Of a stretch of 64,000 nt of DNA, positions 1 to 64,000 are shown in pieces. The first letter of the stretch is position 1; every line of letters starts with the position of its first letter. Source of the stretch: an uncultured Planctomycetales bacterium (GTDB lineage: Bacteria; Planctomycetota; Planctomycetia; Isosphaerales; Isosphaeraceae). The DNA is taken from assembly GCA_903926465.1 (NCBI GenBank), contig CAIYJE010000067.1, positions 1 to 64,000 on the forward strand. Reading direction: 5' to 3'. The position numbers and the translations under genes are program-made. The notes below the pieces were generated by a model. The model searched no databases and had not been told where the DNA came from. It was given only the letters and a program-made list of their open reading frames with translations.

Positions 1-59
1 ACGACTTGTAACTCATCCCGCTCATGATCGGTCAATCGTACGACGTAAAGCTTCTTCAT
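1..59 (-). CDS. IS630-like transposase, N-terminal fragment (cut by window edge)
   Basis: Only the first 19 complete codons are inside the window. They read MKKLYVVRLTDHERDELQV, which is typical of the N-terminal helix-turn-helix region of IS630/Tc1-family transposases (family knowledge). The start codon is the ATG complementary to 57-59. An ideal AGGAGG Shine-Dalgarno lies six bases upstream (66-71 on the minus strand). Both signals sit inside a perfect hairpin, described separately. The catalytic DDE domain would lie outside the window, so it cannot be judged whether the element is intact. Confidence 0.75.
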   Translation of the reverse strand, partial: MKKLYVVRLTDHERDELQV

Positions 60-85
60 GGCACACCTCCTTGTGCCATGAAGAA
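52..85 (-). promoter_or_regulatory. hairpin with the Shine-Dalgarno in its loop and the start codon in its stem
   Basis: Positions 52-65 and 72-85 are perfect reverse complements (14 bp), separated by the 6-nt loop 66-71. On the minus strand the loop is exactly AGGAGG, and the transposase ATG (57-59) lies in the downstream stem arm. In RNA the start codon would be base-paired. This is a plausible translational brake on transposition (inference). Confidence 0.7.
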
Positions 86-275
86 TCGTCGGTTTACCCG
101 AGTTTGACAACCCGACATTTTAGCTGTGCCAAAGCACTAGTTTACGAGAGATGAGATATTCAACACCGAGTGATCGAAGTGAGCATTGGGGTTGTATTGA
201 GAGTAGAAGACTTCGCTCACGCCTTGGTCTGTGAGGGTGGTCATCATTCTCTAAAAAGTGCAACTTCCGACACGG

Positions 276-683
276 TCAATACGCGGGGGGATCGCTGGCT
301 GGGAACGATTCTTCAGAGGCCTCTTGCACGATGTCAAACGGTTCCGGGGGCTTCTGTTTTTTGAAGGCGATGGTGATCAAAAGCAGGGAGTCTTGAACCC
401 CTCGCACGGCATGCGGTTGGCCACTGGTGAGGTAGAGCCACTGCCCGGCGCTGAGTTCTTGAGTGGATGATCCCACGGTAAACGCAACTCGGCCGTCGAT
501 GCACTGAACGGTGATCTCTCCAGGCGCGGTGTGAGTGGGGATTTCCTTTCCGGCCTTGAGCTTGATGCGGATTACCTCAAGTAAGTTGGTTTTCACCAGT
601 CTTGTGGTTTCGATGCTGGCCAAATCTACACTTGCTGGTGAGAGGCAGATAACTTCACCAGGAGCTGTCTCGGTGATCTGCAT
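276..683 (-). CDS. small cupin-domain protein
   Basis: The protein is a 135-residue single cupin barrel. Motif 1 is visible around G44-H51-E56 (AGKEIPTHTAPGE) and motif 2 around G80-P90-H91 (AGQWLYLTSGQPH), so H51, E56 and H91 are the likely metal ligands. The C-terminus ends in a conserved-looking tail (EASEESFPASDPPAY) seen in other short bacterial proteins. I chose the ATG at 683 because GGAG lies seven bases upstream. The frame stays open to an ATG at 755, but that extra 24-residue stretch looks non-coding. It follows the GH43 gene on the same strand. Substrate is unknown; it may be a small-molecule binder or dioxygenase-like protein. Confidence 0.7.
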   Translation of the reverse strand: MQITETAPGEVICLSPASVDLASIETTRLVKTNLLEVIRIKLKAGKEIPTHTAPGEITVQCIDGRVAFTVGSSTQELSAGQWLYLTSGQPHAVRGVQDSLLLITIAFKKQKPPEPFDIVQEASEESFPASDPPAY

Positions 684-877
684 GGCCATTCTCCATTGCC
701 TGGCAACCGTGTTCCTGAACCGTTCTTTGACGATCCAAGGATCTAAGTTATCCATGAAACACGCAAGTCTGGTGCCAGGATGGCAAGAATTGATGTAAGT
801 CTTTAGATCGCTGATCGTGCGGGTTTGAAACCAAGCATGGACAACCGATTCGCTTCGCTTGAGCTTCGGCCATCTGG

Positions 878-1867
878 TCAGTTTTCAGGTGTCGCCCCGA
901 TCGGTTCCTGCACGCGTGGGAACCCCTGCTCGGGGTCCCAGGAGAGCGGGCGGATCTGGAGTGTGGGCACACCCTTGGCGTTGGCGTCATAAAAGTGGTG
1001 AAGGAACCAGGCTCGGCCGTCATCCTCCAGAATGGCATTGTGTCCAGGGCCACGAACCGATCCTGCGCCCGCCAGAACAGGTGTGCCACCTCCTTCAAGC
1101 AGCGGTTTGCCCTGCGCATCAAGGTACGGGCCGGTGATTCGTTCCGAACGCCCGACCACCACGTTGTACGTGCTCTCAGACCCCTTGCAGCAGAAGTCAA
1201 ATGAAACGAACAGGTAGTAGAAGCCCTCATGCCGCACGATAAACGGGGCCTCAATGGCCGGGCTCTCCGGACGGGCAGCAATCCGAATCGGCGGCTCGAC
1301 CGGTGTTGTGGGCTTGCCACTTTTGGCATCCAGACGCATGAGCTGCACACCACCGAAAAACGAGCCAAAGCTGAGCCAGGGCGCTCCGTCGGAATCCAGC
1401 ACCACGTTGGGGTCAATCGCGTTAAACGGGTCTACCTTGGCGGAGGAGATAACCACACCCTGATCGGTCCAGTGATAATTCGCGCGGCTGGAATCGAGTG
1501 TTGGGCTGGTCGCCAGGCCGATACACGATCGGTTTGAGCCGAACGTAGAGACCGAGTAATACAGGTGATAACGGCCGTTGAAGAACAGGATGTCCGGGGC
1601 CCAGAGTGTGGTCGCGCCTGGGACCTTTTCCGTGGCCCAAGCAGGCAACTCCTCGAACACACGGCCAACCCGCTTCCAGTGGACCAGGTCGGTTGAGCTT
1701 CGGATGGGGATTCCACGGCCGGTCGAGAACAGCCAGAAAACTCCGTCGGCCTTGATCACGGCCGGATCATGCACACCGCGCACGTCCCCTTGCTGGGCCC
1801 TGGCCTGCTCCGCCAGAGTTATGAATGCCAAGGCAAGCAGGGCCAAGCCGATGGTTCGCCCAAGCAT
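878..1867 (-). CDS. secreted GH43 glycosidase, arabinan endo-1,5-alpha-L-arabinosidase-like
   Basis: The protein has 329 residues and an N-terminal signal peptide (hydrophobic residues 5-19, likely cleavage after the ARA near residue 24). The GH43 five-bladed propeller triad is readable: catalytic base D34 in GVHDPAVI, pKa modulator D152 in AIDPNVVLD, and general acid E206 in SPAIEAPF. The WAPDILFFNGRYHLYYS stretch is characteristic of arabinanases in this family. Its role would be exported hydrolysis of arabinan or arabinoxylan side chains. A strong AAGGAGGG ribosome site precedes the ATG. It starts 71 bp after the dehydratase gene on the same strand, so co-transcription is possible. The exact substrate cannot be fixed by eye. 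Confidence 0.85.
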   Translation of the reverse strand: MLGRTIGLALLALAFITLAEQARAQQGDVRGVHDPAVIKADGVFWLFSTGRGIPIRSSTDLVHWKRVGRVFEELPAWATEKVPGATTLWAPDILFFNGRYHLYYSVSTFGSNRSCIGLATSPTLDSSRANYHWTDQGVVISSAKVDPFNAIDPNVVLDSDGAPWLSFGSFFGGVQLMRLDAKSGKPTTPVEPPIRIAARPESPAIEAPFIVRHEGFYYLFVSFDFCCKGSESTYNVVVGRSERITGPYLDAQGKPLLEGGGTPVLAGAGSVRGPGHNAILEDDGRAWFLHHFYDANAKGVPTLQIRPLSWDPEQGFPRVQEPIGATPEN

Positions 1868-1938
1868 GAGGCCCTCCTTGTGTATTCTGGGGAATCGGAG
1901 TATCTGGGATGCGGTCTAGGTTGTGTGCGAAACTCTGC

Positions 1939-2925
1939 TCATAGCCAGCGCTCGGAGAGAGCCTGGAAGAGTGGCTGGAGGTCCAAATTGCCGCCAGATA
2001 GGATCACTCCCACGCGTTTGCCGTGGACATCAAGCTTGCCGGTAAGAATTGGGGCCACGGGTACTGCGCACGAGGGTTCAATCAGAATCTTCATCCGCTC
2101 GGTCACGAACCGCAGGGCGTCGATGATCTCGGCTTCGGTGGCGGTCACTATCTGGTCCACGTGGCGCTGGATCACGTGGAAGGATCGCTGGCCGAGGGAG
2201 GTACGCAGGCCATCGGCGATGGTTTTGGGATCGCCAGAGGGAAGGATGGTGCCGGCCTCAAGGGAACGGCGTGCGTCGTCGGCCCGTTCTGGTTCTGCGC
2301 CAATCACGCGGGTGTGCGGCGACTTCGTATGTGCGGCCAGCGCGGTGCCGGAAAGCAGGCCACCGCCACCGCAGGGGGTGATGATGATGTCGAGGTGTCC
2401 AGCCTGATCGAGCAGTTCCCAGGCGGCGGTTCCCTGGCCGCCGATCACTCGCCAGTCATCAAAGGGATGTATGAGCACGTAGCCATGTTTTGCACTTTCT
2501 AAGGCCACGGCAGCTTCTCGGGCGGCCAGAGTGGGCTCGCAACTGACGATCCGGGCCCCATAGCCGGCCGTGGCGGCCCGTTTGACCTCGGGGGCGTTGG
2601 AGGGCATGACCACGCAGACTGGAATTCCCAGAAGCTGGCCGGCCAGCGCCAGGGCTTGAGCATGGTTGCCGGATGAGTGGGTGATTACGCCTTGAGCTTT
2701 TTCGGCGTCGGTGAGTTGAAGCACGGCGTTCATGGCGCCGCGGAATTTGAAGGCGCCCACGCGCTGGAAGTTTTCGCACTTGAAGAAGATTTTCCCGCCG
2801 CACTTCGCATCGAGTGTATGTGAGGTGAGGACCGGGGTAAGGTGCGCGTAGTGAGCCAGACGCCGGGCAGCACCAGAGACAAGGTCGGCGGGGATTTCCG
2901 TGGGATCATTCCGTGGCGTTGTCAT
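1939..2925 (-). CDS. PLP-dependent threonine/serine dehydratase (or serine racemase)
   Basis: The protein has 328 residues and a fold-type II PLP enzyme architecture. The PLP lysine is K60 in FQRVGAFKFRGA, the substrate loop is SSGNHAQ (84-90), and the phosphate-binding glycine loop is CGGGG (185-189). There is no C-terminal ACT regulatory domain, so it resembles the short catabolic dehydratase or serine racemase type rather than biosynthetic IlvA. It would deaminate L-threonine or L-serine to the 2-oxo acid in the cytoplasm. The start at 2925 fits the family N-terminus. The longer in-frame reading to 3012 runs back into the upstream terminator hairpin and is rejected. The Shine-Dalgarno is weak. 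Racemase and dehydratase cannot be told apart here. Confidence 0.88.
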   Translation of the reverse strand: MTTPRNDPTEIPADLVSGAARRLAHYAHLTPVLTSHTLDAKCGGKIFFKCENFQRVGAFKFRGAMNAVLQLTDAEKAQGVITHSSGNHAQALALAGQLLGIPVCVVMPSNAPEVKRAATAGYGARIVSCEPTLAAREAAVALESAKHGYVLIHPFDDWRVIGGQGTAAWELLDQAGHLDIIITPCGGGGLLSGTALAAHTKSPHTRVIGAEPERADDARRSLEAGTILPSGDPKTIADGLRTSLGQRSFHVIQRHVDQIVTATEAEIIDALRFVTERMKILIEPSCAVPVAPILTGKLDVHGKRVGVILSGGNLDLQPLFQALSERWL

Positions 2926-2968
2926 GATCTGTTCACTCGTTCTTAGGAGCTGGGAGTTGAACGGAAAA

Positions 2969-3006
2969 CCGGGACAGGCCCCAGACGCACACAGAGCCTG
3001 TCCCGG
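2969..3006 (-). terminator. rho-independent terminator of the NIPSNAP gene
   Basis: An 11-bp perfect inverted repeat (2969-2979 with 2996-3006, CCGGGACAGGC) has a 16-nt loop and is followed on the minus strand by TTTT. It lies 29 bp past the stop of the upstream minus-strand gene. Confidence 0.7.
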
Positions 3007-3034
3007 GTTCAAACGGATCGTGGTACCAACGCGA

Positions 3035-3829
3035 TTATTTCAGGCGGCTGAAGTCGGTGGGAACCAGGAAGATGGTCTCAACCTTGGCGGCCAGGGGGAT
3101 ACCGTCTGACTGGCTCTCTTTGTAAACCTTCTGCCATTCGGGGTCGCTGCCGAACGCTCCCCAGCTCTTACCGGCGGCGTCACGGTCTTTATGGGCGAGC
3201 AGGTAGATCAGGGTGTTGGCTTTGCCCTGATCGTCGTCGGATGGGGTCCAGTATCCCACGTTGATCATGCCGTGCTTTTCAAACAGCTTCATGGTGTGTT
3301 CGCGGAACCGCTTGTTGAGATTGTCAAGCTTGCCGGGGCTCGTGTAGTAGGTGCGTAGTTCGTAGGTCAGAGGGCCGGGCTTGGCACCTGGGGCGGAAGC
3401 GTCTGGGGTATAGTCGGTTTCGTCCAGGAAGGTGGCTTCGACCTTGGCTGCCAGTGCCACGCCATCCTTTTCGCTTTCGGCTCTAGCTTTCTGCCATTCG
3501 GGATCGTTGCGGAAGGCGTCCCAGGAGGCTTTGGCTTTTTCGCGTGACTCGTGAGCCAGCAGATAGATCAGGGTGTCGGCCTTCCCCTTATCATCATCGG
3601 CGGGCACCCAGTAACCGATGTTGGTCATGCCGTGCTTTTCGAACAGGCCGATGGTGTGTTCGCGGAACCGCTTGAGCAGATCGTCGAGTTTGCCGGGGTT
3701 GCAGTGGTAGACCCGGAGTTCATACACCTTGGTGGCAGGGGCGGCGGGCTGGGGTGTCTCACCCTTCACAGAAGCAACCATCGCAAAAAGTCCCAGAGAG
3801 AGGGCAGGCAGTAAACAACGCCAGTTCAT
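3035..3829 (-). CDS. secreted protein with two NIPSNAP domains
   Basis: The protein has 264 residues with a signal peptide (LLPALSLGLFAMVASVKG). Two ferredoxin-like NIPSNAP domains follow, each beginning YELRVYH or YELRTYY, then a PGKLD(D/N)L motif and FEKHGM-N-GYW. The domains are close copies, with DNA repeats exactly 360 bp apart. NIPSNAP proteins are small alpha/beta-barrel-like proteins of poorly known function, usually oligomeric. I chose the ATG at 3829 because AAGGA sits seven bases upstream. Its own terminator follows. No partner gene is evident; the HtrA-type protease gene lies upstream on the same strand. Confidence 0.85.
   Translation of the reverse strand: MNWRCLLPALSLGLFAMVASVKGETPQPAAPATKVYELRVYHCNPGKLDDLLKRFREHTIGLFEKHGMTNIGYWVPADDDKGKADTLIYLLAHESREKAKASWDAFRNDPEWQKARAESEKDGVALAAKVEATFLDETDYTPDASAPGAKPGPLTYELRTYYTSPGKLDNLNKRFREHTMKLFEKHGMINVGYWTPSDDDQGKANTLIYLLAHKDRDAAGKSWGAFGSDPEWQKVYKESQSDGIPLAAKVETIFLVPTDFSRLK
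3060..3745. repeat. 360-bp-period internal duplication in the NIPSNAP gene
   Basis: Identical blocks recur 360 bp apart, for example ATGGTGTGTTCGCGGAACCG at 3291 and again at 3651. This matches a duplication of one 120-residue domain. Confidence 0.8.
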
Positions 3830-3961
3830 GGCACGATCCTTCGGAGTGAGTGGAGGGGAGTGAATCTTCACCCGGTTATACCCGTGCCAGAGCCGCGTCT
3901 CAATTGGTCGGGTCGGCCTTTCGGCGCAATGTGTCCTGGCTCAAACTGCCGCCCAAGGCTG

Positions 3962-5122
3962 TCAATCGGTTGCCCCCAGGGTCACTTTCACAACCCTTTT
4001 ACGGCCATTCTGCACGCAGGTCACGCTCACACTGTCGCCAGGCTGATGGGATTCAATCTCGGTCAGCAGTTCATCGACGGTGCGGACCTGTTTGCCATTG
4101 ATGGCCAGAATCCGATCAGCGGTTTCGGGGTCTGGGCGTTTGCGGAGGTAGCGGCCCAGTCGCTCGACCACAACCTGCATCGGTTGCAGGCCGGCCTTGG
4201 CGGCCGGTCCATTCTCATCAAGTTCGATGAGGTAAATGCCCCCCTCGGTGGTGAACACGCGTCGAATTCCCAGATCGGCGCGAACCACCCGACCGGTTTG
4301 GATGAGTGAGGGCAAGATCCGCTTGATACTGTTGATTGGCACGGCAAAGCCGATGCCCGCCGACTGTCCAACCGAACTCAGGATGGCCGTGTTCATGCCA
4401 ATAACCTGACCTCGCGTGTTCAGCAGCGGGCCACCAGAATTGCCGGGATTAATGGCGGCGTCGGTCTGGATAATTCCCTTGATGGTGCGGTTGTTCTTGG
4501 ACTTGATCGACCGTTCCAGGCTACTGATGATGCCCGTGGTCAGGGTCCGTTCGAGTCCGAACGGGTTCCCCAGGGCCAGCACCTTCTGACCAACCCGGAG
4601 CCCAGAAGAATCGCCCAGGAGCAGGGGAACAATCTTGTCGGCGGGGGCATCGACCTGGATCACGGCGATATCGTTATTGATATCTGAGCCAATCAGGCGG
4701 GCGCGATAGTTCGTGCCGTCGAACATTGTGACTTGAATCGCCTCCGCATCGGCCACCACGTGATAATTGGTGAGAATCCGGCCGGCGTCATCAATGACGA
4801 ACCCGGAACCGGATCCGGTGTTCACCTCATCGCCATAGATTCCGCCTCCTCCCGAGGCGGTGGTGATATTCACCACGCTCCGATTATCGTTCTGGTAAAC
4901 CCAGATATTCACCTGCTCGTCGGCGTCAACCTTTTCAAGGACCGCGTCTTCAGGCGGCGGCACCGGTACTGGAGCGGCAGCCGGTTCCGCTGGCTGCCTG
5001 GTCTCCTGGAATGGAAGCCGCGGTTCACGATGGGCAGGCGCAAGCTCCAGGCTGTGAATCCAGTACGCCACAATGCACAGGGTCACAAGTACGGTCAGGG
5101 CATGGCTCGCCAGCGATTTCAT
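3962..5122 (-). CDS. HtrA/DegP-type trypsin-like serine protease with one PDZ domain
   Basis: The protein has 386 residues. It has an N-terminal membrane anchor or uncleaved signal (residues 5-22), a Pro/Ala-rich linker (about 30-60), the chymotrypsin-fold protease domain, and a C-terminal PDZ domain (about 285-380) containing ADRILAINGKQV. The catalytic triad is readable as H121 (TNYHVV), D151 (NNDIAVI) and S229 (PGNSGGP). It would degrade or chaperone misfolded envelope proteins. The ATG at 5122 has GGGGAGAG upstream and is preferred over a TTG two codons earlier. It is the first gene of a minus-strand run and is divergent from the glycosyltransferase. Length matches single-PDZ DegS/HhoA-like members. 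Confidence 0.92.
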   Translation of the reverse strand: MKSLASHALTVLVTLCIVAYWIHSLELAPAHREPRLPFQETRQPAEPAAAPVPVPPPEDAVLEKVDADEQVNIWVYQNDNRSVVNITTASGGGGIYGDEVNTGSGSGFVIDDAGRILTNYHVVADAEAIQVTMFDGTNYRARLIGSDINNDIAVIQVDAPADKIVPLLLGDSSGLRVGQKVLALGNPFGLERTLTTGIISSLERSIKSKNNRTIKGIIQTDAAINPGNSGGPLLNTRGQVIGMNTAILSSVGQSAGIGFAVPINSIKRILPSLIQTGRVVRADLGIRRVFTTEGGIYLIELDENGPAAKAGLQPMQVVVERLGRYLRKRPDPETADRILAINGKQVRTVDELLTEIESHQPGDSVSVTCVQNGRKRVVKVTLGATD

Positions 5123-5432
5123 GAGCAAGGCTCTCCCCTGGGCCTTTTTGCCGGCGTTGCCCAGGTCAGGGTCATCTCGGCAGCAATTTACCGCGTGATC
5201 CGCGTTCCTCCGAGGAGGCTGTTGTCAGGATTATAACGGTCCGCACGGCGGTCGGCACGGTTACAGGCTTTCTGGGTTCTGGTGAGTTCCAAGACCTGGG
5301 CCACTGGCGCCCGGTGGACGCAACCCAATCTGGGCGGCACAATAAATGGCCCGGTGGTCTGGGTAGAACAGCGCCGTGCATGGTGCTGAAGACTTGCTCA
5401 GTCCCGGTAGTCTTAACTTTTCAGGACGGCCG
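5123..5432. other. intergenic region between divergent genes
   Basis: This 310-bp stretch separates the HtrA-type protease (minus) from the GT2 gene (plus) and must hold both promoters. I see no convincing -35/-10 pair, RNA gene or ORF in it. Confidence 0.5.
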
Positions 5433-6236
5433 ATGGTTGCCGAAACAGACATCCGCAGCAACCGTTCCCTGGCTCGGGTGGTGGTGGCCATTCCCTGCCT
5501 GAACGAAGCGGCTGCTATTCAGGAGCTGGTGCGGCACTGGCGCCGGGTGCTGCCTGAAGCCGAGATCGTGGTGTTTGACAACGCCTCGACCGATGGCACG
5601 GCCGCCGAAGCCCGCCTGGCCGGGGCGGTGGTGGAATTGGTTCCCACTCCCGGTAAAGGGCATGTAATTCAGGCGATTTTTGAACGGTACCGAGACCGAG
5701 CGGCCGTGTTGATTACCGATGGTGACGGAACTTACCCGCCAGAGCGTGGTCTCGATCTGCTTGAGCCTGTGCTGGATGGCCGTTGTGAGATGTCGGTGGG
5801 CCGGCGGTGTCCGGTGGCTGTGGAGGGGAGCCCTGGCATGGCCCCTGTGCGCTGGGTGGGGAACCGGTTGTTGCGGTTTGCGTTCCGGTGCCTGATTGGC
5901 CGGGGCCCTGGCGATTTTCTTTCGGGATACCGGGTGTTTTCTCCACGCATGCTCAGGGAAATTCAGCCCCGGTCGGCTGGGTTCGAGATTGAAACCGAGC
6001 TGGCAGGCGAGGCCGTGACACGTGGTTATCGCGTGCTTGAGATCGACGTTCCGTATTATCCACGAGTTGCCGGTACCCAAAGCAAACTGCGGGCCGGCCG
6101 AGACGGCCTGCGCATTATTTGCTGCATGTTTGATTTGGCGGCAAGGCAACGCCTGTACCGAGTCTTACTTCTGGTTATGCTGGGCTTGATTGCAATAGTA
6201 GGGCTAGTTCGCCTGTTTTTCAGGGTTTTGGGCTAG
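5433..6236 (+). CDS. family 2 glycosyltransferase
   Basis: The protein has 267 residues. The GT-A fold opens with VVVAIPCLNEAAAI and VVFDNASTDGTA. The metal-binding acidic motif lies in LITDGDGTYP, and SGYRVFSP and FEIETELA are the usual acceptor-side motifs of the DPM1/polyprenyl-phosphate sugar transferase branch. One C-terminal membrane helix is present (LYRVLLLVMLGLIAIVGLV). The likely role is transfer of a nucleotide sugar to a lipid or cell-envelope acceptor at the inner membrane. The start at 5433 has AGGA six bases upstream; a GTG at 5376 is in frame but less likely. No other glycan genes adjoin it. Confidence 0.82.
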   Translation: MVAETDIRSNRSLARVVVAIPCLNEAAAIQELVRHWRRVLPEAEIVVFDNASTDGTAAEARLAGAVVELVPTPGKGHVIQAIFERYRDRAAVLITDGDGTYPPERGLDLLEPVLDGRCEMSVGRRCPVAVEGSPGMAPVRWVGNRLLRFAFRCLIGRGPGDFLSGYRVFSPRMLREIQPRSAGFEIETELAGEAVTRGYRVLEIDVPYYPRVAGTQSKLRAGRDGLRIICCMFDLAARQRLYRVLLLVMLGLIAIVGLVRLFFRVLG

Positions 6237-6310
6237 ATCGCTGGCGGTCCCTGGTCTTGGGTTGAGGTGAATGACCCAGAGCCGTTCAAGAATTCGCAGA
6301 TGGCGAATTG

Positions 6311-6340
6311 TTGAACAACGCCATTCGCTGGCGATACAAT
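6311..6340 (+). promoter_or_regulatory. sigma-70-like promoter of the haem-binding HEAT protein
   Basis: TTGAAC (6311-6316), 18 bp, then TACAAT (6335-6340), ending 62 bp before the chosen ATG at 6403. Confidence 0.45.
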
Positions 6341-6402
6341 CGCAGCCCACTTTAGCTAATGCTCTCGCCAGGCCTAGCCTTCCTCACGAACTGGAACCGA
6401 AC

Positions 6403-9400
6403 ATGCCATCCGGGTTCACCCGCCTTCTTGGCCTTGCCGTCTCTTTGACGTTTGCAACGTCATGGATTTACGCAGACGCTCCCAAAGTGCCCGATGGTTT
6501 TTCGGCGAGGCTGGTGGCCAGCGTGCCGGCGGTCGAGTACCCCTGTCAGGTGGCAACCGCCCCTGGCGACGTATTGTTCGTGGCTGAAGATCCGATGGAC
6601 CAACGGGGTCCCTATGAAGCGTTTGACGGTCGAATTTTGAAGTTCAAAAACGAACAGGACCCGGTTGAATACGCCAAGGGTTTTCGCGCCATCCAGGGAA
6701 TGGCCTGGTTCAACAACAGCCTGTATGTCTGCCACATGCCGTTCCTGTCGGTTTTGCGAGATACGGACGGCGATGGTAAGGCCGATCAGAAAGACGATCT
6801 GTTCACCGACCTGGGGCCTACCAATAACCAGGGCTTGAATGACCACATTGTCTCCGGTCTTCAGTTCGGCATCGATGGCTGGCTATACATCTCCACGGGC
6901 GACAAGGGTGTGCCCGGAGTGACCCGCCGTGAAGACGGGCAGAAGGTTCAGATCAAGGGGGGTGGTGTGCTGCGTTGTCGCCCCGACGGAACCGAGATGG
7001 AAGTCTTTTCCTCAGGGACCCGCAACCACCTGGAGGCCAATCTCGACGAGCTGGACCGCATTTTTACCTACGACAATACCGACGATGGCGACGGCTGGTG
7101 GACCCGCGTGACCCACCACATCCAGGGTGGCTACTACGGCTATCCTTATGATTACCATGATCGCCAGGACCGGTTCCTGAACCGGATGGCGGAATATGGC
7201 GGCGGCTCTCCCTGCGGCGCAGTTTTTTACAAAGAAGATGCCTGGCCCGATGCTTACAAGGGCATTGGCCTGTGGGCCGAGTGGGGTAAGGGAAAGGTTC
7301 ACGGGTTCAAATTCGCCCCCAAGGGGTCGACCTACGAGGTGGCTCGGGATATTGATTTCGCTGCGCCTGCCAACCTCAAGGATTTTCGCCCGTTCGACCT
7401 GGCGATTTCCGAAGATGGCCGCACCCTGTACATTGCCGACTGGAATATGGGCGGCTGGGGAAACAAGACTGAGAAAGTGGGTCGGGTTTGGGCGGTCAGT
7501 CCAACCGAGGCCATTGCCACCAAGCCCCGTGGTTCTGATTCCGATCCTGTCGAGGCCCAGATCGCGGCCCTGGAGCACCCTTCGTACAACGAGCGAGTTC
7601 GGGCCCAGCATGCTCTGATCCACCAGGGAAAAGACGTGCTGCCGGTCGTCGTCAAGGCTCTGGAAGATAACCAAACCCCCATTCGCACCAAGATTCACCT
7701 GGTCTGGGTTCTGGACGGAATTGCTGGGGCGACCCCGGATGCCTCGTTGCCCCTGATCGAGGTGCTGAAGTCGGCCGATCCGCTGGTTCAGGGCGAGGCC
7801 GCCCGCGCTCTGGGTGATCGTCGTGTACCCATTGCCGTCGAGCAGTTAACCACCTTGCTGGACAAGAACATCGCTCCCACGCTGGCTCTGCAGGTGCTAA
7901 GCGCCTTGGGACGGATCGGCAGCCCCGAGGCTGTTCCTGCTGTTCTCAAGCGGCTGACGGACGGCGATTCGTATGTGGCGTTTGCGGCCCGAGTTGCGTT
8001 GCGGCGAATTGGTGACTGGGACGCCGTGGCGAGCCAGCTTGCCAAAGATCACCCTTCGGATCGGGTTGCCGCAGTGATTGGAGCCCTGGACGGAGTCTAT
8101 CAGCCGAGGGCGGTTGACCTGCTCCTCAGTTTGGGTGCGTCCGCCAAGGGGCAAGAGCCAGGCTGGGATGTGGGGGCCGATCAGCGGGCACTGGCCATTC
8201 GGGCACTCTCCAGCCTGGCCCGCAAGGCCCTACCTTGGGATGGAAAATGGTGGGGAACCCGGCCGTCTCAGGGCCAGCCGCCCAAGCAGACCGAGGCCTG
8301 GGAGCGAACCGAACGGGTTGAGCAGATGCTGGCAAGCTTGATCGAGTCTGACGAGGCTCCCATCCGCCGCGCGGCCATTGAAGCCGCGCAAGCTAACGCG
8401 TCTCCTGCTCAGGCGGCAGCCCTGCGGGCCCTGATCGGGAAATCCCGAGAGCTTGACGAGATCCGGCTGGCGATCAAGGCCCTCAAGAATGCCGGCGACC
8501 GCGAAGCGGTTCTGCCGTTGACCGCGCTGGTGAAGAGCAAAGATAACCCGCTTGAGCTTCGGGTCGAGGCGATTCGTGGGCTCGATACGCTTGCCGGTGA
8601 CGATGCCGTGCCTGTGTTCGTGGACCTTTTGGAAAACGGTGGCCTGGGTGTGGATGCGGACGTGCCACTGATTCAGGCGCTCGGGCGTCGCAAGGCGGAA
8701 GTGGCCTCGGCCACGCTCAAGGCTCGAGTCAAGGCCACCGAACCCCAGGTGCGAACCGCTGCCATTCAGGCACTGGCGGGGCTTGGAAAGCCTGAGGGGC
8801 TCAGTGAACTGCTGATGGAGCGGCTGGCTGATGAAGACAACGCGGTTCGGGCGGCCGCCATTGGCGGCTTGGGATCGCTGAAGGTCACCGAGGCTGTACC
8901 CGCCCTGATGAAGCTGGCCAATGAAGAACCGACCCGGTTCGAGGCCACTCGGGCCCTGGCAGCCATGCCAGACCCTCGGGCTTTACGCGTTTACCTGCGT
9001 GGTCTGGCGGATAAAAATCCTGAACTTCGGCGCGATGTTGCCGCAGCCGTTTCCTCGATTCGTGATCAGGCAGTGCCCGTCTTCCAGCAACTGGCCGACC
9101 GGAAAGAGCTGTCTCCTTCGGTGGTAACCGAACTGCGGAAGATCTACTCGGGAACGCAGCCCATCACAACCTGGAACGTTGTGGGGCCACTGGCCCGTGA
9201 TAACCATGCCCAGATTGATGCCGAGAAAGAAATTGACCTGGCCGGTGAGATTGAAGGTCTCGACGGCAAGACGCTCAAGTGGGTCAAGACCGACGCAATT
9301 GATCCTCGCGGCCAGATCGATCTGACCCGGCTCATGGCTGGTGACCAGCGCAAAGCGTTTGGATACGCCGAGCTGAACTCGCCAGATGCACGCAAGGCTG

Positions 9401-10125
9401 AGATGCTGATGGGTTCAGACGATAGCCTGATCGTTTGGCTGAATGGCAAGAAAGTGTTTGAATCCCAGGGGGATCGCGGGTTTACGCCCGGCCAAGACCG
9501 CGTTGAGGTGGATCTGCTGGCTGGCACCAACCGGGTGCTGGTGGAATGTGGGAACTCTGGCGGCGGCTGGCAGTACGCGGTGGAACTTTCGGCCCAGCCG
9601 GATCATGGGTTTCTGCAAGCTCCGGCTGCTGGCGCGTTTGATCCTGATGCATTCGCCAAGCATGCGGTTGACAACAAGGGCGACATTGCCAAAGGGCAGG
9701 CCCTGTTCAACGACCTCAAGGGGCTTGCGTGTATCAAATGCCACAAGGTTGGCAAAGAGGGGGGCGACGTTGGTCCAGACCTTTCCGGTATTGGTCTGAA
9801 GTACCCACGTCCTCAGCTTATCGAGTCGATCCTGTACCCATCGGCCCAGATTTTCTCTGGGTATGAGCCGGTGGTGATTGCGACCACGGATGGCCAGCTT
9901 CTGACCGGCATTTTGAAGCAAGATGACGGTGAGTCGGTCACGATCCAGGATGGCGAGGCTCGTACGGTGACCGTGCGCAAGCCTGATATTGAGGAGCGCA
10001 GGATCAGCGAGGTCTCTTTGATGCCAAACGGACTCGCCGAGGGACTCTCGCGTGAGGACTTTGCGGACCTGATCGGTTACCTTGAAACTCTCAAGGAAGC
10101 AACATCTGCCCCGGCGGCTCCCTGA
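6403..10125 (+). CDS. PVC-type haem-binding CxxCH protein with HEAT repeats
   Basis: This large exported protein has 1,240 residues and a signal peptide (LLGLAVSLTFATSWIYA). In order it carries an N-terminal seven-bladed propeller, 'membrane-bound dehydrogenase'-like domain of the Pirellula/Verrucomicrobium type (about 25-370), HEAT-like repeats (about 400-880), a beta-sandwich segment with DDSLIVWLNGKKVFE (about 910-1050), and a C-terminal haem-c domain with the single CIKCH motif near residue 1113. The family is thought to be extracytoplasmic and often sits near sulfatases or glycan-degradation genes, but the substrate is unknown. The ATG at 6403 is preferred because it directly begins the signal peptide; the open frame from 6271 adds 44 residues before it. 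The next gene starts 28 bp downstream. Confidence 0.92.
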   Translation: MPSGFTRLLGLAVSLTFATSWIYADAPKVPDGFSARLVASVPAVEYPCQVATAPGDVLFVAEDPMDQRGPYEAFDGRILKFKNEQDPVEYAKGFRAIQGMAWFNNSLYVCHMPFLSVLRDTDGDGKADQKDDLFTDLGPTNNQGLNDHIVSGLQFGIDGWLYISTGDKGVPGVTRREDGQKVQIKGGGVLRCRPDGTEMEVFSSGTRNHLEANLDELDRIFTYDNTDDGDGWWTRVTHHIQGGYYGYPYDYHDRQDRFLNRMAEYGGGSPCGAVFYKEDAWPDAYKGIGLWAEWGKGKVHGFKFAPKGSTYEVARDIDFAAPANLKDFRPFDLAISEDGRTLYIADWNMGGWGNKTEKVGRVWAVSPTEAIATKPRGSDSDPVEAQIAALEHPSYNERVRAQHALIHQGKDVLPVVVKALEDNQTPIRTKIHLVWVLDGIAGATPDASLPLIEVLKSADPLVQGEAARALGDRRVPIAVEQLTTLLDKNIAPTLALQVLSALGRIGSPEAVPAVLKRLTDGDSYVAFAARVALRRIGDWDAVASQLAKDHPSDRVAAVIGALDGVYQPRAVDLLLSLGASAKGQEPGWDVGADQRALAIRALSSLARKALPWDGKWWGTRPSQGQPPKQTEAWERTERVEQMLASLIESDEAPIRRAAIEAAQANASPAQAAALRALIGKSRELDEIRLAIKALKNAGDREAVLPLTALVKSKDNPLELRVEAIRGLDTLAGDDAVPVFVDLLENGGLGVDADVPLIQALGRRKAEVASATLKARVKATEPQVRTAAIQALAGLGKPEGLSELLMERLADEDNAVRAAAIGGLGSLKVTEAVPALMKLANEEPTRFEATRALAAMPDPRALRVYLRGLADKNPELRRDVAAAVSSIRDQAVPVFQQLADRKELSPSVVTELRKIYSGTQPITTWNVVGPLARDNHAQIDAEKEIDLAGEIEGLDGKTLKWVKTDAIDPRGQIDLTRLMAGDQRKAFGYAELNSPDARKAEMLMGSDDSLIVWLNGKKVFESQGDRGFTPGQDRVEVDLLAGTNRVLVECGNSGGGWQYAVELSAQPDHGFLQAPAAGAFDPDAFAKHAVDNKGDIAKGQALFNDLKGLACIKCHKVGKEGGDVGPDLSGIGLKYPRPQLIESILYPSAQIFSGYEPVVIATTDGQLLTGILKQDDGESVTIQDGEARTVTVRKPDIEERRISEVSLMPNGLAEGLSREDFADLIGYLETLKEATSAPAAP

Positions 10126-10153
10126 GCTGCCGGTGGACCGCTTGCCGGACTCT

Positions 10154-11029
10154 ATGCCCATGCCCCAGTCTGAGGCCGATCCTTCCATTCCGTCTCGTCG
10201 TCGAGAGCGTAGTGCCCGTTACCCGGGCGCTACGCTGTTTGATGCCATTGAACTGGTCCGCGAAATGGGCCAGCGTGGGGTCGATGGTCTACCATCGGCC
10301 TCGGTGGCAGCGGCCATGGGCTACAAGAACATCAAAACCCAGACCTTTTCCGCACGGCTCAGCGCGGCCCGGCAGTACGGGCTGATCACGTTGCGAGACG
10401 GCTGTTACTCGCTTACCGAGCTGGCTCGCTCGATTTTGCATCCGCTGGACCCTGGCCGGGTTCCCGCCTTGCACCGGCTGGCCTTTTTGCAGCCCGCCCT
10501 CAATGCGGAACTCTGTGAGAAGCTGGAAGGGCGCAGGGTTCCAGACATGCCGGCGCTGGCTAACTGGCTATACCATCACCACCAGATCACGGCCTCGGCA
10601 AAAGACGCCGCGGCCGAGATTTTTCTGACCTCCGCACGGGAGCTGGGGGTTCTGGGCGAAGACGGAATCTTGCGAACCGGTGGGGTTTCACTGCCCGATT
10701 CCACGGCGGATGCCGGCATGGGGCAGGATTCTTCAGAGGCTTCTACTGCCAGGCAAGTGACTCGCCTCCCTGCCAGCAAACCTGTACAGGTTCCACCAGC
10801 CAAGCCAGTCGTGGCTGTAATCAGTCAGGCCCCGGTTGAGCCCCGTGTGACCGTGGCTCCCCCCGTTGAACGCCCTGTTCCTGAAAATTCCGTGAGCTAT
10901 GACCTGCCCCTCTGGGGTCAAGATGAAGGCAAGCAGATCCGGGTCATTGCTCCCCAGTCTATTTCACGGTCAAGTTTGGAGAGATTTCTTCAGTCTTTCC
11001 AGTTGATGGTGCGTGTGGAAGACGACTGA
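10154..11029 (+). CDS. unrecognised protein with winged-helix-like N-terminal half
   Basis: The protein has 291 residues. I do not recognise a named family. Residues about 25-110 (FDAIELVREMGQRG, ASVAAAMGYKN, FSARLSAARQYGLI, YSLTELARSIL) read as a winged-helix or DNA-binding-like domain with an uncharacterised helical extension to about 175. A Pro/Val-rich low-complexity linker follows (about 195-250), then a short conserved-looking tail ending FLQSFQLMVRVEDD. There is no signal peptide, so it is probably cytoplasmic. The start is uncertain: ATG codons at 10154 and 10160 and a GTG at 10133 are all possible, and the frame even overlaps the previous gene. It might be co-transcribed with the haem-binding protein. 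A transcription factor role is only an inference. Confidence 0.6.
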   Translation: MPMPQSEADPSIPSRRRERSARYPGATLFDAIELVREMGQRGVDGLPSASVAAAMGYKNIKTQTFSARLSAARQYGLITLRDGCYSLTELARSILHPLDPGRVPALHRLAFLQPALNAELCEKLEGRRVPDMPALANWLYHHHQITASAKDAAAEIFLTSARELGVLGEDGILRTGGVSLPDSTADAGMGQDSSEASTARQVTRLPASKPVQVPPAKPVVAVISQAPVEPRVTVAPPVERPVPENSVSYDLPLWGQDEGKQIRVIAPQSISRSSLERFLQSFQLMVRVEDD

Positions 11030-11236
11030 ATCGATTCGTTCAGGCGGGCTTGGTTGCCCATCGAATGGCGATGCCATTTGTGACGTTGTCCGAACCGCGC
11101 AAATACGGTCTGATCTGCGAGTTTAATCGAACTGATCGTCTTGGTTCGGGACAGGCCGTTTGCCCCGTTGGAGCCAGTCCTTGCTGATTGGTTTTTACGG
11201 GCTGGCCAGGGTTGGTCTTCCTGGAGATTGGTGCTC

Positions 11237-12712
11237 ATGAACGACGCCTCTGCGTTTGACACGGGAACCGATGCTCCAGCCGGCCCGCTCACGGTCGGCC
11301 GCTGGGCGGGAACGGTCTTCGTCGTTCTGTTCCTGATGAGCCTGCTGGATTGGATTGACCGCTGGACGCTGGCTGGGGTTCTGACCGCACTCCAGGCTGA
11401 CCTGAAGATTGAGGATGCTGCGGCCGGTTCGCTGAATTCATTCTTTCTGGTGACTTACTGCATTGTGAGCCCGTTCATGGGCTATCTGGGCGACCGCTCG
11501 CAACGGACCCGGCTGCTAGCTCTTGGGGTGGGGGTCTGGAGCCTGGCCACCATAGGTACGGGGCTGGCGCACAACCTGACCGAGTTGCGGATTGCCCGCA
11601 GTTTGCTAGGTATTGGTGAAGCCACCTATGGCGTGATCGCCCCCTCGCTTCTGATGGATCTTTTCACCAGGCGTGGCCGAGCCCGCGTACTTTCGGCCTA
11701 CTATCTGGCCATGCCATTAGGGTACGCCATTGGGATCAAGCTGGGCGGCTATGTGGTTGATACAACCGGAAACTGGCGACTGGCCTTCTTTCTGGTTGGG
11801 GCCCCCGGCCTGTTCGCCGCGATTGCTGCGCTATTTTTGCCAGAGCCGGTCCGGGGGCTTTCCGAGGGGTACGATCCGGAACGCCTGAAACGGGACCAAC
11901 GCGTGGGCGCAACGGCCGCCGATTACCGTGACCTGCTCGTCAACTCTTCGTACACCTACACGCTCATGGGGCTGGCGGCGTATACCTTTGCCTTTGGTGG
12001 CTTTGCCTACTGGTTGCCATCGTACCTGGAACGGGTGCGTGGCATCCCCAGACAAGACGTGGGCAACGTGGTGGCTTTGACCGGGTTTGCGGCTGCCCTG
12101 ATTGGGATGCTGGCCGGCGGCTGGATTGCCGACCATCTGGCACGCAAGACCCCGAACGCCCTGTTCTTTGTGTCTGGCGCATCCATGTTGCTGGCGGTTC
12201 CCTGCATCCTGGCCGCCCTGTTTGCCAGCTCGACCTGGGCCATTGTGATCTGGTTATTCCTGGCGCAGGCTCTGATGTTTGCCAATACCGGACCGAGTAA
12301 TGCCGTGATCGCCAACGTGGTGCTGCCCAAGATGCGGGCCACGGCCTACGCCATCGGGACGTTGACGGTGCACATGCTGGGGGATGTTTGGTCCCCTTGG
12401 CTCATGGGATTGGTTTCCGACATGTTCGGCAAAGGGGCGTGGATGGGTACTCCGCCCGGCGAGTTCCTGGCCATGCTCGGATTTGTTCCTGTTGAGTTTC
12501 AAGGTGGGCGAACGAATCTGGGTGCCGGTATGCTAGTAGTTGTGCCAGCCGTGGCTCTTGGGGGTGTGGTCTTGCTCCTGGGGATGCGGCACCTGCCGCG
12601 TGAGATGGCTTTGATGCAGTCTCGATTGAAGGCCGAACTTGCACGGCAAGCTTCGGTTGAATCACGTTCCGGGGATTCCGCGTCCGGATCCGGTGCGGCC
12701 CCGCAGTCGTGA
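11237..12712 (+). CDS. MFS transporter, Spinster-like
   Basis: The protein has 491 residues with about 12 predicted membrane helices. The N-terminal half shows LLDWIDRWTLAGVL followed by the MFS loop GYLGDRSQRTRLLA between helices 2 and 3, and IARSLLGIGEATYGVIAPSLL in helix 4. This pattern is typical of the Spinster/SPNS branch, whose members carry lipids, organic acids or sugars; the substrate here cannot be inferred. The start at 11237 has GGAG about ten bases upstream. A longer reading from 11141 has no ribosome site. It lies 39 bp ahead of mdh on the same strand, so the pair may share a transcript. Confidence 0.85.
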   Translation: MNDASAFDTGTDAPAGPLTVGRWAGTVFVVLFLMSLLDWIDRWTLAGVLTALQADLKIEDAAAGSLNSFFLVTYCIVSPFMGYLGDRSQRTRLLALGVGVWSLATIGTGLAHNLTELRIARSLLGIGEATYGVIAPSLLMDLFTRRGRARVLSAYYLAMPLGYAIGIKLGGYVVDTTGNWRLAFFLVGAPGLFAAIAALFLPEPVRGLSEGYDPERLKRDQRVGATAADYRDLLVNSSYTYTLMGLAAYTFAFGGFAYWLPSYLERVRGIPRQDVGNVVALTGFAAALIGMLAGGWIADHLARKTPNALFFVSGASMLLAVPCILAALFASSTWAIVIWLFLAQALMFANTGPSNAVIANVVLPKMRATAYAIGTLTVHMLGDVWSPWLMGLVSDMFGKGAWMGTPPGEFLAMLGFVPVEFQGGRTNLGAGMLVVVPAVALGGVVLLLGMRHLPREMALMQSRLKAELARQASVESRSGDSASGSGAAPQS

Positions 12713-12751
12713 TTCGAGGCTCGAAACCTGAATTTCAAGGATTTTCGATCG

Positions 12752-13750
12752 ATGAGTTCTTCCCGACCGATCCGCATTGCAGTAACAGGTGCCGGTGGCA
12801 ACATTGGCTACGCGTTCATCTTTCGCGCGGCCTCGGGGGCCATTTTTGGGCCCCACCAAAAGGTAGAGCTGAGCCTGCTGGAAATTACCCCGGCCCTTCC
12901 AGCCCTCCAGGGAACCTTGATGGAGCTTGAGGACTGCGCATTTCCGCTGCTGGCGGGCATGAAAGCTTCTGACAAGGCGGAAGAGGCATTTGAAGGGGCA
13001 GACTGGGTGGTTTTGATTGGTGGCCTGCCGCGTAAGGACGGCATGACCCGCGCCGACCTGATCCGGGCCAACGGCCCAATCTTCACCGCGCAGGGCCGGG
13101 CGATCAACGATGCCGCTCGCCCCGATGTGCGGGTGCTGACCGTGGCCAACCCCTGCAATACCAACTGTCTGATTGCCAAGAGCCATGCCCCCCGCGTTCC
13201 GAACCAGAACTGGTTCGCAATGACCCGACTCGATCAGAATCGTGCGGTTTCACTGCTCGCCAGGCGGGCTGGGGTGGGCGTGGATGCGGTGAGCCGGGTG
13301 GCGATCTGGGGTAACCATTCAGACACCCAGGTGCCAGACTACAAGAACGCCCTGATTGGCGGCCGACCAGCGACCGATGTGATCTCGGACCACACCTGGC
13401 TGGCCGATGAGTTTGTGCCCACGGTTGCCAAGCGAGGCGCAGCGGTGATCAAGGCCCGTGGGGCAAGCTCTGCAGCCTCGGCCGCCAACGCGGCCGTGGA
13501 CAGTGTGCGGTCGGCCAGTGTCCCAACTCCGCACGGAGAGATTTTCTCGGCCGGCGTCTGGTCAGACGGCAGCTACGGCGTGCCCAAGGGGCTGATCTAC
13601 AGCTTCCCTCTGACGAGCGATGGTCACACCTGGTCGATCCGCGAGGACTTCAAGGTTGATCATGATCTCCAGGCCAAGATCCTGGCCTCTGCCACCGAAC
13701 TGCAGCAAGAGCGCGAAGCCGTGAAAGACCTGCTCGGCACGGCGCTCTGA
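12752..13750 (+). CDS. mdh: malate dehydrogenase
   Basis: The protein has 332 residues. The Rossmann motif is [11 protein letters not shown] (residues 11-21). The catalytic loop and proton-relay histidine are visible in [12 protein letters not shown], and [12 protein letters not shown] and TRLDQNRA are the substrate and cofactor motifs of the MDH group that includes thermophile and cytosolic eukaryotic enzymes. It reduces oxaloacetate to malate with NAD(P)H in the TCA cycle. AAGGA precedes the ATG by ten bases. The length is normal, and an intrinsic terminator follows within 125 bp. Confidence 0.95.
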
Positions 13751-13760
13751 GACGTGCCCT

Positions 13761-13875
13761 GAACCTGGGACCGATGGCTCGTCAGGCCAGGTACATGACC
13801 CAGGTTCTTCAAACGCGATCAACGCTACGCCAGTTTCAGAACCGCCAGGGCGACTGATGTCGTTCTGGCGGTTTT
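13761..13875 (+). terminator. terminator region after mdh
   Basis: There are two hairpins. The first pairs 13761-13769 with 13799-13807 (GAACCTGGG, 9 bp). The second pairs 13840-13848 with 13865-13873 (AACCGCCAG, 9 bp, with an inner CGAC/GTCG step) and runs into TTTT, making it the likely rho-independent terminator. Confidence 0.65.
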
Positions 13876-14237
13876 CGTTGGTGAACCACTTGCCTGGCTT
13901 TGGCCCGGTGACCCACAAGTTTGGCGGGGTAACCGAGGAAGTGGCTGCGGCTGGAGATCCGGTTCCCCAGTCCTGCCGCTGTTTGCCGGTTTGGTGATGA
14001 ACAGAAAGTCATAACCCTGGCAGGCGTAAGGAACTGTGGTGCTTGTTGGTAAATATTGCGGAATGTAACGATTTGTTTAATTGCGCCAGTTCTCGCGAAT
14101 TCCCTCATCTTGACGCCTCAAACTAGCCGAGCTATGTTTGCATCATACCAGGATGGAATCTCAGCGTACGACCGGGTAACTCGTAAGGGTTTCCCTGATC
14201 TGCCGATCTGCGGACCTCTCAAGGAGGAGAGTATCCC
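13876..14237. other. intergenic region upstream of the CARDB surface protein
   Basis: Apart from the promoter at 14110-14138 and an AAGGAGGAG ribosome site at about 14220, I see no gene or repeat in this stretch. Confidence 0.5.
14110..14138 (+). promoter_or_regulatory. sigma-70-like promoter of the CARDB surface protein
   Basis: TTGACG (14110-14115), exactly 17 bp, then TATGTT (14133-14138). This leaves a leader of about 95 nt to the ATG at 14238, which is preceded by AAGGAGGAG. Confidence 0.6.
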
Positions 14238-16178
14238 ATGCCGTCCCGTGACTACCGTACAGACCGCCGTGCTTCAAATCGTGGCCCCGTCATCCTGCCG
14301 TTTGACCGCCTGGAAAGGCGTCAACTGTTGACCGCTGCTGATGTCAGCTCGATCCAGCAGACCATTACCGGTCTTCTGGGAGCAGACTCAACAGGCACAG
14401 CGTCACCTAGCACGGCTGCGGCCTCGACTGGCGATACCGCCATCGCCACGTCCACGACCTCTACGCCAACTGCCAACACTACGGTCACGGTTGCTGCCGT
14501 GCCCATGGCTGCAACCACCACAGCGGCCGATCCCACGGCCACGGTGACGACCACAACCCAGGTCAGCGCCACGCCGGCTCAGACCGTAGCCACCACAACC
14601 GCGACCCCAACCACTGGAACCTCGGGGTCTTACACGGTTTTGCCCGGTAACGACGTCACGGCCGTCGGCCGTCTCACTCCGGTCTCGCTTTCGGCTCCTT
14701 CAAGCCTGGCTTGGGGACAGACCTTTGTCCTCACGGGCTCGATCCGGAATAACAGCTCGGTGGCCACCACCACACCGGCTGAGGCCAATATCTATCTCTC
14801 GCCAACCGCCAACACCGGTACGAATTCCGAGTCCATTGCCACCTTCACCGTGCCGGCCGGTCTGCCCCCTGGGGCACTTTTCAACTTCAAATACCCGCTG
14901 ACGATCCCCAAGAGCCCCAACCAAGCTCTGTTAGCCGGGTCGTCTTACTATATTACAACGACTGTCGGGTTTGCCTCGGCGACAAACACTGGCTCTGGAG
15001 CTCAGGGCGTTGACGCTTCCAAGGTCAATGTTGCTCAGGCGCTTCCCGCACATCTGATTGCCGCTGGAATCTCGGTGGCGCCGGGAACCAGTGACTGGGG
15101 TCAGGATCTGAACATCACCGCAAAGGTCACGAATTCGGGACCCGGTGATGCGCCGGCGACCAATGCTCGGATCATCCTGGTGCCTTACGGTCAGGATCCC
15201 TTCGGCCCAACCGGCTACACCATTGGCTCCGTGCCAATCCCACAGATTGCAGCTGGTCAAACGGTGTCTGGGGCTCAGGCTATCCGGCTACCTTATTCCC
15301 CACCCGCGGTGCTTGCCAACGTGAGCAAGTTCACGCTGGTCATGGTCAGCGATGCCACGGGGCTAGCGAACCCGGTGGTGACCCCTTCCACGTATCAGGG
15401 GCTTGGGCTGGATTGGACCACCGTTAATCTCACCGCCAGGCCGACAGATGTTCCGGTGACCCAGTTGCCCCAGGTGACAGCCACCGCGCTGACCACCCCA
15501 ACCGTGATCTCCTGGGGCCAGAATATCGACCTCAAGGTCCATGTTCAAAACGTTGGTTCGGGAGATGCTGGACCGTTCGATGTTCGGTTCAGCCTGATCC
15601 AGAATAACGTGGCGGGTGCCCCTGTGCTGCTGCTGGGCGATGCCCATGTGTCTAGCCTCAAAGCTGGCCAGTCTCAGGATGTGGTTCAGACAATCAAGTT
15701 GCCCAGCCAGGCACCGGCTGGTATGGTTGCCAGCGGGACCGCAGGCCGGATCATTGCCACAATTGATCCAAACCATACCTTGAACGAGGTTCGTAGCTCA
15801 GCCAGCGACACGATTCAGTCGCCCCCCATCACCCTCAAGCTGGTGGCCCAAGACGGAACCACCACCCCGGTGGTCACCTCAACCACGCATTCCACCGCAC
15901 CAACCCCTGTGACCACCAAGACCACCACCACCGCCCCTCCCGGCGCTGGCAGCGCAACCGTGGCCATCCCGATCACGACCCAGCCAACCAAGACCAAGAT
16001 TGTGCACAAGGTCGTTCGTCACAAGCCTCAGCCTGTTGTGCACCGCACCGTCACTCACCTGAAAGTTTATCCAGCAAAACATCAGGCGATTACCGTCAAC
16101 ACCCAACACAAGCAAATCCGGCTTGTGGCGGCAAAACTTGCCCAATCGGCATCTTCTCGGCCTAATCTTCCCGCATGA
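14238..16178 (+). CDS. planctomycete surface protein with CARDB repeats
   Basis: The protein has 646 residues. Its N-terminus carries FDRLERRQLLTAAD, a version of the planctomycetal export motif (LExLE-R-LL), instead of a classical signal peptide. A Thr/Ala-rich, probably disordered region follows (about 50-130). Three CARDB-like beta-sandwich domains come next, marked by SSLAWGQTFVLTGSIRNN, SDWGQDLNITAKVTNSG and ISWGQNIDLKVHVQNVG. The tail is Thr-rich then very basic (His/Lys/Arg, from about 580). It is probably an adhesive or structural cell-surface protein (inference). The ribosome site is excellent and the start secure. It stands as a single-gene unit between two intergenic regions. Confidence 0.8.
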   Translation: MPSRDYRTDRRASNRGPVILPFDRLERRQLLTAADVSSIQQTITGLLGADSTGTASPSTAAASTGDTAIATSTTSTPTANTTVTVAAVPMAATTTAADPTATVTTTTQVSATPAQTVATTTATPTTGTSGSYTVLPGNDVTAVGRLTPVSLSAPSSLAWGQTFVLTGSIRNNSSVATTTPAEANIYLSPTANTGTNSESIATFTVPAGLPPGALFNFKYPLTIPKSPNQALLAGSSYYITTTVGFASATNTGSGAQGVDASKVNVAQALPAHLIAAGISVAPGTSDWGQDLNITAKVTNSGPGDAPATNARIILVPYGQDPFGPTGYTIGSVPIPQIAAGQTVSGAQAIRLPYSPPAVLANVSKFTLVMVSDATGLANPVVTPSTYQGLGLDWTTVNLTARPTDVPVTQLPQVTATALTTPTVISWGQNIDLKVHVQNVGSGDAGPFDVRFSLIQNNVAGAPVLLLGDAHVSSLKAGQSQDVVQTIKLPSQAPAGMVASGTAGRIIATIDPNHTLNEVRSSASDTIQSPPITLKLVAQDGTTTPVVTSTTHSTAPTPVTTKTTTTAPPGAGSATVAIPITTQPTKTKIVHKVVRHKPQPVVHRTVTHLKVYPAKHQAITVNTQHKQIRLVAAKLAQSASSRPNLPA

Positions 16179-16408
16179 CCCGTGAAGTCTGACCATCTTG
16201 CCCAAGCCGTCGGCCAATCGCCCTAAATACTTGAGGAAAAAGAGCTAATAGCCTGGGTAATTCGTTGAAGCGTGGGGGTCTGCTGGCTATGCTTAGACGG
16301 AGTCGTTGGGGCTGGAGAAGCAAGCCAAGTAGTTTGGGTGCTTCTCCTCCCTGAGTCCAGGAACCTCTGGTTACCGTGACCAGTGTCAGTGCTTCCAGGA
16401 GTTCGAGC

Positions 16409-17185
16409 ATGAGTAGCGACCGTCGGACCATATCCGTGTCGGAGATCGCGAGCGGGTCCGCGGCGCTGGCCGAGGCTAGGTTCATACCACAGCGTTACGA
16501 GCCCAATTACGCGTATCCGCTGCTGGTACTCTTCCATGGACGGGGGGGTAATGAACAACACCTTGTGTCAGCAATGCCCGCGTTGAGTTGGCGGAACTAC
16601 ATCGGCCTGAGCCTTCGTGGACCCGAACCGATCGTTCGCCGTGGCGAGCGGATTGGTTACACGTGGGGACCTGCCTTTGCTCGTCCTGACCGGATGAATG
16701 AGTTTCATTCGATTCCCGAACCGCCTGGGCAAGCCTTCCAGCGCATTATGTCTGGATCTGGGCTTCATACGCATGAGCGGGTTGAAGATGCCTCGTTCAA
16801 CGCCATCCAAAACCTGCGCCGGACGCTTCACGTTCATTCGGAACGGATCTTCCTGGTAGGCGTGGGTGAAGGTGCTGCCGTTGCCTTTAAACTTGCGTTC
16901 CGATATCCCGAGCGATTTGCCGGAGTTGTGGCCATCAATGGATGGTTGCCTCCTCGCTCGCTGTCACGGGTTCGCGATTGCCGTTCGCTCAAGACGCTGG
17001 TGGTGCATGGTGAATGGAATGGTCGGGCCCCCGTTGATCATGCCCGCCGCAATGTTGGCATCTTGAAGGCTGGTGGCTTGAACGTCGCTTTCCAGTCTTA
17101 CCCCTGCGGCCATCGCCTGGCCTCACCCATGCTTGCCGACGTCGATAGCTGGCTGATGCGGCAGTGCTCGTCAAGCATTGGCTGA
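16409..17185 (+). CDS. alpha/beta-hydrolase-fold protein of the phospholipase/carboxylesterase type, catalytic serine missing
   Basis: The protein has 258 residues. The fold is clear from YPLLVLFHGRGGNE (oxyanion-loop strand), IFLVGVGEGAAVAFKLAFRYPERFAGVVAINGW (nucleophile elbow and helix) and a C-terminal PCGHRL histidine. The elbow normally reads G-F-S-Q-G but here reads G-V-G-E-G, so the nucleophilic Ser is Gly. The usual HG-x-x-D acid site reads HGEWN, with Asn in place of Asp. Only the His remains. It may be a pseudo-enzyme with a binding or regulatory role, or may use other residues. AGGAG lies seven bases before the ATG at 16409. A strong terminator follows. Confidence 0.75.
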   Translation: MSSDRRTISVSEIASGSAALAEARFIPQRYEPNYAYPLLVLFHGRGGNEQHLVSAMPALSWRNYIGLSLRGPEPIVRRGERIGYTWGPAFARPDRMNEFHSIPEPPGQAFQRIMSGSGLHTHERVEDASFNAIQNLRRTLHVHSERIFLVGVGEGAAVAFKLAFRYPERFAGVVAINGWLPPRSLSRVRDCRSLKTLVVHGEWNGRAPVDHARRNVGILKAGGLNVAFQSYPCGHRLASPMLADVDSWLMRQCSSSIG

Positions 17186-17304
17186 AATTGCTTGAGTCCT
17201 CATCGTGAATCACGGATCGATTTCCCGCCGGCTTGATCCGGAAACTTGTTCCAGGTGATTCACAAACCAAGTCAAATATGGCTAGCCTTCATCGTTAACA
17301 CCGA

Positions 17305-17340
17305 CGCTCAGGAGCCAACCACTCCTGAGTGTTTTTTTTT
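17305..17340 (+). terminator. rho-independent terminator
   Basis: CTCAGGAG (17307-17314) pairs with CTCCTGAG (17322-17329) across a 7-nt loop, followed by TG and a run of nine T (17332-17340). It terminates the esterase-like gene. Confidence 0.85.
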
Positions 17341-17395
17341 GCTGTGCTTTCGGTTTTGGGGGTCTTGAAGGCTGTTCCTGCTGGCTCACGATGGA

Positions 17396-17437
17396 GTGAC
17401 GTGGCACCGTGTCGCTTTCAACACGATTCCACGTCAC
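17396..17437. repeat. two-step inverted repeat
   Basis: GTGACGTGG (17396-17404) pairs with 17429-17437, and inside it CGTGT (17408-17412) pairs with 17421-17425. It lies 86 bp past the stop of the minus-strand receiver/phosphatase gene. There is no T-run on that strand, so a terminator role is unproven. Confidence 0.5.
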
Positions 17438-17522
17438 CGACCATGGTGTGGTCCCGATCAGCAGCCGATGGTGGCTGTGCTCCTCAGGCCCGACCAGGTG
17501 CAATTCCCTGCGGCGTGCCGCC

Positions 17523-18713
17523 TCACAAGGTGAGGGTGAAGATGGAGAAGTCGTCTTCCCACTTGTGCTCAACCGAGAGATCGAGTGTGTGCTTCATCAG
17601 GAGCTCCATGGCTGGAGCGCCCTGGCGGCCGGTTTTGTCCATATAGCTCAAGAACTCTTTGAACGGCCAGGTTTTTCGGCCTTCGATTTCGATTTCAAAT
17701 ACTCCGTCGCTATATACAAAGAGCACGCCATACGGGCCTACCTGGACCGTATCGGTGGGATAGTCCATCTCTTCGAAGGTGCCCACCACTGGACCCGTGG
17801 AGTTCAGGTCAATCATGGTGGCCGTCTCGGCATTCTCACCGGTGAGCAGCAGGGCAGGGGGATGTCCGCCCCCTGCGTACCGAACCACACGTTCCTCGCT
17901 GTCATACACTCCATACCAGGCCGTGAAGCATTTTTCTCCCTGCTGAGACATCTGGAACCGGTTGTTCAGGCCGGTCATCACCTCGCCTGGGTCCAGGAAG
18001 TTGACCCCTGGCAGCGCCCCTGAACGTAGACTGTTGAGCGCGGAGACCGAGAGCAGGGCGGCGGCAACACCGTGACCCACTACGTCGAGCAAGTAGAAGG
18101 CGAAGTATCGGTCGTCGATCCAGTGGTATCCGAAGGTGTCACCAGAGAGGCCCGTGGATGGTACGAACCTCCAATCGGTTTTGACCTTCCCTTCTGTGAA
18201 CTTGGCCGGCAGCAGCGATTGCACATACTCGGCGGCGCTTGCCACCTCACTCGCAATCAACTTCTGGCTCTTCTCCAGTTGCTGGTAAGCTTCGTTTCGC
18301 TCAAGCTGGGCAATGTAGCCTTTGGAGTGGTAGCGGATACGGGCCAGCAGTTCGAGTCGATCGGGCAGCTTGACAATGTAATCATTGGCTCCCAGGGCGA
18401 AAGCCTGCGCTTTGGTTGAGGCCTCCTCCTTGGTCGAGAGCACGATCATGGGAATTTCGCGAGTCGACTCGTTCGCCCTGAAGAGCTTGACCACCTCCAG
18501 GCCTTCAATCTCTGGCATCACCAAGTCTTGAAGAATGACCGTGGGTTTGATCGTTTCCGCGGTTTCCAGAGCCTTGGTCGGATCTTTGAGGTAGTGGTAC
18601 GCGATATCCGCTTCGCCCGCCAGCATCCGGCGGACGGCTTCGCCGATCATGGGTTGGTCGTCTATCAGAAGAACGGTTGCCTTGGTTACCGGCTTTGCAA
18701 CAACTTCAGACAT
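17523..18713 (-). CDS. response regulator with PP2C (SpoIIE-type) phosphatase output
   Basis: The protein has 396 residues. The N-terminal receiver has acidic pocket D18/D19, phospho-acceptor D63 (LQDLVMPE), and K115 (YIVKLPD). A coiled-coil linker (about 125-165) is followed by a PP2C/RsbU-type phosphatase domain with metal-binding D192, D210 and GHG (213-215), the YSDGVFE motif, and WEDDFSIF at the end. This is the RsbU/RssB-like partner-switching design: phosphorylation of the receiver controls dephosphorylation of an anti-anti-sigma (STAS) protein. No STAS or anti-sigma gene adjoins it. The Shine-Dalgarno before the ATG at 18713 is weak. Length and domain order are normal. Confidence 0.92.
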   Translation of the reverse strand: MSEVVAKPVTKATVLLIDDQPMIGEAVRRMLAGEADIAYHYLKDPTKALETAETIKPTVILQDLVMPEIEGLEVVKLFRANESTREIPMIVLSTKEEASTKAQAFALGANDYIVKLPDRLELLARIRYHSKGYIAQLERNEAYQQLEKSQKLIASEVASAAEYVQSLLPAKFTEGKVKTDWRFVPSTGLSGDTFGYHWIDDRYFAFYLLDVVGHGVAAALLSVSALNSLRSGALPGVNFLDPGEVMTGLNNRFQMSQQGEKCFTAWYGVYDSEERVVRYAGGGHPPALLLTGENAETATMIDLNSTGPVVGTFEEMDYPTDTVQVGPYGVLFVYSDGVFEIEIEGRKTWPFKEFLSYMDKTGRQGAPAMELLMKHTLDLSVEHKWEDDFSIFTLTL

Positions 18714-19509
18714 CAGGGTACTCTCGGCTTGATCGGGATATGGGCCTCAGCAGCCCGGGAAAGTCATGGGTAGAAGACGTGCGGTTTGAGAGGGGTGGTC
18801 CATGGCCGCGGGCCAGTCGATCGTCATCACCTGGCCCTGGAAACAAACTCGGCTCGCTCCAGGCCCGGTCTGTCTCCCAATCACCGTTCAGCACACTGAA
18901 ACGATTTGCCTGAGTTGCAGCGGAGTCGATTGGCTCAGAATGAATATGCTGAGCGATCCTTGCTGCGCTTGCAAGATCTCCGCTGAGTTTGCTGAACGGT
19001 CTTTCCCCCGCTCGCGGTAAGATTGGCTCAAGATTCCTTCCGATCCGGGGCTCCGGCAAGCTATCGCAAGGCTGGCCTGGGAGCGGAACCCTGGCCTTGG
19101 CCGACCTCGGTTGCCTGCTCGCTTGTCAGGAGTTATAGGCAAGCAAGGCTTCCTGATCCAGGATCGCCAGGCTCTTGATCCATCCTTCGAAAAACGCCCT
19201 GCGTGCCTGCATGTTGTGATTCGCCATCCTGGCAAGCGGATGTTTCAGGGCCAGTACCGGCGCTCCAGCCTCGCTCGCGTTTGCCTGCATCATGCGTTTA
19301 TCTGGGGCAGGCACCCGTTGCAGGAGGCGGAAGTTCGTCGCTATTGTAAAATCGCTTTGCAATCCTCCTGGAAGCGTTCATTGAACGCGTGACCAGGTTG
19401 CGGCTGTGTACTTTCTATCCGATGCCTTCCACCCTGAAGCAGGTTTGAGGAGCGGGCCTCGTCCTCCTTCGCAGGAATATTGGCTGGATGACTCTCGGAG
19501 TCTTTGGTG
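18714..19509. other. long intergenic region
   Basis: The region is about 800 bp between the divergent receiver/phosphatase and RDD genes. It holds one doubtful small minus-strand ORF (19126-19362). I find no RNA gene, repeat or terminator. The promoters of both flanking genes should lie here but are not obvious. Confidence 0.5.
19126..19362 (-). CDS. possible small protein, unrecognised
   Basis: This is a 78-codon frame on the minus strand. A strong AGGAGG lies directly ahead of a TTG start, but the spacing is unusually short. Codon use looks plausible, and the C-terminal half (ARRAFFEGWIKSLAILDQEA) could form a helix. No family is recognised and it may be spurious. Confidence 0.3.
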   Translation of the reverse strand: MQSDFTIATNFRLLQRVPAPDKRMMQANASEAGAPVLALKHPLARMANHNMQARRAFFEGWIKSLAILDQEALLAYNS

Positions 19510-19968
19510 ATGCACCATGCGGGGTTCGGGAAGCGATTTGTGGCGTTCTGGATCGATTATCTTCCAATCGCCCTGACAACGCTGGCGATTGCCTATTTCT
19601 TTCTGGGATTCGACACAACCGTTTCACGGTTCCTGGCCCGCGCGCCGGGTGATTTTCAGACCCGGATCGAGTTTCTCCAGGAGCGGAATCGGATCCGGAA
19701 CGCATCTTTATGTCTGTATGTTCTGTATTGTATGGTTCTAGAAGCCTCGGCCCTTCAGGGAACGCTTGGTAAATGGCTGCTGGGGATCCAGGTTGTTGAT
19801 ACGTCGGGCCGGCGTCCCAGCTACACTACGGCACTTTCGCGTAACCTTGAAAAGTTTCTGTCGTTCGCAATTCTCGGTCTGGGTTGTCTCTGGGTTATCT
19901 GGTCGCCCGAGAAACAGGCCTGGCATGATTCCCTTGCGGGGACATTCGTGGTAACTCGTGATGACTGA
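19510..19968 (+). CDS. RDD family membrane protein
   Basis: The protein has 152 residues. The RDD signature is present: an Arg in the first segment (GFGKRFVAFWIDYLP), then helix 1 (ALTTLAIAYFFLGF), a second helix around SLCLYVLYCMVLEASAL, the conserved GTLGKWLLGIQVVD loop, a third helix, and the terminal KQAWHDSLAGTFVV. RDD proteins are small inner-membrane proteins, some linked to ion transport, mostly of unknown function. I chose the ATG at 19510 (GGAG about ten bases upstream) over a TTG at 19504. It stands alone, with divergent or separated neighbours. Confidence 0.8.
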   Translation: MHHAGFGKRFVAFWIDYLPIALTTLAIAYFFLGFDTTVSRFLARAPGDFQTRIEFLQERNRIRNASLCLYVLYCMVLEASALQGTLGKWLLGIQVVDTSGRRPSYTTALSRNLEKFLSFAILGLGCLWVIWSPEKQAWHDSLAGTFVVTRDD

Positions 19969-20236
19969 GCCCACATGCCACGCCAGATCGTTCAAGGGTG
20001 CCGCGCGATTGAAGTAGCACCAATTACCCAGACTCTCGGCATGAGTGAATCGCACTTCGTGCAGATCCGATGCTCTGGCAAGAAGTCTTGAAACCTGGCT
20101 GGGGCCGACACTTGGTTGCCTGGATGAGTTCAGGGGTTATAAACTTGCAAGACCACGGGTTGGTTCCGTGCCTTCCTGAGCGGCGGGCGGGAACCGGCTT
20201 GCCAGGCTCAATCCCCAAGACGCGAAGTTTTGCTGC

Positions 20237-21001
20237 ATGAGAATCCTTGTTGTTTCGGATATCCATGCCAACTGGAACGCACTTCGTTCGATTCAAGAGC
20301 CGTTCGATGTCTGTCTTTGCCTGGGAGACCTGGTGGACTACGGACCAGACCCAGGACCGTGCGTGGATTGGGTCATGAAGCACGCCACCCACGCGATTCG
20401 GGGCAATCATGACCATGGAGTGGCGCAAGGCGTATCGGTGGATGGAGAGTCGGGCTTCCGATACCTGACCCGAATGACTCGGCCCCTGCAGTGGCCCGGG
20501 CTTGATGCTAATCAGCGCCGGTACCTGTTGCAAATGCCGTTGACGAAGCGGGTGGTTTTGGACGGGCAGCGGTTTTTTTTGGTGCATGGCACCCCGCGAG
20601 ATCCACTTGATGAGTACGTGATGAACGACCCGGCCACCTGGCAGCGGCGGCTGGAGGGGATCGAGGCAGACTTTGTCTGCGTCGGTCACACGCATTCTCA
20701 GTTTACACTGAAGGTAGGGTCGACAACCTTGCTCAACCCAGGCAGTGTGGGGCTGCCTCGCGATGGAGACTCACGGGCGGCTTACGCGATTATTGAAAAC
20801 GGCCATATTGAGCTGAAACGACTGGCCTACCCCATTGATGAAACCGTGGCCAGGCTAGCTCAGTGTTCGCTTCCCGAACGGGCCAGACAGATGCTCACGG
20901 TTGCGCTTTATTCCGGAAGACTGGATTCCAGTTCCGCCACCCCGCCGGTTGCCAACCAGGCGCACGCCAATGGGTCAGAGCAACCTGCCCGGGAGCCGTG
21001 A
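20237..21001 (+). CDS. metallophosphoesterase, YfcE/MJ0936-like
   Basis: The protein has 254 residues. All five metal-binding blocks of the calcineurin-like family are present: SDIHAN (D8, H10), LGDLVDYGP, GNHDHG, VHGTPRD and VGHTHSQF, followed by NPGSVGLPRDGD, typical of the bacterial phosphodiesterase subgroup. It is probably a soluble cytoplasmic phosphodiesterase with a small phosphoester substrate. The last 25 or so residues are a Pro/Ala-rich tail. It ends only 4 bp from the stop of convergent rsgA, with no terminator between, so the two transcripts must overlap antisense. Confidence 0.9.
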   Translation: MRILVVSDIHANWNALRSIQEPFDVCLCLGDLVDYGPDPGPCVDWVMKHATHAIRGNHDHGVAQGVSVDGESGFRYLTRMTRPLQWPGLDANQRRYLLQMPLTKRVVLDGQRFFLVHGTPRDPLDEYVMNDPATWQRRLEGIEADFVCVGHTHSQFTLKVGSTTLLNPGSVGLPRDGDSRAAYAIIENGHIELKRLAYPIDETVARLAQCSLPERARQMLTVALYSGRLDSSSATPPVANQAHANGSEQPAREP

Positions 21002-21005
21002 TCGG

Positions 21006-22148
21006 TCAGTCCTCTTGCATCGGTTTCTGGAAGTAGAGTCTCAGGTAGCTTTCGTACCGACCGAGGTGAATCTGGTCGTCCTGAACGGCATTCTTGACGG
21101 AACAGCTACCTTCATGCGTGTGCGAGCAATCTGGAAATCGGCAATGGGGAATGTAGGGACGAAATTCGGGGAAAACCCCGTCGATATCGGCAGGGTCCAT
21201 GCCCCAGAGTTCAAACTGGCGTAGACCTGGGGTGTCTACCACGTATCCGCCATTTTCGATCTTGATGAGTTCGGCGGTGGTGGTTGTGTGACGCCCCTTG
21301 GAGGTCCAGTCCGAGACTCGACCGATTCTGAGCTTGAGTCCCGGCTGAATTGCGTTCAGCAGAGAGCTTTTGCCTACGCCGCTCTGCCCGGAAATGGCTG
21401 TCGATCCCTGGGCCAGAATTTCGCGAAGTCGTTTCAATCCGCGTCCGTCGTGGATTGAGGTAACCAGGACCTCGTAGCCAAGCTGGCTATACAGGCCGAT
21501 AACCCATTGGAAGTCCGCAAGATCCACCAGGTCCGACTTGTTGAGCACAATGATCGGCCGAACTCCGCCTGTTTCCGCGGAGATCAGGTACCGATCAATC
21601 AACGGGGTTTTCAAGCCTGGTTCCAGAAGCGCGGATACGATCAGAATTTGATCGATGTTCGCGGCAATCACGTGCCGCTGACGGCGATAACCGCGCACCA
21701 CGGTCCCTTGCCGCTTATCCACATTTTCGATTAGCCCCTGGTTCTCTGCACTCGTGCGGAACCAGACCCGGTCTCCCACGGCAATCACGTTTCGCTCTTC
21801 AATTGCCAGCGATTTCAAAAGCCGGCGCACGCCGCAGCGGTAGCTCCGCCCATCGTCGGTCTCAACCACGGTTTCCAGGCCATGCACCTTAATAATTCGA
21901 CCGTGCAGGCAGCCTTCGGTATTGACGGACATTCCCGACAGCATGGAGTCTTTGCCGTCTTGGTCGCCGCCGTCGTCCACCATGATCGTTCGTCGACGCG
22001 ATAGATCGCCCTTGGCCCGCACGCGCTCCTGGCCAGGAGAATCTGGATTGCTTGCGCCAACCCCATGCGAACTCGTGAGGTTATTGGCGCGAGTTCGGTT
22101 TTGGCGATTTTTGCGTAGCGCAACGCGGATCTTTTTCTTCTTGCTCAA
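21006..22148 (-). CDS. rsgA: small ribosomal subunit biogenesis GTPase RsgA
   Basis: The protein has 380 residues. It is a circularly permuted GTPase: an OB-fold (about 80-150) is followed by G4 (LNKSDLVD), the P-loop GQSGVGKSS, G2 (GRHTTTT) and G3 (DTPGLRQFELW), and then the zinc knuckle with Cys/His in HCRFPDCSHTHEGSC. It matures the 30S subunit. The start is a TTG at 22148 giving MSKKKKIRVALRKNRQNRTR, a basic N-terminus typical of planctomycete RsgA; no ATG start would preserve it. The extension before the OB-fold (about 75 residues) is longer than in E. coli. Confidence 0.92.
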   Translation of the reverse strand: MSKKKKIRVALRKNRQNRTRANNLTSSHGVGASNPDSPGQERVRAKGDLSRRRTIMVDDGGDQDGKDSMLSGMSVNTEGCLHGRIIKVHGLETVVETDDGRSYRCGVRRLLKSLAIEERNVIAVGDRVWFRTSAENQGLIENVDKRQGTVVRGYRRQRHVIAANIDQILIVSALLEPGLKTPLIDRYLISAETGGVRPIIVLNKSDLVDLADFQWVIGLYSQLGYEVLVTSIHDGRGLKRLREILAQGSTAISGQSGVGKSSLLNAIQPGLKLRIGRVSDWTSKGRHTTTTAELIKIENGGYVVDTPGLRQFELWGMDPADIDGVFPEFRPYIPHCRFPDCSHTHEGSCSVKNAVQDDQIHLGRYESYLRLYFQKPMQED

Positions 22149-22427
22149 GAGGAGCCGGCCTCGTGTCGGAAAATGTGCGGTCTGTTTAGACTATTCTATC
22201 GAACTCAGGGGATTGGGACGACCTTGAAGACGGTTTCCGCCAGCGGAACTTGGCGGATCGCTCTGGCCAAGGACTCTGCATCACCGACCTTCGAGCCCTT
22301 GGCGCAGGCAAAGGGTCGCTCTACGATGCCTTGAGCAATTGGCGAAAGAAAATGCGTTCCAGAGAACGTCCTGGACGAATGCTGGTCTTGAAAGCTGAGC
22401 CGGTTTCACGACGGAAGGATCAACGCT

Positions 22428-25004
22428 GTGGATGCTCCCAAGTCTCTTCGGTTCTCCCTGTACTCTTCCATGGTTTTGCTGGCAATCAGCCCCCTCCAAT
22501 CGCGCTCGATCGCTCAAACGGGAATTGCACCGCCAGCCGCGCCTGCAGTTAACGGACCGTCTTCGGGCTTGCCTGGAAACGTGGCACCACCAGCCAGCAA
22601 ACCGGCCGATCCAGACGCACTGGTGCGCTACGTTCCGGCCGAGAAGCTGACCTTGTTGCTGGAATTTCAGGGATTCGACCAGCACTCCGCCGCCTGGAAT
22701 GAGTCGGCCACGGCCAAGATTCTTTCCGAGACCAATACCGGGGCCATGCTGGAAGAGATCGTGACGCAGGTTTTTGATCAGGCCACCAAAGGCTTGCCCG
22801 ATAGGCGAACCACGAGCCAGGAAGAGCTGGCTCTGCTCAAGCTGATGTTTCGATCCGGATTCGTTTTTAGTATGAGCCAGGATCCCAAAGATCCCAATGC
22901 CGTGGGAGTCGTTCTGGTCTACCGCAACGCGTTTCAGGATGAAAACAAAACGCTGTTTGCCAAGCTCATCTCGCGATTATCGGTGCCAGGCGCACCGCCC
23001 ACAATCATGGATAAGCCTGGAGGGCGTCGGGTGGTGGTGGCTCCAGGGGCGAACGGAATGCCCATGGGGTGGTGGGTCGAAGACCGTCGAGACCTGGTGA
23101 TCTGTGTGCCCAACACATTCGCGGATTCCGTGATTCAGTCTCTGGACGGTAAAAGTGCCAACGCCAGCACCAACCCAGTTCGAGCCAGGCTTGCCAAGGC
23201 CAGTCCAGGACTTGAGCCGCTAGGCTGGGCCATGGTTGATCTGGCCACGGTTCAACCCTTGCCCGCGGTTGTTGAACCGTACGGAATCAAGGACGTGCGA
23301 TCGCTTCAATTGCGCTGGTCCATTGAAGGGAAGGCGATCCGCACAGACCTTGACGTTGAGACTCCCGCGCCTCGCACTGGAGTTTTAGGCCTGATGGAAC
23401 AACCCGGTTTCAAGGTCGCTGAGATTCCGAAACTGCCAGAGAGCTTTGATTCCTTCGCCATGGCATCGTTCATTCCCGCCAGGTTCCTCAACGAGGCCAA
23501 GGCCCTGGCCGAGCGCTTGGGTCAGAAAGACTCCAGCAATCAGTTCGATCAGATGGCGGCCGCGTTTGAAAAGTCGACCAAGCTCGACCTTCGCAAGGAT
23601 CTACTAGAAATTCTGGGTCCGCACTTCACCTACTACACCCAGCCACAGAAAAAGACCGGAATCACCGCGGCCCTGAACGCGTTCAACCCGCTGGCCGGTC
23701 TCCAGATTCCCCGGTTCACGCTGCTGGTCGACGTGAAGGACGAGAAGGCTGCCAACAAAGCGTTGACCAAGCTTTTGGCGTACGCCAACAAGCAGCTTGC
23801 CACCATGACGGTGCCTGGGTTGCCACCGGGTGCCGCAGGTCCCGATGGCCTTGCAGAGCCGCCTGGAAGTCCACCCAGGCCGGGTGGCCGCTCTGCTCCC
23901 GCAGGGGCTGGGGCTCAGGCATCATCCAAGGGAGCCACGGGCAAAAAGGCGCAAGCGGTCAGCATTCGCATGACTTCGCCCAAGCCGTTGACCTTCCAGC
24001 TTTCCCTGCCGGAACCGCTTGCCACGATGATGGGAATCAAACCAACGCTGATTCTTGGGCCCAAACACCTGATCCTGGCGAGCGGGCTAGACCTAGCCAC
24101 GGAAGCCCTGCGTCTGGAAGAAAAGAAATCGGAATCCTGGGTACCCAGCGGTGAGTTTGGAGAGGCCGTGGCTAACTTGCCAGGTTCACTGGTTTACGTT
24201 TCAGCCACCGACCCCAGAGACTCGGTTCCCAAAGCGCTGGCGGAACTTCCAACGACACTGAACACGGTGTTCAGTCAGCTCGACCTGGGAATTGACCCAG
24301 CCAGACTGAGCGGCATGACATCGGGAACCGCGGGTGCTGGTAGTCCGGTGCCGCCGGGTGGTTCGCCGCTGACGGCCGGCACAGGCCAGCCTGCGGTTTC
24401 CATCCAGGGGGCAGGGGCGGGCACCAGGGCCCTGGTGAGTCCTTCGGAAGAACAACCTCCCCAGGCTGCCAATCGAAGTGCAAACTCTCCGCCTGGTAAC
24501 TCGGTGCCTGCCGGCTATCCGGGGTCTGGCGGTGGCGGTCCTCGTCAGGGTGGATCCGGACCAGCCCCAGGCGCACCCGGCGCCGGTGCTCAGCCAAACG
24601 TGCCTGGGCAGTTGAAGCTTGTAATTGATCCCAGCAAGATTCCGACGCCTGAATCGATCCGTCCGTTCCTCTTTCCAGGAGCGACCGCACTCTCTTTCGA
24701 TGATTCCGGGATCCATTGGGTGTCCCGACAGGCGTTTTTCGACGTAGGATCTGTAAGTGTGCTGGCGGGAACCGTTGGCGCTGGCTGGATGAAAGGTAGT
24801 GCCCTGCCGGGTCTGCCGCCTGGAATGGGTGCTGGCCCTCCAGGTTCTGGACCAAACCCACCGTTTAGCCCACCCGGAGGCCCGGGAGCAGGACCAGGCT
24901 CGTTGAATGCTCCCCAGGGAGCTGGAGCGTCTAATCCGGAGCCACCGGCTGCACCACGAGGCGGACCCGCTGGCCGGGCCGGCTCACGAGTTCCCATTCC
25001 ATGA
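22428..25004 (+). CDS. large secreted protein of unknown function, Pro/Gly-rich
   Basis: The protein has 858 residues and starts at a GTG with AAGGA eight bases upstream. The signal peptide spans about residues 8-29 (FSLYSSMVLLAISPLQSRSIAQ). The body (about 60-460) alternates alpha/beta segments such as FDSFAMASFIPARFLNEAKAL and LDLRKDLLEILGPHFTYY, which vaguely recall DUF3352-like proteins. It is interrupted by Gly/Pro/Ala-rich low-complexity stretches (about 465-510 and 640-730) and ends in a long GPP/PGG-rich tail (780-858). I do not assign a function. Its export and low-complexity tail suggest a cell-surface or periplasmic role. It is flanked by divergent rsgA and the downstream ACT protein gene. 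Confidence 0.7.
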   Translation: MDAPKSLRFSLYSSMVLLAISPLQSRSIAQTGIAPPAAPAVNGPSSGLPGNVAPPASKPADPDALVRYVPAEKLTLLLEFQGFDQHSAAWNESATAKILSETNTGAMLEEIVTQVFDQATKGLPDRRTTSQEELALLKLMFRSGFVFSMSQDPKDPNAVGVVLVYRNAFQDENKTLFAKLISRLSVPGAPPTIMDKPGGRRVVVAPGANGMPMGWWVEDRRDLVICVPNTFADSVIQSLDGKSANASTNPVRARLAKASPGLEPLGWAMVDLATVQPLPAVVEPYGIKDVRSLQLRWSIEGKAIRTDLDVETPAPRTGVLGLMEQPGFKVAEIPKLPESFDSFAMASFIPARFLNEAKALAERLGQKDSSNQFDQMAAAFEKSTKLDLRKDLLEILGPHFTYYTQPQKKTGITAALNAFNPLAGLQIPRFTLLVDVKDEKAANKALTKLLAYANKQLATMTVPGLPPGAAGPDGLAEPPGSPPRPGGRSAPAGAGAQASSKGATGKKAQAVSIRMTSPKPLTFQLSLPEPLATMMGIKPTLILGPKHLILASGLDLATEALRLEEKKSESWVPSGEFGEAVANLPGSLVYVSATDPRDSVPKALAELPTTLNTVFSQLDLGIDPARLSGMTSGTAGAGSPVPPGGSPLTAGTGQPAVSIQGAGAGTRALVSPSEEQPPQAANRSANSPPGNSVPAGYPGSGGGGPRQGGSGPAPGAPGAGAQPNVPGQLKLVIDPSKIPTPESIRPFLFPGATALSFDDSGIHWVSRQAFFDVGSVSVLAGTVGAGWMKGSALPGLPPGMGAGPPGSGPNPPFSPPGGPGAGPGSLNAPQGAGASNPEPPAAPRGGPAGRAGSRVPIP

Positions 25005-25252
25005 CCCCCCCAGATGGTGTCCCGAAGGATCGATTTCAGGATTTGAGGTCTGGAGGGCATCACCAACGAGCCGTGGATCGGATGTTTCGAACGCACCGTC
25101 ATCACTGACTTGGAAAGGGAAAAAGCGTTGCTGCGTCGGTAGCTCCCTCAACCGGAGCCTGGCTGCTTTTTCTGTTCGTTTCTTGGTCGAGCGGAGAGTT
25201 CTCAACATTTATCGGCACTCCGCTCTCTTCCTATTTGAACAGGGGTGATCTG

Positions 25253-25696
25253 ATGGAGTTTGTCCACGAATTGACGGCGCATCTGGAGAACAAGCCCGGA
25301 CGTCTCGCCAAAATTTGTGAGGCTCTGGCTCATGAGAAAGTGAATATCCGGGCCCTCACGGTGATGGACTCTGGCGATCGGAGCGTGCTCAGGTTTGTGG
25401 TCGATCAGGTTGAGCCGGCGCTAAAGATTTTGACCTCGCTGGGAACCGAGTCGACCTCTTGCGACGTGCTTGCCGTTGAGATTGAGAATCGGCCTGGATC
25501 GCTTACGCGCGTCCTTGAGAAACTGGCGAGCGAACACATCAATATCGAGTACGCCTACGTCTCTGCCGCTTCCGCCAACGGTCGGTCGCTCGGGATTTTC
25601 CATACGTCCAACCCCAAGCGGGCACTTCAGGTCTTGCATGAATCCGCGCAGAAGGCAAGCGAGAATACCACTCGCCGCCCTTTGCATTCGCGCTGA
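25253..25696 (+). CDS. tandem ACT-domain protein
   Basis: The protein has 147 residues consisting almost entirely of two ACT domains (about 3-70 and 75-140). Each opens with a PGRLAKI or PGSLTRV ligand-binding loop followed by VNIRAL or INIEYAY. Such stand-alone double-ACT proteins bind amino acids and are often regulatory, with no catalytic domain. The ATG at 25253 has AGGGG seven bases upstream. The next gene, trmL, starts 18 bp downstream, so co-transcription is likely. Confidence 0.85.
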   Translation: MEFVHELTAHLENKPGRLAKICEALAHEKVNIRALTVMDSGDRSVLRFVVDQVEPALKILTSLGTESTSCDVLAVEIENRPGSLTRVLEKLASEHINIEYAYVSAASANGRSLGIFHTSNPKRALQVLHESAQKASENTTRRPLHSR

Positions 25697-25714
25697 GCTT
25701 ATTCGGGGATTGTT

Positions 25715-26239
25715 GTGGATATTGAGGTAGAAAGAAGAGTCCTGGATCAACCGGTTCAAGCCGCTGGGTTCAACCCCCGACTTCATGTTGTGCTGGTTGA
25801 GCCTGAAATCGCGGCGAATGTCGGTGCGATCGGGAGAACGTGTGTTGCCTTGGGGGCCCACCTCTGGCTGGTGCGCCCCCTTGGCTTTCATCTGGACGAT
25901 CGTCGTCGCCGTCGGGCCGGGCTGGATTACTGGGACGACCTTTGCCTGCATGTGGTGGATGACCTGGCCCAGGCGCTCAGTGAATCTGGAGCGCCACACG
26001 CCTGGTACTTCAGCACGCACGCCACCCGGCTCTTCTATGAGGTGAGCTTTGGGCCCGGCGATGCGCTGGTATTTGGGCCTGAGTCTCGCGGTTTACCCTC
26101 GTTCCTACTGGCGGCCAATCCGGAACAAGCGGTACGACTTCCCATGATGCCCCTGGTTCGAAGCTTGAACCTGGGAAGCTCGGTGGCGGTGGGCCTGTTT
26201 GAGGCTGCCCGACAGATCGGCTTTGGGGACGCCGTCTGA
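25715..26239 (+). CDS. trmL: tRNA 2'-O-methyltransferase TrmL (SPOUT family)
   Basis: The protein has 174 residues. The SPOUT/TrmH fold motifs are visible: motif 1 in NPRLHVVLVEPEIAANVGAIGRTCVALGAHLWLVRPLGF, motif 2 in LVFGPESRGLP, and motif 3 in LPMMPLVRSLNLGSSVAVGLFEA. TrmL methylates the wobble nucleotide (C34 or cmnm5U34) of tRNA-Leu using S-adenosylmethionine. The start is a GTG at 25715 and the first 20 or so residues are an extension beyond the E. coli length. It is probably co-transcribed with the ACT protein gene. Confidence 0.9.
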   Translation: MDIEVERRVLDQPVQAAGFNPRLHVVLVEPEIAANVGAIGRTCVALGAHLWLVRPLGFHLDDRRRRRAGLDYWDDLCLHVVDDLAQALSESGAPHAWYFSTHATRLFYEVSFGPGDALVFGPESRGLPSFLLAANPEQAVRLPMMPLVRSLNLGSSVAVGLFEAARQIGFGDAV

Positions 26240-26752
26240 AGTAGGAAGTAAGTGAGAAGAGACGCCGGTTCCTGGGTGCAACTACCTGCCAGGCGTTCTC
26301 CGAACACGCGGGGCCGATCACCAGAATTTCGAGATTTTGGGGCGTGTTCAACCGAAGGGATTGACCTGGTAGGGATTCTGTGGGTTGTTTTTAAGTGGTT
26401 GTGTTTCATAAGGTTGGGTTGGTTTGCAGGCGTGTGATGGCTTGCGCCTGAGTGAGCTTTGGGCAGGAAGGGGAAAGCCTGTCATTCCTGACAGGTATAC
26501 TCTCACTGCGTGAATCGTCGGAAATCGGATCCCGGGCGTGAATAAAGGGAAACGGTCAGACGTTTAATAGCGTATGGAGGACAGGACCGACCCCGGTAGC
26601 AGCCGTGGTGTGAATGGTCAGCCGACCTGGTCCTGGCTTCGATCCCGAATTTTCCCATGCTGCCATCAGGGGATTTGGCTCCTGAGCAGCGGATTTTGAT
26701 CAATTGGTTCCTGGCAACTTTTGCGGTTTTGCTCAATCGGGGGTTTAGCACA
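26240..26752. other. intergenic region upstream of the Gly/Met-repeat gene
   Basis: About 510 bp holding a palindromic hairpin and a -10-like box (26478-26501). No gene is seen. An in-frame ATG at 26657 would extend the next gene backwards but would destroy its signal peptide position. Confidence 0.5.
26478..26501 (+). promoter_or_regulatory. inverted-repeat operator abutting a -10-like box
   Basis: CCTGTCA (26478-26484) and TGACAGG (26489-26495) are perfect inverted repeats around TTCC, immediately followed by TATACT (26496-26501). A good -35 is not seen. The arrangement suggests a repressor or activator site controlling the gene at 26753. Confidence 0.45.
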
Positions 26753-28468
26753 ATGCGTTTCCTCTCATACCGTCGGCTGTTCCCGGCCCTGATGGCAAGT
26801 GGCCTGGTGATATCGGGTGGAGTTTGGGCCGACGATGCCGCATCCACGACCATTGCGAAAGAAGTGAAGACCGAGATTCCCACCCTGGACCTGCTTGAGG
26901 GCCTGCGTGATGGCTCGCTAGACGTCCGCGCTGAGGGTATGGGGGATGGCCGCATGATGGTTTCGGTGACCAACCGGACTGATCGGCGGCTTCGCGTCGT
27001 TCTACCGCCCGGCCTGGTGGCCTCCGGGGTCACCGGACAGTTTGGTGGTGGCGGATTTGGCGGTGGCGGTGGTATGGGTGGTGGTGGTATGGGCGGCGGC
27101 GGTATGGGTGGCATGGGCGGCGGCGGTATGGGTGGTGGCGGTATGGGCGGCATGGGTGGTGGCGGTATGGGCGGCGGTGGTATGGGTGGCGGTGGTATGG
27201 GTGGTGGTGGTATGGGCGGTGGTATGGGTGGCGGCGGTGGTGGTGGTGTGATGCCCCCCATGATGGGAATGCGGCTTCTGGCTGGTCTCATCGTCCAGCT
27301 CACCGGAGAATTTGATTCCTGGGATACACGGGCTCAGGCCCTGTCGATGTCCACCGGTTTTGGTGGTGGCATGGGTGGCATGGGTGGCGGCGGCATGGGT
27401 GGCGGCGGTATGGGCGGCATGGGTGGCGGCGGCATGGGCGGTGGCATGGGTGGCATGGGCGGCGGTATGGGCGGCGGCATGCGATCGGTTCCCCCTTCGG
27501 AACTGCCAGCGGCCGAGCTTCGTCCCAACCAGACCCGGAATCTGGCAACCAAGGTTGTGAGCCTGGGTGGCCCCACGGAAGAAGCTCAGGTTCTTCTACC
27601 AGCCAAGGGGGAACCGCTTCAAATTGGTGATATCTCCCAGTTGACCGATAATGCAGCCGTGCAGAAGGCCCTTCGGCTGCTCTCTGCCGAAAAAGCCCCG
27701 GACACGGTGGCTCAACTGGTGCTCTGGCGCGTGGCTGGCGGCATGGACTGGTCGCTGATCGGTCGATTCTCCCGCACCTGGGCCAACGCCAACGAAGTGG
27801 CTCTTGCCCAGCAGTTTGTCTCGCGGCTCGACGGGCGTGATGCTCAGAATTCGGCCGAGACCGGTTCGTTGTTCGTGGAAGTCGACTCCGCAACGCCAGC
27901 AACCGACAAACTGGCGGCAGACCTCCGCCAGGGGCTCAAAGAAACGGTGATGCTTGGCCTTGTGGCCAAGGTTGGTGTTCCTCAGCGGCCTGAAGGGCCA
28001 GCGATCGCTTGCAAGGTTCGCCTGAGCGGGACCGCCTCAAATCCTGAGATCTCGGTTCAGGTCTCCACCAGTGATTCTTCCGGTCGGGCTTGGGTCAACT
28101 CTGGCAAGTTCTCGCTTCCTGTTGCCAAGGCGGAGAAGGAAGGGTTGCAAGCTGCTGTTGTAGCCGATGCTCTGGCTGGCGGCGTGCTGGATCGGCTGGT
28201 GAAGGTAACCCTGACCAAGGATCGTCCTCGCGAAGGGAAGACCGGCGACCTTTACAAGATTCGTATCGACAATGCGAGTCCTCTGGTCCTCAATGGTCTG
28301 ACAATCGTGGGAGCCGACGAGGCCAAGAAGGGGGCTCCCGCCACCCTGCTGGGTATCGCGGTGTCTCCTCGCAAGAATATGACCGTTCCTACCTCAAAAG
28401 AGGCGGTCAATCGCCTTGGGTTGAACAGTGGCGTGCGGGTTTACGCAGCAGATCTCAGCGGCCTTTGA
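26753..28468 (+). CDS. secreted Gly/Met-repeat protein
   Basis: The protein has 571 residues. The signal peptide is LFPALMASGLVISGGVWADD. A short folded segment (about 35-95) is followed by two low-complexity blocks built from GGGGMGG and GGMGG units (about 97-166 and 203-243), separated by a hydrophobic 35-residue segment. The remaining 320 residues are an ordinary alpha/beta sequence with no recognised family. Similar Gly/Met-rich proteins are common in planctomycetes, but their role is unknown; the repeats could be flexible or metal-binding through Met (inference). The ATG at 26753 is chosen over 26657 because it directly starts the signal peptide. A strong terminator follows. Confidence 0.7.
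   Translation: MRFLSYRRLFPALMASGLVISGGVWADDAASTTIAKEVKTEIPTLDLLEGLRDGSLDVRAEGMGDGRMMVSVTNRTDRRLRVVLPPGLVASGVTGQFGGGGFGGGGGMGGGGMGGGGMGGMGGGGMGGGGMGGMGGGGMGGGGMGGGGMGGGGMGGGMGGGGGGGVMPPMMGMRLLAGLIVQLTGEFDSWDTRAQALSMSTGFGGGMGGMGGGGMGGGGMGGMGGGGMGGGMGGMGGGMGGGMRSVPPSELPAAELRPNQTRNLATKVVSLGGPTEEAQVLLPAKGEPLQIGDISQLTDNAAVQKALRLLSAEKAPDTVAQLVLWRVAGGMDWSLIGRFSRTWANANEVALAQQFVSRLDGRDAQNSAETGSLFVEVDSATPATDKLAADLRQGLKETVMLGLVAKVGVPQRPEGPAIACKVRLSGTASNPEISVQVSTSDSSGRAWVNSGKFSLPVAKAEKEGLQAAVVADALAGGVLDRLVKVTLTKDRPREGKTGDLYKIRIDNASPLVLNGLTIVGADEAKKGAPATLLGIAVSPRKNMTVPTSKEAVNRLGLNSGVRVYAADLSGL
27040..27483. repeat. Gly/Met-coding low-complexity repeats
   Basis: Two blocks (about 27040-27250 and 27358-27483) consist of variants of GGT/GGC codons punctuated by ATG. 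The blocks differ mainly in third positions, which suggests selection for the protein sequence or slippage followed by drift. Confidence 0.85.
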
Positions 28469-28507
28469 TCCGGGGTCATTTGCCGATTCGCTTGTCTGTC
28501 TAAATTC

Positions 28508-28549
28508 AAAGCCCCGACTCGGCCGTTCAGGCAATCGAGTCGGGGCTTT
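28508..28549 (+). terminator. rho-independent terminator
   Basis: A 13-bp perfect stem (28508-28520 with 28537-28549, AAAGCCCCGACTC) with a 16-nt loop, ending in TTTG TTTG. It lies 40 bp past the Gly/Met-repeat gene. Confidence 0.8.
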
Positions 28550-28620
28550 GTTTGTTGGTATTGAGACTGGACGATTGAAGCTTTTCGATCCCAGTGCAGC
28601 GCAAATTCATCCGTTTACGT

Positions 28621-28917
28621 TCAATGGTTGGGCACCACTTCATCCCGGTAACCCATGTCGGTCTGGTCTCTTAGCATCACGGTGTCTGGCACGTTTCCCT
28701 TCGCATAAGCTTTTTTGAGCGAGGAGTCATCTTGCCTGCCCGCAAGATTTCCACGGCTGTCGTCGATAGTTCCACTGACCCGGGTCAAGCTGCTATCAAC
28801 AATGGGGTCGGTTGAGTTTGTGCCAATGGTGCGGTAATGGGGGGCTGTGCTGCTGCAGCCGGTAGCCATGCAGACGCCAGCGGCAATCAAGAATCCGGTT
28901 ATTGCGTTCCGTCGCAT
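28621..28917 (-). CDS. small lipoprotein, unrecognised
   Basis: The protein has 98 residues. It starts MRRNAITGFLIAAGVCMATGCSST, a clear lipoprotein signal with a lipobox around ATGC. The mature part is hydrophilic and Asp/Ser-rich (STDPIVDSSLTRVSGTIDDS) and no domain is recognised. AGGAG lies seven bases before the ATG at 28917; an upstream in-frame start at 28992 is rejected. The overall look, including the RVSGT and TIDDSRG phrases, resembles the lipoprotein at 37517 (RVSGVVNDVEITR), so the two may be distant relatives. Confidence 0.7.
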   Translation of the reverse strand: MRRNAITGFLIAAGVCMATGCSSTAPHYRTIGTNSTDPIVDSSLTRVSGTIDDSRGNLAGRQDDSSLKKAYAKGNVPDTVMLRDQTDMGYRDEVVPNH

Positions 28918-29297
28918 GGTCGCTCTCCTGCCTGCATGGTGTCGGTCGGGTGCGCTCGGTGCACAAAATCGAGTGGGAGACGTGGCCTTCATTTCCGGGC
29001 AGGCTATTCGGCCCTGAAAAAACGGTCAACCCCGGATCCGGGTGGTGGCCGCTGGTCCTTGCCTACCGGCTATTTTGGGGGAACCGGGGGTGAGTTGAAA
29101 AAAGGATGATGGCTCTATTCCCCAAATCCGGGGATTTGTTAGGATATGGAGCTTGATCCATGCCCGGCTTGTGCGCGCAGGCTGGTGGTTTCCTTGGTCG
29201 TATCTCCAACCGTTCCGATGAGTCGGTCAGCCTGCAAGCGTGGCAGGTTGGAACTGACGATCGAAGGGGGGCGTTGGCCTCCTCAGAGATCCCCTCA
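28918..29297. other. divergent intergenic region upstream of rpsA
   Basis: This contains a 12-bp palindrome CCCGGATCCGGG (29031-29042) and a second inverted repeat CAAATCC...GGATTTG (29123-29138). No clear promoter is seen. The rpsA frame is open upstream to 29160, but the S1 homology begins after 29298. Confidence 0.5.
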
Positions 29298-31076
29298 ATG
29301 GTAGATCGTAATCTTCTTCGTGAGTTCGATATCGACGAGGCCGAGCTTCAGGCCATGCTTGCCACCGAAAGTGGCGATGCCATGGGTGACTTGCTGAGCC
29401 AGAGTCCCAACTACGATATTGGCTCCATTGTCCCCGGCAAGGTTGTCGAGATCGTTGGTGACCAGGTGGTCGTCGACGTCGGATTCAAGTCTGAGGGCCT
29501 GGTTCCACTGTATGAGTGGGATGAGACAGAGCCTCGACCTCAGCCCGGCGATCCGGTCGAAGTGCTACTCGAGGGGATGGAAGACGAGACGGGTGAGGTG
29601 GTCCTTTCCCGCAAGAAGGCCCACAGAATGCGGGCCTGGGAAAACGTCATCTCTCGCCACAAAGAGGGAGATCACGTCAAGGGCAAGGTCACCAAAAAGA
29701 TCAAGGGTGGCCTGCTGGTCGATATTGGCGTGAACGTGTTCTTGCCTGCCAGCCAGGTTGATATTCGCAGGCCCCCAGATATTGGCGATTACATCGATCG
29801 CGACATCGAGTGCGTGATCCTCAAAATCGATGAGAGCCGCCGGAACATCGTGGTGAGCCGCCGTAAGCTCATCGAGACGGTTCGCGAGGAACAGAAGAAA
29901 AACCTTCTTTCCGAGATCGAACCAGGCCAGATTCGCATGGGTACCGTCAAGAACATCGCCGACTTCGGCGCGTTCGTGGACCTGGGTGGCATCGACGGTC
30001 TGCTGCACATCACCGACATGTGCTGGGGCCGCATCAATCACCCAAGCGATATGGTCAAGATCGACGATCAGGTCGAGGTCATGGTTCTGCATGTGGACAA
30101 AGACCGAGAGAAGATCGCTCTCGGCCTCAAGCAGAAGTCCGCCAGCCCATGGCAGGGGATCGAACTCAAATACCCTGTGGGTTCACGCGTCCACGGCGAA
30201 GTTGTGAACGTCATGAGCTATGGCGCCTTCGTCAAGCTCGAAGACGGGATCGAAGGTCTGGTTCACATCTCCGAAATGTCTTGGACCAAGCGAATCAATC
30301 ACCCGAGCGAACTCGTTCAGGTGGGCGATCAGATCGAAGTGGTTGTCCTTGGAATCAACAAGGACAAGCAAGAGATCTCGCTGGGCATGAAGCAGATCCA
30401 GTCCAACCCTTGGGATCAGGTTGCCCAGAAGTATCCTTCGGGCACCACCATCGAGGGTACCGTTCGCAACCTGACCAACTACGGCGCATTCATCGAGATC
30501 GAAGAAGGCATCGACGGCCTTCTGCACATCTCGGACATGAGCTGGACCCGCAAGATCGGCCACCCCAACGAGTTGCTCGAAAAGGGTCAGAAGGTCGTCT
30601 GCCAGGTCCTCAGCGTCGATCAGGAACGCAAGCGAATCGCGCTTGGTCTCAAGCAACTCAAGCAAGACCCCTGGGAGACCGACATTCCAGACCGTTACCA
30701 CCCCAACGATGTGGTTACCGGCAAGGTCACCAAGCTCACCAACTTTGGTGTGTTTGTTGAACTTGAGCCAGGTCTTGAAGGCTTGCTCCATATCTCTGAA
30801 CTGGCCGACCACAAGGTCGAAAGCCCTGAAGAGATCGTCAAGGTTGGCGACGAGATCGAAGTGAAGATTCTGCGGGTCGATCGCGGCGAGCGAAAGATCG
30901 GGCTGTCTCGCAAGAAGTCGGCTGCTGAAGAAGAAGCTGAAGCCGAAGAAGAGGCCCAGAACGCTGCGGCCCCTCGACCTCCTGTGACCGGCGAGAGCCG
31001 TGAGCTCAAGGGTGGTCTGGGTGGCGGCGGTCCTCTGTTCTCCCTCGGTGGCGAAGCAGAGCCACAGCCTGAGTGA
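29298..31076 (+). CDS. rpsA: 30S ribosomal protein S1
   Basis: The protein has 592 residues with six S1 OB-fold domains. They begin near IGSIVPGKVVEIV, GDHVKGKVTKKIKG, PGQIRMGTVKNIADFGAFV, VGSRVHGEVVNVMSYGAFV, GTTIEGTVRNLTNYGAFI and NDVVTGKVTKLTNFGVFV. Domains 3-6 carry the strong RNA-binding motifs (DGLLHI or EGLVHI). It binds mRNA and helps 30S initiation. The tail after the last domain is Glu-rich, then Gly-rich. The start MVDRNLLREFDID at 29298 has no good Shine-Dalgarno, as is often true of rpsA, which can be autoregulated. An excellent terminator follows. Confidence 0.95.
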   Translation: MVDRNLLREFDIDEAELQAMLATESGDAMGDLLSQSPNYDIGSIVPGKVVEIVGDQVVVDVGFKSEGLVPLYEWDETEPRPQPGDPVEVLLEGMEDETGEVVLSRKKAHRMRAWENVISRHKEGDHVKGKVTKKIKGGLLVDIGVNVFLPASQVDIRRPPDIGDYIDRDIECVILKIDESRRNIVVSRRKLIETVREEQKKNLLSEIEPGQIRMGTVKNIADFGAFVDLGGIDGLLHITDMCWGRINHPSDMVKIDDQVEVMVLHVDKDREKIALGLKQKSASPWQGIELKYPVGSRVHGEVVNVMSYGAFVKLEDGIEGLVHISEMSWTKRINHPSELVQVGDQIEVVVLGINKDKQEISLGMKQIQSNPWDQVAQKYPSGTTIEGTVRNLTNYGAFIEIEEGIDGLLHISDMSWTRKIGHPNELLEKGQKVVCQVLSVDQERKRIALGLKQLKQDPWETDIPDRYHPNDVVTGKVTKLTNFGVFVELEPGLEGLLHISELADHKVESPEEIVKVGDEIEVKILRVDRGERKIGLSRKKSAAEEEAEAEEEAQNAAAPRPPVTGESRELKGGLGGGGPLFSLGGEAEPQPE

Positions 31077-31131
31077 TCTTCAAGGCAGGGCGGCTGAAGT
31101 TCGCTTCCGGTCGCCTTTGCTATCATTGATC

Positions 31132-31171
31132 AAGAGCCGGCTCACCGTTTATGGTGGCCGGCTCTTTTTTT
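31132..31171 (+). terminator. rho-independent terminator of rpsA
   Basis: AAGAGCCGGC (31132-31141) pairs with GCCGGCTCTT (31157-31166), extended inside by CACC/GGTG with one bulged T. A run of T follows. Confidence 0.85.
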
Positions 31172-31443
31172 GCGCCAGCCGATTTTGCTGGCATTGGGAG
31201 AAGGCTCATAGCCACGTTGCTTGAGCTGGCAGGTGAACGATAGGGCCACCAGCCAGAGTGGTTCGATTTGGGTTCCACACAACATGGCCTGGCGGTTGAT
31301 CGGAAATCCAAGCTCGAAGTGTAAGAACCCGTTTCAAGACCGGGACTGGCTCCGAGGCCGCGAGGTGCCTGGCCCAGGTTGTGTCCCAGGTTTTGAAAAC
31401 GCCTCCAAGTTTTGAAGTCGTGATCGTGCGTATTGCAAACGTG

Positions 31444-31518
31444 GACCGCGATTGGCGGGCGGTCTGAACGTGATAGGTCGATTTCTCTATCGACGAGAGC
31501 CTGGAACGTTCCAGGCTC
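31444..31518. repeat. three adjacent hairpins, the last a 22-bp perfect palindrome
   Basis: GACCGC/GCGGTC (31444-31449 with 31459-31464); GTCGAT/ATCGAC (31477-31482 with 31489-31494, loop TTCTCT); and a perfect palindrome 31497-31518 whose half-site is GAGCCTGGAAC. They lie in a gene-free region. Confidence 0.7.
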
Positions 31519-31854
31519 AAACGGAACGGCACAGGGCAAGAGAACGGTTTCCCTGGGCTTTGCCAAGGTGCCAGCAGTTGATGTTCGGCCCGGGTTGTAG
31601 GCGAGTATGAGCCAGCCTGATTGGTATAGGCTTTTCAATTGGAATAAGTGAAGAAATCCCTCTTTTTGTTACAGGCCGAAAGATTCCCATTTTTTCAGGC
31701 CTTCCTAATTTTCCATCCCTTTGACTTCCGATAAACACACGTGTCACGCTAGCCGAGTCAGAATCTAGTCGTCGTGCGAACAGATCGTTTCGCTGCATTC
31801 GTGCGGTGAAAGTTTCATTCTGTTACCACGTACGGTCCATGGAGGGAGTGGCCT

Positions 31855-31877
31855 TGAGTGTGCTTTTTGCACACTCA
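31855..31877 (+). promoter_or_regulatory. hairpin in the sigma-factor leader
   Basis: TGAGTGTGC (31855-31863) pairs perfectly with 31869-31877 around a TTTTT loop, 113 bp before the sigma-factor ATG. It could be a leader structure or a protein-binding site. Confidence 0.5.
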
Positions 31878-31990
31878 CCCCGGGTGGTCGGAGACCGAGG
31901 GGCGGGCCGATAACGGATTCTGACGCTGCTGCGTATTCCCGTGTTCAACGCGGAACCAAGTCGCGACCGACCGACACGACGAGGACCCGT

Positions 31991-32827
31991 ATGGCTCGTA
32001 TTCGACGGCATCGCCGAGACATTGTGCAGAGCCCGCTGGAAACGTATCTCCGCGAGATCAATGAGGTTGCGCTTCTCACAGCCGATGAAGAAAAGCAACT
32101 CGCCCACGCCTTGGGCGATGGTGACATGGCTGCCAGGGAGCGTATGATCCGGGCCAATCTGCGGCTTGTGGTCAACATTGCTCGTGGTTACGTTGGGAAA
32201 GGGCTCGCCCTTCAAGATTTGATCGAAGAAGGGAATCTCGGACTTCTCCGCGCCGTCGAAGGGTTCGACCCAAACGTCGGTACGCGGTTCAGCACGTACG
32301 CAAGTTACTGGATCAAGCAGTCAATCAAGCGTGCCCTTGTTAACACCGCCAAGCCGATTCGCATTCCAGCGTACATGATGGAATTGCTTTGCAAGTGGCG
32401 TAAAGCTAGTTCGGATCTTCAGGATCTGTTTGGGCGTCCGGCCACGGTCGAAGAGATTGGCCGCCATCTGGAACTTCCCAAAAAGAAGCTGGCGATCGTC
32501 AAGAAGGCGATCAAGGTTTACAACCTTGTGCCCCAAAGCGACCAACCGGAAAACGGTTGGAGCTTGGGCGAAATGCTGATGGACGAGCGCACCCGTACCC
32601 CCGATGTCGAGATGATCGAAGCCGATAATCTCCGGCTTGTGATGAACTTTCTCGATGATATGGATAAGCGAGAGGCAACCGTGCTTCGGATGCGGTTTGG
32701 GCTCAACGACGCTCCTCCAAAGACCTTGAAGGAAATTGGTGAAAGCTTGGGCCTGACGCGGGAACGCGTTCGTCAGATCGAGAATGAAGCGCTCGGCAAA
32801 CTGTCCGCAGCGTTGCTCGCAGACTGA
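31991..32827 (+). CDS. sigma-70 family RNA polymerase sigma factor
   Basis: The protein has 278 residues. Region 1.2 is SPLETYLREINEVALLT. Region 2 is RMIRANLRLVVNIARGY...DLIEEGNLGLLRAVEGFDP...FSTYASYWIKQSI, with the -10 recognition helix. Region 3 spans about 140-205, and region 4 has RMRFGL and the -35-binding helix-turn-helix LKEIGESLGLTRERVRQIE. Region 1.1 is absent, so it is a compact RpoD/SigA-related or group 2/3 factor rather than a full-size primary sigma. GAGGA lies six bases before the ATG at 31991. A long leader with hairpins precedes it and a strong terminator follows, so it is a one-gene transcription unit. Confidence 0.93.
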   Translation: MARIRRHRRDIVQSPLETYLREINEVALLTADEEKQLAHALGDGDMAARERMIRANLRLVVNIARGYVGKGLALQDLIEEGNLGLLRAVEGFDPNVGTRFSTYASYWIKQSIKRALVNTAKPIRIPAYMMELLCKWRKASSDLQDLFGRPATVEEIGRHLELPKKKLAIVKKAIKVYNLVPQSDQPENGWSLGEMLMDERTRTPDVEMIEADNLRLVMNFLDDMDKREATVLRMRFGLNDAPPKTLKEIGESLGLTRERVRQIENEALGKLSAALLAD

Positions 32828-32853
32828 ACTTGCCCGAAATCCAGAATTCAGCC

Positions 32854-32890
32854 GCCGGTGTGCTCTATCACAGAGCACACCGGCTTTTTT
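32854..32890 (+). terminator. rho-independent terminator of the sigma factor
   Basis: A 13-bp perfect stem GCCGGTGTGCTCT (32854-32866 with 32872-32884) with a 5-nt loop and six T directly after. Confidence 0.92.
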
Positions 32891-33147
32891 GTTGGGTTGC
32901 GACATTGGCGGCATCATGCCAATCTGATCTTGGCCGCTGCCGGGGCAACGCCTGGGGCTCTGGTCCCGTCGTGCTCGTCTGGTCGATCGTGGCGAGCCAG
33001 CACCACGGGACCGCCCGTACCGACCATCGGCTCAGAAACAACGTGATCCGCAGGCTTTGAGTCGACAATACCCACTCAAGTCCGTGGACTCTCCCTGAAC
33101 AATTGCCGGACCAATCGTTCCCGATCGAGAACTGGAGGACCCAGATC
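32891..33147. other. intergenic region upstream of polX
   Basis: About 260 bp between the sigma-factor terminator and polX. No gene, RNA or clear promoter is seen. Confidence 0.4.
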
Positions 33148-34881
33148 ATGGGGTCTGCCGACGTCGCAAAAATCCTTGAAGAGATGGGAACACTGCTGGA
33201 GATCCGGGGAGAGAACCCGTTTCGGTGCCGGGCATATCACACGGCGGCCCAGGCTGTGCGAGCGGTCAATGAAGATCTCGCGGAAATGATCTCCGCAGGT
33301 ACGCTCTCGCAAGTGCCCGGCCTTGGCGCGAACATGGTTGAGAAAATCACGAGGCTGGTGACCACCGGCCAGTTGCCGGCTTACGAAGAACTCAAGAACG
33401 AAACGCCCCCGGGGCTCCAAAACCTGATGCGAATTCCCGGGCTTGGCCCCAAAAAGGTTTTTGCCCTCTATAAAACCCTGGGGATCTCGTCTCTGGATTC
33501 TCTGAAAAAAGCGGTGGAATCTGGCGCACTGGAGGGGATGAAAGGGTACGGACCCAAGACCATCCCCAAAATTATCGAGGGAATTGCGTTTGTGGAGTCG
33601 GTGGGAGAACGGATTCTTCAGAGTCACGCCTGGCGTCTGGCTTTACCGTTGCTAGAAGCGCTTCGAGGCATGGCGGGAGTGGAGCAATCGGCCATTGGGG
33701 GCAGTCTCAGGCGCAGGGAAGATACGGTCGGAGACCTGGATCTGGTCTTCGCCGGAGCTGATCCTGGGTCAATTCTGGAACAGTTTTCCCGCTTGTCGGT
33801 TGTCGATACCGTGCTTGTGCTCGGGCCAACCAAGCTTAGCTTCCGCCTGGCCGAAGGGGTTCAGTGTGACATTCGTGGAGTTGCCCCCTCGCAATTTGCC
33901 TGTGCCCTGAACTATTTCACAGGTTCCAAGGCTCACAATATCGCACTGAGGAGGCGGGCTCAGCAGCGTGGGCTCAAATTGACCGAGTATGCCCTTGAGG
34001 GGTCGGACGGGATAATCTCCTGTCCCGATGAGGCCTCCATTTACCAGGCGCTTGGGCTTCAGGAAATTCCACCGGAGCTACGTCAGGGGACCGATGAAAT
34101 TGAGTTGGCAGAGCGTCAAGCGTTGCCCACCTTGATTGAGCGCAAGGATCTCAAGGGGACGTTTCATTGCCACAGTGATTGGAGCGATGGGGCGAACACC
34201 CTTGAGGAGATGGTTGAAGCGGCGATTGCGGCAAATTTCAGCTATCTGGGATTTGCTGACCACTCACGATCTGCCGGCTACGCTGGTGGTCTCAGTCTGG
34301 ATCGGGTTCGCCAGCAGTGGGAAGCCATTGATGCCCTGAACCACAAATACGCGGGCAAAATCCAGATTTTCAAAGGAATTGAATCGGACATTCTGGCTGA
34401 TGGCAGCCTGGATTATCCGGATGACGTGCTTGCTGGGTTTGACTACGTGGTGGGGAGCATTCACTCGGGTTTCCATATGAAGCGTGCGGAGATGACGGAG
34501 CGGATCTGTCGTGCGCTGGCACACCCGGCCATGACCATGCTGGGGCATGCCACTGGGCGGCTTTTGCTGGCGCGGGCGGGGTACGAGGTGGATTTGGACG
34601 CGGTGATTGAGGCTGCGGCCCGCCATGGCCGATTGATTGAGATTAATGCCAGTCCTCATCGACTGGATCTTGATGCCGAGCACTGTCGCAAGGCCAGGCT
34701 TCGAGGCGTGCCCCTGGTCATCAATCCAGACGCTCACTCTACGGGCGAACTTGCTCTGGTGGAGTATGGTGTGGCAGTGGGGCGCCGGGCTGGCCTTTGC
34801 GCCAAGGATGTTTTGAACACCCGGCCGGTTTCCGAGGTCGCCAAACTGCTGGGCAACCGCCGGGCGTTGGAGGCTACCTGA
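33148..34881 (+). CDS. polX: DNA polymerase/3'-5' exonuclease PolX
   Basis: The protein has 577 residues. An N-terminal helix-hairpin-helix 8-kDa-like domain (MGSADVAKILEEMGTLLEI, then LSQVPGLGANM and MRIPGLGPKKV) is followed by the pol-beta palm with the catalytic aspartates in GGSLRRREDTVGDLDLV. The C-terminal PHP domain starts GTFHCHSDWSDGANTLEEM and contains the metal ligands in GFADHS, KGIESDIL and NPDAHS. This is the usual bacterial family X enzyme that fills gaps in base-excision repair. The ATG at 33148 is preferred (AGGA about ten bases upstream) over a TTG at 33103. The size is normal for the family. Confidence 0.95.
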   Translation: MGSADVAKILEEMGTLLEIRGENPFRCRAYHTAAQAVRAVNEDLAEMISAGTLSQVPGLGANMVEKITRLVTTGQLPAYEELKNETPPGLQNLMRIPGLGPKKVFALYKTLGISSLDSLKKAVESGALEGMKGYGPKTIPKIIEGIAFVESVGERILQSHAWRLALPLLEALRGMAGVEQSAIGGSLRRREDTVGDLDLVFAGADPGSILEQFSRLSVVDTVLVLGPTKLSFRLAEGVQCDIRGVAPSQFACALNYFTGSKAHNIALRRRAQQRGLKLTEYALEGSDGIISCPDEASIYQALGLQEIPPELRQGTDEIELAERQALPTLIERKDLKGTFHCHSDWSDGANTLEEMVEAAIAANFSYLGFADHSRSAGYAGGLSLDRVRQQWEAIDALNHKYAGKIQIFKGIESDILADGSLDYPDDVLAGFDYVVGSIHSGFHMKRAEMTERICRALAHPAMTMLGHATGRLLLARAGYEVDLDAVIEAAARHGRLIEINASPHRLDLDAEHCRKARLRGVPLVINPDAHSTGELALVEYGVAVGRRAGLCAKDVLNTRPVSEVAKLLGNRRALEAT

Positions 34882-34891
34882 TCAGGCACGC

Positions 34892-34919
34892 TTGCGACTT
34901 TGAGTAACGCTCCTATAAT
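34892..34919 (+). promoter_or_regulatory. sigma-70-like promoter of the DUF2203-cmk-plsC operon
   Basis: TTGCGA (34892-34897), 16 bp, then a perfect TATAAT (34914-34919). The leader to the ATG at 35036 is about 110 nt. Confidence 0.6.
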
Positions 34920-34933
34920 AAATTCAAGCCAAT

Positions 34934-34945
34934 CGTACGCGTACG
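34934..34945. promoter_or_regulatory. 12-bp palindrome just downstream of the promoter
   Basis: CGTACGCGTACG is a perfect palindrome placed at about +8 to +20 relative to the predicted start of transcription. It is a possible operator. Confidence 0.45.
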
Positions 34946-35035
34946 TATCTGCTCATAGCCTGGCAGCTTCTCTGCTAGCTTGCGGATTGTGGTGATCGGC
35001 CCCTGTGCCTTACCTCTGGCTTCCCGGAGCATGTC

Positions 35036-35506
35036 ATGCCCCAATTGAATCCGACCTCGGCCGCTCATCAAAAACGGCTGTTCACGCTTGAAGAAGCCAA
35101 TCGAGCATTACCGCTGGTCAGGATGATCGTGGGCGATATTGTTCAGAAGTGGGAAAACGTTACTCAGCTTGAGCAACGCCTGGAATTAGTGTTTCGCCGA
35201 TCCCCCAAGCAACGGCAGGGGGATGTGTACGACGAGGAAGTGGCGCAAAGTCGTGCGGAGCTTGAACAAGAGCGGGCTGTCTTGCAGGGTTACCTGGAAG
35301 AATTGAACAAGCTTGGTGTCGAGTTGAAAGGATTGGACGGCCTGTGTGACTTCCCGAGCCTACGTGAGGGCCGAGAAGTTTACCTGTGCTGGCGGCTTGG
35401 TGAGTCTGCGGTTACCCACTGGCATGAACTGGATGCGGGTTTCTCGGGACGGCAGCCGATTGAAACCATCAAGGCTACCGACACGGCCCTCACTTCACGA
35501 AATTGA
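35036..35506 (+). CDS. DUF2203 family protein
   Basis: The protein has 156 residues and matches the DUF2203 pattern: the N-terminal FTLEEANRALPLVRMIVGDIV, a central coiled coil (about 35-100), and the C-terminal LCDFPSLREGREVYLCWRLGESAVTHWHELDAGFSGRQPI, where the WRLGE...WHELDAGF...R block is the family hallmark. Its function is unknown and it is probably cytoplasmic. It sits 19 bp ahead of cmk behind a good promoter, so it is the first gene of the operon. Confidence 0.88.
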   Translation: MPQLNPTSAAHQKRLFTLEEANRALPLVRMIVGDIVQKWENVTQLEQRLELVFRRSPKQRQGDVYDEEVAQSRAELEQERAVLQGYLEELNKLGVELKGLDGLCDFPSLREGREVYLCWRLGESAVTHWHELDAGFSGRQPIETIKATDTALTSRN

Positions 35507-35525
35507 TTGAGTGGTGCGAGTCGGC

Positions 35526-36437
35526 ATGAATGATTCCATTGCAGCCAGTCATCATCACGGGGGTGCCAAAGCAGGGCCCCTGTCTGTTTCTGTGCGTTCC
35601 CAAGTGGTGACAATCGATGGCCCGGCCGGTGCGGGTAAGAGTACCGTTGCGGCATTGCTCGCGGAAAAACTTGGCTGGCGTTTGCTGGATACTGGCGCGA
35701 TGTACCGCTGCGTGGCGTTGGCCGCGGTACGTGCCGTCGTGCCCACCGATGATGAGCAGGCACTTGGCGAACTGGCCTCCACCTTGCGGGTGGAACTCGC
35801 TCCAGGGTTGATTCTGCTGGAGGGCCAGGATGTTACCAGGGCCATTCGAGATCCGCAGATTTCGGGGCTAGCCAGTGTTGTGGCAGCATGTCCGTCGGTC
35901 AGAACCACTCTGGTGCAGTGGCAGCGGCAGTTCGCTCAACACCATGGTGTTGTGACGGAAGGGCGGGACCAGGGGACGGTTGTGTTTCCTGATGCCCTGC
36001 TCAAGGTTTTTCTGACTGCGAGTCCCGAGCAGCGAGCACGACGACGCTACGAAGAGTTGACACAGCGGGGAGAGCCCGCCGATCTTGCCGAGGTGCTGGC
36101 ACAGCAGATTGAGCGAGACCGGCGAGACGCAAGCCGGAGCACCGGACCTATGAAGGTCGCGGAAGACGCTGTGATTTTTGATACGAGTGGGCTAGCGATT
36201 CCAGTTGTGGTGCGCATCCTGGACGGGATCATCCGATCTGGCCCTCCGTATCCTTGGATGCCTGGCTGGAGCCTTGGCGCTCAGCCGGTCCCCTCGGCGC
36301 TTTCTCAGATGGCCCAAGCCTGGGACCGGCCTGGCAAGCGGCTGGTGGCCTTGGGGTCCACGACAAATGACGCCGCTCGGGCTTCGGGGCTGAATGAGCC
36401 TTACCTTATACAGTCAGAGCTTGAGTCCCAGGCTTAG
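35526..36437 (+). CDS. cmk: cytidylate kinase
   Basis: The protein has 303 residues. The P-loop is DGPAGAGKST (residues about 31-40), followed by LDTGAMYRCVA (nucleotide monophosphate site), VTEGRDQGTVVFPDA and LTASPEQRARRRYEEL (LID). It phosphorylates CMP and dCMP. The enzyme normally ends near residue 225. Here about 75 extra residues follow (from IIRSGPPYPWMPGW), with no recognised domain. The start is uncertain: ATG at 35526 is preferred over GTGs at 35511/35514, and none has a strong ribosome site. It is the middle gene of the DUF2203-cmk-plsC operon. Confidence 0.92.
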   Translation: MNDSIAASHHHGGAKAGPLSVSVRSQVVTIDGPAGAGKSTVAALLAEKLGWRLLDTGAMYRCVALAAVRAVVPTDDEQALGELASTLRVELAPGLILLEGQDVTRAIRDPQISGLASVVAACPSVRTTLVQWQRQFAQHHGVVTEGRDQGTVVFPDALLKVFLTASPEQRARRRYEELTQRGEPADLAEVLAQQIERDRRDASRSTGPMKVAEDAVIFDTSGLAIPVVVRILDGIIRSGPPYPWMPGWSLGAQPVPSALSQMAQAWDRPGKRLVALGSTTNDAARASGLNEPYLIQSELESQA

Positions 36438-36516
36438 AGACTGTTTCCCACTCGGGACCAGTTTCAAGTCTGGGCAGGACGAATGGTGCCAAGCTGTTTG
36501 ATAGAAAGATCGAGCC

Positions 36517-37257
36517 ATGAGCCTCAGTCAGGATCCTGCCTTTTCGGTCAATCCTGCCGTCAGGAGACGAAAAACGATTGAGCTGAAGCCTGGCACTGAC
36601 CGCTCGCGTCTCTCATTGGGATGGTACCGGTACGTTCAGTCTTTCTCGATGCAGTTGACGATGCTTTCTGGAATCCGAGCCACGGGCCGGGAGAATATTC
36701 CTAAAGAGGGGGGTGTGCTCCTGATCTCCAATCATCTGAGTCATTTTGACGTGTTCGTGCTTGCGTTGCTTGTACCTCGTCCTTTGAATTATGTGGCCCG
36801 CTCCAGCCTGTTCAATCCTGTGCTTGGTCCGTTCATTCGTTCAATCGGGGCCTTTCCCATCCAAAGAGACGGGGTAGGGGCCCAAGGGATGAAAGAATCG
36901 CTCAAGCGGCTCCGTTCTGGGTGCATTGTGACGTTCTTCCCAGAAGGGACTCGCAGTTCTGATGGTCGTCTGGCTGCGCTCAAGCCGGGAATTGCAGCCC
37001 TGGCCTCCAGGGCGGGCGTGCCCGTAGTTGCGGCCGGTATTGCGGGGACGTTTGAATCTTGGCCAAGAACCGCGCGGTTTCCCCGGCCGCATCCGGTCCA
37101 TGTTCACTACGGGCAACCGGTTCCGTTCGCGGAACTTGAAAACCTTCCCTCGGACAAGGTGATAAGCTTACTCCACCTTCGACTGGAAGAATCGGTAGCC
37201 GTGGCTCGTGAACGGCTCGATCGAACGCTCTGTCGTTCAACCCAGTCGGATGCCTGA
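36517..37257 (+). CDS. 1-acyl-glycerol-3-phosphate acyltransferase (PlsC type)
   Basis: The protein has 246 residues. The acyltransferase motif I is NHLSHFD (His and Asp catalytic pair), and the substrate-binding motif is FFPEGTRSSDG. RDGVGAQGMKESLKRL and PVVAAGIAGTFESWP are further blocks of the family. It would transfer an acyl group to lysophosphatidate at the membrane during phospholipid synthesis. It follows cmk by 79 bp; a cmk-plsC arrangement is common in bacteria. The ATG at 36517 follows GATCGAGCC, with only a weak ribosome site. The length is normal. Confidence 0.9.
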   Translation: MSLSQDPAFSVNPAVRRRKTIELKPGTDRSRLSLGWYRYVQSFSMQLTMLSGIRATGRENIPKEGGVLLISNHLSHFDVFVLALLVPRPLNYVARSSLFNPVLGPFIRSIGAFPIQRDGVGAQGMKESLKRLRSGCIVTFFPEGTRSSDGRLAALKPGIAALASRAGVPVVAAGIAGTFESWPRTARFPRPHPVHVHYGQPVPFAELENLPSDKVISLLHLRLEESVAVARERLDRTLCRSTQSDA

Positions 37258-37516
37258 ATCCACGCGATACCGCTTGCGACGGGTGGATCTCTATGGGTCC
37301 AGGAACGCGTCTTCGGAATTGGAGTTGTGCAATCTCCACTTTTCGTTAAAGTTCGCCACATTCATGGGTCAGGCAAAGGTAGGTCGGCTGCGCCGCTTTC
37401 CAGACCCGCTGTCATGGCGACGTCTCTCCCGTTTCCAGGGAATGGCCTCTAGGCCGATACCAGAAGTTGGACGGTTTCCATCTGGTAGGCTGTCGTCATC
37501 CAGGAGTTTGGTCGAA

Positions 37517-37993
37517 ATGCGGCAAAATACCCTGCGATCCTTGCTCTTGACCGGCTTGATTCTAGGCGGTTCCAGCGGATGTGCCCGTCACTATCACTAC
37601 TACAATGGTGAGCCGCCGGGCGTCTGTTCGCCACAGCCTTCAGGGGTTTACGCCCCGGGAACACCGGTTGTGGTTGGCAGCACCACAACTGCACCCAAGC
37701 AAACCGTTGTCAGCAGAACGAGTACTAGCCCTGTTATTATGAACGATGGCGCGGTTTGTACGGTCCCTTCCACGGGACGCAGCACATCTTATCTTTCCAG
37801 CTCCCAGCGTGCCGATCCCATTATTGTTGACCAGCCGTCGCCATCGCGTGTCGCGAGCAATGATCCCTCGAATCAGAACTATTCTTACAACGGTAGCTGG
37901 CGAAATCGGAAAGAGTATGTCTCTTCCGACTACGTGGGTGGTGGAACCACCCGGGTTAGCGGTGTCGTGAACGATGTTGAGATCACCCGATAA
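37517..37993 (+). CDS. lipoprotein, unrecognised
   Basis: The protein has 158 residues. A lipoprotein signal is clear: MRQNTLRSLLLTGLILGGSSGCARHY, with lipobox SSGC. The mature protein starts with a His/Tyr-rich patch (ARHYHYYNGEPPG), then a Ser/Thr/Pro-rich, probably disordered body with YNGSW near the end, finishing YVGGGTTRVSGVVNDVEITR. No family is recognised. AGGAG lies ten bases upstream of the ATG. The tail resembles the ending phrases of the smaller lipoprotein at 28621-28917. tRNA-Val follows 64 bp downstream. Confidence 0.7.
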   Translation: MRQNTLRSLLLTGLILGGSSGCARHYHYYNGEPPGVCSPQPSGVYAPGTPVVVGSTTTAPKQTVVSRTSTSPVIMNDGAVCTVPSTGRSTSYLSSSQRADPIIVDQPSPSRVASNDPSNQNYSYNGSWRNRKEYVSSDYVGGGTTRVSGVVNDVEITR

Positions 37994-38041
37994 CACGGTT
38001 TTGAACTCAGCTTGGGCTGGATGTCCCGCGCCAATTTGCGT

Positions 38042-38047
38042 TATTAT
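38042..38047 (+). promoter_or_regulatory. -10-like box of tRNA-Val
   Basis: TATTAT lies 11 bp before the tRNA 5' end. No good -35 is seen, so the call is weak. Confidence 0.3.
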
Positions 38048-38057
38048 CTTGATCGCC

Positions 38058-38130
38058 GGGCGATTAGCTCAGTTGGTAGAGCGTCCGCCTTACACGCGGA
38101 TGGTCGGCGGTTCGAGTCCGTCATCGCCCA
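38058..38130 (+). tRNA. tRNA-Val (anticodon TAC)
   Basis: This 73-nt cloverleaf has acceptor stem GGGCGAT/ATCGCCC, D-arm GCTC/GAGC, anticodon stem TCCGC/GCGGA with loop CTTACAC (anticodon TAC), variable TGGTC, T-arm GGCGG/CCGTC with loop TTCGAGT, and discriminator A. CCA is not encoded. Confidence 0.97.
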
Positions 38131-38394
38131 CTCATCGAAAATATTTTGCCGACCGATAGGCACTCAGTCTGATATTTTCAGGCGGTTCATGCAGATCGAA
38201 ATCTCTCTCAATCGGGTCAAAACCGGTTTGGAGTCGAGATCCTCTCGTTTTGTATGCCTCATAGGGCATAGGGCTGCAACTCAAACAGCAGGTGGCGTGC
38301 TGGGCCGGTAATTGGCCCGGTATCAGCTTGTAGGCGTGTAATGCCGTGTGTTTGACCTACGGCTGAACTTGCATGCATGGAGGGCAAAACCAGC

Positions 38395-38440
38395 TTTCCC
38401 CTCAGCCGGCAAGCGGGTAGGCCTGCCAGCCAAGGGGAAA
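38395..38440 (-). terminator. imperfect terminator-like hairpin after the aldo/keto reductase gene
   Basis: TTTCCCC (38395-38401) pairs with GGGGAAA (38434-38440), with a partly paired inner stem (GCCGGC...GCC). It lies just past the minus-strand stop. The T-run is weak. Confidence 0.4.
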
Positions 38441-38450
38441 ATCTCGTTCA

Positions 38451-39710
38451 TCAGCTCAGTCGGCGTTCGACTTCGGGCATGAGTTGAGCGAAATCAAGCT
38501 GGTTGGGGCAAGCCGCCTGAGCCGCGGCAAGATCGGCGCCCGACCAGTCACGCGCTTCGGGTGCCATCTGGGCGTACAGTTTTCTGGCTTCGGCACGGTT
38601 GCCGTGATGCTGATGGTAGGTTAGAAACCGTGCCAGGTTCCCTAGCTCGGCCTGAGTTCCGGCGGCTTCGGAACAGCGGCCATCGCAATCGGCGCACATC
38701 AGGCGGCGGTGGGCCAGCACGCCCTCTCGAAGTTGCTGAATCGCGGCTTCTTTGAGCGGCTGGAAGTTCCGGGCGGCCTCACTGTTCTCACGAAGCTGAT
38801 CTGTGTTCCGCATCGAGACGCAGATGCTACTGATCCGCTCATCGGTCCAGATCGCATGGAGTAATCCCTGAAATGGCGTCAGATTCCGTTCTTTGAGATC
38901 AGGAACCCGCTTGACCACGTCTTCTAGAATGTTCCCCTTGGGCTTATCGCCAAAGAACTGTCCGGCAATCTGTTTCATGGAGATCAGGCCAATATTCTTG
39001 GCATGAGCGGCATCCAGGGCTTTGTTGAGAGCAGAATCTTTATCAAGCCAGGGGCTATATTGAAGCATGATCGCATCAACAATCCCTGCTTCGGCCGCGG
39101 CCTGAATGATCTGGGCCCGATCTTTGTGGTGGGTTGAAAAACCCACGAACTTGGCTTTCCCAGACTTGCGAATTGTCTCGGCCACCTGCTTGAACTCTGG
39201 CCCTTGCACAAAGTTCATCGCGCTATCAACGCTGTGGTCGTCACCCAATCCGTGGATGAAGAAGAGATCAATGTAGTCGGTACCCAGCGCCTCAAGTCGC
39301 TGGTCGAGCATGGCCAGCAGGTCGTTTGGTGCCTTGGGCATATCCTTGGTGACCAGGAAGATCTGCTTGCGAATTTCCGGATCTTGCTCAAACCATTTCT
39401 TGAAGTTTGGCTCTGTTCCGTAAACTTTTGCCGTGTCAAACGTGCGGATGCCCGAGGCAAACGCCTGGCGCAGAACGCGGTCTATGGTCGCGCCTCGTAC
39501 CACCCCCTGGTTCAGCATGGTGATCTCAACACCGGTTTTGCCCAGCATTCGCTTGGGAAGTACCGCTTGCTTCGCGGCCTGCTCTTGCTCTTTGGCGGCC
39601 GGTTCCTGAGATCGAGCGCCAGCGCTTGATGCACCCACAGCCACGGCGGCAAGTGTTCCCGCCTGGAGGAACGTTCGGCGATCGGTACAGGGCGTCTCGT
39701 GTTCTTTCAT
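38451..39710 (-). CDS. Tat-exported aldo/keto reductase
   Basis: The protein has 419 residues. A twin-arginine signal is present: CTDRRTFLQAGTLAAVAVG. The aldo/keto reductase barrel follows, with catalytic Tyr in FDTAKVYGTEPN (about 98), Lys in FLVTKDMP, and the active-site His in DLFFIHGLGDD. The C-terminal extension has a Cys-rich patch (CADCDGRCSEA), which in this 'putative oxidoreductase, Tat pathway' subgroup may bind an Fe-S cluster. It is a periplasmic NADPH- or quinone-linked reductase of unknown substrate. AGGA lies eight bases before the ATG. A doubtful small ORF lies upstream. Confidence 0.88.
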   Translation of the reverse strand: MKEHETPCTDRRTFLQAGTLAAVAVGASSAGARSQEPAAKEQEQAAKQAVLPKRMLGKTGVEITMLNQGVVRGATIDRVLRQAFASGIRTFDTAKVYGTEPNFKKWFEQDPEIRKQIFLVTKDMPKAPNDLLAMLDQRLEALGTDYIDLFFIHGLGDDHSVDSAMNFVQGPEFKQVAETIRKSGKAKFVGFSTHHKDRAQIIQAAAEAGIVDAIMLQYSPWLDKDSALNKALDAAHAKNIGLISMKQIAGQFFGDKPKGNILEDVVKRVPDLKERNLTPFQGLLHAIWTDERISSICVSMRNTDQLRENSEAARNFQPLKEAAIQQLREGVLAHRRLMCADCDGRCSEAAGTQAELGNLARFLTYHQHHGNRAEARKLYAQMAPEARDWSGADLAAAQAACPNQLDFAQLMPEVERRLS

Positions 39711-39913
39711 GTCGTTGATCCTGCGGGCTGATTTTTTAGACAGGACATAAGCGTTAAATTATTCTTGATCCCTTGCCGTATGAGCGACAAGAGCAAACCC
39801 AATGCGTGACCCGGTTCTTCGTTCTCAAGCCGGTGCACTCTGATTGGAGTGGAGTTCACTTCCAGCTCATAACTGAAAATCTCAGGCCGTCAATTTTCGA
39901 CGAAGTTACAGCT

Positions 39914-40111
39914 CTACTTTTGGTAAGGAAACCAGTAAGGCCGAGGTTCTGCCGCAGGAAGCACCCAGACGCTCGTCCAAACGATCCAAACGTGAAAGCA
40001 CCGGCCGATTGCTTCGCAAACTCCAGTAAAAATCCCCATCATCCACCAGAACCGGTCCTTCTGCGGCTCCCCCCCGTGTCGCGCGTCTCCTGCTGGGTTT
40101 TTACCATTCAT
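39914..40111 (-). CDS. possible small membrane protein, unrecognised
   Basis: The frame has 65 codons. The middle (RFWWMMGIFTGVCEAIGRCFHVWIVW) is hydrophobic and Trp-rich and could span the membrane. There is no ribosome site. It lies about 200 bp upstream of the aldo/keto reductase on the same strand. It may be spurious. Confidence 0.3.
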   Translation of the reverse strand: MNGKNPAGDARHGGEPQKDRFWWMMGIFTGVCEAIGRCFHVWIVWTSVWVLPAAEPRPYWFPYQK

Positions 40112-40112
40112 C

Positions 40113-40140
40113 TTGACCAGTCAACCGGATTAGCTAAAGT
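40113..40140 (+). promoter_or_regulatory. sigma-70-like promoter upstream of the FlgI-like gene
   Basis: TTGACC (40113-40118), 16 bp, then TAAAGT (40135-40140). It lies about 170 bp before the ATG. Confidence 0.4.
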
Positions 40141-40213
40141 TCGGGGCGTTGATGTCCGGGTCGCCGGACTTCCATCGTTATGATTTGGCTGAGCTGGAAA
40201 CCAATTTTCTTTT

Positions 40214-40231
40214 ATGGCAAAGATTTGCCAT
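40214..40231. promoter_or_regulatory. 18-bp palindromic operator candidate
   Basis: ATGGCAAA and TTTGCCAT are perfect inverted repeats around a 2-bp GA centre, 80 bp before the FlgI-like ATG, within an AT-rich stretch. Confidence 0.5.
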
Positions 40232-40311
40232 TTAATGTAGATTGGTGAGAGTCGGCTGGATGATAGCTTGAATCTTATGCCCAGGTCGAGTCACGCAAGG
40301 AGGCGTGCCCG

Positions 40312-42165
40312 ATGCCATTAGCCAATCGTCGACAGGCGCTTACCCTGGGAACATCGGTTGCCACGCTCTGCATATTGGGGGCGGCGCCCGATGGGAAAAA
40401 GTCTGGGGGTTCGTCAGGCAAGGGTCTGCTCGCCAGGAAAGAGCCACCACTGAAGTCTGATGAGACGGTTGGTGATCTTGCGTATGTCCGGACGGCCGGC
40501 GATGTGCGGGTGGAAGGGATCGGGCTTGTGGTTGGGCTCGGCGGGACCGGAAGTGATCCCAAGCCAGGGATCTACCGCAAGAAGTTGCTAGATGCCATGC
40601 ATGCAGCCATGGTTCCGCAGGCTGAGAAGATTCTGGCAAGCAAGAATGTTTCGCTGGTGCTGATTCGCGGTTCGATTCCGCCTGGAATCACGAAGGACGA
40701 TCGGTTTGATGTCACGGTGGAGCTTGAGCCCGATTCCGGGACACAGAGTCTTGCCGGTGGCGTGCTGCTTCGTACGGAGTTGAAGCAGATCGGTGCCGTG
40801 GACGGCAAACAACTGGAAGGTAAGCTTGCCGGCTATGCTGGTGGGCCGGTGGTTACCGGTAACACAAGCGAACCGGAAAATCTGCGGATAGGCCGGATTC
40901 TTGGTGGAGCGCGGTCACGGGCGGATGTTCCTTACTCGTTGATCATCAAGGATGAGCGTAAGAGCATTCGAACGGCGGCGCTGGTTCAATCGGTGATCAG
41001 CATGCGGTTCTTCGCGCTGGAGGGGATTGAACAGAAGGGGATGGCCGAGGCCAAAACGGATCAGTACCTGGTGCTCAAGGTACCCAAGGTCTATCACCAA
41101 AATCAGTCACGATATTTTCAGGTTTTGCAACTCCTTTCGCTCATAGACAATGCGGAGCTGCGAACGCAGCGGCTGGAGCGTTGGGAGAAGGAGTTGCTGG
41201 ACATCAAAACTTCGGGTGTTGCCGCGCTCCGTCTGGAGGGGGTTGGCAAGAACGCGGTGCCGGTCTTGAAAAAAGGTCTTGAGTCTGGTGACTCGAACGT
41301 GAATTTCTTCGCGGCTGAAGCGTTGGCCTACCTGGGCGATGGATCGGGAGTCAAGGTTCTTTCCGAGACGGCCGTGAAGCGGCCGGAATATCGCGCGTTT
41401 GCATTGGCCGCCCTGGCCGCCAGTGATCAGGCTCCAGCCATTGCCCGGCTTCGGGAACTGCTTTCTTACCCGGAAGTGGATGTTCGGTACGGGGCGTTCA
41501 CGGCCTTGCGGACCTTGGACCCGAACGATGTCTTTCTCGGGAAGCAGGCCGTGATTCGGGATGATCTGCCGGATCTCTCGGAAAATACGACCTCGGATCC
41601 CATGGCGCTTCAAATTGCTATCGCCAAGGCTCGCCAAAATCGACCTATTGATCCGTTCAGTCTGTATGTGGTGGATTGCGAAGGTCCGCCCCTGATCCAC
41701 GTTTCCAATACTGGGCGCTGTGAGATCGTTATTTTTGGACGCGAGCAGAAACTTCTGACCCCGCTGGTGCTGGGAGACCCCAATTCGGTCCTGATCAATG
41801 CCAGTGGCGATGACCACGAGGTTCAGATCACCCGTATTGCCGCCGGGGCCGGAGATCGCCCTGATCAGCAGATCAGTTCTGCGCCACAAATTTGCAGCGT
41901 GATCCAGGAGGTTGCGAACCTGGGGGTGAGCTATCCTCAAATAGTGGATTTGCTGAAAGCGGCCGAAAAGCAAAAAAACCTTGAAGGTCCGCTGCATGTC
42001 GATGCGCAGCCGGCAGCCAGCACAGACTACGAACGGGCTCAGCTTGCCGGTGACATCACCCCGGCGAAGAAAGATGGCGAAGTCCTTCAGGCCGGTGGAG
42101 CGAAGGTGGCGCCCAAGAAGCGTCTGTTTGATCGCCTGCTCCCTGGTCCTCGGAAATCGAAGTGA
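40312..42165 (+). CDS. FlgI-like (flagellar P-ring) domain fused to HEAT-like repeats
   Basis: The protein has 617 residues. The N-terminus has a twin-arginine-like NRRQALTLGTSVATLC signal. Residues about 55-275 match FlgI blocks: VEGIGLVVGLGGTGSD, RFDVTVELEPDSGTQSLAGGVLLRTELK, LRIGRILGGARSR and KTDQYLVLKVP. A HEAT-like helical repeat region follows (about 300-410: VPVLKKGLESGDSNVNFFAAEALAYLG and neighbours), then a novel C-terminal domain and a basic tail. E. coli FlgI has about 365 residues and no HEAT repeats. AAGGAGG lies eight bases before the ATG. No flagellar gene adjoins it. It may be an envelope ring-like protein that is not part of a flagellum (inference). Confidence 0.82.
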   Translation: MPLANRRQALTLGTSVATLCILGAAPDGKKSGGSSGKGLLARKEPPLKSDETVGDLAYVRTAGDVRVEGIGLVVGLGGTGSDPKPGIYRKKLLDAMHAAMVPQAEKILASKNVSLVLIRGSIPPGITKDDRFDVTVELEPDSGTQSLAGGVLLRTELKQIGAVDGKQLEGKLAGYAGGPVVTGNTSEPENLRIGRILGGARSRADVPYSLIIKDERKSIRTAALVQSVISMRFFALEGIEQKGMAEAKTDQYLVLKVPKVYHQNQSRYFQVLQLLSLIDNAELRTQRLERWEKELLDIKTSGVAALRLEGVGKNAVPVLKKGLESGDSNVNFFAAEALAYLGDGSGVKVLSETAVKRPEYRAFALAALAASDQAPAIARLRELLSYPEVDVRYGAFTALRTLDPNDVFLGKQAVIRDDLPDLSENTTSDPMALQIAIAKARQNRPIDPFSLYVVDCEGPPLIHVSNTGRCEIVIFGREQKLLTPLVLGDPNSVLINASGDDHEVQITRIAAGAGDRPDQQISSAPQICSVIQEVANLGVSYPQIVDLLKAAEKQKNLEGPLHVDAQPAASTDYERAQLAGDITPAKKDGEVLQAGGAKVAPKKRLFDRLLPGPRKSK

Positions 42166-42726
42166 AGTGAGTGGTCGGGCCGGTTTTGGGTTAAGCGGCA
42201 GGCGGGAGCCGCTTGGCGGTTTGAAAAAACGTGACAAATTCTAGATCACGGAAATGGCTATAAGCGTGGCTTGAAGTGGGGAGTCCGGTCGTGGCGACGT
42301 TGCCACTCATCCGGAGGATTCTAAAGTCTCACGCCCTACGGTACGAAAAATAGTCTTGACGGTCAGGTTCGTCACGCTGAGCAGGCCGGGATCAACTGAT
42401 CCTGTCCAAAGGTTGTGCTCCTTCGTTTCAGGGGTAACAACTGGCACAGCCGAACCGCACCAGGCGCGAAAATCGCGCATGACCGCCGAAACGCATGGGG
42501 CTCGGTTCCAGGATCACTTCCTGGGGGCGAGTTCCTCGATGTCGGAACAGTCCTCACGTGGGTCGAACACGGCGGTGGAATCTGGCGAGGGTCTGCAAGG
42601 GCCTTGGCCGGTTTTCATTTACGGGTTCGAATTCAGGACGCCACGAGATTGAGGTTGTTCCAGCCGGAGGGGTCAGGATACCCCCGAGGTCTCGCGCGGA
42701 ACGATTTGCGAGTGGAGTCCTCGACA
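42166..42726. other. intergenic region upstream of the HTH-receiver regulator
   Basis: About 560 bp. A weak 7-bp hairpin (AAGCGGC 42193-42199 with 42208-42214) may mark the end of the upstream transcript. The frame of the next gene is open back to 42415, but its homology starts at 42727. No promoter or RNA gene is recognised. Confidence 0.45.
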
Positions 42727-43302
42727 ATGAGAAAGGTGTTCACTACAGGCCAGGTCGCGAAGATTTGCAAGGTCGCGCCCAGGACTGTAAGCAAGTGGTT
42801 CGATTCGGGCCGCTTGCGCGGATATCGAATCCCCGGATCCCAAGATCGCCGCATCCCGCGGGAGCATCTGGTCCGGTTCCTTAAAGAACATGGTATGCCT
42901 CTCGGTGAACTCGAAGCCGAGGTGTACAATAAGGTTCTTGTCATCGGTGCCGACTCCCCCCTCCAGGCATCGCTCCGCGATCAACTTCGCGAGTCTGATG
43001 ACTTCCGGATTGAAACTGCGGCTAGCGGCTTTGAAGCCGGTATCCGCGCTGAAAGTTTCCATCCTGATTGCGTGATCATTGATATGGCCTTGGGCCGTAT
43101 CGAAGCCGGGCAGATCGCGCAAAACCTTAAGCGGAATTCTGACCACGCCACGACCATTCTGGTTGCTTTGACCAGTGAGGAACCGGGCGAGGAGCTATAT
43201 GGTCTGGGCTTCAACGACGCATTCAAAAAGCCATTCGACGCCGCTCTGCTTGCAGAGCGGATCAAACGGCTGGTTGCCACGAAGAAGTCTGAGGAGCCCT
43301 GA
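42727..43302 (+). CDS. helix-turn-helix (BldC/MerR-like) protein with C-terminal receiver domain
   Basis: The protein has 191 residues. Residues 1-60 are an excisionase/MerR-like DNA-binding domain (FTTGQVAKICKVAPRTVSKWFDSGRLRGYRIPGSQDRRI). Residues 68-185 are a receiver with D119 (IIDMALG), T149 (ALTSEE) and K168 (FKKPF), but the first acidic pair is reduced to one Asp (GADS). The HTH precedes the receiver, the reverse of most response regulators; this order is known from planctomycetes. It may act as a transcription factor controlled by an orphan phosphorelay or without phosphorylation. The ATG at 42727 is set by homology; a long non-homologous upstream extension is rejected. Confidence 0.88.
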   Translation: MRKVFTTGQVAKICKVAPRTVSKWFDSGRLRGYRIPGSQDRRIPREHLVRFLKEHGMPLGELEAEVYNKVLVIGADSPLQASLRDQLRESDDFRIETAASGFEAGIRAESFHPDCVIIDMALGRIEAGQIAQNLKRNSDHATTILVALTSEEPGEELYGLGFNDAFKKPFDAALLAERIKRLVATKKSEEP

Positions 43303-43454
43303 TCTCTCGTTCCCACGAGAGTGATGTTCGGCCTTCAATCAATCGACCAGCCCGATCCTCGCCCCGGTCCCCGGGGCCAGGCTCGGGCTGGTCGCTTGGC
43401 ATTTCCAGGGGAGACAGAATTGCGATCCCTGCCTGAGGTGGAGATACTTCAGGC

Positions 43455-45056
43455 ATGAACAAGGAACACCCTGCTCAACCGATTGTCTGGGATAGACACC
43501 CGCGTTTTCGCTGGTATTCCCTGCTAGCCAGTGTGCTGGCCTTCCTGCTGGTGTTGTTCACGCTGGATGATCCCGGGTTGACCGTGGATGAACCACTGGA
43601 TGTGGCCCCCGGGCGTCAATATTTACAGCTTCTGTCGCAGTCGGGCATGCGTTTCTGGTCGCCCCAGGTCATCAACGCGACCTACGTGAACAACCGTGAA
43701 CATCCGCCTCTTGGTCGCTGGCTTCTGGGGTTGAGTTCGGTTCTGTTTGAGCCAATGGAGGCCCAGATTCGGGGCCCAGACCCCTCAGGCCTCTATGTTC
43801 GATCGGGCCGAGTGGCCCCCGCATTTGCGTTCGGTTTGATCATGCTGCTGGTTGTGCGGTGGGCAGGCAAAGTTGGGGGCCCCCAGGCTGCCTTAGGGGC
43901 GGGCCTTTCGCTGCTGTTCATGCCCAGGCTGTTCGCCCATGCCCATCTGGCGGTGTTAGACACGTTCGTGGCCCTGACCTGGACATCCGCCTTTCTGGCG
44001 CAGGTGAACGCCTGCGAGGTTCGGTCCTGGAAATCCTGGGCCGGGGCAACAGGTCTCACCGCACTCGCCCTGCTGACCAAGCTTCATGGTTGGCTCCTCT
44101 TTCCGGCAATCCTGATCTGGCTTCTGGTTCGCCGACCGGGCTGGGCCACAACGCTTTACCTGGCGCTTGCCATGCTGGTGGCTGTGTTGCTCTTCTTTAT
44201 AGGATGGCCTTGGCTCTGGATCGATCCGGTAGGTCGTCTGGGAGATTTCTTTCGTACCGGGGTTGCCCGCTTGCCAATCCGGGTACTTTATTTTGGCAAA
44301 GTCTATCAAGATATGGAGATACCCTGGCACTATCCCTGGTTTTATTCAGCAGTCACGGTGCCGATTGGGGTTTTGCTGCTGGGCCTGGTCGGGGGTGTCA
44401 GGAGCCTGCAAACGCGAGCCTTCGATCCGAGACCAATGGCCCTACTCTTGGCGATCGGGTTTTGGCTGATCCTGTTCAGTACCAAGGTGCCGGTGTACGA
44501 CGGTGAGCGTTTGTACCTTCCGGTTTTTCCGCTGCTGGCGATTCTTGCCGGCCTGGGATTTGCGTCCCTTTGGGATCGACTTCGCGTTTCCTGGGCTCGG
44601 GCAATTCTGGCCGGGGTCCTGATCATTCAAGGCGTTGGATTGATCACGTATCACCCGTTCCAGCTCAGTTATTTCAATCTGCTGGTGGGTGGGTTGCCCG
44701 GCGCTGAACGTCTGGGGTTGGAGCTGACGTACTGGGGTGATGCCGTGGACGATAGGTTGCTCGATCGGTTAGCGGAGCTAGCTCCCCGGGGAGCCACGGT
44801 TGCCCGCGTGCCCACGCTTGCACCCAACCAGGGGATCTTTGCGACCACTCGCCCGTTGTTCAGAAAAGAAATCATTATTCAGGATCAGGAGCAGCGGAAC
44901 CGTTCGGACTGGCTGGTGATCGACCGCCGCACCGCCTATTGGCCTGAGGAGCTTCCGAAATTCCTGAATGAGAATCCTCCCATCTACCTGAGAACCATCC
45001 ACGGAGTCTGGCTGTCCGGAATCTGGAAGCGATCCGATGGAAAAACATCGGAGTGA
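43455..45056 (+). CDS. GT39-like integral-membrane glycosyltransferase
   Basis: The protein has 533 residues and about ten membrane helices. The first extracytoplasmic loop carries the acidic motif [15 protein letters not shown], and [20 protein letters not shown] is the HPPL block of the PMT/ArnT-like superfamily. The helices are rich in Leu and Trp, and no C-terminal enzyme domain follows. Members transfer a sugar from a polyprenyl-phosphate carrier to protein or lipid on the outer face of the membrane. Acceptor and sugar are unknown. The moaC frame overlaps its last 4 bp if its longest start is used; the next clear gene start (45119) is 63 bp away. The start at 43455 has weak ribosome-site support. 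Confidence 0.8.
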
Positions 45057-45118
45057 AATTGATGATGGGCCCTGAAAGGTCTACAATCATTTCAGAACGA
45101 ATTGAATCTTGGTGCCAA

Positions 45119-45613
45119 ATGCCCGAATTGACCCATTTTGACGAGTCTGGTGCCAGTCGCATGGTCGATGTTTCGGCCAAGCCGGCCACCGTTCGTGTTG
45201 CGAAAGCTTCTGGGTTGGTTCGAATGCTGCCAGGAACGCTTGAGCAGATTCGGGCTGGTCAACTTGGTAAAGGGGACGTTTTTGGAGTGGCGAGGCTTGC
45301 GGGCATCATGGCTGCCAAGCGAACTGGCGAGCTGATCCCGCTCTGTCATCCTCTGGGAATTGACGCGATTTCCATCCAAATCGAGGCCTTCGGTCACGAT
45401 CGGGTGCGAGTCGAGTCTGAGGTGCGGAACACGGGTCGCACAGGAATTGAGATGGAGGCGCTGACTGCGGTGAGCGTCTCCTGTCTAACAATTTACGACA
45501 TGTGCAAGGCCATCGATCGTTCCATGGTCATTGAGCAGGTTCGCCTTGAAGAAAAGTCTGGTGGGCAAAGCGGTGATTACCGCCGTGGGGAGTCTACCGA
45601 GAATCAGTCCTGA
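45119..45613 (+). CDS. moaC: cyclic pyranopterin monophosphate synthase
   Basis: The protein has 164 residues and full MoaC signatures: [18 protein letters not shown] at the N-terminus, [11 protein letters not shown] in the middle, and the C-terminal block [26 protein letters not shown], which contains the catalytic Asp and Lys. It makes cyclic pyranopterin monophosphate, the first stable molybdopterin precursor, together with MoaA. No other molybdenum cofactor gene is within the window, which is unusual but occurs in planctomycetes. The start at 45119 is chosen by homology; an upstream start at 45053 lacks support. Confidence 0.95.
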
Positions 45614-45656
45614 CCACCGGGGTTTCAATCAACCCAGGTAAGCAGGGGGGGAAATC

Positions 45657-46667
45657 ATGGTGAGCAGCACATTGTTGCCGTCGGCGGAAGAGTCCAAGCT
45701 TCGGCTCAATGCCCTGTATGGGCCGATTGGTCGAGACCTTCAGATCTCTGAGAAGATTTTTGCTGAGGAACTCGGTAGTCGCTATGAGTTCGTACAGACT
45801 CTGGTTGACCACGCGGTTTCGCTTCGTGGCAAACAATTGCGTCCAGCTTTGCTGTTTTTGACAGCTCAGGCTTGTGGTGGGGTGTCACCTTCTCACCATA
45901 TCCTTGCTGCCGTTGTGGAGATGATCCATACGGCCACTCTGGTTCATGATGATATTCTGGACGAGTCTCAGGTGCGCCGGCATTCGCAAACCGTGAACGC
46001 AGCCTGGGGAAATGAAACGGCCGTCTTGCTGGGCGATTATCTGTTTACGCATGCCTTCCATCTGGCGGCGTCACTGGAAACCACTTTGGCCTGTCGCTGG
46101 ATTGGCCATGCCACCAATCTGGTTTGCGAGGGAGAGATGATGCAGGTGCATCATCGCGGAAATCTTGATCTGGATGAATCTTCATACTTCGAGATCATCG
46201 AAGGAAAGACTGCCGTACTGACGGCGGTCGCGTGTCGCCTGGGGGCACATTTTGCCGGCGCAAGTGAAGTAAAGGTCGCGGCCATGGAAGCCTATGGGCG
46301 TGATCTCGGTGTGGCTTTCCAGATTGCCGACGACGTGCTCGACTTGCTGGGTGATGAAAAGACGTCTGGCAAAACGCTCGGCACCGATCTGGAAAAGCAA
46401 AAACTCACGCTTCCGCTCATTCACTTGCTGGAAAACGGTTCACCCGACGAAGTGCGACGAATTCGTGCACTTGTTGCCGATGGAAGTGATGGAGTCAGAC
46501 ATACGCTTCGGTCACTGCTTGAAGCCTCCGGTTCCCTGGACTATGCCTGGCAAAAGGCGGAAGAATTTGCCGATTCTGCCCGGGCTCGGGCGGCCTCGCT
46601 GCCACCGTCACCGGCCCGAGAAATCTTGATGAATCTGGCACGCTATGTGGTTCGAAGATCGTTCTGA
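45657..46667 (+). CDS. polyprenyl diphosphate synthase
   Basis: The protein has 336 residues. It carries both aspartate-rich motifs of trans-isoprenyl diphosphate synthases: FARM in LVHDDILDES and SARM in IADDVLDLLGDEKTSGK, with RGKQLRPAL and GEMMQVHHRGN as further blocks. It is the long-chain type (heptaprenyl to decaprenyl) used for the menaquinone or ubiquinone side chain; the exact chain length cannot be read. A G-rich AGGGGGG ribosome site lies before the ATG. It follows moaC by 43 bp, so the two may share a transcript. Confidence 0.93.
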   Translation: MVSSTLLPSAEESKLRLNALYGPIGRDLQISEKIFAEELGSRYEFVQTLVDHAVSLRGKQLRPALLFLTAQACGGVSPSHHILAAVVEMIHTATLVHDDILDESQVRRHSQTVNAAWGNETAVLLGDYLFTHAFHLAASLETTLACRWIGHATNLVCEGEMMQVHHRGNLDLDESSYFEIIEGKTAVLTAVACRLGAHFAGASEVKVAAMEAYGRDLGVAFQIADDVLDLLGDEKTSGKTLGTDLEKQKLTLPLIHLLENGSPDEVRRIRALVADGSDGVRHTLRSLLEASGSLDYAWQKAEEFADSARARAASLPPSPAREILMNLARYVVRRSF

Positions 46668-47026
46668 GGCTCGTCCTCCTGCAGTTCTCACTGGGCCGTC
46701 AGCACCAAAAAGATTGGTCGAGGCTCAAGTCCAACGCCGTGTTTCACGGGAATGAATCCACCGAACTGGCTTGTGGTTGCTGATTGATCCTTGTAATCTT
46801 TGGCCGATTGCTGGAATTCGTTGACGCTCATTCTTGACTCCAGCGCATACATACCCATTGGCTTATCTCAAGTTCACATCATGGAACTTGATCACTGCTC
46901 TAGTGATTTACGATTCGGTTGCATTTGCAGGTTAGACGGCCTCCACTATCTCTGGGGCTTGTTTCTAGGCATTGAGATACGCGGTCAGGCCACCGAGTCC
47001 CACGCGTCTCATGTATGTGGAATGAA
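46668..47026. other. intergenic region between convergent genes
   Basis: About 360 bp downstream of the polyprenyl synthase and ahead of the bidirectional terminator. No gene or repeat is seen. Confidence 0.4.
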
Positions 47027-47056
47027 CAAAGCCCGCCCGGTATCAGGCGGGCTTTG
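47027..47056. terminator. bidirectional terminator
   Basis: An 11-bp perfect stem CAAAGCCCGCC (47027-47037 with 47046-47056) with an 8-nt loop. It sits between convergent genes and lies 28 bp past the minus-strand stop. T-runs on both sides are short. Confidence 0.65.
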
Positions 47057-47083
47057 TTCGTGCTGGTTTCAAGATGGTTGGGG

Positions 47084-50000
47084 TCAGAGATTGGTTCTCA
47101 GGTCATTGACTCGCTTGGTGACCTTGTCTCGGGCACGAACCAGGAACCAATTCTGGCCCGCGTTGCTCGGTGCCGAGTTGGTCAAACTGTTCACTGCCAG
47201 ATCGTCGATGATTGTGGTGCCGTCAAATTTGTATCCACCTGTGACTCCGGATCCGGATGTGAGAGCGGTGGTCCGCTGCGTGAATGTATTCCCCGAGGAC
47301 CATGCTGAAAGCAGAGCATCCAGTGCTACCAGATTGAGATCATAGATTGTCGAACCGCCGATCTGGATCGTTTGCCCAGTACCAGACGACCCGGCTGTGC
47401 TGCTGAGTGTATCGGTTCCCATTCCCCCAATTTCGATCACGCGGCCGTTGCCACGCGCGGTCATGGTGTCGTCGCCGGCGTTGCCCACCATGACGGCCGC
47501 ACCTGAGCCCGTGACGGCCAGCGTATCGTTGCCAGGCCCAGCAATCAGCTTGGCCTGGCCCGCGCCCGTTGCAACCAGTGTTGAAACTCCGCTGAAGACC
47601 GACGCATCAATCACGCGAGAGTTCGCCTGGGGATTGTTCAGGGTAAGCGTATCCAGGGAAATCCCAGTCAGCGCCAAATTCGTTCCATCAGACATCGTCA
47701 AGGAAGCATTGGTGAGCGTGATGTCTGCATTTTTAGTTGCAATCACCGCATCCGACCCGCCACCACCAGTCAAACTGCCAGCCCCTGTCCAGGTAGAAAT
47801 TGTGAAGCTGTTATTGCCTGGTCCACCCGCGAGATTTGCGGTGCCGATCTCTGCCAAGACCAGGTTCAGGCCGTCTGTGGAAGTGAGCGATGTATTTCCC
47901 AGGTTGAAGTTTGCATCCTTGATCGCGGTCAAGCTATCAACCCCACCGCCGCCGGTGATGGTACCGGCCCCTGACCAGCCTGAAAGATCAAAGTTATTGC
48001 TGTTCGTACCACCCGTCAGGTTTGCCCGACCAATGGCAGCGAGTTGCAGATTGCTGCCATCACTCGTTCTGAGTGATGTATTCGTCAGGACAAAGTTCAC
48101 ATTCTTGGTAACGGTAAGCGTATCTGCTCCGCCGCCTCCGCTGAGTATGCCACCCCCGGTCCACCCAGAAACGTTGAAGGTGTTATTGTTGGCTCCACCA
48201 GTCAGGTTTGCAGATGCAATTGCCGTCAAGCTGGCGCTCAAACCGTCGGTGGAACTGAGGGACGAATTCGTGAGTGTAAAACTTGAGTTCTTGGTGGCGG
48301 AGAGAGTGTCTATGCCACCCCCTCCGCTCAGGGTTGCTCGACCAGTAGCGTTAGAAAGGTTGAAAACGTCATTTCCTGGTCCGCCCTGCAGTGTAACCAA
48401 AGCGGATCCGGTGCCAGCTAGATTGGATGCGCCTGAAAACCCTGTGGCGTTGATGGTGCGGGCCGTGTTGGTTGTGGAGACCGTGAGCGTGTCGGAAGAA
48501 ATGCCTGTGAGGGTCAGATTGAGCCCGTCTGAACCTGAAAGCACGGAGTTGGATAAAGTCAGATTCGCATTCTTCGTTGCAATTACCGAATCGTTACCTC
48601 CGCCTCCAGTCAGACTACCCTGGCCAGTCCAGTTGCTTACCGTAAAGCTGTCACTTTCAGTCCCACCGGTCAGGTTGGCTCTGCCAATATTCAAGAGGGC
48701 GAGAGTCATCCCATCGGTTGTGCTGAGCGTGGTGTTATCAAGGGTGAAACTGGTGTCTTTCGTTGCAACAAGGGTATCGGCTCCGCCGTTGCCGGACAGG
48801 CTACCGCGACCAGTCCACCCGGAGACGTCAAACGAATTATTGCCGGCTCCGCCGGTCAGGTTGGCAATCCCGATCCCAGACAGCGTGATCTTTTGCGTAT
48901 TGATCGCGAGCAGAGTATCTCCGAGCTTGAAATTGGAATTGCTGGAATCAACCAGGGTATCACTACCGCCGCCGCCGATCAGCGCGGCGGCCCCAGTCCA
49001 ACCGGTGAGAGTGAAGGTGTTGGCGCTAATGCCGCCAGACAAGTTGGCAATGCCGATGCCGGAGAGGGAAATGACCTGGGAGCCGACAGTCAAGGCGGTA
49101 TCGGTCAGGTTGAAATTCGAGTCTCTGGAATCAACCAGGGTATCACTACCGCCGCCGCCGATCAGCGCGGCGGCCCCAGTCCAACCTGTGAGAGTGAAGG
49201 TATTGGCGCTGATGCCGCCGGTCAAGTTAGCAACGCCGATGCCGGAGAGGGAAATGACCTGGGAGCCGACAGTCAAGGCGGTATCGGTCAGGTTGAAATT
49301 GGAGTCTCTGGAATCAATGATCGTATCCACGCCGCCTCCACCGGTCAGGTTGGCGGAACCTGTCCAACCTGTGAGCGTGAGGCTATTGGCGCTGATGCCG
49401 CCGGTCAAGTTGGCAACGGCAATTCCTGAAAGTTTGATAGACTGATTGACTGTGATCAGTGCTTGATCCGTGAGTGTAAAATTGGAATCGCCGATATCAG
49501 AGAGCTTGGCGAATCCAGAGCCAATCACGGAACCTGCACTTGTATTCCAGCCCGTGAGTTCAAAGGTGGTTGCGCCCAGGCCGCCATCCAGAATTCCAGG
49601 CACCGCTCCCTGGATGGAGATGGTGTCATCGCCAGCAATTCCGTAAACATGTAGGGTATCGCTGGCTGGAAGCCCGAAGGGCGAACCCACCGCCGATATG
49701 CCGTTGACGGTGACCGTGGTTGCCGCCGGGTTCTTTGTATCAATCCGAATGATGTCACTGGCCGAGGTTCCCACGACCACAAGTTCAGAGCCGATGATGC
49801 CAGCATTTGCCACGGTCACAGTGAAGGTCGAGGTTGTCGTATTGCCGGCATTGTCGGCGGCCGAACAGGTTACCGTTGTGGTGCCAACAGCGAAGTGACT
49901 ACCGGAAGGGGGGCTGAAGCTAATGGAGGCAATTCCACTCAAAGCGTCCGATGCGTTTGCTGCGAATGAGACAACTGCGCCCGTAAGGTCTGTCAGTGGT

Positions 50001-53000
50001 GAAGTGAGATTGCTGAGTGGCTGCAGGATAGGAGCCACGGTGTCAATTCCAATCTTCTTGCCAAACAGCAGGTCTGCAGCCGATTGCAGGGCTGGCAAAG
50101 TCAGTATCGCGGGAAGGTGCGTATTTGTACCCGCGATCGAACCGCCATTCAATTCCAGCGCGTTGATGTCGCGAATGTCGAGTTGTGAAAGGTCGAATCC
50201 AGAGGTGACGATCCAGGTGAAAGACAGAACGTTGGTTCCGCTTCCTCCGGAGTAATTGGCGACGGCACCATTACTGAGCTTCAATTGCGGGAGTCCCGTG
50301 ACAGACTCGCTATTATTGAACATAACTTGAACGGTGATCGCTTTGCCCGTGTTGTAGAATCCGGTGGGGTTTGGCGTAGAAACCTGAGTCACAGTGGCAT
50401 TAACGGCTGTTCCTACCACGTTGGAGCTGGCATCTCCCTTGGCGTTATACGCAACCACACGATAGTAGTACAACTGGCCAGGCAGACCTGTGGTATCCGT
50501 GTAGCTGGTTGAGTTCGCCAAAGTCGTTCCAATGACCGAATATGCTCCAATCCCTCCTGTGGATACCTGGTACGGTGCGCGCTCGATTCGGAATCCGATT
50601 TCGTTGGCCAGATTGCCCATGGTGGCGGGAGATTGTGCGGGCGTACCATCTTGCCAGGAAAGTTGCACAACGCCGGTTGACGTGGGTGGAAGTGGACTGG
50701 ATAACGTGGGCGCGACTGGCAATACCTGTGGGACAAGAACATCAATCGGTCGCATCATCATCATTTCTTCATGGCTAAGAACATGGCAGTGCCACATATA
50801 CTCCCAGCCAAAATTCACGATCTGGTTCGTGACGGTCACCGGCGTTCCGTTGGGTGTGATATTAGCAAATCCCATGCTGGCCCCAATCGGCTGAGTGGGA
50901 TCCAGGGCATGAATACTATCAGGGAGACCAAAAGGTAGCTGCGGGGCCACCGCCTTGATCGCTACAATGCAATCTTCAAGTGGATTCATCCGCACGGTTT
51001 CTTTCCACCCAAGTTCGTTGGCATCAGGTGCCCGAACCTGTCCATCCCAGGCCACGCGGTTCACCACCTGGACATTGAACAGGTGGAAGTGGATGGTGTG
51101 AGTATCGACTCCATTATGCGTGATCTTCCATAACTGCGTGCCATCATTGGCAGTGACCCGGGTCATCGGCACCCCGTCAATGATCTCCGTGGCTGGGTCC
51201 TGAATCGTGTAGGAGATCGTCGTCTGATTCGTGCCATTCGTGTTGGGTATCTCTACACCCAAATTCGCCATCATTCGGCCGTAGCTTGACTCAAAGGTTT
51301 CCTGGATTGCCTTTGGCTGCATATTAATTGTGACGGGCGTGGTGGACAGGGAATTGGCTTGCGTCAGATCCACGGGGTAGAAGGTCATCTGAGTATCTGC
51401 AATTTTGCTGTAGACTCCCTTGGGACCTACCGGGAAAGACGTTCCATAGGCAGTATTGTATTGGGAGCTTGGTACGATTGGTGGCATCTGGTCGGCCTTG
51501 AACACGCCCGTACTGGTAGCCGTGGTTGTGAACGCGCTCATGAGCGCTGGCAGATTGTAGGGCTGAGACGTGCCGCCTCCGACATGAAAGACCATGAACG
51601 TACGCGTGTTCGGTCCATAGCCGGGCAGAGTTGATACGGTGCCACCCGTGGAGGTCTGGTTGGAATCGTTGCTGAAATAGTCAACCCGGGAGTCCGCCGC
51701 CGGAAAGCCAGCCGGGGCATCATTATAGAGAATCACGGTTTTACCGGCGTACTTCGAAAAATCAATCAATACGTCGGCGCGTTCTGCGGGACCAATTAAC
51801 AGCCCGTGCTGTGACACATTGCCGATGACAATATTCTTGGGGTTCCGTTCGAATCCGATCGGTGTACTGTTAATGACCACCGGTATGGGCAAGAACCCAC
51901 CTTCATTTCCAATCTGAATAAAGGCGGGACCAAGGGTGCGTGGGTCTGGAACGCCACCGAGCCGACTATCGAGGATGTCACCCACCTGGCCCAGGGTCTG
52001 AACGGTCCATGCCGCTGGGAATTGCATGAACCCTTGTACGGCGGGAACCATTCCGACCTCGGTTTGGCCCGAGTAAATTGTGGCTGTGGCAATGGCCGTA
52101 TCGCCGGTGGGAGAGGCTGAGAATGTGATGATGGGTGGCAGCGTATAGCCACTTCCCACCGTGACAATGGAGATGTCAGTAACCGCACCAGTGCTGGTGT
52201 CAATGTTCGCCATGGCCGTGGCACCCAGGCCCGTGCTATCACCTGGAGCCGCGGTAATGGTGACCAGCGGGGGCGAAATATAACCGCTTCCAGGGTGGGT
52301 GATGGTCACGGTGTTCAGAATACTGCTGGATGTATACATCTGCAGATTCAACATTCGATCGTCGGATCCATTCAATAATTGATATCGGTAGGTTTTCGGA
52401 TCGACGTTCACGTAAGGATACGCGGTTCCGTTTACCATCGCTGTATCTTGATAGGCCTCCATCGTTTGTGAGATGTTGGGAATGTTGGGGTAGTACCAGG
52501 TGCTCGATGTGGCCGTTGCACCGGTCCCGGAGTCACCCTTAGCTGGTGTGATCGTAATGGTTGGTGGTAACTGGTATCCCGTGCCTGGGTAGTCGAGCGT
52601 GATCTCGGTGACTTCCCCGGTGCTGGGATCAATGGTGGCGGTGGCGCGAGCGCCTACCCCTGAATCTCCAGGCGCGGCGGTGATCGTAATCGTGGGGGGC
52701 ATGGTATAGCCGCGACCTGGATCGGTGATAGTTAGCCCGCCGGCACCTTGAATTTGGTTGTATGTCGTAACCCACGGTGGCCAGAACCAAGGACCATAAT
52801 CCCAACGACCGTAATCATTGGCTCCATTCAGCGAATTGGGATTTTGGTTGGTCATCCACACATGCGGTGTCCAGAGGTCCGAATTCCCCATTTGCAGTGC
52901 AATCGGCCAGGTCGGGTCTGTGGTCAGAACGGTCTTTGGGTCAATAAATGTTTTGTCCTGCAGTACCAGAACCGTGCCATTGTCCGGGAGTATCCCTGCG

Positions 53001-54193
53001 TTGATCAGGTTTTGTTCCACGGCGTCGGTGAGCAGATAGCCGGACTCAAGGCCTGCATACACGTTCAATCGCGTGATGCCGAGTGAGTGATCGTGATAGA
53101 ACATCAGCCGAGCGGATTGCTGATTGGTATAGTAAAACGTTTCTGAGCCTGGCCCTGGATCGACCATATCGGGAACGTTCACCGTACTTACGCCCGTGGG
53201 ATAAGTGACGGTTTCATTCGCCGGCGTGATCCATTGGTTCGCTGTGCCGTCACTAATCCAAGGTGTGACTCCGCCATGCAGGTGGATACCAACCCGGTTC
53301 TGGGTGTAGGCTTCTCCTACCATCCCCAGCGTGAACGCCGGCGTATCTGGGTACTCATTAATGCTCACCTGAAAATGGGTTGAGTCGATCACCGATGTCA
53401 CGCGGAAGTTGCCAACATAATCAACTGGCTCCATTCCGCTGAAATTGATCAAATCACCGACATTGAATCCGTTCGGAGATGCGGTGGCCACTTCGATCGC
53501 CGTCCCCGATGATCCGACTCGGTCGGCCGAAATCACCTGCACTGTGGACGGGGTGGTTGACGTGCCAGGCCCTGAGCCTGCCCCCTGAGTGGTGCTGTCC
53601 ACCGGCAGGAACAAATCACCTGCAACTCCGGTAGGCAGATAATTATCAAACTTCACTCGCACAGGCCGGTTACTCTGGGCCACAATCTCAGCACCCAGGA
53701 ACATCGGCGGATCGACTGCATACACCTGCTGTCCGCTGGTGTTCAGAATCGGAGATCCATCCGGATACATCAGCGCCACATGCCGGCTAGCGGCCACGTT
53801 GGATGGCGTTTCAATCTGCACATAGCCCCGCAACGTCGTTGGATTCAGGCTGCTACTCAGGCGCTCCGTAAACTGGACCGCTGCAATTTCATAATAGTCA
53901 CAGCCCGGAAAGCTCGTGGTGTCTGGGATCGCAACCGAAATGTACTGGCCAATCTGATTGGCATGGCTACTTCCCACGCCTGGCAGGGCATCCACAAACT
54001 TTGCGATCCCCCCCTGAATCGTCGTCGCTCCGGTGATTGTATCGGTCGTGACAACCGGTTGTGGACTGTAGGCCCAGTTCGGAGTTCCCCCGAAGTAATC
54101 GGGAGTACCACCCGGTACAGCGCTCAAGAGAATCAGCTTTTCCAGTCGTTCCAAACTAGGACGTCGTCTTTTGCTCGGCTTTGGCTCAGGCAT
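47084..54193 (-). CDS. giant secreted multicopper oxidase with RTX-like repeat region
   Basis: The protein has 2,369 residues. Its N-terminus has the planctomycetal export motif (SLERLEKLILLSAV). Copper-binding blocks follow at HLHGG (about 304), MFYHDHSLG (about 367), HTIHFHLF (about 1031) and WHCHVLSHEEMMMM (about 1135), all four expected for a three-domain multicopper oxidase. Large inserts, including G-x-GY-PP-ITIT repeats, stretch the oxidase to over 1,000 residues. A fibronectin III-like segment (about 1150-1240), Ig-like domains, and from about 1470 a degenerate RTX-like region (LTGGGGxDT units, 61-residue period) follow. The WHCHVLSHEEMMMM type is found in bilirubin oxidase-like and putative Mn(II)-oxidising enzymes. 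I chose the ATG at 54193 (GAGG six bases upstream). A consensus promoter lies at 54425-54453. Confidence 0.9.
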   Translation of the reverse strand: MPEPKPSKRRRPSLERLEKLILLSAVPGGTPDYFGGTPNWAYSPQPVVTTDTITGATTIQGGIAKFVDALPGVGSSHANQIGQYISVAIPDTTSFPGCDYYEIAAVQFTERLSSSLNPTTLRGYVQIETPSNVAASRHVALMYPDGSPILNTSGQQVYAVDPPMFLGAEIVAQSNRPVRVKFDNYLPTGVAGDLFLPVDSTTQGAGSGPGTSTTPSTVQVISADRVGSSGTAIEVATASPNGFNVGDLINFSGMEPVDYVGNFRVTSVIDSTHFQVSINEYPDTPAFTLGMVGEAYTQNRVGIHLHGGVTPWISDGTANQWITPANETVTYPTGVSTVNVPDMVDPGPGSETFYYTNQQSARLMFYHDHSLGITRLNVYAGLESGYLLTDAVEQNLINAGILPDNGTVLVLQDKTFIDPKTVLTTDPTWPIALQMGNSDLWTPHVWMTNQNPNSLNGANDYGRWDYGPWFWPPWVTTYNQIQGAGGLTITDPGRGYTMPPTITITAAPGDSGVGARATATIDPSTGEVTEITLDYPGTGYQLPPTITITPAKGDSGTGATATSSTWYYPNIPNISQTMEAYQDTAMVNGTAYPYVNVDPKTYRYQLLNGSDDRMLNLQMYTSSSILNTVTITHPGSGYISPPLVTITAAPGDSTGLGATAMANIDTSTGAVTDISIVTVGSGYTLPPIITFSASPTGDTAIATATIYSGQTEVGMVPAVQGFMQFPAAWTVQTLGQVGDILDSRLGGVPDPRTLGPAFIQIGNEGGFLPIPVVINSTPIGFERNPKNIVIGNVSQHGLLIGPAERADVLIDFSKYAGKTVILYNDAPAGFPAADSRVDYFSNDSNQTSTGGTVSTLPGYGPNTRTFMVFHVGGGTSQPYNLPALMSAFTTTATSTGVFKADQMPPIVPSSQYNTAYGTSFPVGPKGVYSKIADTQMTFYPVDLTQANSLSTTPVTINMQPKAIQETFESSYGRMMANLGVEIPNTNGTNQTTISYTIQDPATEIIDGVPMTRVTANDGTQLWKITHNGVDTHTIHFHLFNVQVVNRVAWDGQVRAPDANELGWKETVRMNPLEDCIVAIKAVAPQLPFGLPDSIHALDPTQPIGASMGFANITPNGTPVTVTNQIVNFGWEYMWHCHVLSHEEMMMMRPIDVLVPQVLPVAPTLSSPLPPTSTGVVQLSWQDGTPAQSPATMGNLANEIGFRIERAPYQVSTGGIGAYSVIGTTLANSTSYTDTTGLPGQLYYYRVVAYNAKGDASSNVVGTAVNATVTQVSTPNPTGFYNTGKAITVQVMFNNSESVTGLPQLKLSNGAVANYSGGSGTNVLSFTWIVTSGFDLSQLDIRDINALELNGGSIAGTNTHLPAILTLPALQSAADLLFGKKIGIDTVAPILQPLSNLTSPLTDLTGAVVSFAANASDALSGIASISFSPPSGSHFAVGTTTVTCSAADNAGNTTTSTFTVTVANAGIIGSELVVVGTSASDIIRIDTKNPAATTVTVNGISAVGSPFGLPASDTLHVYGIAGDDTISIQGAVPGILDGGLGATTFELTGWNTSAGSVIGSGFAKLSDIGDSNFTLTDQALITVNQSIKLSGIAVANLTGGISANSLTLTGWTGSANLTGGGGVDTIIDSRDSNFNLTDTALTVGSQVISLSGIGVANLTGGISANTFTLTGWTGAAALIGGGGSDTLVDSRDSNFNLTDTALTVGSQVISLSGIGIANLSGGISANTFTLTGWTGAAALIGGGGSDTLVDSSNSNFKLGDTLLAINTQKITLSGIGIANLTGGAGNNSFDVSGWTGRGSLSGNGGADTLVATKDTSFTLDNTTLSTTDGMTLALLNIGRANLTGGTESDSFTVSNWTGQGSLTGGGGNDSVIATKNANLTLSNSVLSGSDGLNLTLTGISSDTLTVSTTNTARTINATGFSGASNLAGTGSALVTLQGGPGNDVFNLSNATGRATLSGGGGIDTLSATKNSSFTLTNSSLSSTDGLSASLTAIASANLTGGANNNTFNVSGWTGGGILSGGGGADTLTVTKNVNFVLTNTSLRTSDGSNLQLAAIGRANLTGGTNSNNFDLSGWSGAGTITGGGGVDSLTAIKDANFNLGNTSLTSTDGLNLVLAEIGTANLAGGPGNNSFTISTWTGAGSLTGGGGSDAVIATKNADITLTNASLTMSDGTNLALTGISLDTLTLNNPQANSRVIDASVFSGVSTLVATGAGQAKLIAGPGNDTLAVTGSGAAVMVGNAGDDTMTARGNGRVIEIGGMGTDTLSSTAGSSGTGQTIQIGGSTIYDLNLVALDALLSAWSSGNTFTQRTTALTSGSGVTGGYKFDGTTIIDDLAVNSLTNSAPSNAGQNWFLVRARDKVTKRVNDLRTNL
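47690..49500. repeat. degenerate RTX-like repeat region with 183-bp near-identical copies
   Basis: Within the oxidase gene, 61-codon units (ending LTGGGG-D-T, SNFNLTDTAL) recur. The most similar copies begin at 48942, 49125 and 49308, exactly 183 bp apart, with only scattered differences. More diverged units extend to about 47690. Confidence 0.8.
52070..52740. repeat. G-x-GY-PP insert pairs inside the oxidase
   Basis: Two inserts (about 52505-52740 and 52070-52325) each encode two copies of a unit with the pattern DPGRGYTMPPTITIT followed by GxGATATxxI. They interrupt the oxidase fold. Confidence 0.65.
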
Positions 54194-54424
54194 GGTCATC
54201 CTCAGGAAGTACGAAAAATGTGATCCTATTAACAAAATGGCTAAACCGGTCTGGAGTGCCCTGAACGGGATGTCGGGCACGTTTTTCAGAGCCAAAACCG
54301 TTGACTCCGTCAATCCCGAACCAACCTCCCCAGCATCATGGGCAGTGCGGCTTCCAACGGGTGGCCAATCTCGCACCCCGTTGGACCTGTATCAAACTGA
54401 AGACGCAACCTATCCGTTCAAATT

Positions 54425-54453
54425 TTTATAGGTCATATTCTGGAATGTGTTAA
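54425..54453 (-). promoter_or_regulatory. near-consensus sigma-70 promoter of the multicopper oxidase
   Basis: On the minus strand TTAACA (54448-54453) is followed by exactly 17 bp and TATAAA (54425-54430). Both boxes match the consensus at 5 of 6 positions. The leader is about 225 nt. Confidence 0.7.
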
Positions 54454-54642
54454 AAGCTATTTGCATGTTATTTGAATGATGCTTGAAACGATCGGTTGGT
54501 GTGCTTTGGTTACCTTTGGATGCGTGTCTCTGCAAGCCAGCGGTGTGATGGCGTGTGACGCTCAACGTGATTCCGTGCTCTTGCGCTGAAACGGCGAGGC
54601 TTGATTCGATGACGGGAGTTCACAGCGTTTCTTGGAATGTAA

Positions 54643-54897
54643 AAATGCTCGGTCGGGTATCGTGAGATCTTCCATGGCGCGTGTTTCGTTCCAAAGACCG
54701 ACCATGCCGGCCTTGCCCATTGGCTCTCGACTTCGGAATCCGCGTTTGAGGAAATCGCGGATCGGTTTCGACCCTTCGCCGCCTTTGATCATGACAGCTG
54801 TTCGGGATTGATGGCCTATACGGCCTTCGGATCGTCGTTGGGCCGGGACCAAGTTTTCAGGTTTATGAATCTGGATAAAACGGGTAGATTGGGTTGA
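54643..54897 (+). pseudogene. possible EF-hand protein relic without a start codon
   Basis: The plus-strand frame is open from a stop at 54640 to the TGA at 54895 but contains no ATG, GTG or TTG before its conserved part. The translation reads EIADRFRPFAAFDHDSCSGL, then RDQVFRFMNLDKTGRLG. It follows the helix-loop-helix pattern of paired EF-hands, with the Ca-loop acidic residues partly kept (DHDS; LDKTG). It may be a decayed C-terminal fragment, or chance similarity. Confidence 0.3.
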
Positions 54898-55319
54898 ATG
54901 TGGTTGCTATCTTGAATTTGCCTTGTAGAATTACGAGTTGGCTGAGAAATCTGAGTCGGTCTCACCCTCAGTGGCGGCGTGGGTTCAAGCCGCTCAGTCT
55001 GTACAGGATGAGGTCCTTGGCCGACCGCCAGGAATGACTTTGTGCAGGCACCCTGAGTTTTAGATTTTTGAAAGGTTGAATCGCGTTCCTGATGCAACGG
55101 AGCTCGATCGGATTCAGGGACGCTGCCTGTGAGAACAGCCGGGGAATCGAACTTGAGGTCGAACACCCAGGGTTGAAACGCGTTTCCAGGGCAAGTCGTT
55201 GTCTTGGCCTGATTGGACCGGGTTTTCGTGGGTTTCGACGAATGGATTCGCTTGAGGTTGACCTGGATCTGGGTCGAACGCCGTGATCCTGACGATTTCT
55301 GAACGGATGAGTGTGAAAC

Positions 55320-56162
55320 ATGAGCAGTGGAACAGGCCTCGAAGACTTTTCCCTGATCGAGTTGTTCCGTGGCGAGGTTGAGACTCACTCGGAGACCCTG
55401 AGCAACGCGCTGCTGGGGCTGGAGCGAAACCCCAGCGATACCTCGCGGGTTGACGAGATGATGCGTGCCGCTCACTCGATCAAGGGTGCGGCCCGGATCG
55501 TTGGAGTGGATCCTGCCGTCAATGTTGCGCATGTCATGGAAGATTGTTTTGTAGCGGCTCAAAAGGGAACGATCACCCTGACACCCGGAGATGTGGATGT
55601 GCTCCTGCGGGGGGTGGATTTGTTGGGCCGGATTTCCGAGGCAACGCGAGATCCGGCGGCAGACCTTGTTGAGCTATTTGCCGTCCAGGTCGATGAGGCC
55701 GTCTCAGATCTGCAAGCCGTTTTGAGCGGAACACGGAAACCGGCGGCCGAACCGACTAGGCCAGTAACCAGCAGTGGCTTGGCTGCCACTCCCGACCCAG
55801 TTTCGGCAGGTAGAACCCCATCGCAGGCCGTGGCTTTGCCGGCTCAAGCGGATGCCAGGGTTGGAGATGTGGTCATTTCCGTTCCCTCAATTTTGGACTC
55901 GCTGGCGGCTGAGGTGGTTCGGCTCCAGATTTTGAGTGCCGTTGATCAGCAGGCTGTTTCGATCCGGCTCGATCTGAAAGAGACCCGCGACTTGGACGTA
56001 CAAGGGCTTGCCCTGCTGGCTGCGGTCCCATCTCATCTTGCCCTGCGTAGTCGGGCCACGCTTGGGATTGAGGGACTTTCGTCCGAGATGGAGACGGTTT
56101 TTCGGGTGACTGGACTCGCGGAGCCTTATGGTCTGCGTTCCCGATGGCTTGCGAAAGGCTGA
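55320..56162 (+). CDS. Hpt-STAS two-domain chemosensory protein
   Basis: The protein has 280 residues. The N-terminal histidine phosphotransfer domain has the acceptor H52 in AAHSIKGAARIVG, a CheA P1-like sequence. A Pro/Ala-rich linker (about 140-170) joins it to a C-terminal STAS-like domain (about 185-275: VVRLQILSAVDQQAVSIRLDLKETRDLDVQGLALLAAVPSHL). The separate Hpt would be phosphorylated by the adjacent CheA or receive phosphate from it, and STAS domains usually bind anti-sigma or PP2C-controlled partners. The combination next to cheA is unusual. The gene is only 6 bp ahead of cheA. The ribosome site before the ATG is weak. Confidence 0.8.
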   Translation: MSSGTGLEDFSLIELFRGEVETHSETLSNALLGLERNPSDTSRVDEMMRAAHSIKGAARIVGVDPAVNVAHVMEDCFVAAQKGTITLTPGDVDVLLRGVDLLGRISEATRDPAADLVELFAVQVDEAVSDLQAVLSGTRKPAAEPTRPVTSSGLAATPDPVSAGRTPSQAVALPAQADARVGDVVISVPSILDSLAAEVVRLQILSAVDQQAVSIRLDLKETRDLDVQGLALLAAVPSHLALRSRATLGIEGLSSEMETVFRVTGLAEPYGLRSRWLAKG

Positions 56163-56168
56163 GTACCC

Positions 56169-59100
56169 ATGGAATCTCGGGCCGACGAATTTGTGATGCA
56201 GGCTCGCGAGCAACTGTCCGGACTCGAACAAGTTCTGCTCTCGCTGGAAAAAAGCGATCATTCGGAGGCGGATCGAGACGGGATCGACCGCTGTTTCCGG
56301 ATTGTTCATTCCATCAAGGGCGATGCAGGATTTCTGGGTTTTTCCACAATCCGAACACTCGCAAACTCCATGGAAAATGCCTTGGAGTCGATTCGTGATC
56401 GGGGACTTCCGGTCTCTGCGCAGGCCATTGAACGGCTTCTGGCGGCCAAGGACCGGCTCGCCTCCCTGATCGACGATCTGGAAAATAGCGAGCGTGTTGA
56501 TCTTGGAGCGATTCTCAACGATTTGCAGAAGGTTGAGAGTGATGCGGTGCCGGTGGTTGTTCCCTGGGTGATGGATTTAAGAGAGGTGGATCGCCGGCGA
56601 TCCAGTCGCCTGGTCCATTTTTTTGAGAGTTTGGAACGCTGCGGGGTCATCCATTCCTCATCAATTGACCTGGCTCCAGCCGACCTGGCTACGGAATTGC
56701 CTCAGGGATCGATCTCCTTGCGGGCCCATGTTGCTTCCGCCTTGTCTGAGCCAGAGATCTCTCAACTTCTCGATCTGCCGATCACAGCCCTTGGGCCTGC
56801 ATTTCACCGGGGTTTCCCGCTCTCTATAGATGTGGCTCACTGGATTGCGTCCAGCGGCAAGAGCCTGGCCCGGTTGCTGGCCGCCATTGAGGGGCTGGGA
56901 ACGCTTGAAAATCCGGTGATCAAGGTTGGCGACTGTGATCTCTCGTTTTGTCTGCCTGTAGGTCCGGTGTTTTTGCTTGGCCGGCTCATGACGGTACGAA
57001 CTCCCGACGAGGTCGCGCCATTGCTTGGCTTGCCAGGGGCCAAAATCGAGCGTGAAACGCCCCGGCAACTCGCCCCTGTTCAGGTTCCGGTTGCATTGCC
57101 CTCGGTTCGCCAGTCTGAGCCAGCCATTGAGCGAACTCCGGCACTGAGCCAGCCTGCCAAGCCGCCGGCCGTTGTGGAAGGGGAGAAGACCTCATCACTG
57201 CGCATAGGCGTGGAATTACTGGATCGCCTGATGACGCTCACGGGCGAACTCACGCTCATCCGCAATCAGTCATTGCTGGCGTTTGATCAGGACGACGGCC
57301 CCTTGCGGCCGATCATGCAGCGATTGGATGCGGTGACCTCTGCGCTCCAGGAAACCGTTCTGCGCACCCGCATGCAGCCGATCGGGAACCTCTTTGGTAA
57401 GTTTCCCCGCGTGGTCAGAGACCTGGGCAGGCAACTTGGTAAGCAGGTTGAGATTGTCATCGTCGGTAAGGAAGTTGAACTCGACAAGACGATCCTCGAA
57501 CAACTTTCGGATCCGCTCACGCACCTGGTGCGTAACAGTATTGATCACGGGATCGAGATGCCCGATGACCGGGTTGCCAAAGGAAAGTCTTCCACGGGGC
57601 AGATCACGCTTTCGGCCACCCATGAAGACGGTCAGGTTCGCATCGAGATTCGAGACGATGGTCGCGGGATCAACGCTCAGGCGGTTCGGACCAAGGCCCT
57701 GGGGATGCGGTTGAAGACCGAGGCCGAACTCGATCGAATGTCACCTCGGGAATTGCTGGGGCTGATTCTACTTCCAGGCTTTTCAACCGCGAGCCAGGTA
57801 ACGGAGGTTTCTGGGCGTGGGGTCGGCATGGATGTGGTGAAGACCAACATCGAGTTGCTGGAAGGATCGCTGGTCATTGACTCGGTGCCGGGCATGGGCA
57901 CGGCAATGATTCTGCGGATGCCGCTCACGCTGGCAATCATTCCGTGCCTCATTGTGGCCGTGAACGGCGAGCGATTCGCCATTCCTCAAAGAGAGCTTGA
58001 AGAAGCCGTATGCCTGCACCCCGGCATGAACGGGCGCATTGAATATGCCTATGACACCGAGGTGTATCGGTTACGCGATCGTCTGTTGCCCATCATCCGT
58101 CTGAGTGATGTGCTTGCGCAAAACGAGCCATTTGACCCGGAGACCAAAGCCAAAATCCTTGGCAGGCAAAAAGCCACGGGTGAGCCGGCCAGCATTCAGT
58201 ACATCCTTGTACTTCGAGTGCTTGGACGCCGGTTTGGCTTAGTGGTGGATGAAGTTCGTGGTACCGAAGAGATTGTGGTGAAGCCGCTGCATCCTACGGT
58301 CAAGCGGGTCGGAATCTTCACGGGTGCGACCATCATGGGAGATGGTCGGGTTGCGCTGATCGCCGATGTTCAGGGAATTGTGGAACACGCGCGGCTTGGT
58401 TTTGAATCTGCCATTGAAACGTCGTCCAAGGCGATTGATGCCCGCAAGGCGGCACAGGCTCACCGGGTCCTGCTGTTTGAGAACGGTCCACAAGAGCAGT
58501 TCGCCCTGCCTTTGCTCCAGATTCGTCGCATCGAGATGATCCGCCGGGGTAGCATTGAGCGTGTTGGTGCGCAAGAGTTTGTGACGGTCGATGGTGTTTC
58601 GATCCGGGTGTTACGTCTGGACCGGCTGCTGAACGTTTCCGTGCCCGATGAAACGCGGTCCGAGCCGTCCGACCAGCTTTCTTTGATTTTACCCAAGTTT
58701 GGTAATCAGACGATTGCCATTCTGGTCTCGCACATCATTGATACGGAACTCTTGTCGGTGGAGTTGCAGGAGCATTCCGAGCAAGAACGGGGAATTCTTG
58801 GTTCGGCGGTGGTACGAGGGCGTTTAACGCTGTTCCTGGACTTGCACACGCTCACGGCCAAGCTGTCTGGGAAGCCCGTCCCGCTTCCGTTGGAATCTGG
58901 CCTGGTCACCCGGAAGTCACGACGACTTTTACTGGTGGATGACACTCCGTTCTTTCGAGAAGTTGTCAAACGTTATTTTGTTGAGCAGGGGCATGAGATT
59001 GAGACGGCCGTGGATGGCCAGGATGCCCTTGAGAAAATTGCAACCAGCCCGACGTTTGATCTGATTGTTTCGGATATTGAAATGCCCGTGATGGACGGTT

Positions 59101-59285
59101 GGGACTTTGCGCGAGAGGCGCGGCGGCGAGGCATCAAAACGCCCATGCTGGCGCTGACATCGCTCAGCGGTGTTTCGTATGAGAACAAGGCCAAAGAGTG
59201 TGGTTTCAACGCGTATGAGGTCAAGCTTGACCATGACCGGTTGGTACGCAAGGTGAACAGTCTGCTGGACCAAGAGGTTCACTGA
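56169..59285 (+). CDS. cheA: hybrid chemotaxis histidine kinase CheA
   Basis: The protein has 1,038 residues. An N-terminal Hpt (acceptor His near residue 48 in RIVHSIKGDAG) is followed by about 220 residues of unrecognised sequence, the dimerisation and P4 ATPase domains (N-box HLVRNSIDHGIE, G1 RDDGRG, F-box GFSTAS, G2 GRGVGMDVV) and a first CheW-like domain (P5). A second CheW-like domain (about 750-910) and a C-terminal receiver (acidic pair in LLLVDDTPFF, acceptor Asp near 967 in VSDIEMPVMDGW) complete it. The built-in receiver may act as a phosphate sink in place of CheY. It is the second gene of the operon, with 6 bp on one side and 7 bp on the other. Confidence 0.95.
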   Translation: MESRADEFVMQAREQLSGLEQVLLSLEKSDHSEADRDGIDRCFRIVHSIKGDAGFLGFSTIRTLANSMENALESIRDRGLPVSAQAIERLLAAKDRLASLIDDLENSERVDLGAILNDLQKVESDAVPVVVPWVMDLREVDRRRSSRLVHFFESLERCGVIHSSSIDLAPADLATELPQGSISLRAHVASALSEPEISQLLDLPITALGPAFHRGFPLSIDVAHWIASSGKSLARLLAAIEGLGTLENPVIKVGDCDLSFCLPVGPVFLLGRLMTVRTPDEVAPLLGLPGAKIERETPRQLAPVQVPVALPSVRQSEPAIERTPALSQPAKPPAVVEGEKTSSLRIGVELLDRLMTLTGELTLIRNQSLLAFDQDDGPLRPIMQRLDAVTSALQETVLRTRMQPIGNLFGKFPRVVRDLGRQLGKQVEIVIVGKEVELDKTILEQLSDPLTHLVRNSIDHGIEMPDDRVAKGKSSTGQITLSATHEDGQVRIEIRDDGRGINAQAVRTKALGMRLKTEAELDRMSPRELLGLILLPGFSTASQVTEVSGRGVGMDVVKTNIELLEGSLVIDSVPGMGTAMILRMPLTLAIIPCLIVAVNGERFAIPQRELEEAVCLHPGMNGRIEYAYDTEVYRLRDRLLPIIRLSDVLAQNEPFDPETKAKILGRQKATGEPASIQYILVLRVLGRRFGLVVDEVRGTEEIVVKPLHPTVKRVGIFTGATIMGDGRVALIADVQGIVEHARLGFESAIETSSKAIDARKAAQAHRVLLFENGPQEQFALPLLQIRRIEMIRRGSIERVGAQEFVTVDGVSIRVLRLDRLLNVSVPDETRSEPSDQLSLILPKFGNQTIAILVSHIIDTELLSVELQEHSEQERGILGSAVVRGRLTLFLDLHTLTAKLSGKPVPLPLESGLVTRKSRRLLLVDDTPFFREVVKRYFVEQGHEIETAVDGQDALEKIATSPTFDLIVSDIEMPVMDGWDFAREARRRGIKTPMLALTSLSGVSYENKAKECGFNAYEVKLDHDRLVRKVNSLLDQEVH

Positions 59286-59292
59286 GGCATTG

Positions 59293-59763
59293 ATGGATAA
59301 CGAGCGATTGTTCTGTACGTTTCGGGTGGATGGTCGCCTTTTTGGGGTCGATCTGCTCGATGTTAAAGAGGTGACGGCTGAGACCGCGTTCACCCGGATT
59401 GCGCATGCTCCGGCTGAAGTTCTGGGCCTTGTGAATATTCGTGGGCACATCTACCTGGCGCTCGATCTACGCACGTTACTGGCCATGCCCGACGCCAAAA
59501 TGAGTTCGGAGAGCCGATTGGTGCTTTTCAAACCCACGGTTGGACCAGCCTTTGGCGTGGTGGTGGACCAGATCTCGGAAATCCACAGTGTTGTCGTCAA
59601 CGAAGCGGAATTCTCTCGAAACAGCCCAGAGCTCACCGCAGCTCATATCGGACGACTGGATCTGATCGAATCTCTGGGAAAACTCGCCGACGAACTTCTG
59701 GTCATCCTCAATCCCCGGCGTTTTCTTGCCGTGGTTGAACAGCAACTTAGCGCCATCGCCTGA
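59293..59763 (+). CDS. cheW: CheW adaptor
   Basis: The protein has 156 residues. It has the SH3-like double barrel of CheW, beginning LFCTFRVDGRLFGVDLLDVKEV and continuing HAPAEVLGLVNIRGHIYLALDLRTLL, the receptor and CheA contact region, then FGVVVDQISEI. It couples the receptor to CheA. The ATG at 59293 has GAGG six bases upstream; a TTG three bases earlier is rejected. It starts 7 bp after cheA. Confidence 0.93.
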   Translation: MDNERLFCTFRVDGRLFGVDLLDVKEVTAETAFTRIAHAPAEVLGLVNIRGHIYLALDLRTLLAMPDAKMSSESRLVLFKPTVGPAFGVVVDQISEIHSVVVNEAEFSRNSPELTAAHIGRLDLIESLGKLADELLVILNPRRFLAVVEQQLSAIA

Positions 59764-59803
59764 TCTACTGGTTCCCAACGCCGCCTCATCGGAGTCTTGA
59801 TAC

Positions 59804-62047
59804 GTGAAAAATCTCAGTCTTGCACGGAAGATGCTGTTACTGACTCTGATCCTGATTACCACCACCTTGCTTGTGGCGTATGTGGCCTGGAATCGGCTCT
59901 CAATCGTCAATGGGCAGGTTCAGCATCTGGTGAATCGGACGATTGCGAAGCGGGACCTGCTCTCAACCTTTCATGTCAAGTTTCTGGCAACCATCCGGGC
60001 GCAAAAAAATTCGATCCTGAACACTGAAGATGAGGCGGCCAAGTCATTTGCTGCGCTCTCTCGAACCCTGATGGGGGAAGCCCGAAAATCTTTGGACCAA
60101 CTGAAGGACCTCACCACGGAAGACCGAGTTGAGGGGCAGGGGACCACAATGGACGCACTCTCCAAGGCCTACGATAATTTTGCGAAGGTCAATACTGAGA
60201 CGCTTGAATTATCGGTACAGAATTCCAATATCAAATCCAAGAAAATTCTGGAAAGTGATGTTGCGCGTCAGGTCAAGATTTTGTCCGAGTATTTCCAGAG
60301 ATGGCTCGATGAAGTTTTGAGCATGAATGATGCTACGCCAGAAAGGTCTGAGCGTCTCAAATCTCTCTATGCCATTAACTCTGCTCTGCTCGATCTGTAT
60401 CCGGAAACGATGAAACATATTGAATCTTCCAGCAAAGAGCAGATGGACGCTCAGGAGCAGAAAATTGCCGTGCTTCAGACGAGCATTCAGAATGGAATTC
60501 CGATTGCGTCTGGGGGCAATCTCACAAGTCTGATCGCCCCCAATGCCGCGCTCAGTGAAATTAAATCTGCCTATTCAAACATCATTCGGCTGTCCAGACT
60601 GGATACCACCAATCGCAGCATTGGACTCTCGTTGAACGAATCCAAGATTGCCGGTGATGAAACGGTTAACGAGATCCAGGCCTTGGATAAGCTTCTCATC
60701 ACTGAAGGAACCGCTGGTCGTGATCTGAGTGAAGCGACCTACCATAACGCGTTGTGGTGGATTGGAGCTTCAACTCTTGGCGGTCTTGCTTTGGGAGGGT
60801 TGCTGGCCACGCTGGTTACCCGCTCGATTACAGGCCCGATCACCCAGGTTTGTCGCTTGTCGCAATCCATGGCAAACGGCGATCTGCGTGAACGGATCCA
60901 CCTGGAGAGTGAAGATGAGGTTGGTCAGCTTTCGGAGGCCACCAATAGCCTTGCGGATTCGCTCACCAAGATTGTGTCTCAAATTCAGAAGGTGTCAGCG
61001 AGCCTGGGCGGATCGGCTGGCGATCTGACGGGTGTTTCCAATCAGTTGATCTCGCAAAGTTCGATCGCTTCCTCCAAGGCCACCAACGTGGCGTCCGCTT
61101 CCGAAGAGCTGTCAACCAATATCAGCACTATGGCCGCGGCGGCTGAAGAGATGAGCGTGAACGTGGCCTCGATCAGTTCCGCCAGCGAAGAGATGAGTAT
61201 CAACGTTGGGACAATTTCGTCGGCGGCTGAACAAACCTCCACCAACGTCAGTGTGGTGTCCGGGGCCGTCGAAGAAATTTCGAGTTCTTTTGCAGACGTT
61301 CTCAAGGACGTGCGGGAAGGGTCGAATGTTGCTGGAGACGCCAGCCGGATGGCAGACTCGGCGACCGAGACAATTCAGTTGCTAAACCGATCTGGTGCCG
61401 AGATCAGCAAGGTGACTGAGACGATCAAGATGATTGCCCTTCAGACGAACCTGCTGGCCTTGAACGCCACCATTGAGGCGACATCCGCGGGCGAGGCGGG
61501 TAAAGGGTTTGCGGTGGTGGCTCATGAAATCAAGGAGCTGGCCAACCAGTCGGCCAAGGCGGCCGAAGATATCGCGCGGAAGATTGAGGGGGTTCAGAAC
61601 AATACGCGACAAGCGGTTGATGTGATCCAGAATGTTTCTCAGATTATCAAAGACATCAACGCCTCTTCCGTACGAATTTCGACGTCGGTCGAAAAACAGA
61701 CGCGTGCCGCGAGTATGATTTCTCAGAATGTGGGTGAAGCGAACAAGGGGGTTGGTGATATCGCTCGCTCAATTGCGGAGGTGGCCAAGGCGGCTGGAGA
61801 CATGTCCAGGAACGTTGCCGAGGCTGCCCATGGGGCAACCAATGTTTCTCGAAACGTTGCGGAAGCGGCCAAGGCAGCCGGTGCGATCTCATCAGACATT
61901 CACGGTGTGAGCGATGCATCACGAGCCACCAATTCTTCGGCATCCATGGTGAATGAATCGGCAGAGCAACTGGACCAGATTGGCAAGGAGTTACGGCAAC
62001 TGGTCAGTCGCTTCAAGCTGAGCACTGAAGTTGCTACGAACGCATGA
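59804..62047 (+). CDS. methyl-accepting chemotaxis protein
   Basis: The protein has 747 residues and begins at a GTG with GGAG nine bases upstream. The first membrane helix is at about 10-28 ([19 protein letters not shown]). A four-helix-bundle sensor (about 35-310) is followed by the second helix ([21 protein letters not shown]), HAMP, and a long signalling coiled coil with the hairpin tip around [33 protein letters not shown]. The domain contains unusual internal repeats: ASEEL(S)x[29 protein letters not shown]. It senses an unknown signal in the periplasm. The last 4 bp overlap cheB. Confidence 0.93.
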
Positions 62048-63141
62048 GTGCTGAACCACCTCTGCGACTTCTGATTGTGGATGACTCTCGGATCTTCCGA
62101 GCGGCGATGCAAGACGCGCTCGAAGGTCGAACCGATATTCGTGTGGTGGGATCGGTCTGGAGTGGTGAGAAGGCGGTGGAGTTCATCCGGGAATCGCCGC
62201 CTGACCTGGTGACCTTGGATATCAACATGCCTGGCCAAGGGGGCTTGGAGACACTCAGTCAGATCCAGGAGATCAATCAGAGTCGGACCGGGATGCCACC
62301 TATTGGCGTGCTGCTTGTGAGTGCGCTGACATCGCGTGGAGCCGCCACCACTGTTGAAGGGCTTCAGCGGGGTGCGTTTGATTTCATTCTTAAGCCTGAT
62401 GGGCCAGATGAAAAGGAAAATCAGACCCAGTTGCAACAACTGCTACTGGAGAAGATCAACCTGTTTTCGCAACGGTTGAAGGTCGGGCAGGCTACGTCCT
62501 CTTCGCGTACGGCTCCGCCGGTTGTCTGCGCTACACCGTCTCGTTCTGGTCGATACAGCGTGGTTGCCATTGGCTCTTCCACCGGTGGACCAGAGGCCCT
62601 TGCGCGGATTTTGCCAGAGATTACCCGGCAATCCAAGTGTCCCATCTTCGTCGTCCAGCATCTTCCACCTGGAATGACCGGTTACTTTGCCGAGAGTCTG
62701 GCCCGCAAGTGTGATTTTCGGGTTGTCGAGGCCCAAGACGGTCTCGTTGTGGAAAACAGTACCATCTATGTTGCGCCTGGAGGCCACCACATGGTGCTTC
62801 GCAAGCAAGATGGTCGGGTAGTGATTGGGCTGAATGATCTGCCGCCGGAGAACGGGTGTCGGCCGTCTGTGGATGTGTTCTTTCGATCTATTGCTTCAAT
62901 CTATCCCCATGCGGTAGTTGCGGTTGTCTTGACGGGCATGGGCACAGACGGAGCGAAAGGTTTGATGCCTCTCAAACGCAATGGTGCGTATGTGATTGCT
63001 CAAGATGAGGCAACGAGCGTGGTATGGGGCATGCCTGGTGCCGCGGCGGCCACCAACCAGGTTGATGAGATTTTGCCCATCGGCCGGATTGGCACTACCG
63101 TTGCGAAGTTGCTTGCAACCAGGGCTAAACCATGCAGTTAA
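62044..63141 (+). CDS. cheB: CheB protein-glutamate methylesterase
   Basis: The protein has 365 residues. The receiver has the D13/D14 pair and acceptor D59 ([10 protein letters not shown]), and K117 in FILKPDG. The esterase domain has the catalytic triad S179 (IGSSTGGP), H206 (VVQHLPPGM) and D302 ([10 protein letters not shown]). It removes methyl groups from receptor glutamates and is activated by CheA phosphorylation. The ATGA overlap with the MCP gene and the 10-bp overlap with cheR show translational coupling. Confidence 0.95.
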
Positions 63142-63989
63142 GCCACGACGCGTTCCTGGCCATCTGTCGCATTGTCCATGACTTATGTGGCATCGTGATT
63201 GCTGCGGATAAGCAGTATCTCATCAAGTCGAGACTTGAACCGGTACTGCACAAGAATCATCTGCCGTCTTATGAGGCGTTAGTTGAACGGCTCAAACTGC
63301 CAAATTCGTTAACGATTCAGGATCAAATTGTTGAGGCGATCACGACCAAGGAAACTTCTTTCAACCGAGACAGTCATCCGTTCGAGGAGTTGAAACGCTC
63401 GATTCTTCCGGAACTCGCGGCCCGACTCTTTGAGCGTAAGATGAGCACGGGGCTGGCCTACCCCCGGTGTCGCATCTGGTGTGCGGCCGTGGCCACCGGT
63501 CAGGAAGCGTATAGCCTGGCCATGACGATCTCGGATTTTGTGGCGGCTCGGCCTATGGGTGGCCTTTCGATTGATGATTTCCCGATTCTGGCCACCGACA
63601 TCTCTCAGCAGGCGCTGGCGGTGGCGCGTGATGGGCAATACACCGCCGCCGAGCTTGGGCGGGGCATAGGCGCAGAGCAACGAGAGAAGTACCTGAAGCC
63701 CAAGGATGGAGCCTGGGTGATCCAGCCGGCCATTCGCCGGATGGTTGAATTCCGCCGGATCAATCTGGTTCACCCGCTGCCGGACCTTGGCACGTTTGAT
63801 CTGATTCTTTGTCGAAATATTCTGATTTATTTCGACGAGACCTTACGCCGTCGGCTCTGCCAGAACTTTTATTCCGCGCTGAATCCCAAAGGATTGCTCA
63901 TGATTGGGGCGGCGGAAAGCCTCTATGGCGTGAGCGATGCCTTCAAACTTGAGCATTTTGGCCGCACCGTTGTCTACCGCAAGCCGTGA
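63132..63989 (+). CDS. cheR: CheR protein-glutamate methyltransferase
   Basis: The protein has 285 residues. An N-terminal helical domain (about 1-75) is followed by the SAM-binding fold with RIWCAAVATGQEAYSLAMTISD (motif I region), ILATDISQQALAVARDGQY, and FDLILCRNILIYFDETLRRRLC, all diagnostic for CheR, then AAESLYG. It methylates receptor glutamates. It overlaps cheB by 10 bp and is the last gene in the window, with 11 bp beyond its stop. Confidence 0.95.
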   Translation: MQLSHDAFLAICRIVHDLCGIVIAADKQYLIKSRLEPVLHKNHLPSYEALVERLKLPNSLTIQDQIVEAITTKETSFNRDSHPFEELKRSILPELAARLFERKMSTGLAYPRCRIWCAAVATGQEAYSLAMTISDFVAARPMGGLSIDDFPILATDISQQALAVARDGQYTAAELGRGIGAEQREKYLKPKDGAWVIQPAIRRMVEFRRINLVHPLPDLGTFDLILCRNILIYFDETLRRRLCQNFYSALNPKGLLMIGAAESLYGVSDAFKLEHFGRTVVYRKP

Positions 63990-64000
63990 TTCCTGGGGCG

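Follow-up and report, generated by a model that had tools for sequence, protein, structure and literature searches.

The flagellar P-ring is a ring of 26 subunits in the peptidoglycan layer, its protein FlgI is chaperoned by FlgA, and FlgI is usually treated as a flagellar marker; what, then, is the role of a FlgI-like protein interrupted by HEAT repeats in a planctomycete of the family Isosphaeraceae? The gene lies on the forward strand at 40312-42165 of the stretch of DNA analysed here (the window, 64,000 nucleotides), begins with ATG, is open throughout and encodes 617 aa; that it is coding is seen from the comparison with its closest relative (62% amino-acid identity), in which codon positions 1, 2 and 3 are identical at 69, 77 and 40%. 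The host genome measures 6.9 Mb and is 99.7% complete, and named relatives support its placement in the Isosphaeraceae. A literature search for FlgI with HEAT repeats or in Planctomycetes, in which journal coverage was partial, found no paper on the protein, and neither FlgI nor the P-ring is mentioned in the main texts of three papers, on the essential genes of P. limnophila (PMC10632474), on the proteome of T. immobilis (PMC8567305) and on the Gemmata pore (PMC5287468).

The initial annotation was to be given up if a profile search gave no real FlgI similarity, and the similarity proves real: Pfam matches FlgI at 1.1e-19 over aa 53-276 (profile positions 2-224 of 343; 71 bits against a cut-off of 25.3), and an HMM of true FlgIs scores the sequence at 54 bits, the top of 500 shuffles reaching 5.1 bits. 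Solved FlgI chains are matched by phmmer at 1.9e-8, alongside HEAT-like alphaReps, and when 33 homologues are aligned with true FlgIs by hhalign, aa 53-263 align with a probability of 99.8 and an E-value of 1e-27. The NCBIfam FlgI models match at 5e-16, yet their scores (58.7 bits against a cut-off of 300, and 39 against 557) are so far under the cut-offs that the protein is not an orthologous FlgI. The HEAT-like repeats that had been noted are likewise present, with a Pfam match to HEAT_2 (PF13646) at 4e-8 (33.8 bits against a cut-off of 27.7), and the helices at aa 281-402 of the AlphaFold model form the helical hairpin repeats that define HEAT.

The original description had HEAT repeats, and then a new domain at the C-terminus, come after the FlgI part. 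That arrangement has to be revised: the repeats interrupt FlgI rather than being appended to it, and the C-terminal domain (aa 446-566, 41647-42009) is FlgI's own C-terminus, the rest of its lower inner-ring domain. The AlphaFold model (pLDDT 85, pTM 0.81) finds FlgI structures as its top Foldseek matches (7nvg, 7cbl, 7bgl and 8z5n; E-values from 6e-11 to 1e-10), in alignments of 525 columns against targets of about 300 aa that thus span the HEAT insert; for the complete chain the TM-score is low (0.20/0.39), which is to be expected when domains have moved but does not prove that they pack identically. When an HMM of the HEAT forms is run against true FlgIs, 35 of 47 give a second match ending at or a few residues from their C-terminus. 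An HMM of the C-terminus only scores true FlgIs at a median of 7.5 and a best of 14 bits, whereas none of 940 shuffles exceeds 6.5 bits; a reversed control reaches 8.2 bits, so that an individual C-terminal score carries little weight and more can be drawn from where the matches consistently fall. By hhalign, the C-terminal domain alone matches the last 57 FlgI columns more weakly (probability 41, E-value 3e-4). Together, the structural alignment, the second matches and the C-terminus-only HMM identify HEAT as an insertion, and we reject the idea of a new domain.

All three FlgI domains are therefore present, in the order found in FlgI (PF02119; PDB 7bgl, 7cbl, 7nvg): aa 53-275 (40468-41136) hold IRU, OR and the first helix of IRL, in the domain names of the cryo-EM study of the P-ring (PMC8298488), and the C-terminal part of IRL with its helices follows after the HEAT solenoid (aa 276-411, 41137-41544) that breaks the domain up. 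The solenoid resembles those of HEAT_2 proteins, from which it differs in being embedded in a FlgI fold, within a protein that carries a putative export signal. In the P-ring, a flexible loop (264-295) in IRL probably gives the additional density seen below the ring (PMC8298488); an insertion in IRL would accordingly send the HEAT arm toward the inner-membrane side. The solenoid is the best-conserved part of the family, with a mean majority fraction of 0.63 against 0.57 in the FlgI part and with 29 of its 136 columns conserved at 90% or more. It is followed by a variable linker (aa 412-445, 41545-41646), mostly absent in relatives outside the Isosphaeraceae, and the protein ends in a variable, mostly disordered tail (aa 567-617, 42010-42162; pLDDT below 50 at aa 584-604 and 611-617).

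The residues through which FlgI meets the flagellum have changed. Assembly of the P-ring requires the rod-facing Lys63 and Lys95, and FlgH is packed in a hydrophobic pocket (PMC8298488). Among the 47 true FlgIs of the phylum, position 63 is K or R in 34 and position 95 in 35, against 29 and 19 of 127 HEAT forms, and the window protein has K and Q. At the FlgH pocket, I18 is replaced by E in 100 of 127 HEAT forms and M46 by E or D in 96 of 127; positions 18, 46, 50 and 104 are mostly charged or polar across the family (E, A, A and R in the window protein). Core FlgI residues, glycines and leucines among them (such as L26, G30, S96, L97, G99 and G100), are retained, so the body of the protein has been kept and both flagellar contact faces are gone.

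The initial annotation had also asked whether the genome holds other flagellar genes and a separate flgI, a complete set with this protein as the only FlgI being the finding that would speak against it. The protein is indeed the only FlgI match in its own genome, which holds no true FlgI; in this 99.7% complete assembly neither FlgH nor any rod or hook domain was found, and the complete set is thus missing. The absence of flagellar context holds for the contig itself, on which no other flagellar family among those tested was found, and has to be qualified for the genome, where a reduced flagellar export core lies on other contigs (FlhA on C12, FliP and FliF on C8).

These data bear directly on the reading that Pfam alone would suggest, namely that the protein serves these bacteria as their ordinary P-ring component or is what remains of one in decay. 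We consider this hardly credible and reject a P-ring function: FlgH and the rod are absent, the contact residues are lost, the Isosphaeraceae glide or are non-motile (PMC7716859), a true FlgI exists separately in flagellated relatives, and conservation in nearly every genome of the class (see below) rules out decay. Profile-based annotation would label the protein a P-ring component all the same, and FlgI matches are therefore unsafe as evidence of flagella.

The Isosphaeraceae have been remarked on as poor in flagellar genes (PMC5352709). Among 45 of their genomes FlhA is present in 42, FliP in 39, a FliF-like protein in 37 and rod or hook proteins in 3; one genome has FliF, FliG, FliO, FliP, FliQ, FliR and FlhB consecutively, and next to FlhA it carries a sigma factor, a ParA-type ATPase and an FlhF-like SRP-GTPase. 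On these counts the protein could be pictured as a P-ring-like outer component of a type III export apparatus of flagellar origin, retained by the Isosphaeraceae in the absence of rod, hook and filament. The family as a whole largely refutes this, and we reject it as very improbable: in the loci read the gene is not clustered with export genes, flagellated relatives hold the protein besides their true FlgI, and 24 of 25 Planctomycetia genomes that lack FlhA retain it, single-contig genomes among them (G443, G445 and G448, whose full-length genes were read), so the protein is not tied to the export core.

As an observation in its own right, the export core (FliF, FliG, FliO, FliP, FliQ, FliR, FlhB, FlhA, the FlhF-like protein and the sigma factor) occurs in nearly all Isosphaeraceae genomes, and, with rod and hook missing, as is FlgH in the host genome, it is a possible separate flagellum-derived secretion system; its positions are C8:21040-27495 (locus L093) and C12:25034-27220 (L064) in the host genome (G000), and 5716-19939 in locus L095. 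Besides full FlhA, second proteins of about 505-533 aa, whose match to FlhA is confined to its C-terminal half (profile positions of about 310-656), are found in genomes G028, G037, G359, G365, G371, G412, G452, G462, G466, G470 and G493.

Far from being confined to its source genome, the gene belongs to the core set of the class Planctomycetia, being present in 157 of 159 sampled genomes (E at or below 4e-61), the same sample from which the FlhA-less genomes come. The true FlgIs that accompany it in flagellated relatives measure about 356-433 aa. Outside the class, a divergent form occurs in at least 37 sampled genomes of the phylum, and the 11 of these homologues that were read have an identical order of parts. 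A tree built on the shared N-terminal region separates the HEAT forms from true FlgIs, that of Salmonella included, at 100/100, the HEAT forms of the class making one group and those from outside it another. The protein is most likely derived from FlgI or sister to it, and the proposal that it was repurposed from the P-ring, or arose in parallel to it, is well supported by its separate clade, its retention without FlhA and the lost contact residues. That an entire class keeps a FlgI-fold core gene without need of a flagellum clearly exemplifies a flagellar ring component put to other use.

Where in the cell the protein would act is suggested by the N-termini. A lipobox precedes the FlgI body in at least 47 of 63 homologues from other Planctomycetia families (a lower bound, the 16 negative cases including mis-called starts, such as those of L110 and L111) and in 11 of 11 from outside the class, never with Asp at +2. 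In the Isosphaeraceae it is found in 0 of 53, the window protein included; the N-terminus has instead an RR followed by a hydrophobic stretch (aa 1-40, 40312-40431), which has low confidence in the AlphaFold model and would serve as an export signal. The Tat-like character ascribed to this signal is present in weak form: measured against S/T-R-R-x-F-L-K, the window reads NRRQALTLG, strong versions occur only in some relatives (e.g., SRRAFLKA in L107), and a Tat motif is no constant trait of a family in which a lipoprotein signal is usual elsewhere. From the lipoboxes of relatives and the RR-plus-hydrophobic N-terminus of the Isosphaeraceae we infer a location in the envelope; since the lipobox is gone in this family, anchoring in the window genome may differ. 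Most homologues share their lipoprotein character with FlgH, the L-ring lipoprotein, to which no sequence match was seen.

The lipobox and the conserved HEAT surface would also suit a monomeric or dimeric peptidoglycan-binding lipoprotein, its FlgI body acting as a wall-binding module and its HEAT arm as a docking surface, with no ring at all. The OR domain of P-ring FlgI resembles both peptidoglycan-binding folds and the ring-building N3 domains of secretins such as GspD, InvG and PilQ (PMC8298488), although the present protein has no secretin barrel and no sequence match to secretins was seen, and the loss of the rod and FlgH interfaces is in keeping with this reading. What makes this alternative fairly unlikely in our judgement is the retention of the core FlgI residues and of every FlgI domain, down to the C-terminal piece that contributes the inter-subunit sheets of the P-ring.

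We rather favour the view that the protein is an ancient, flagellum-independent paralogue of FlgI with a housekeeping function in the periplasm or outer membrane. That it is a non-flagellar envelope protein is very probable; that it is anchored to the outer membrane or peptidoglycan is likely, by a fair margin over chance; whether it forms an oligomeric ring or arc, an idea that comes from homology, seems to us evenly balanced. We see it as a probable ring or scaffold, anchored to peptidoglycan or the outer membrane, whose HEAT arms would bind a partner. The precursor would be exported and become an outer-membrane lipoprotein in most lineages, or in the Isosphaeraceae keep or lose a signal without cysteine that either anchors it or is cleaved; the FlgI body (IRU, OR and IRL) would then associate side by side to give a ring or arc within the peptidoglycan layer; and the HEAT solenoid, set in the lower inner-ring domain beside the site of the flexible loop of P-ring FlgI, would project from the edge presumed to face the inner membrane and bind a conserved partner, perhaps a protein.

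One candidate setting is offered by the crateriform structures of Planctomycetia, outer-membrane pits that fasten outer and inner membrane. They are reported from the entire surface of Isosphaeraceae cells (PMC7716859) and have been likened to press-studs joining the two membranes, at about 100 per cell (PMC5394234); a ring fold present nearly throughout the class would fit such a component. Divergent homologues outside the class argue the other way, a distribution that is too wide if Phycisphaerae are among those genomes, since Phycisphaerae are without crateriform structures (PMC8882080, PMC7783415), and we regard membership in the pits as distinctly improbable.

The gene neighbourhood offers another approach. 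Outside the Isosphaeraceae, smc lies directly downstream on the same strand in 59 of 62 loci of the class and in 11 of 11 from outside it (70 of 73 in all), with a median gap of 3 bases in the class; it has been lost from the locus in the Isosphaeraceae (0 of 51). Across the phylum (loci L099-L211), the two genes thus appear as a two-gene unit. This linkage points to a gene that would be expressed for growth rather than for motility, and a direct functional link with smc is only a lead. Planctomycetes divide without FtsZ. A bolder version of the favoured reading, which we consider unlikely as a whole, would make an outer-membrane-anchored ring of FlgI bodies a part of the basic cell plan, for example at the base of crateriform pits or at the budding site, co-expressed with SMC, which organises the chromosome: a new, flagellum-free envelope machine founded by a flagellar ring protein. 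A class-wide envelope protein of ring fold beside smc is in any case a tractable entry to the composition of the pits or to FtsZ-free division.

Upstream of the gene, at 40214-40231, is a perfect 8+2+8 palindrome, ATGGCAAAGATTTGCCAT (ATGGCAAA-GA-TTTGCCAT), which is unique within the window, has a chance expectation of 0.01 at two or fewer mismatches and is a possible, lineage-specific operator. The operator claimed for the gene is thus borne out as a palindrome of this locus and rejected as a family trait, since upstream of homologues only 1 of 86 other loci has it within 3 mismatches (L156, the best match, with 3).

Downstream, the window keeps the order found in relatives up to 46667 (an HTH-receiver gene, PMT, MoaC and a polyprenyl synthetase) with smc, which elsewhere lies in between, missing; this retained order supports orthology. 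The locus of the closest relative (L101, genome G011) has the same order, but no MoaC is called between the PMT-like gene and the polyprenyl synthetase. The first of these genes (42415-43302, forward strand; true start uncertain) encodes a fusion of HTH_17 and a response-regulator receiver, and its place near the FlgI-HEAT gene is conserved in 36 loci.
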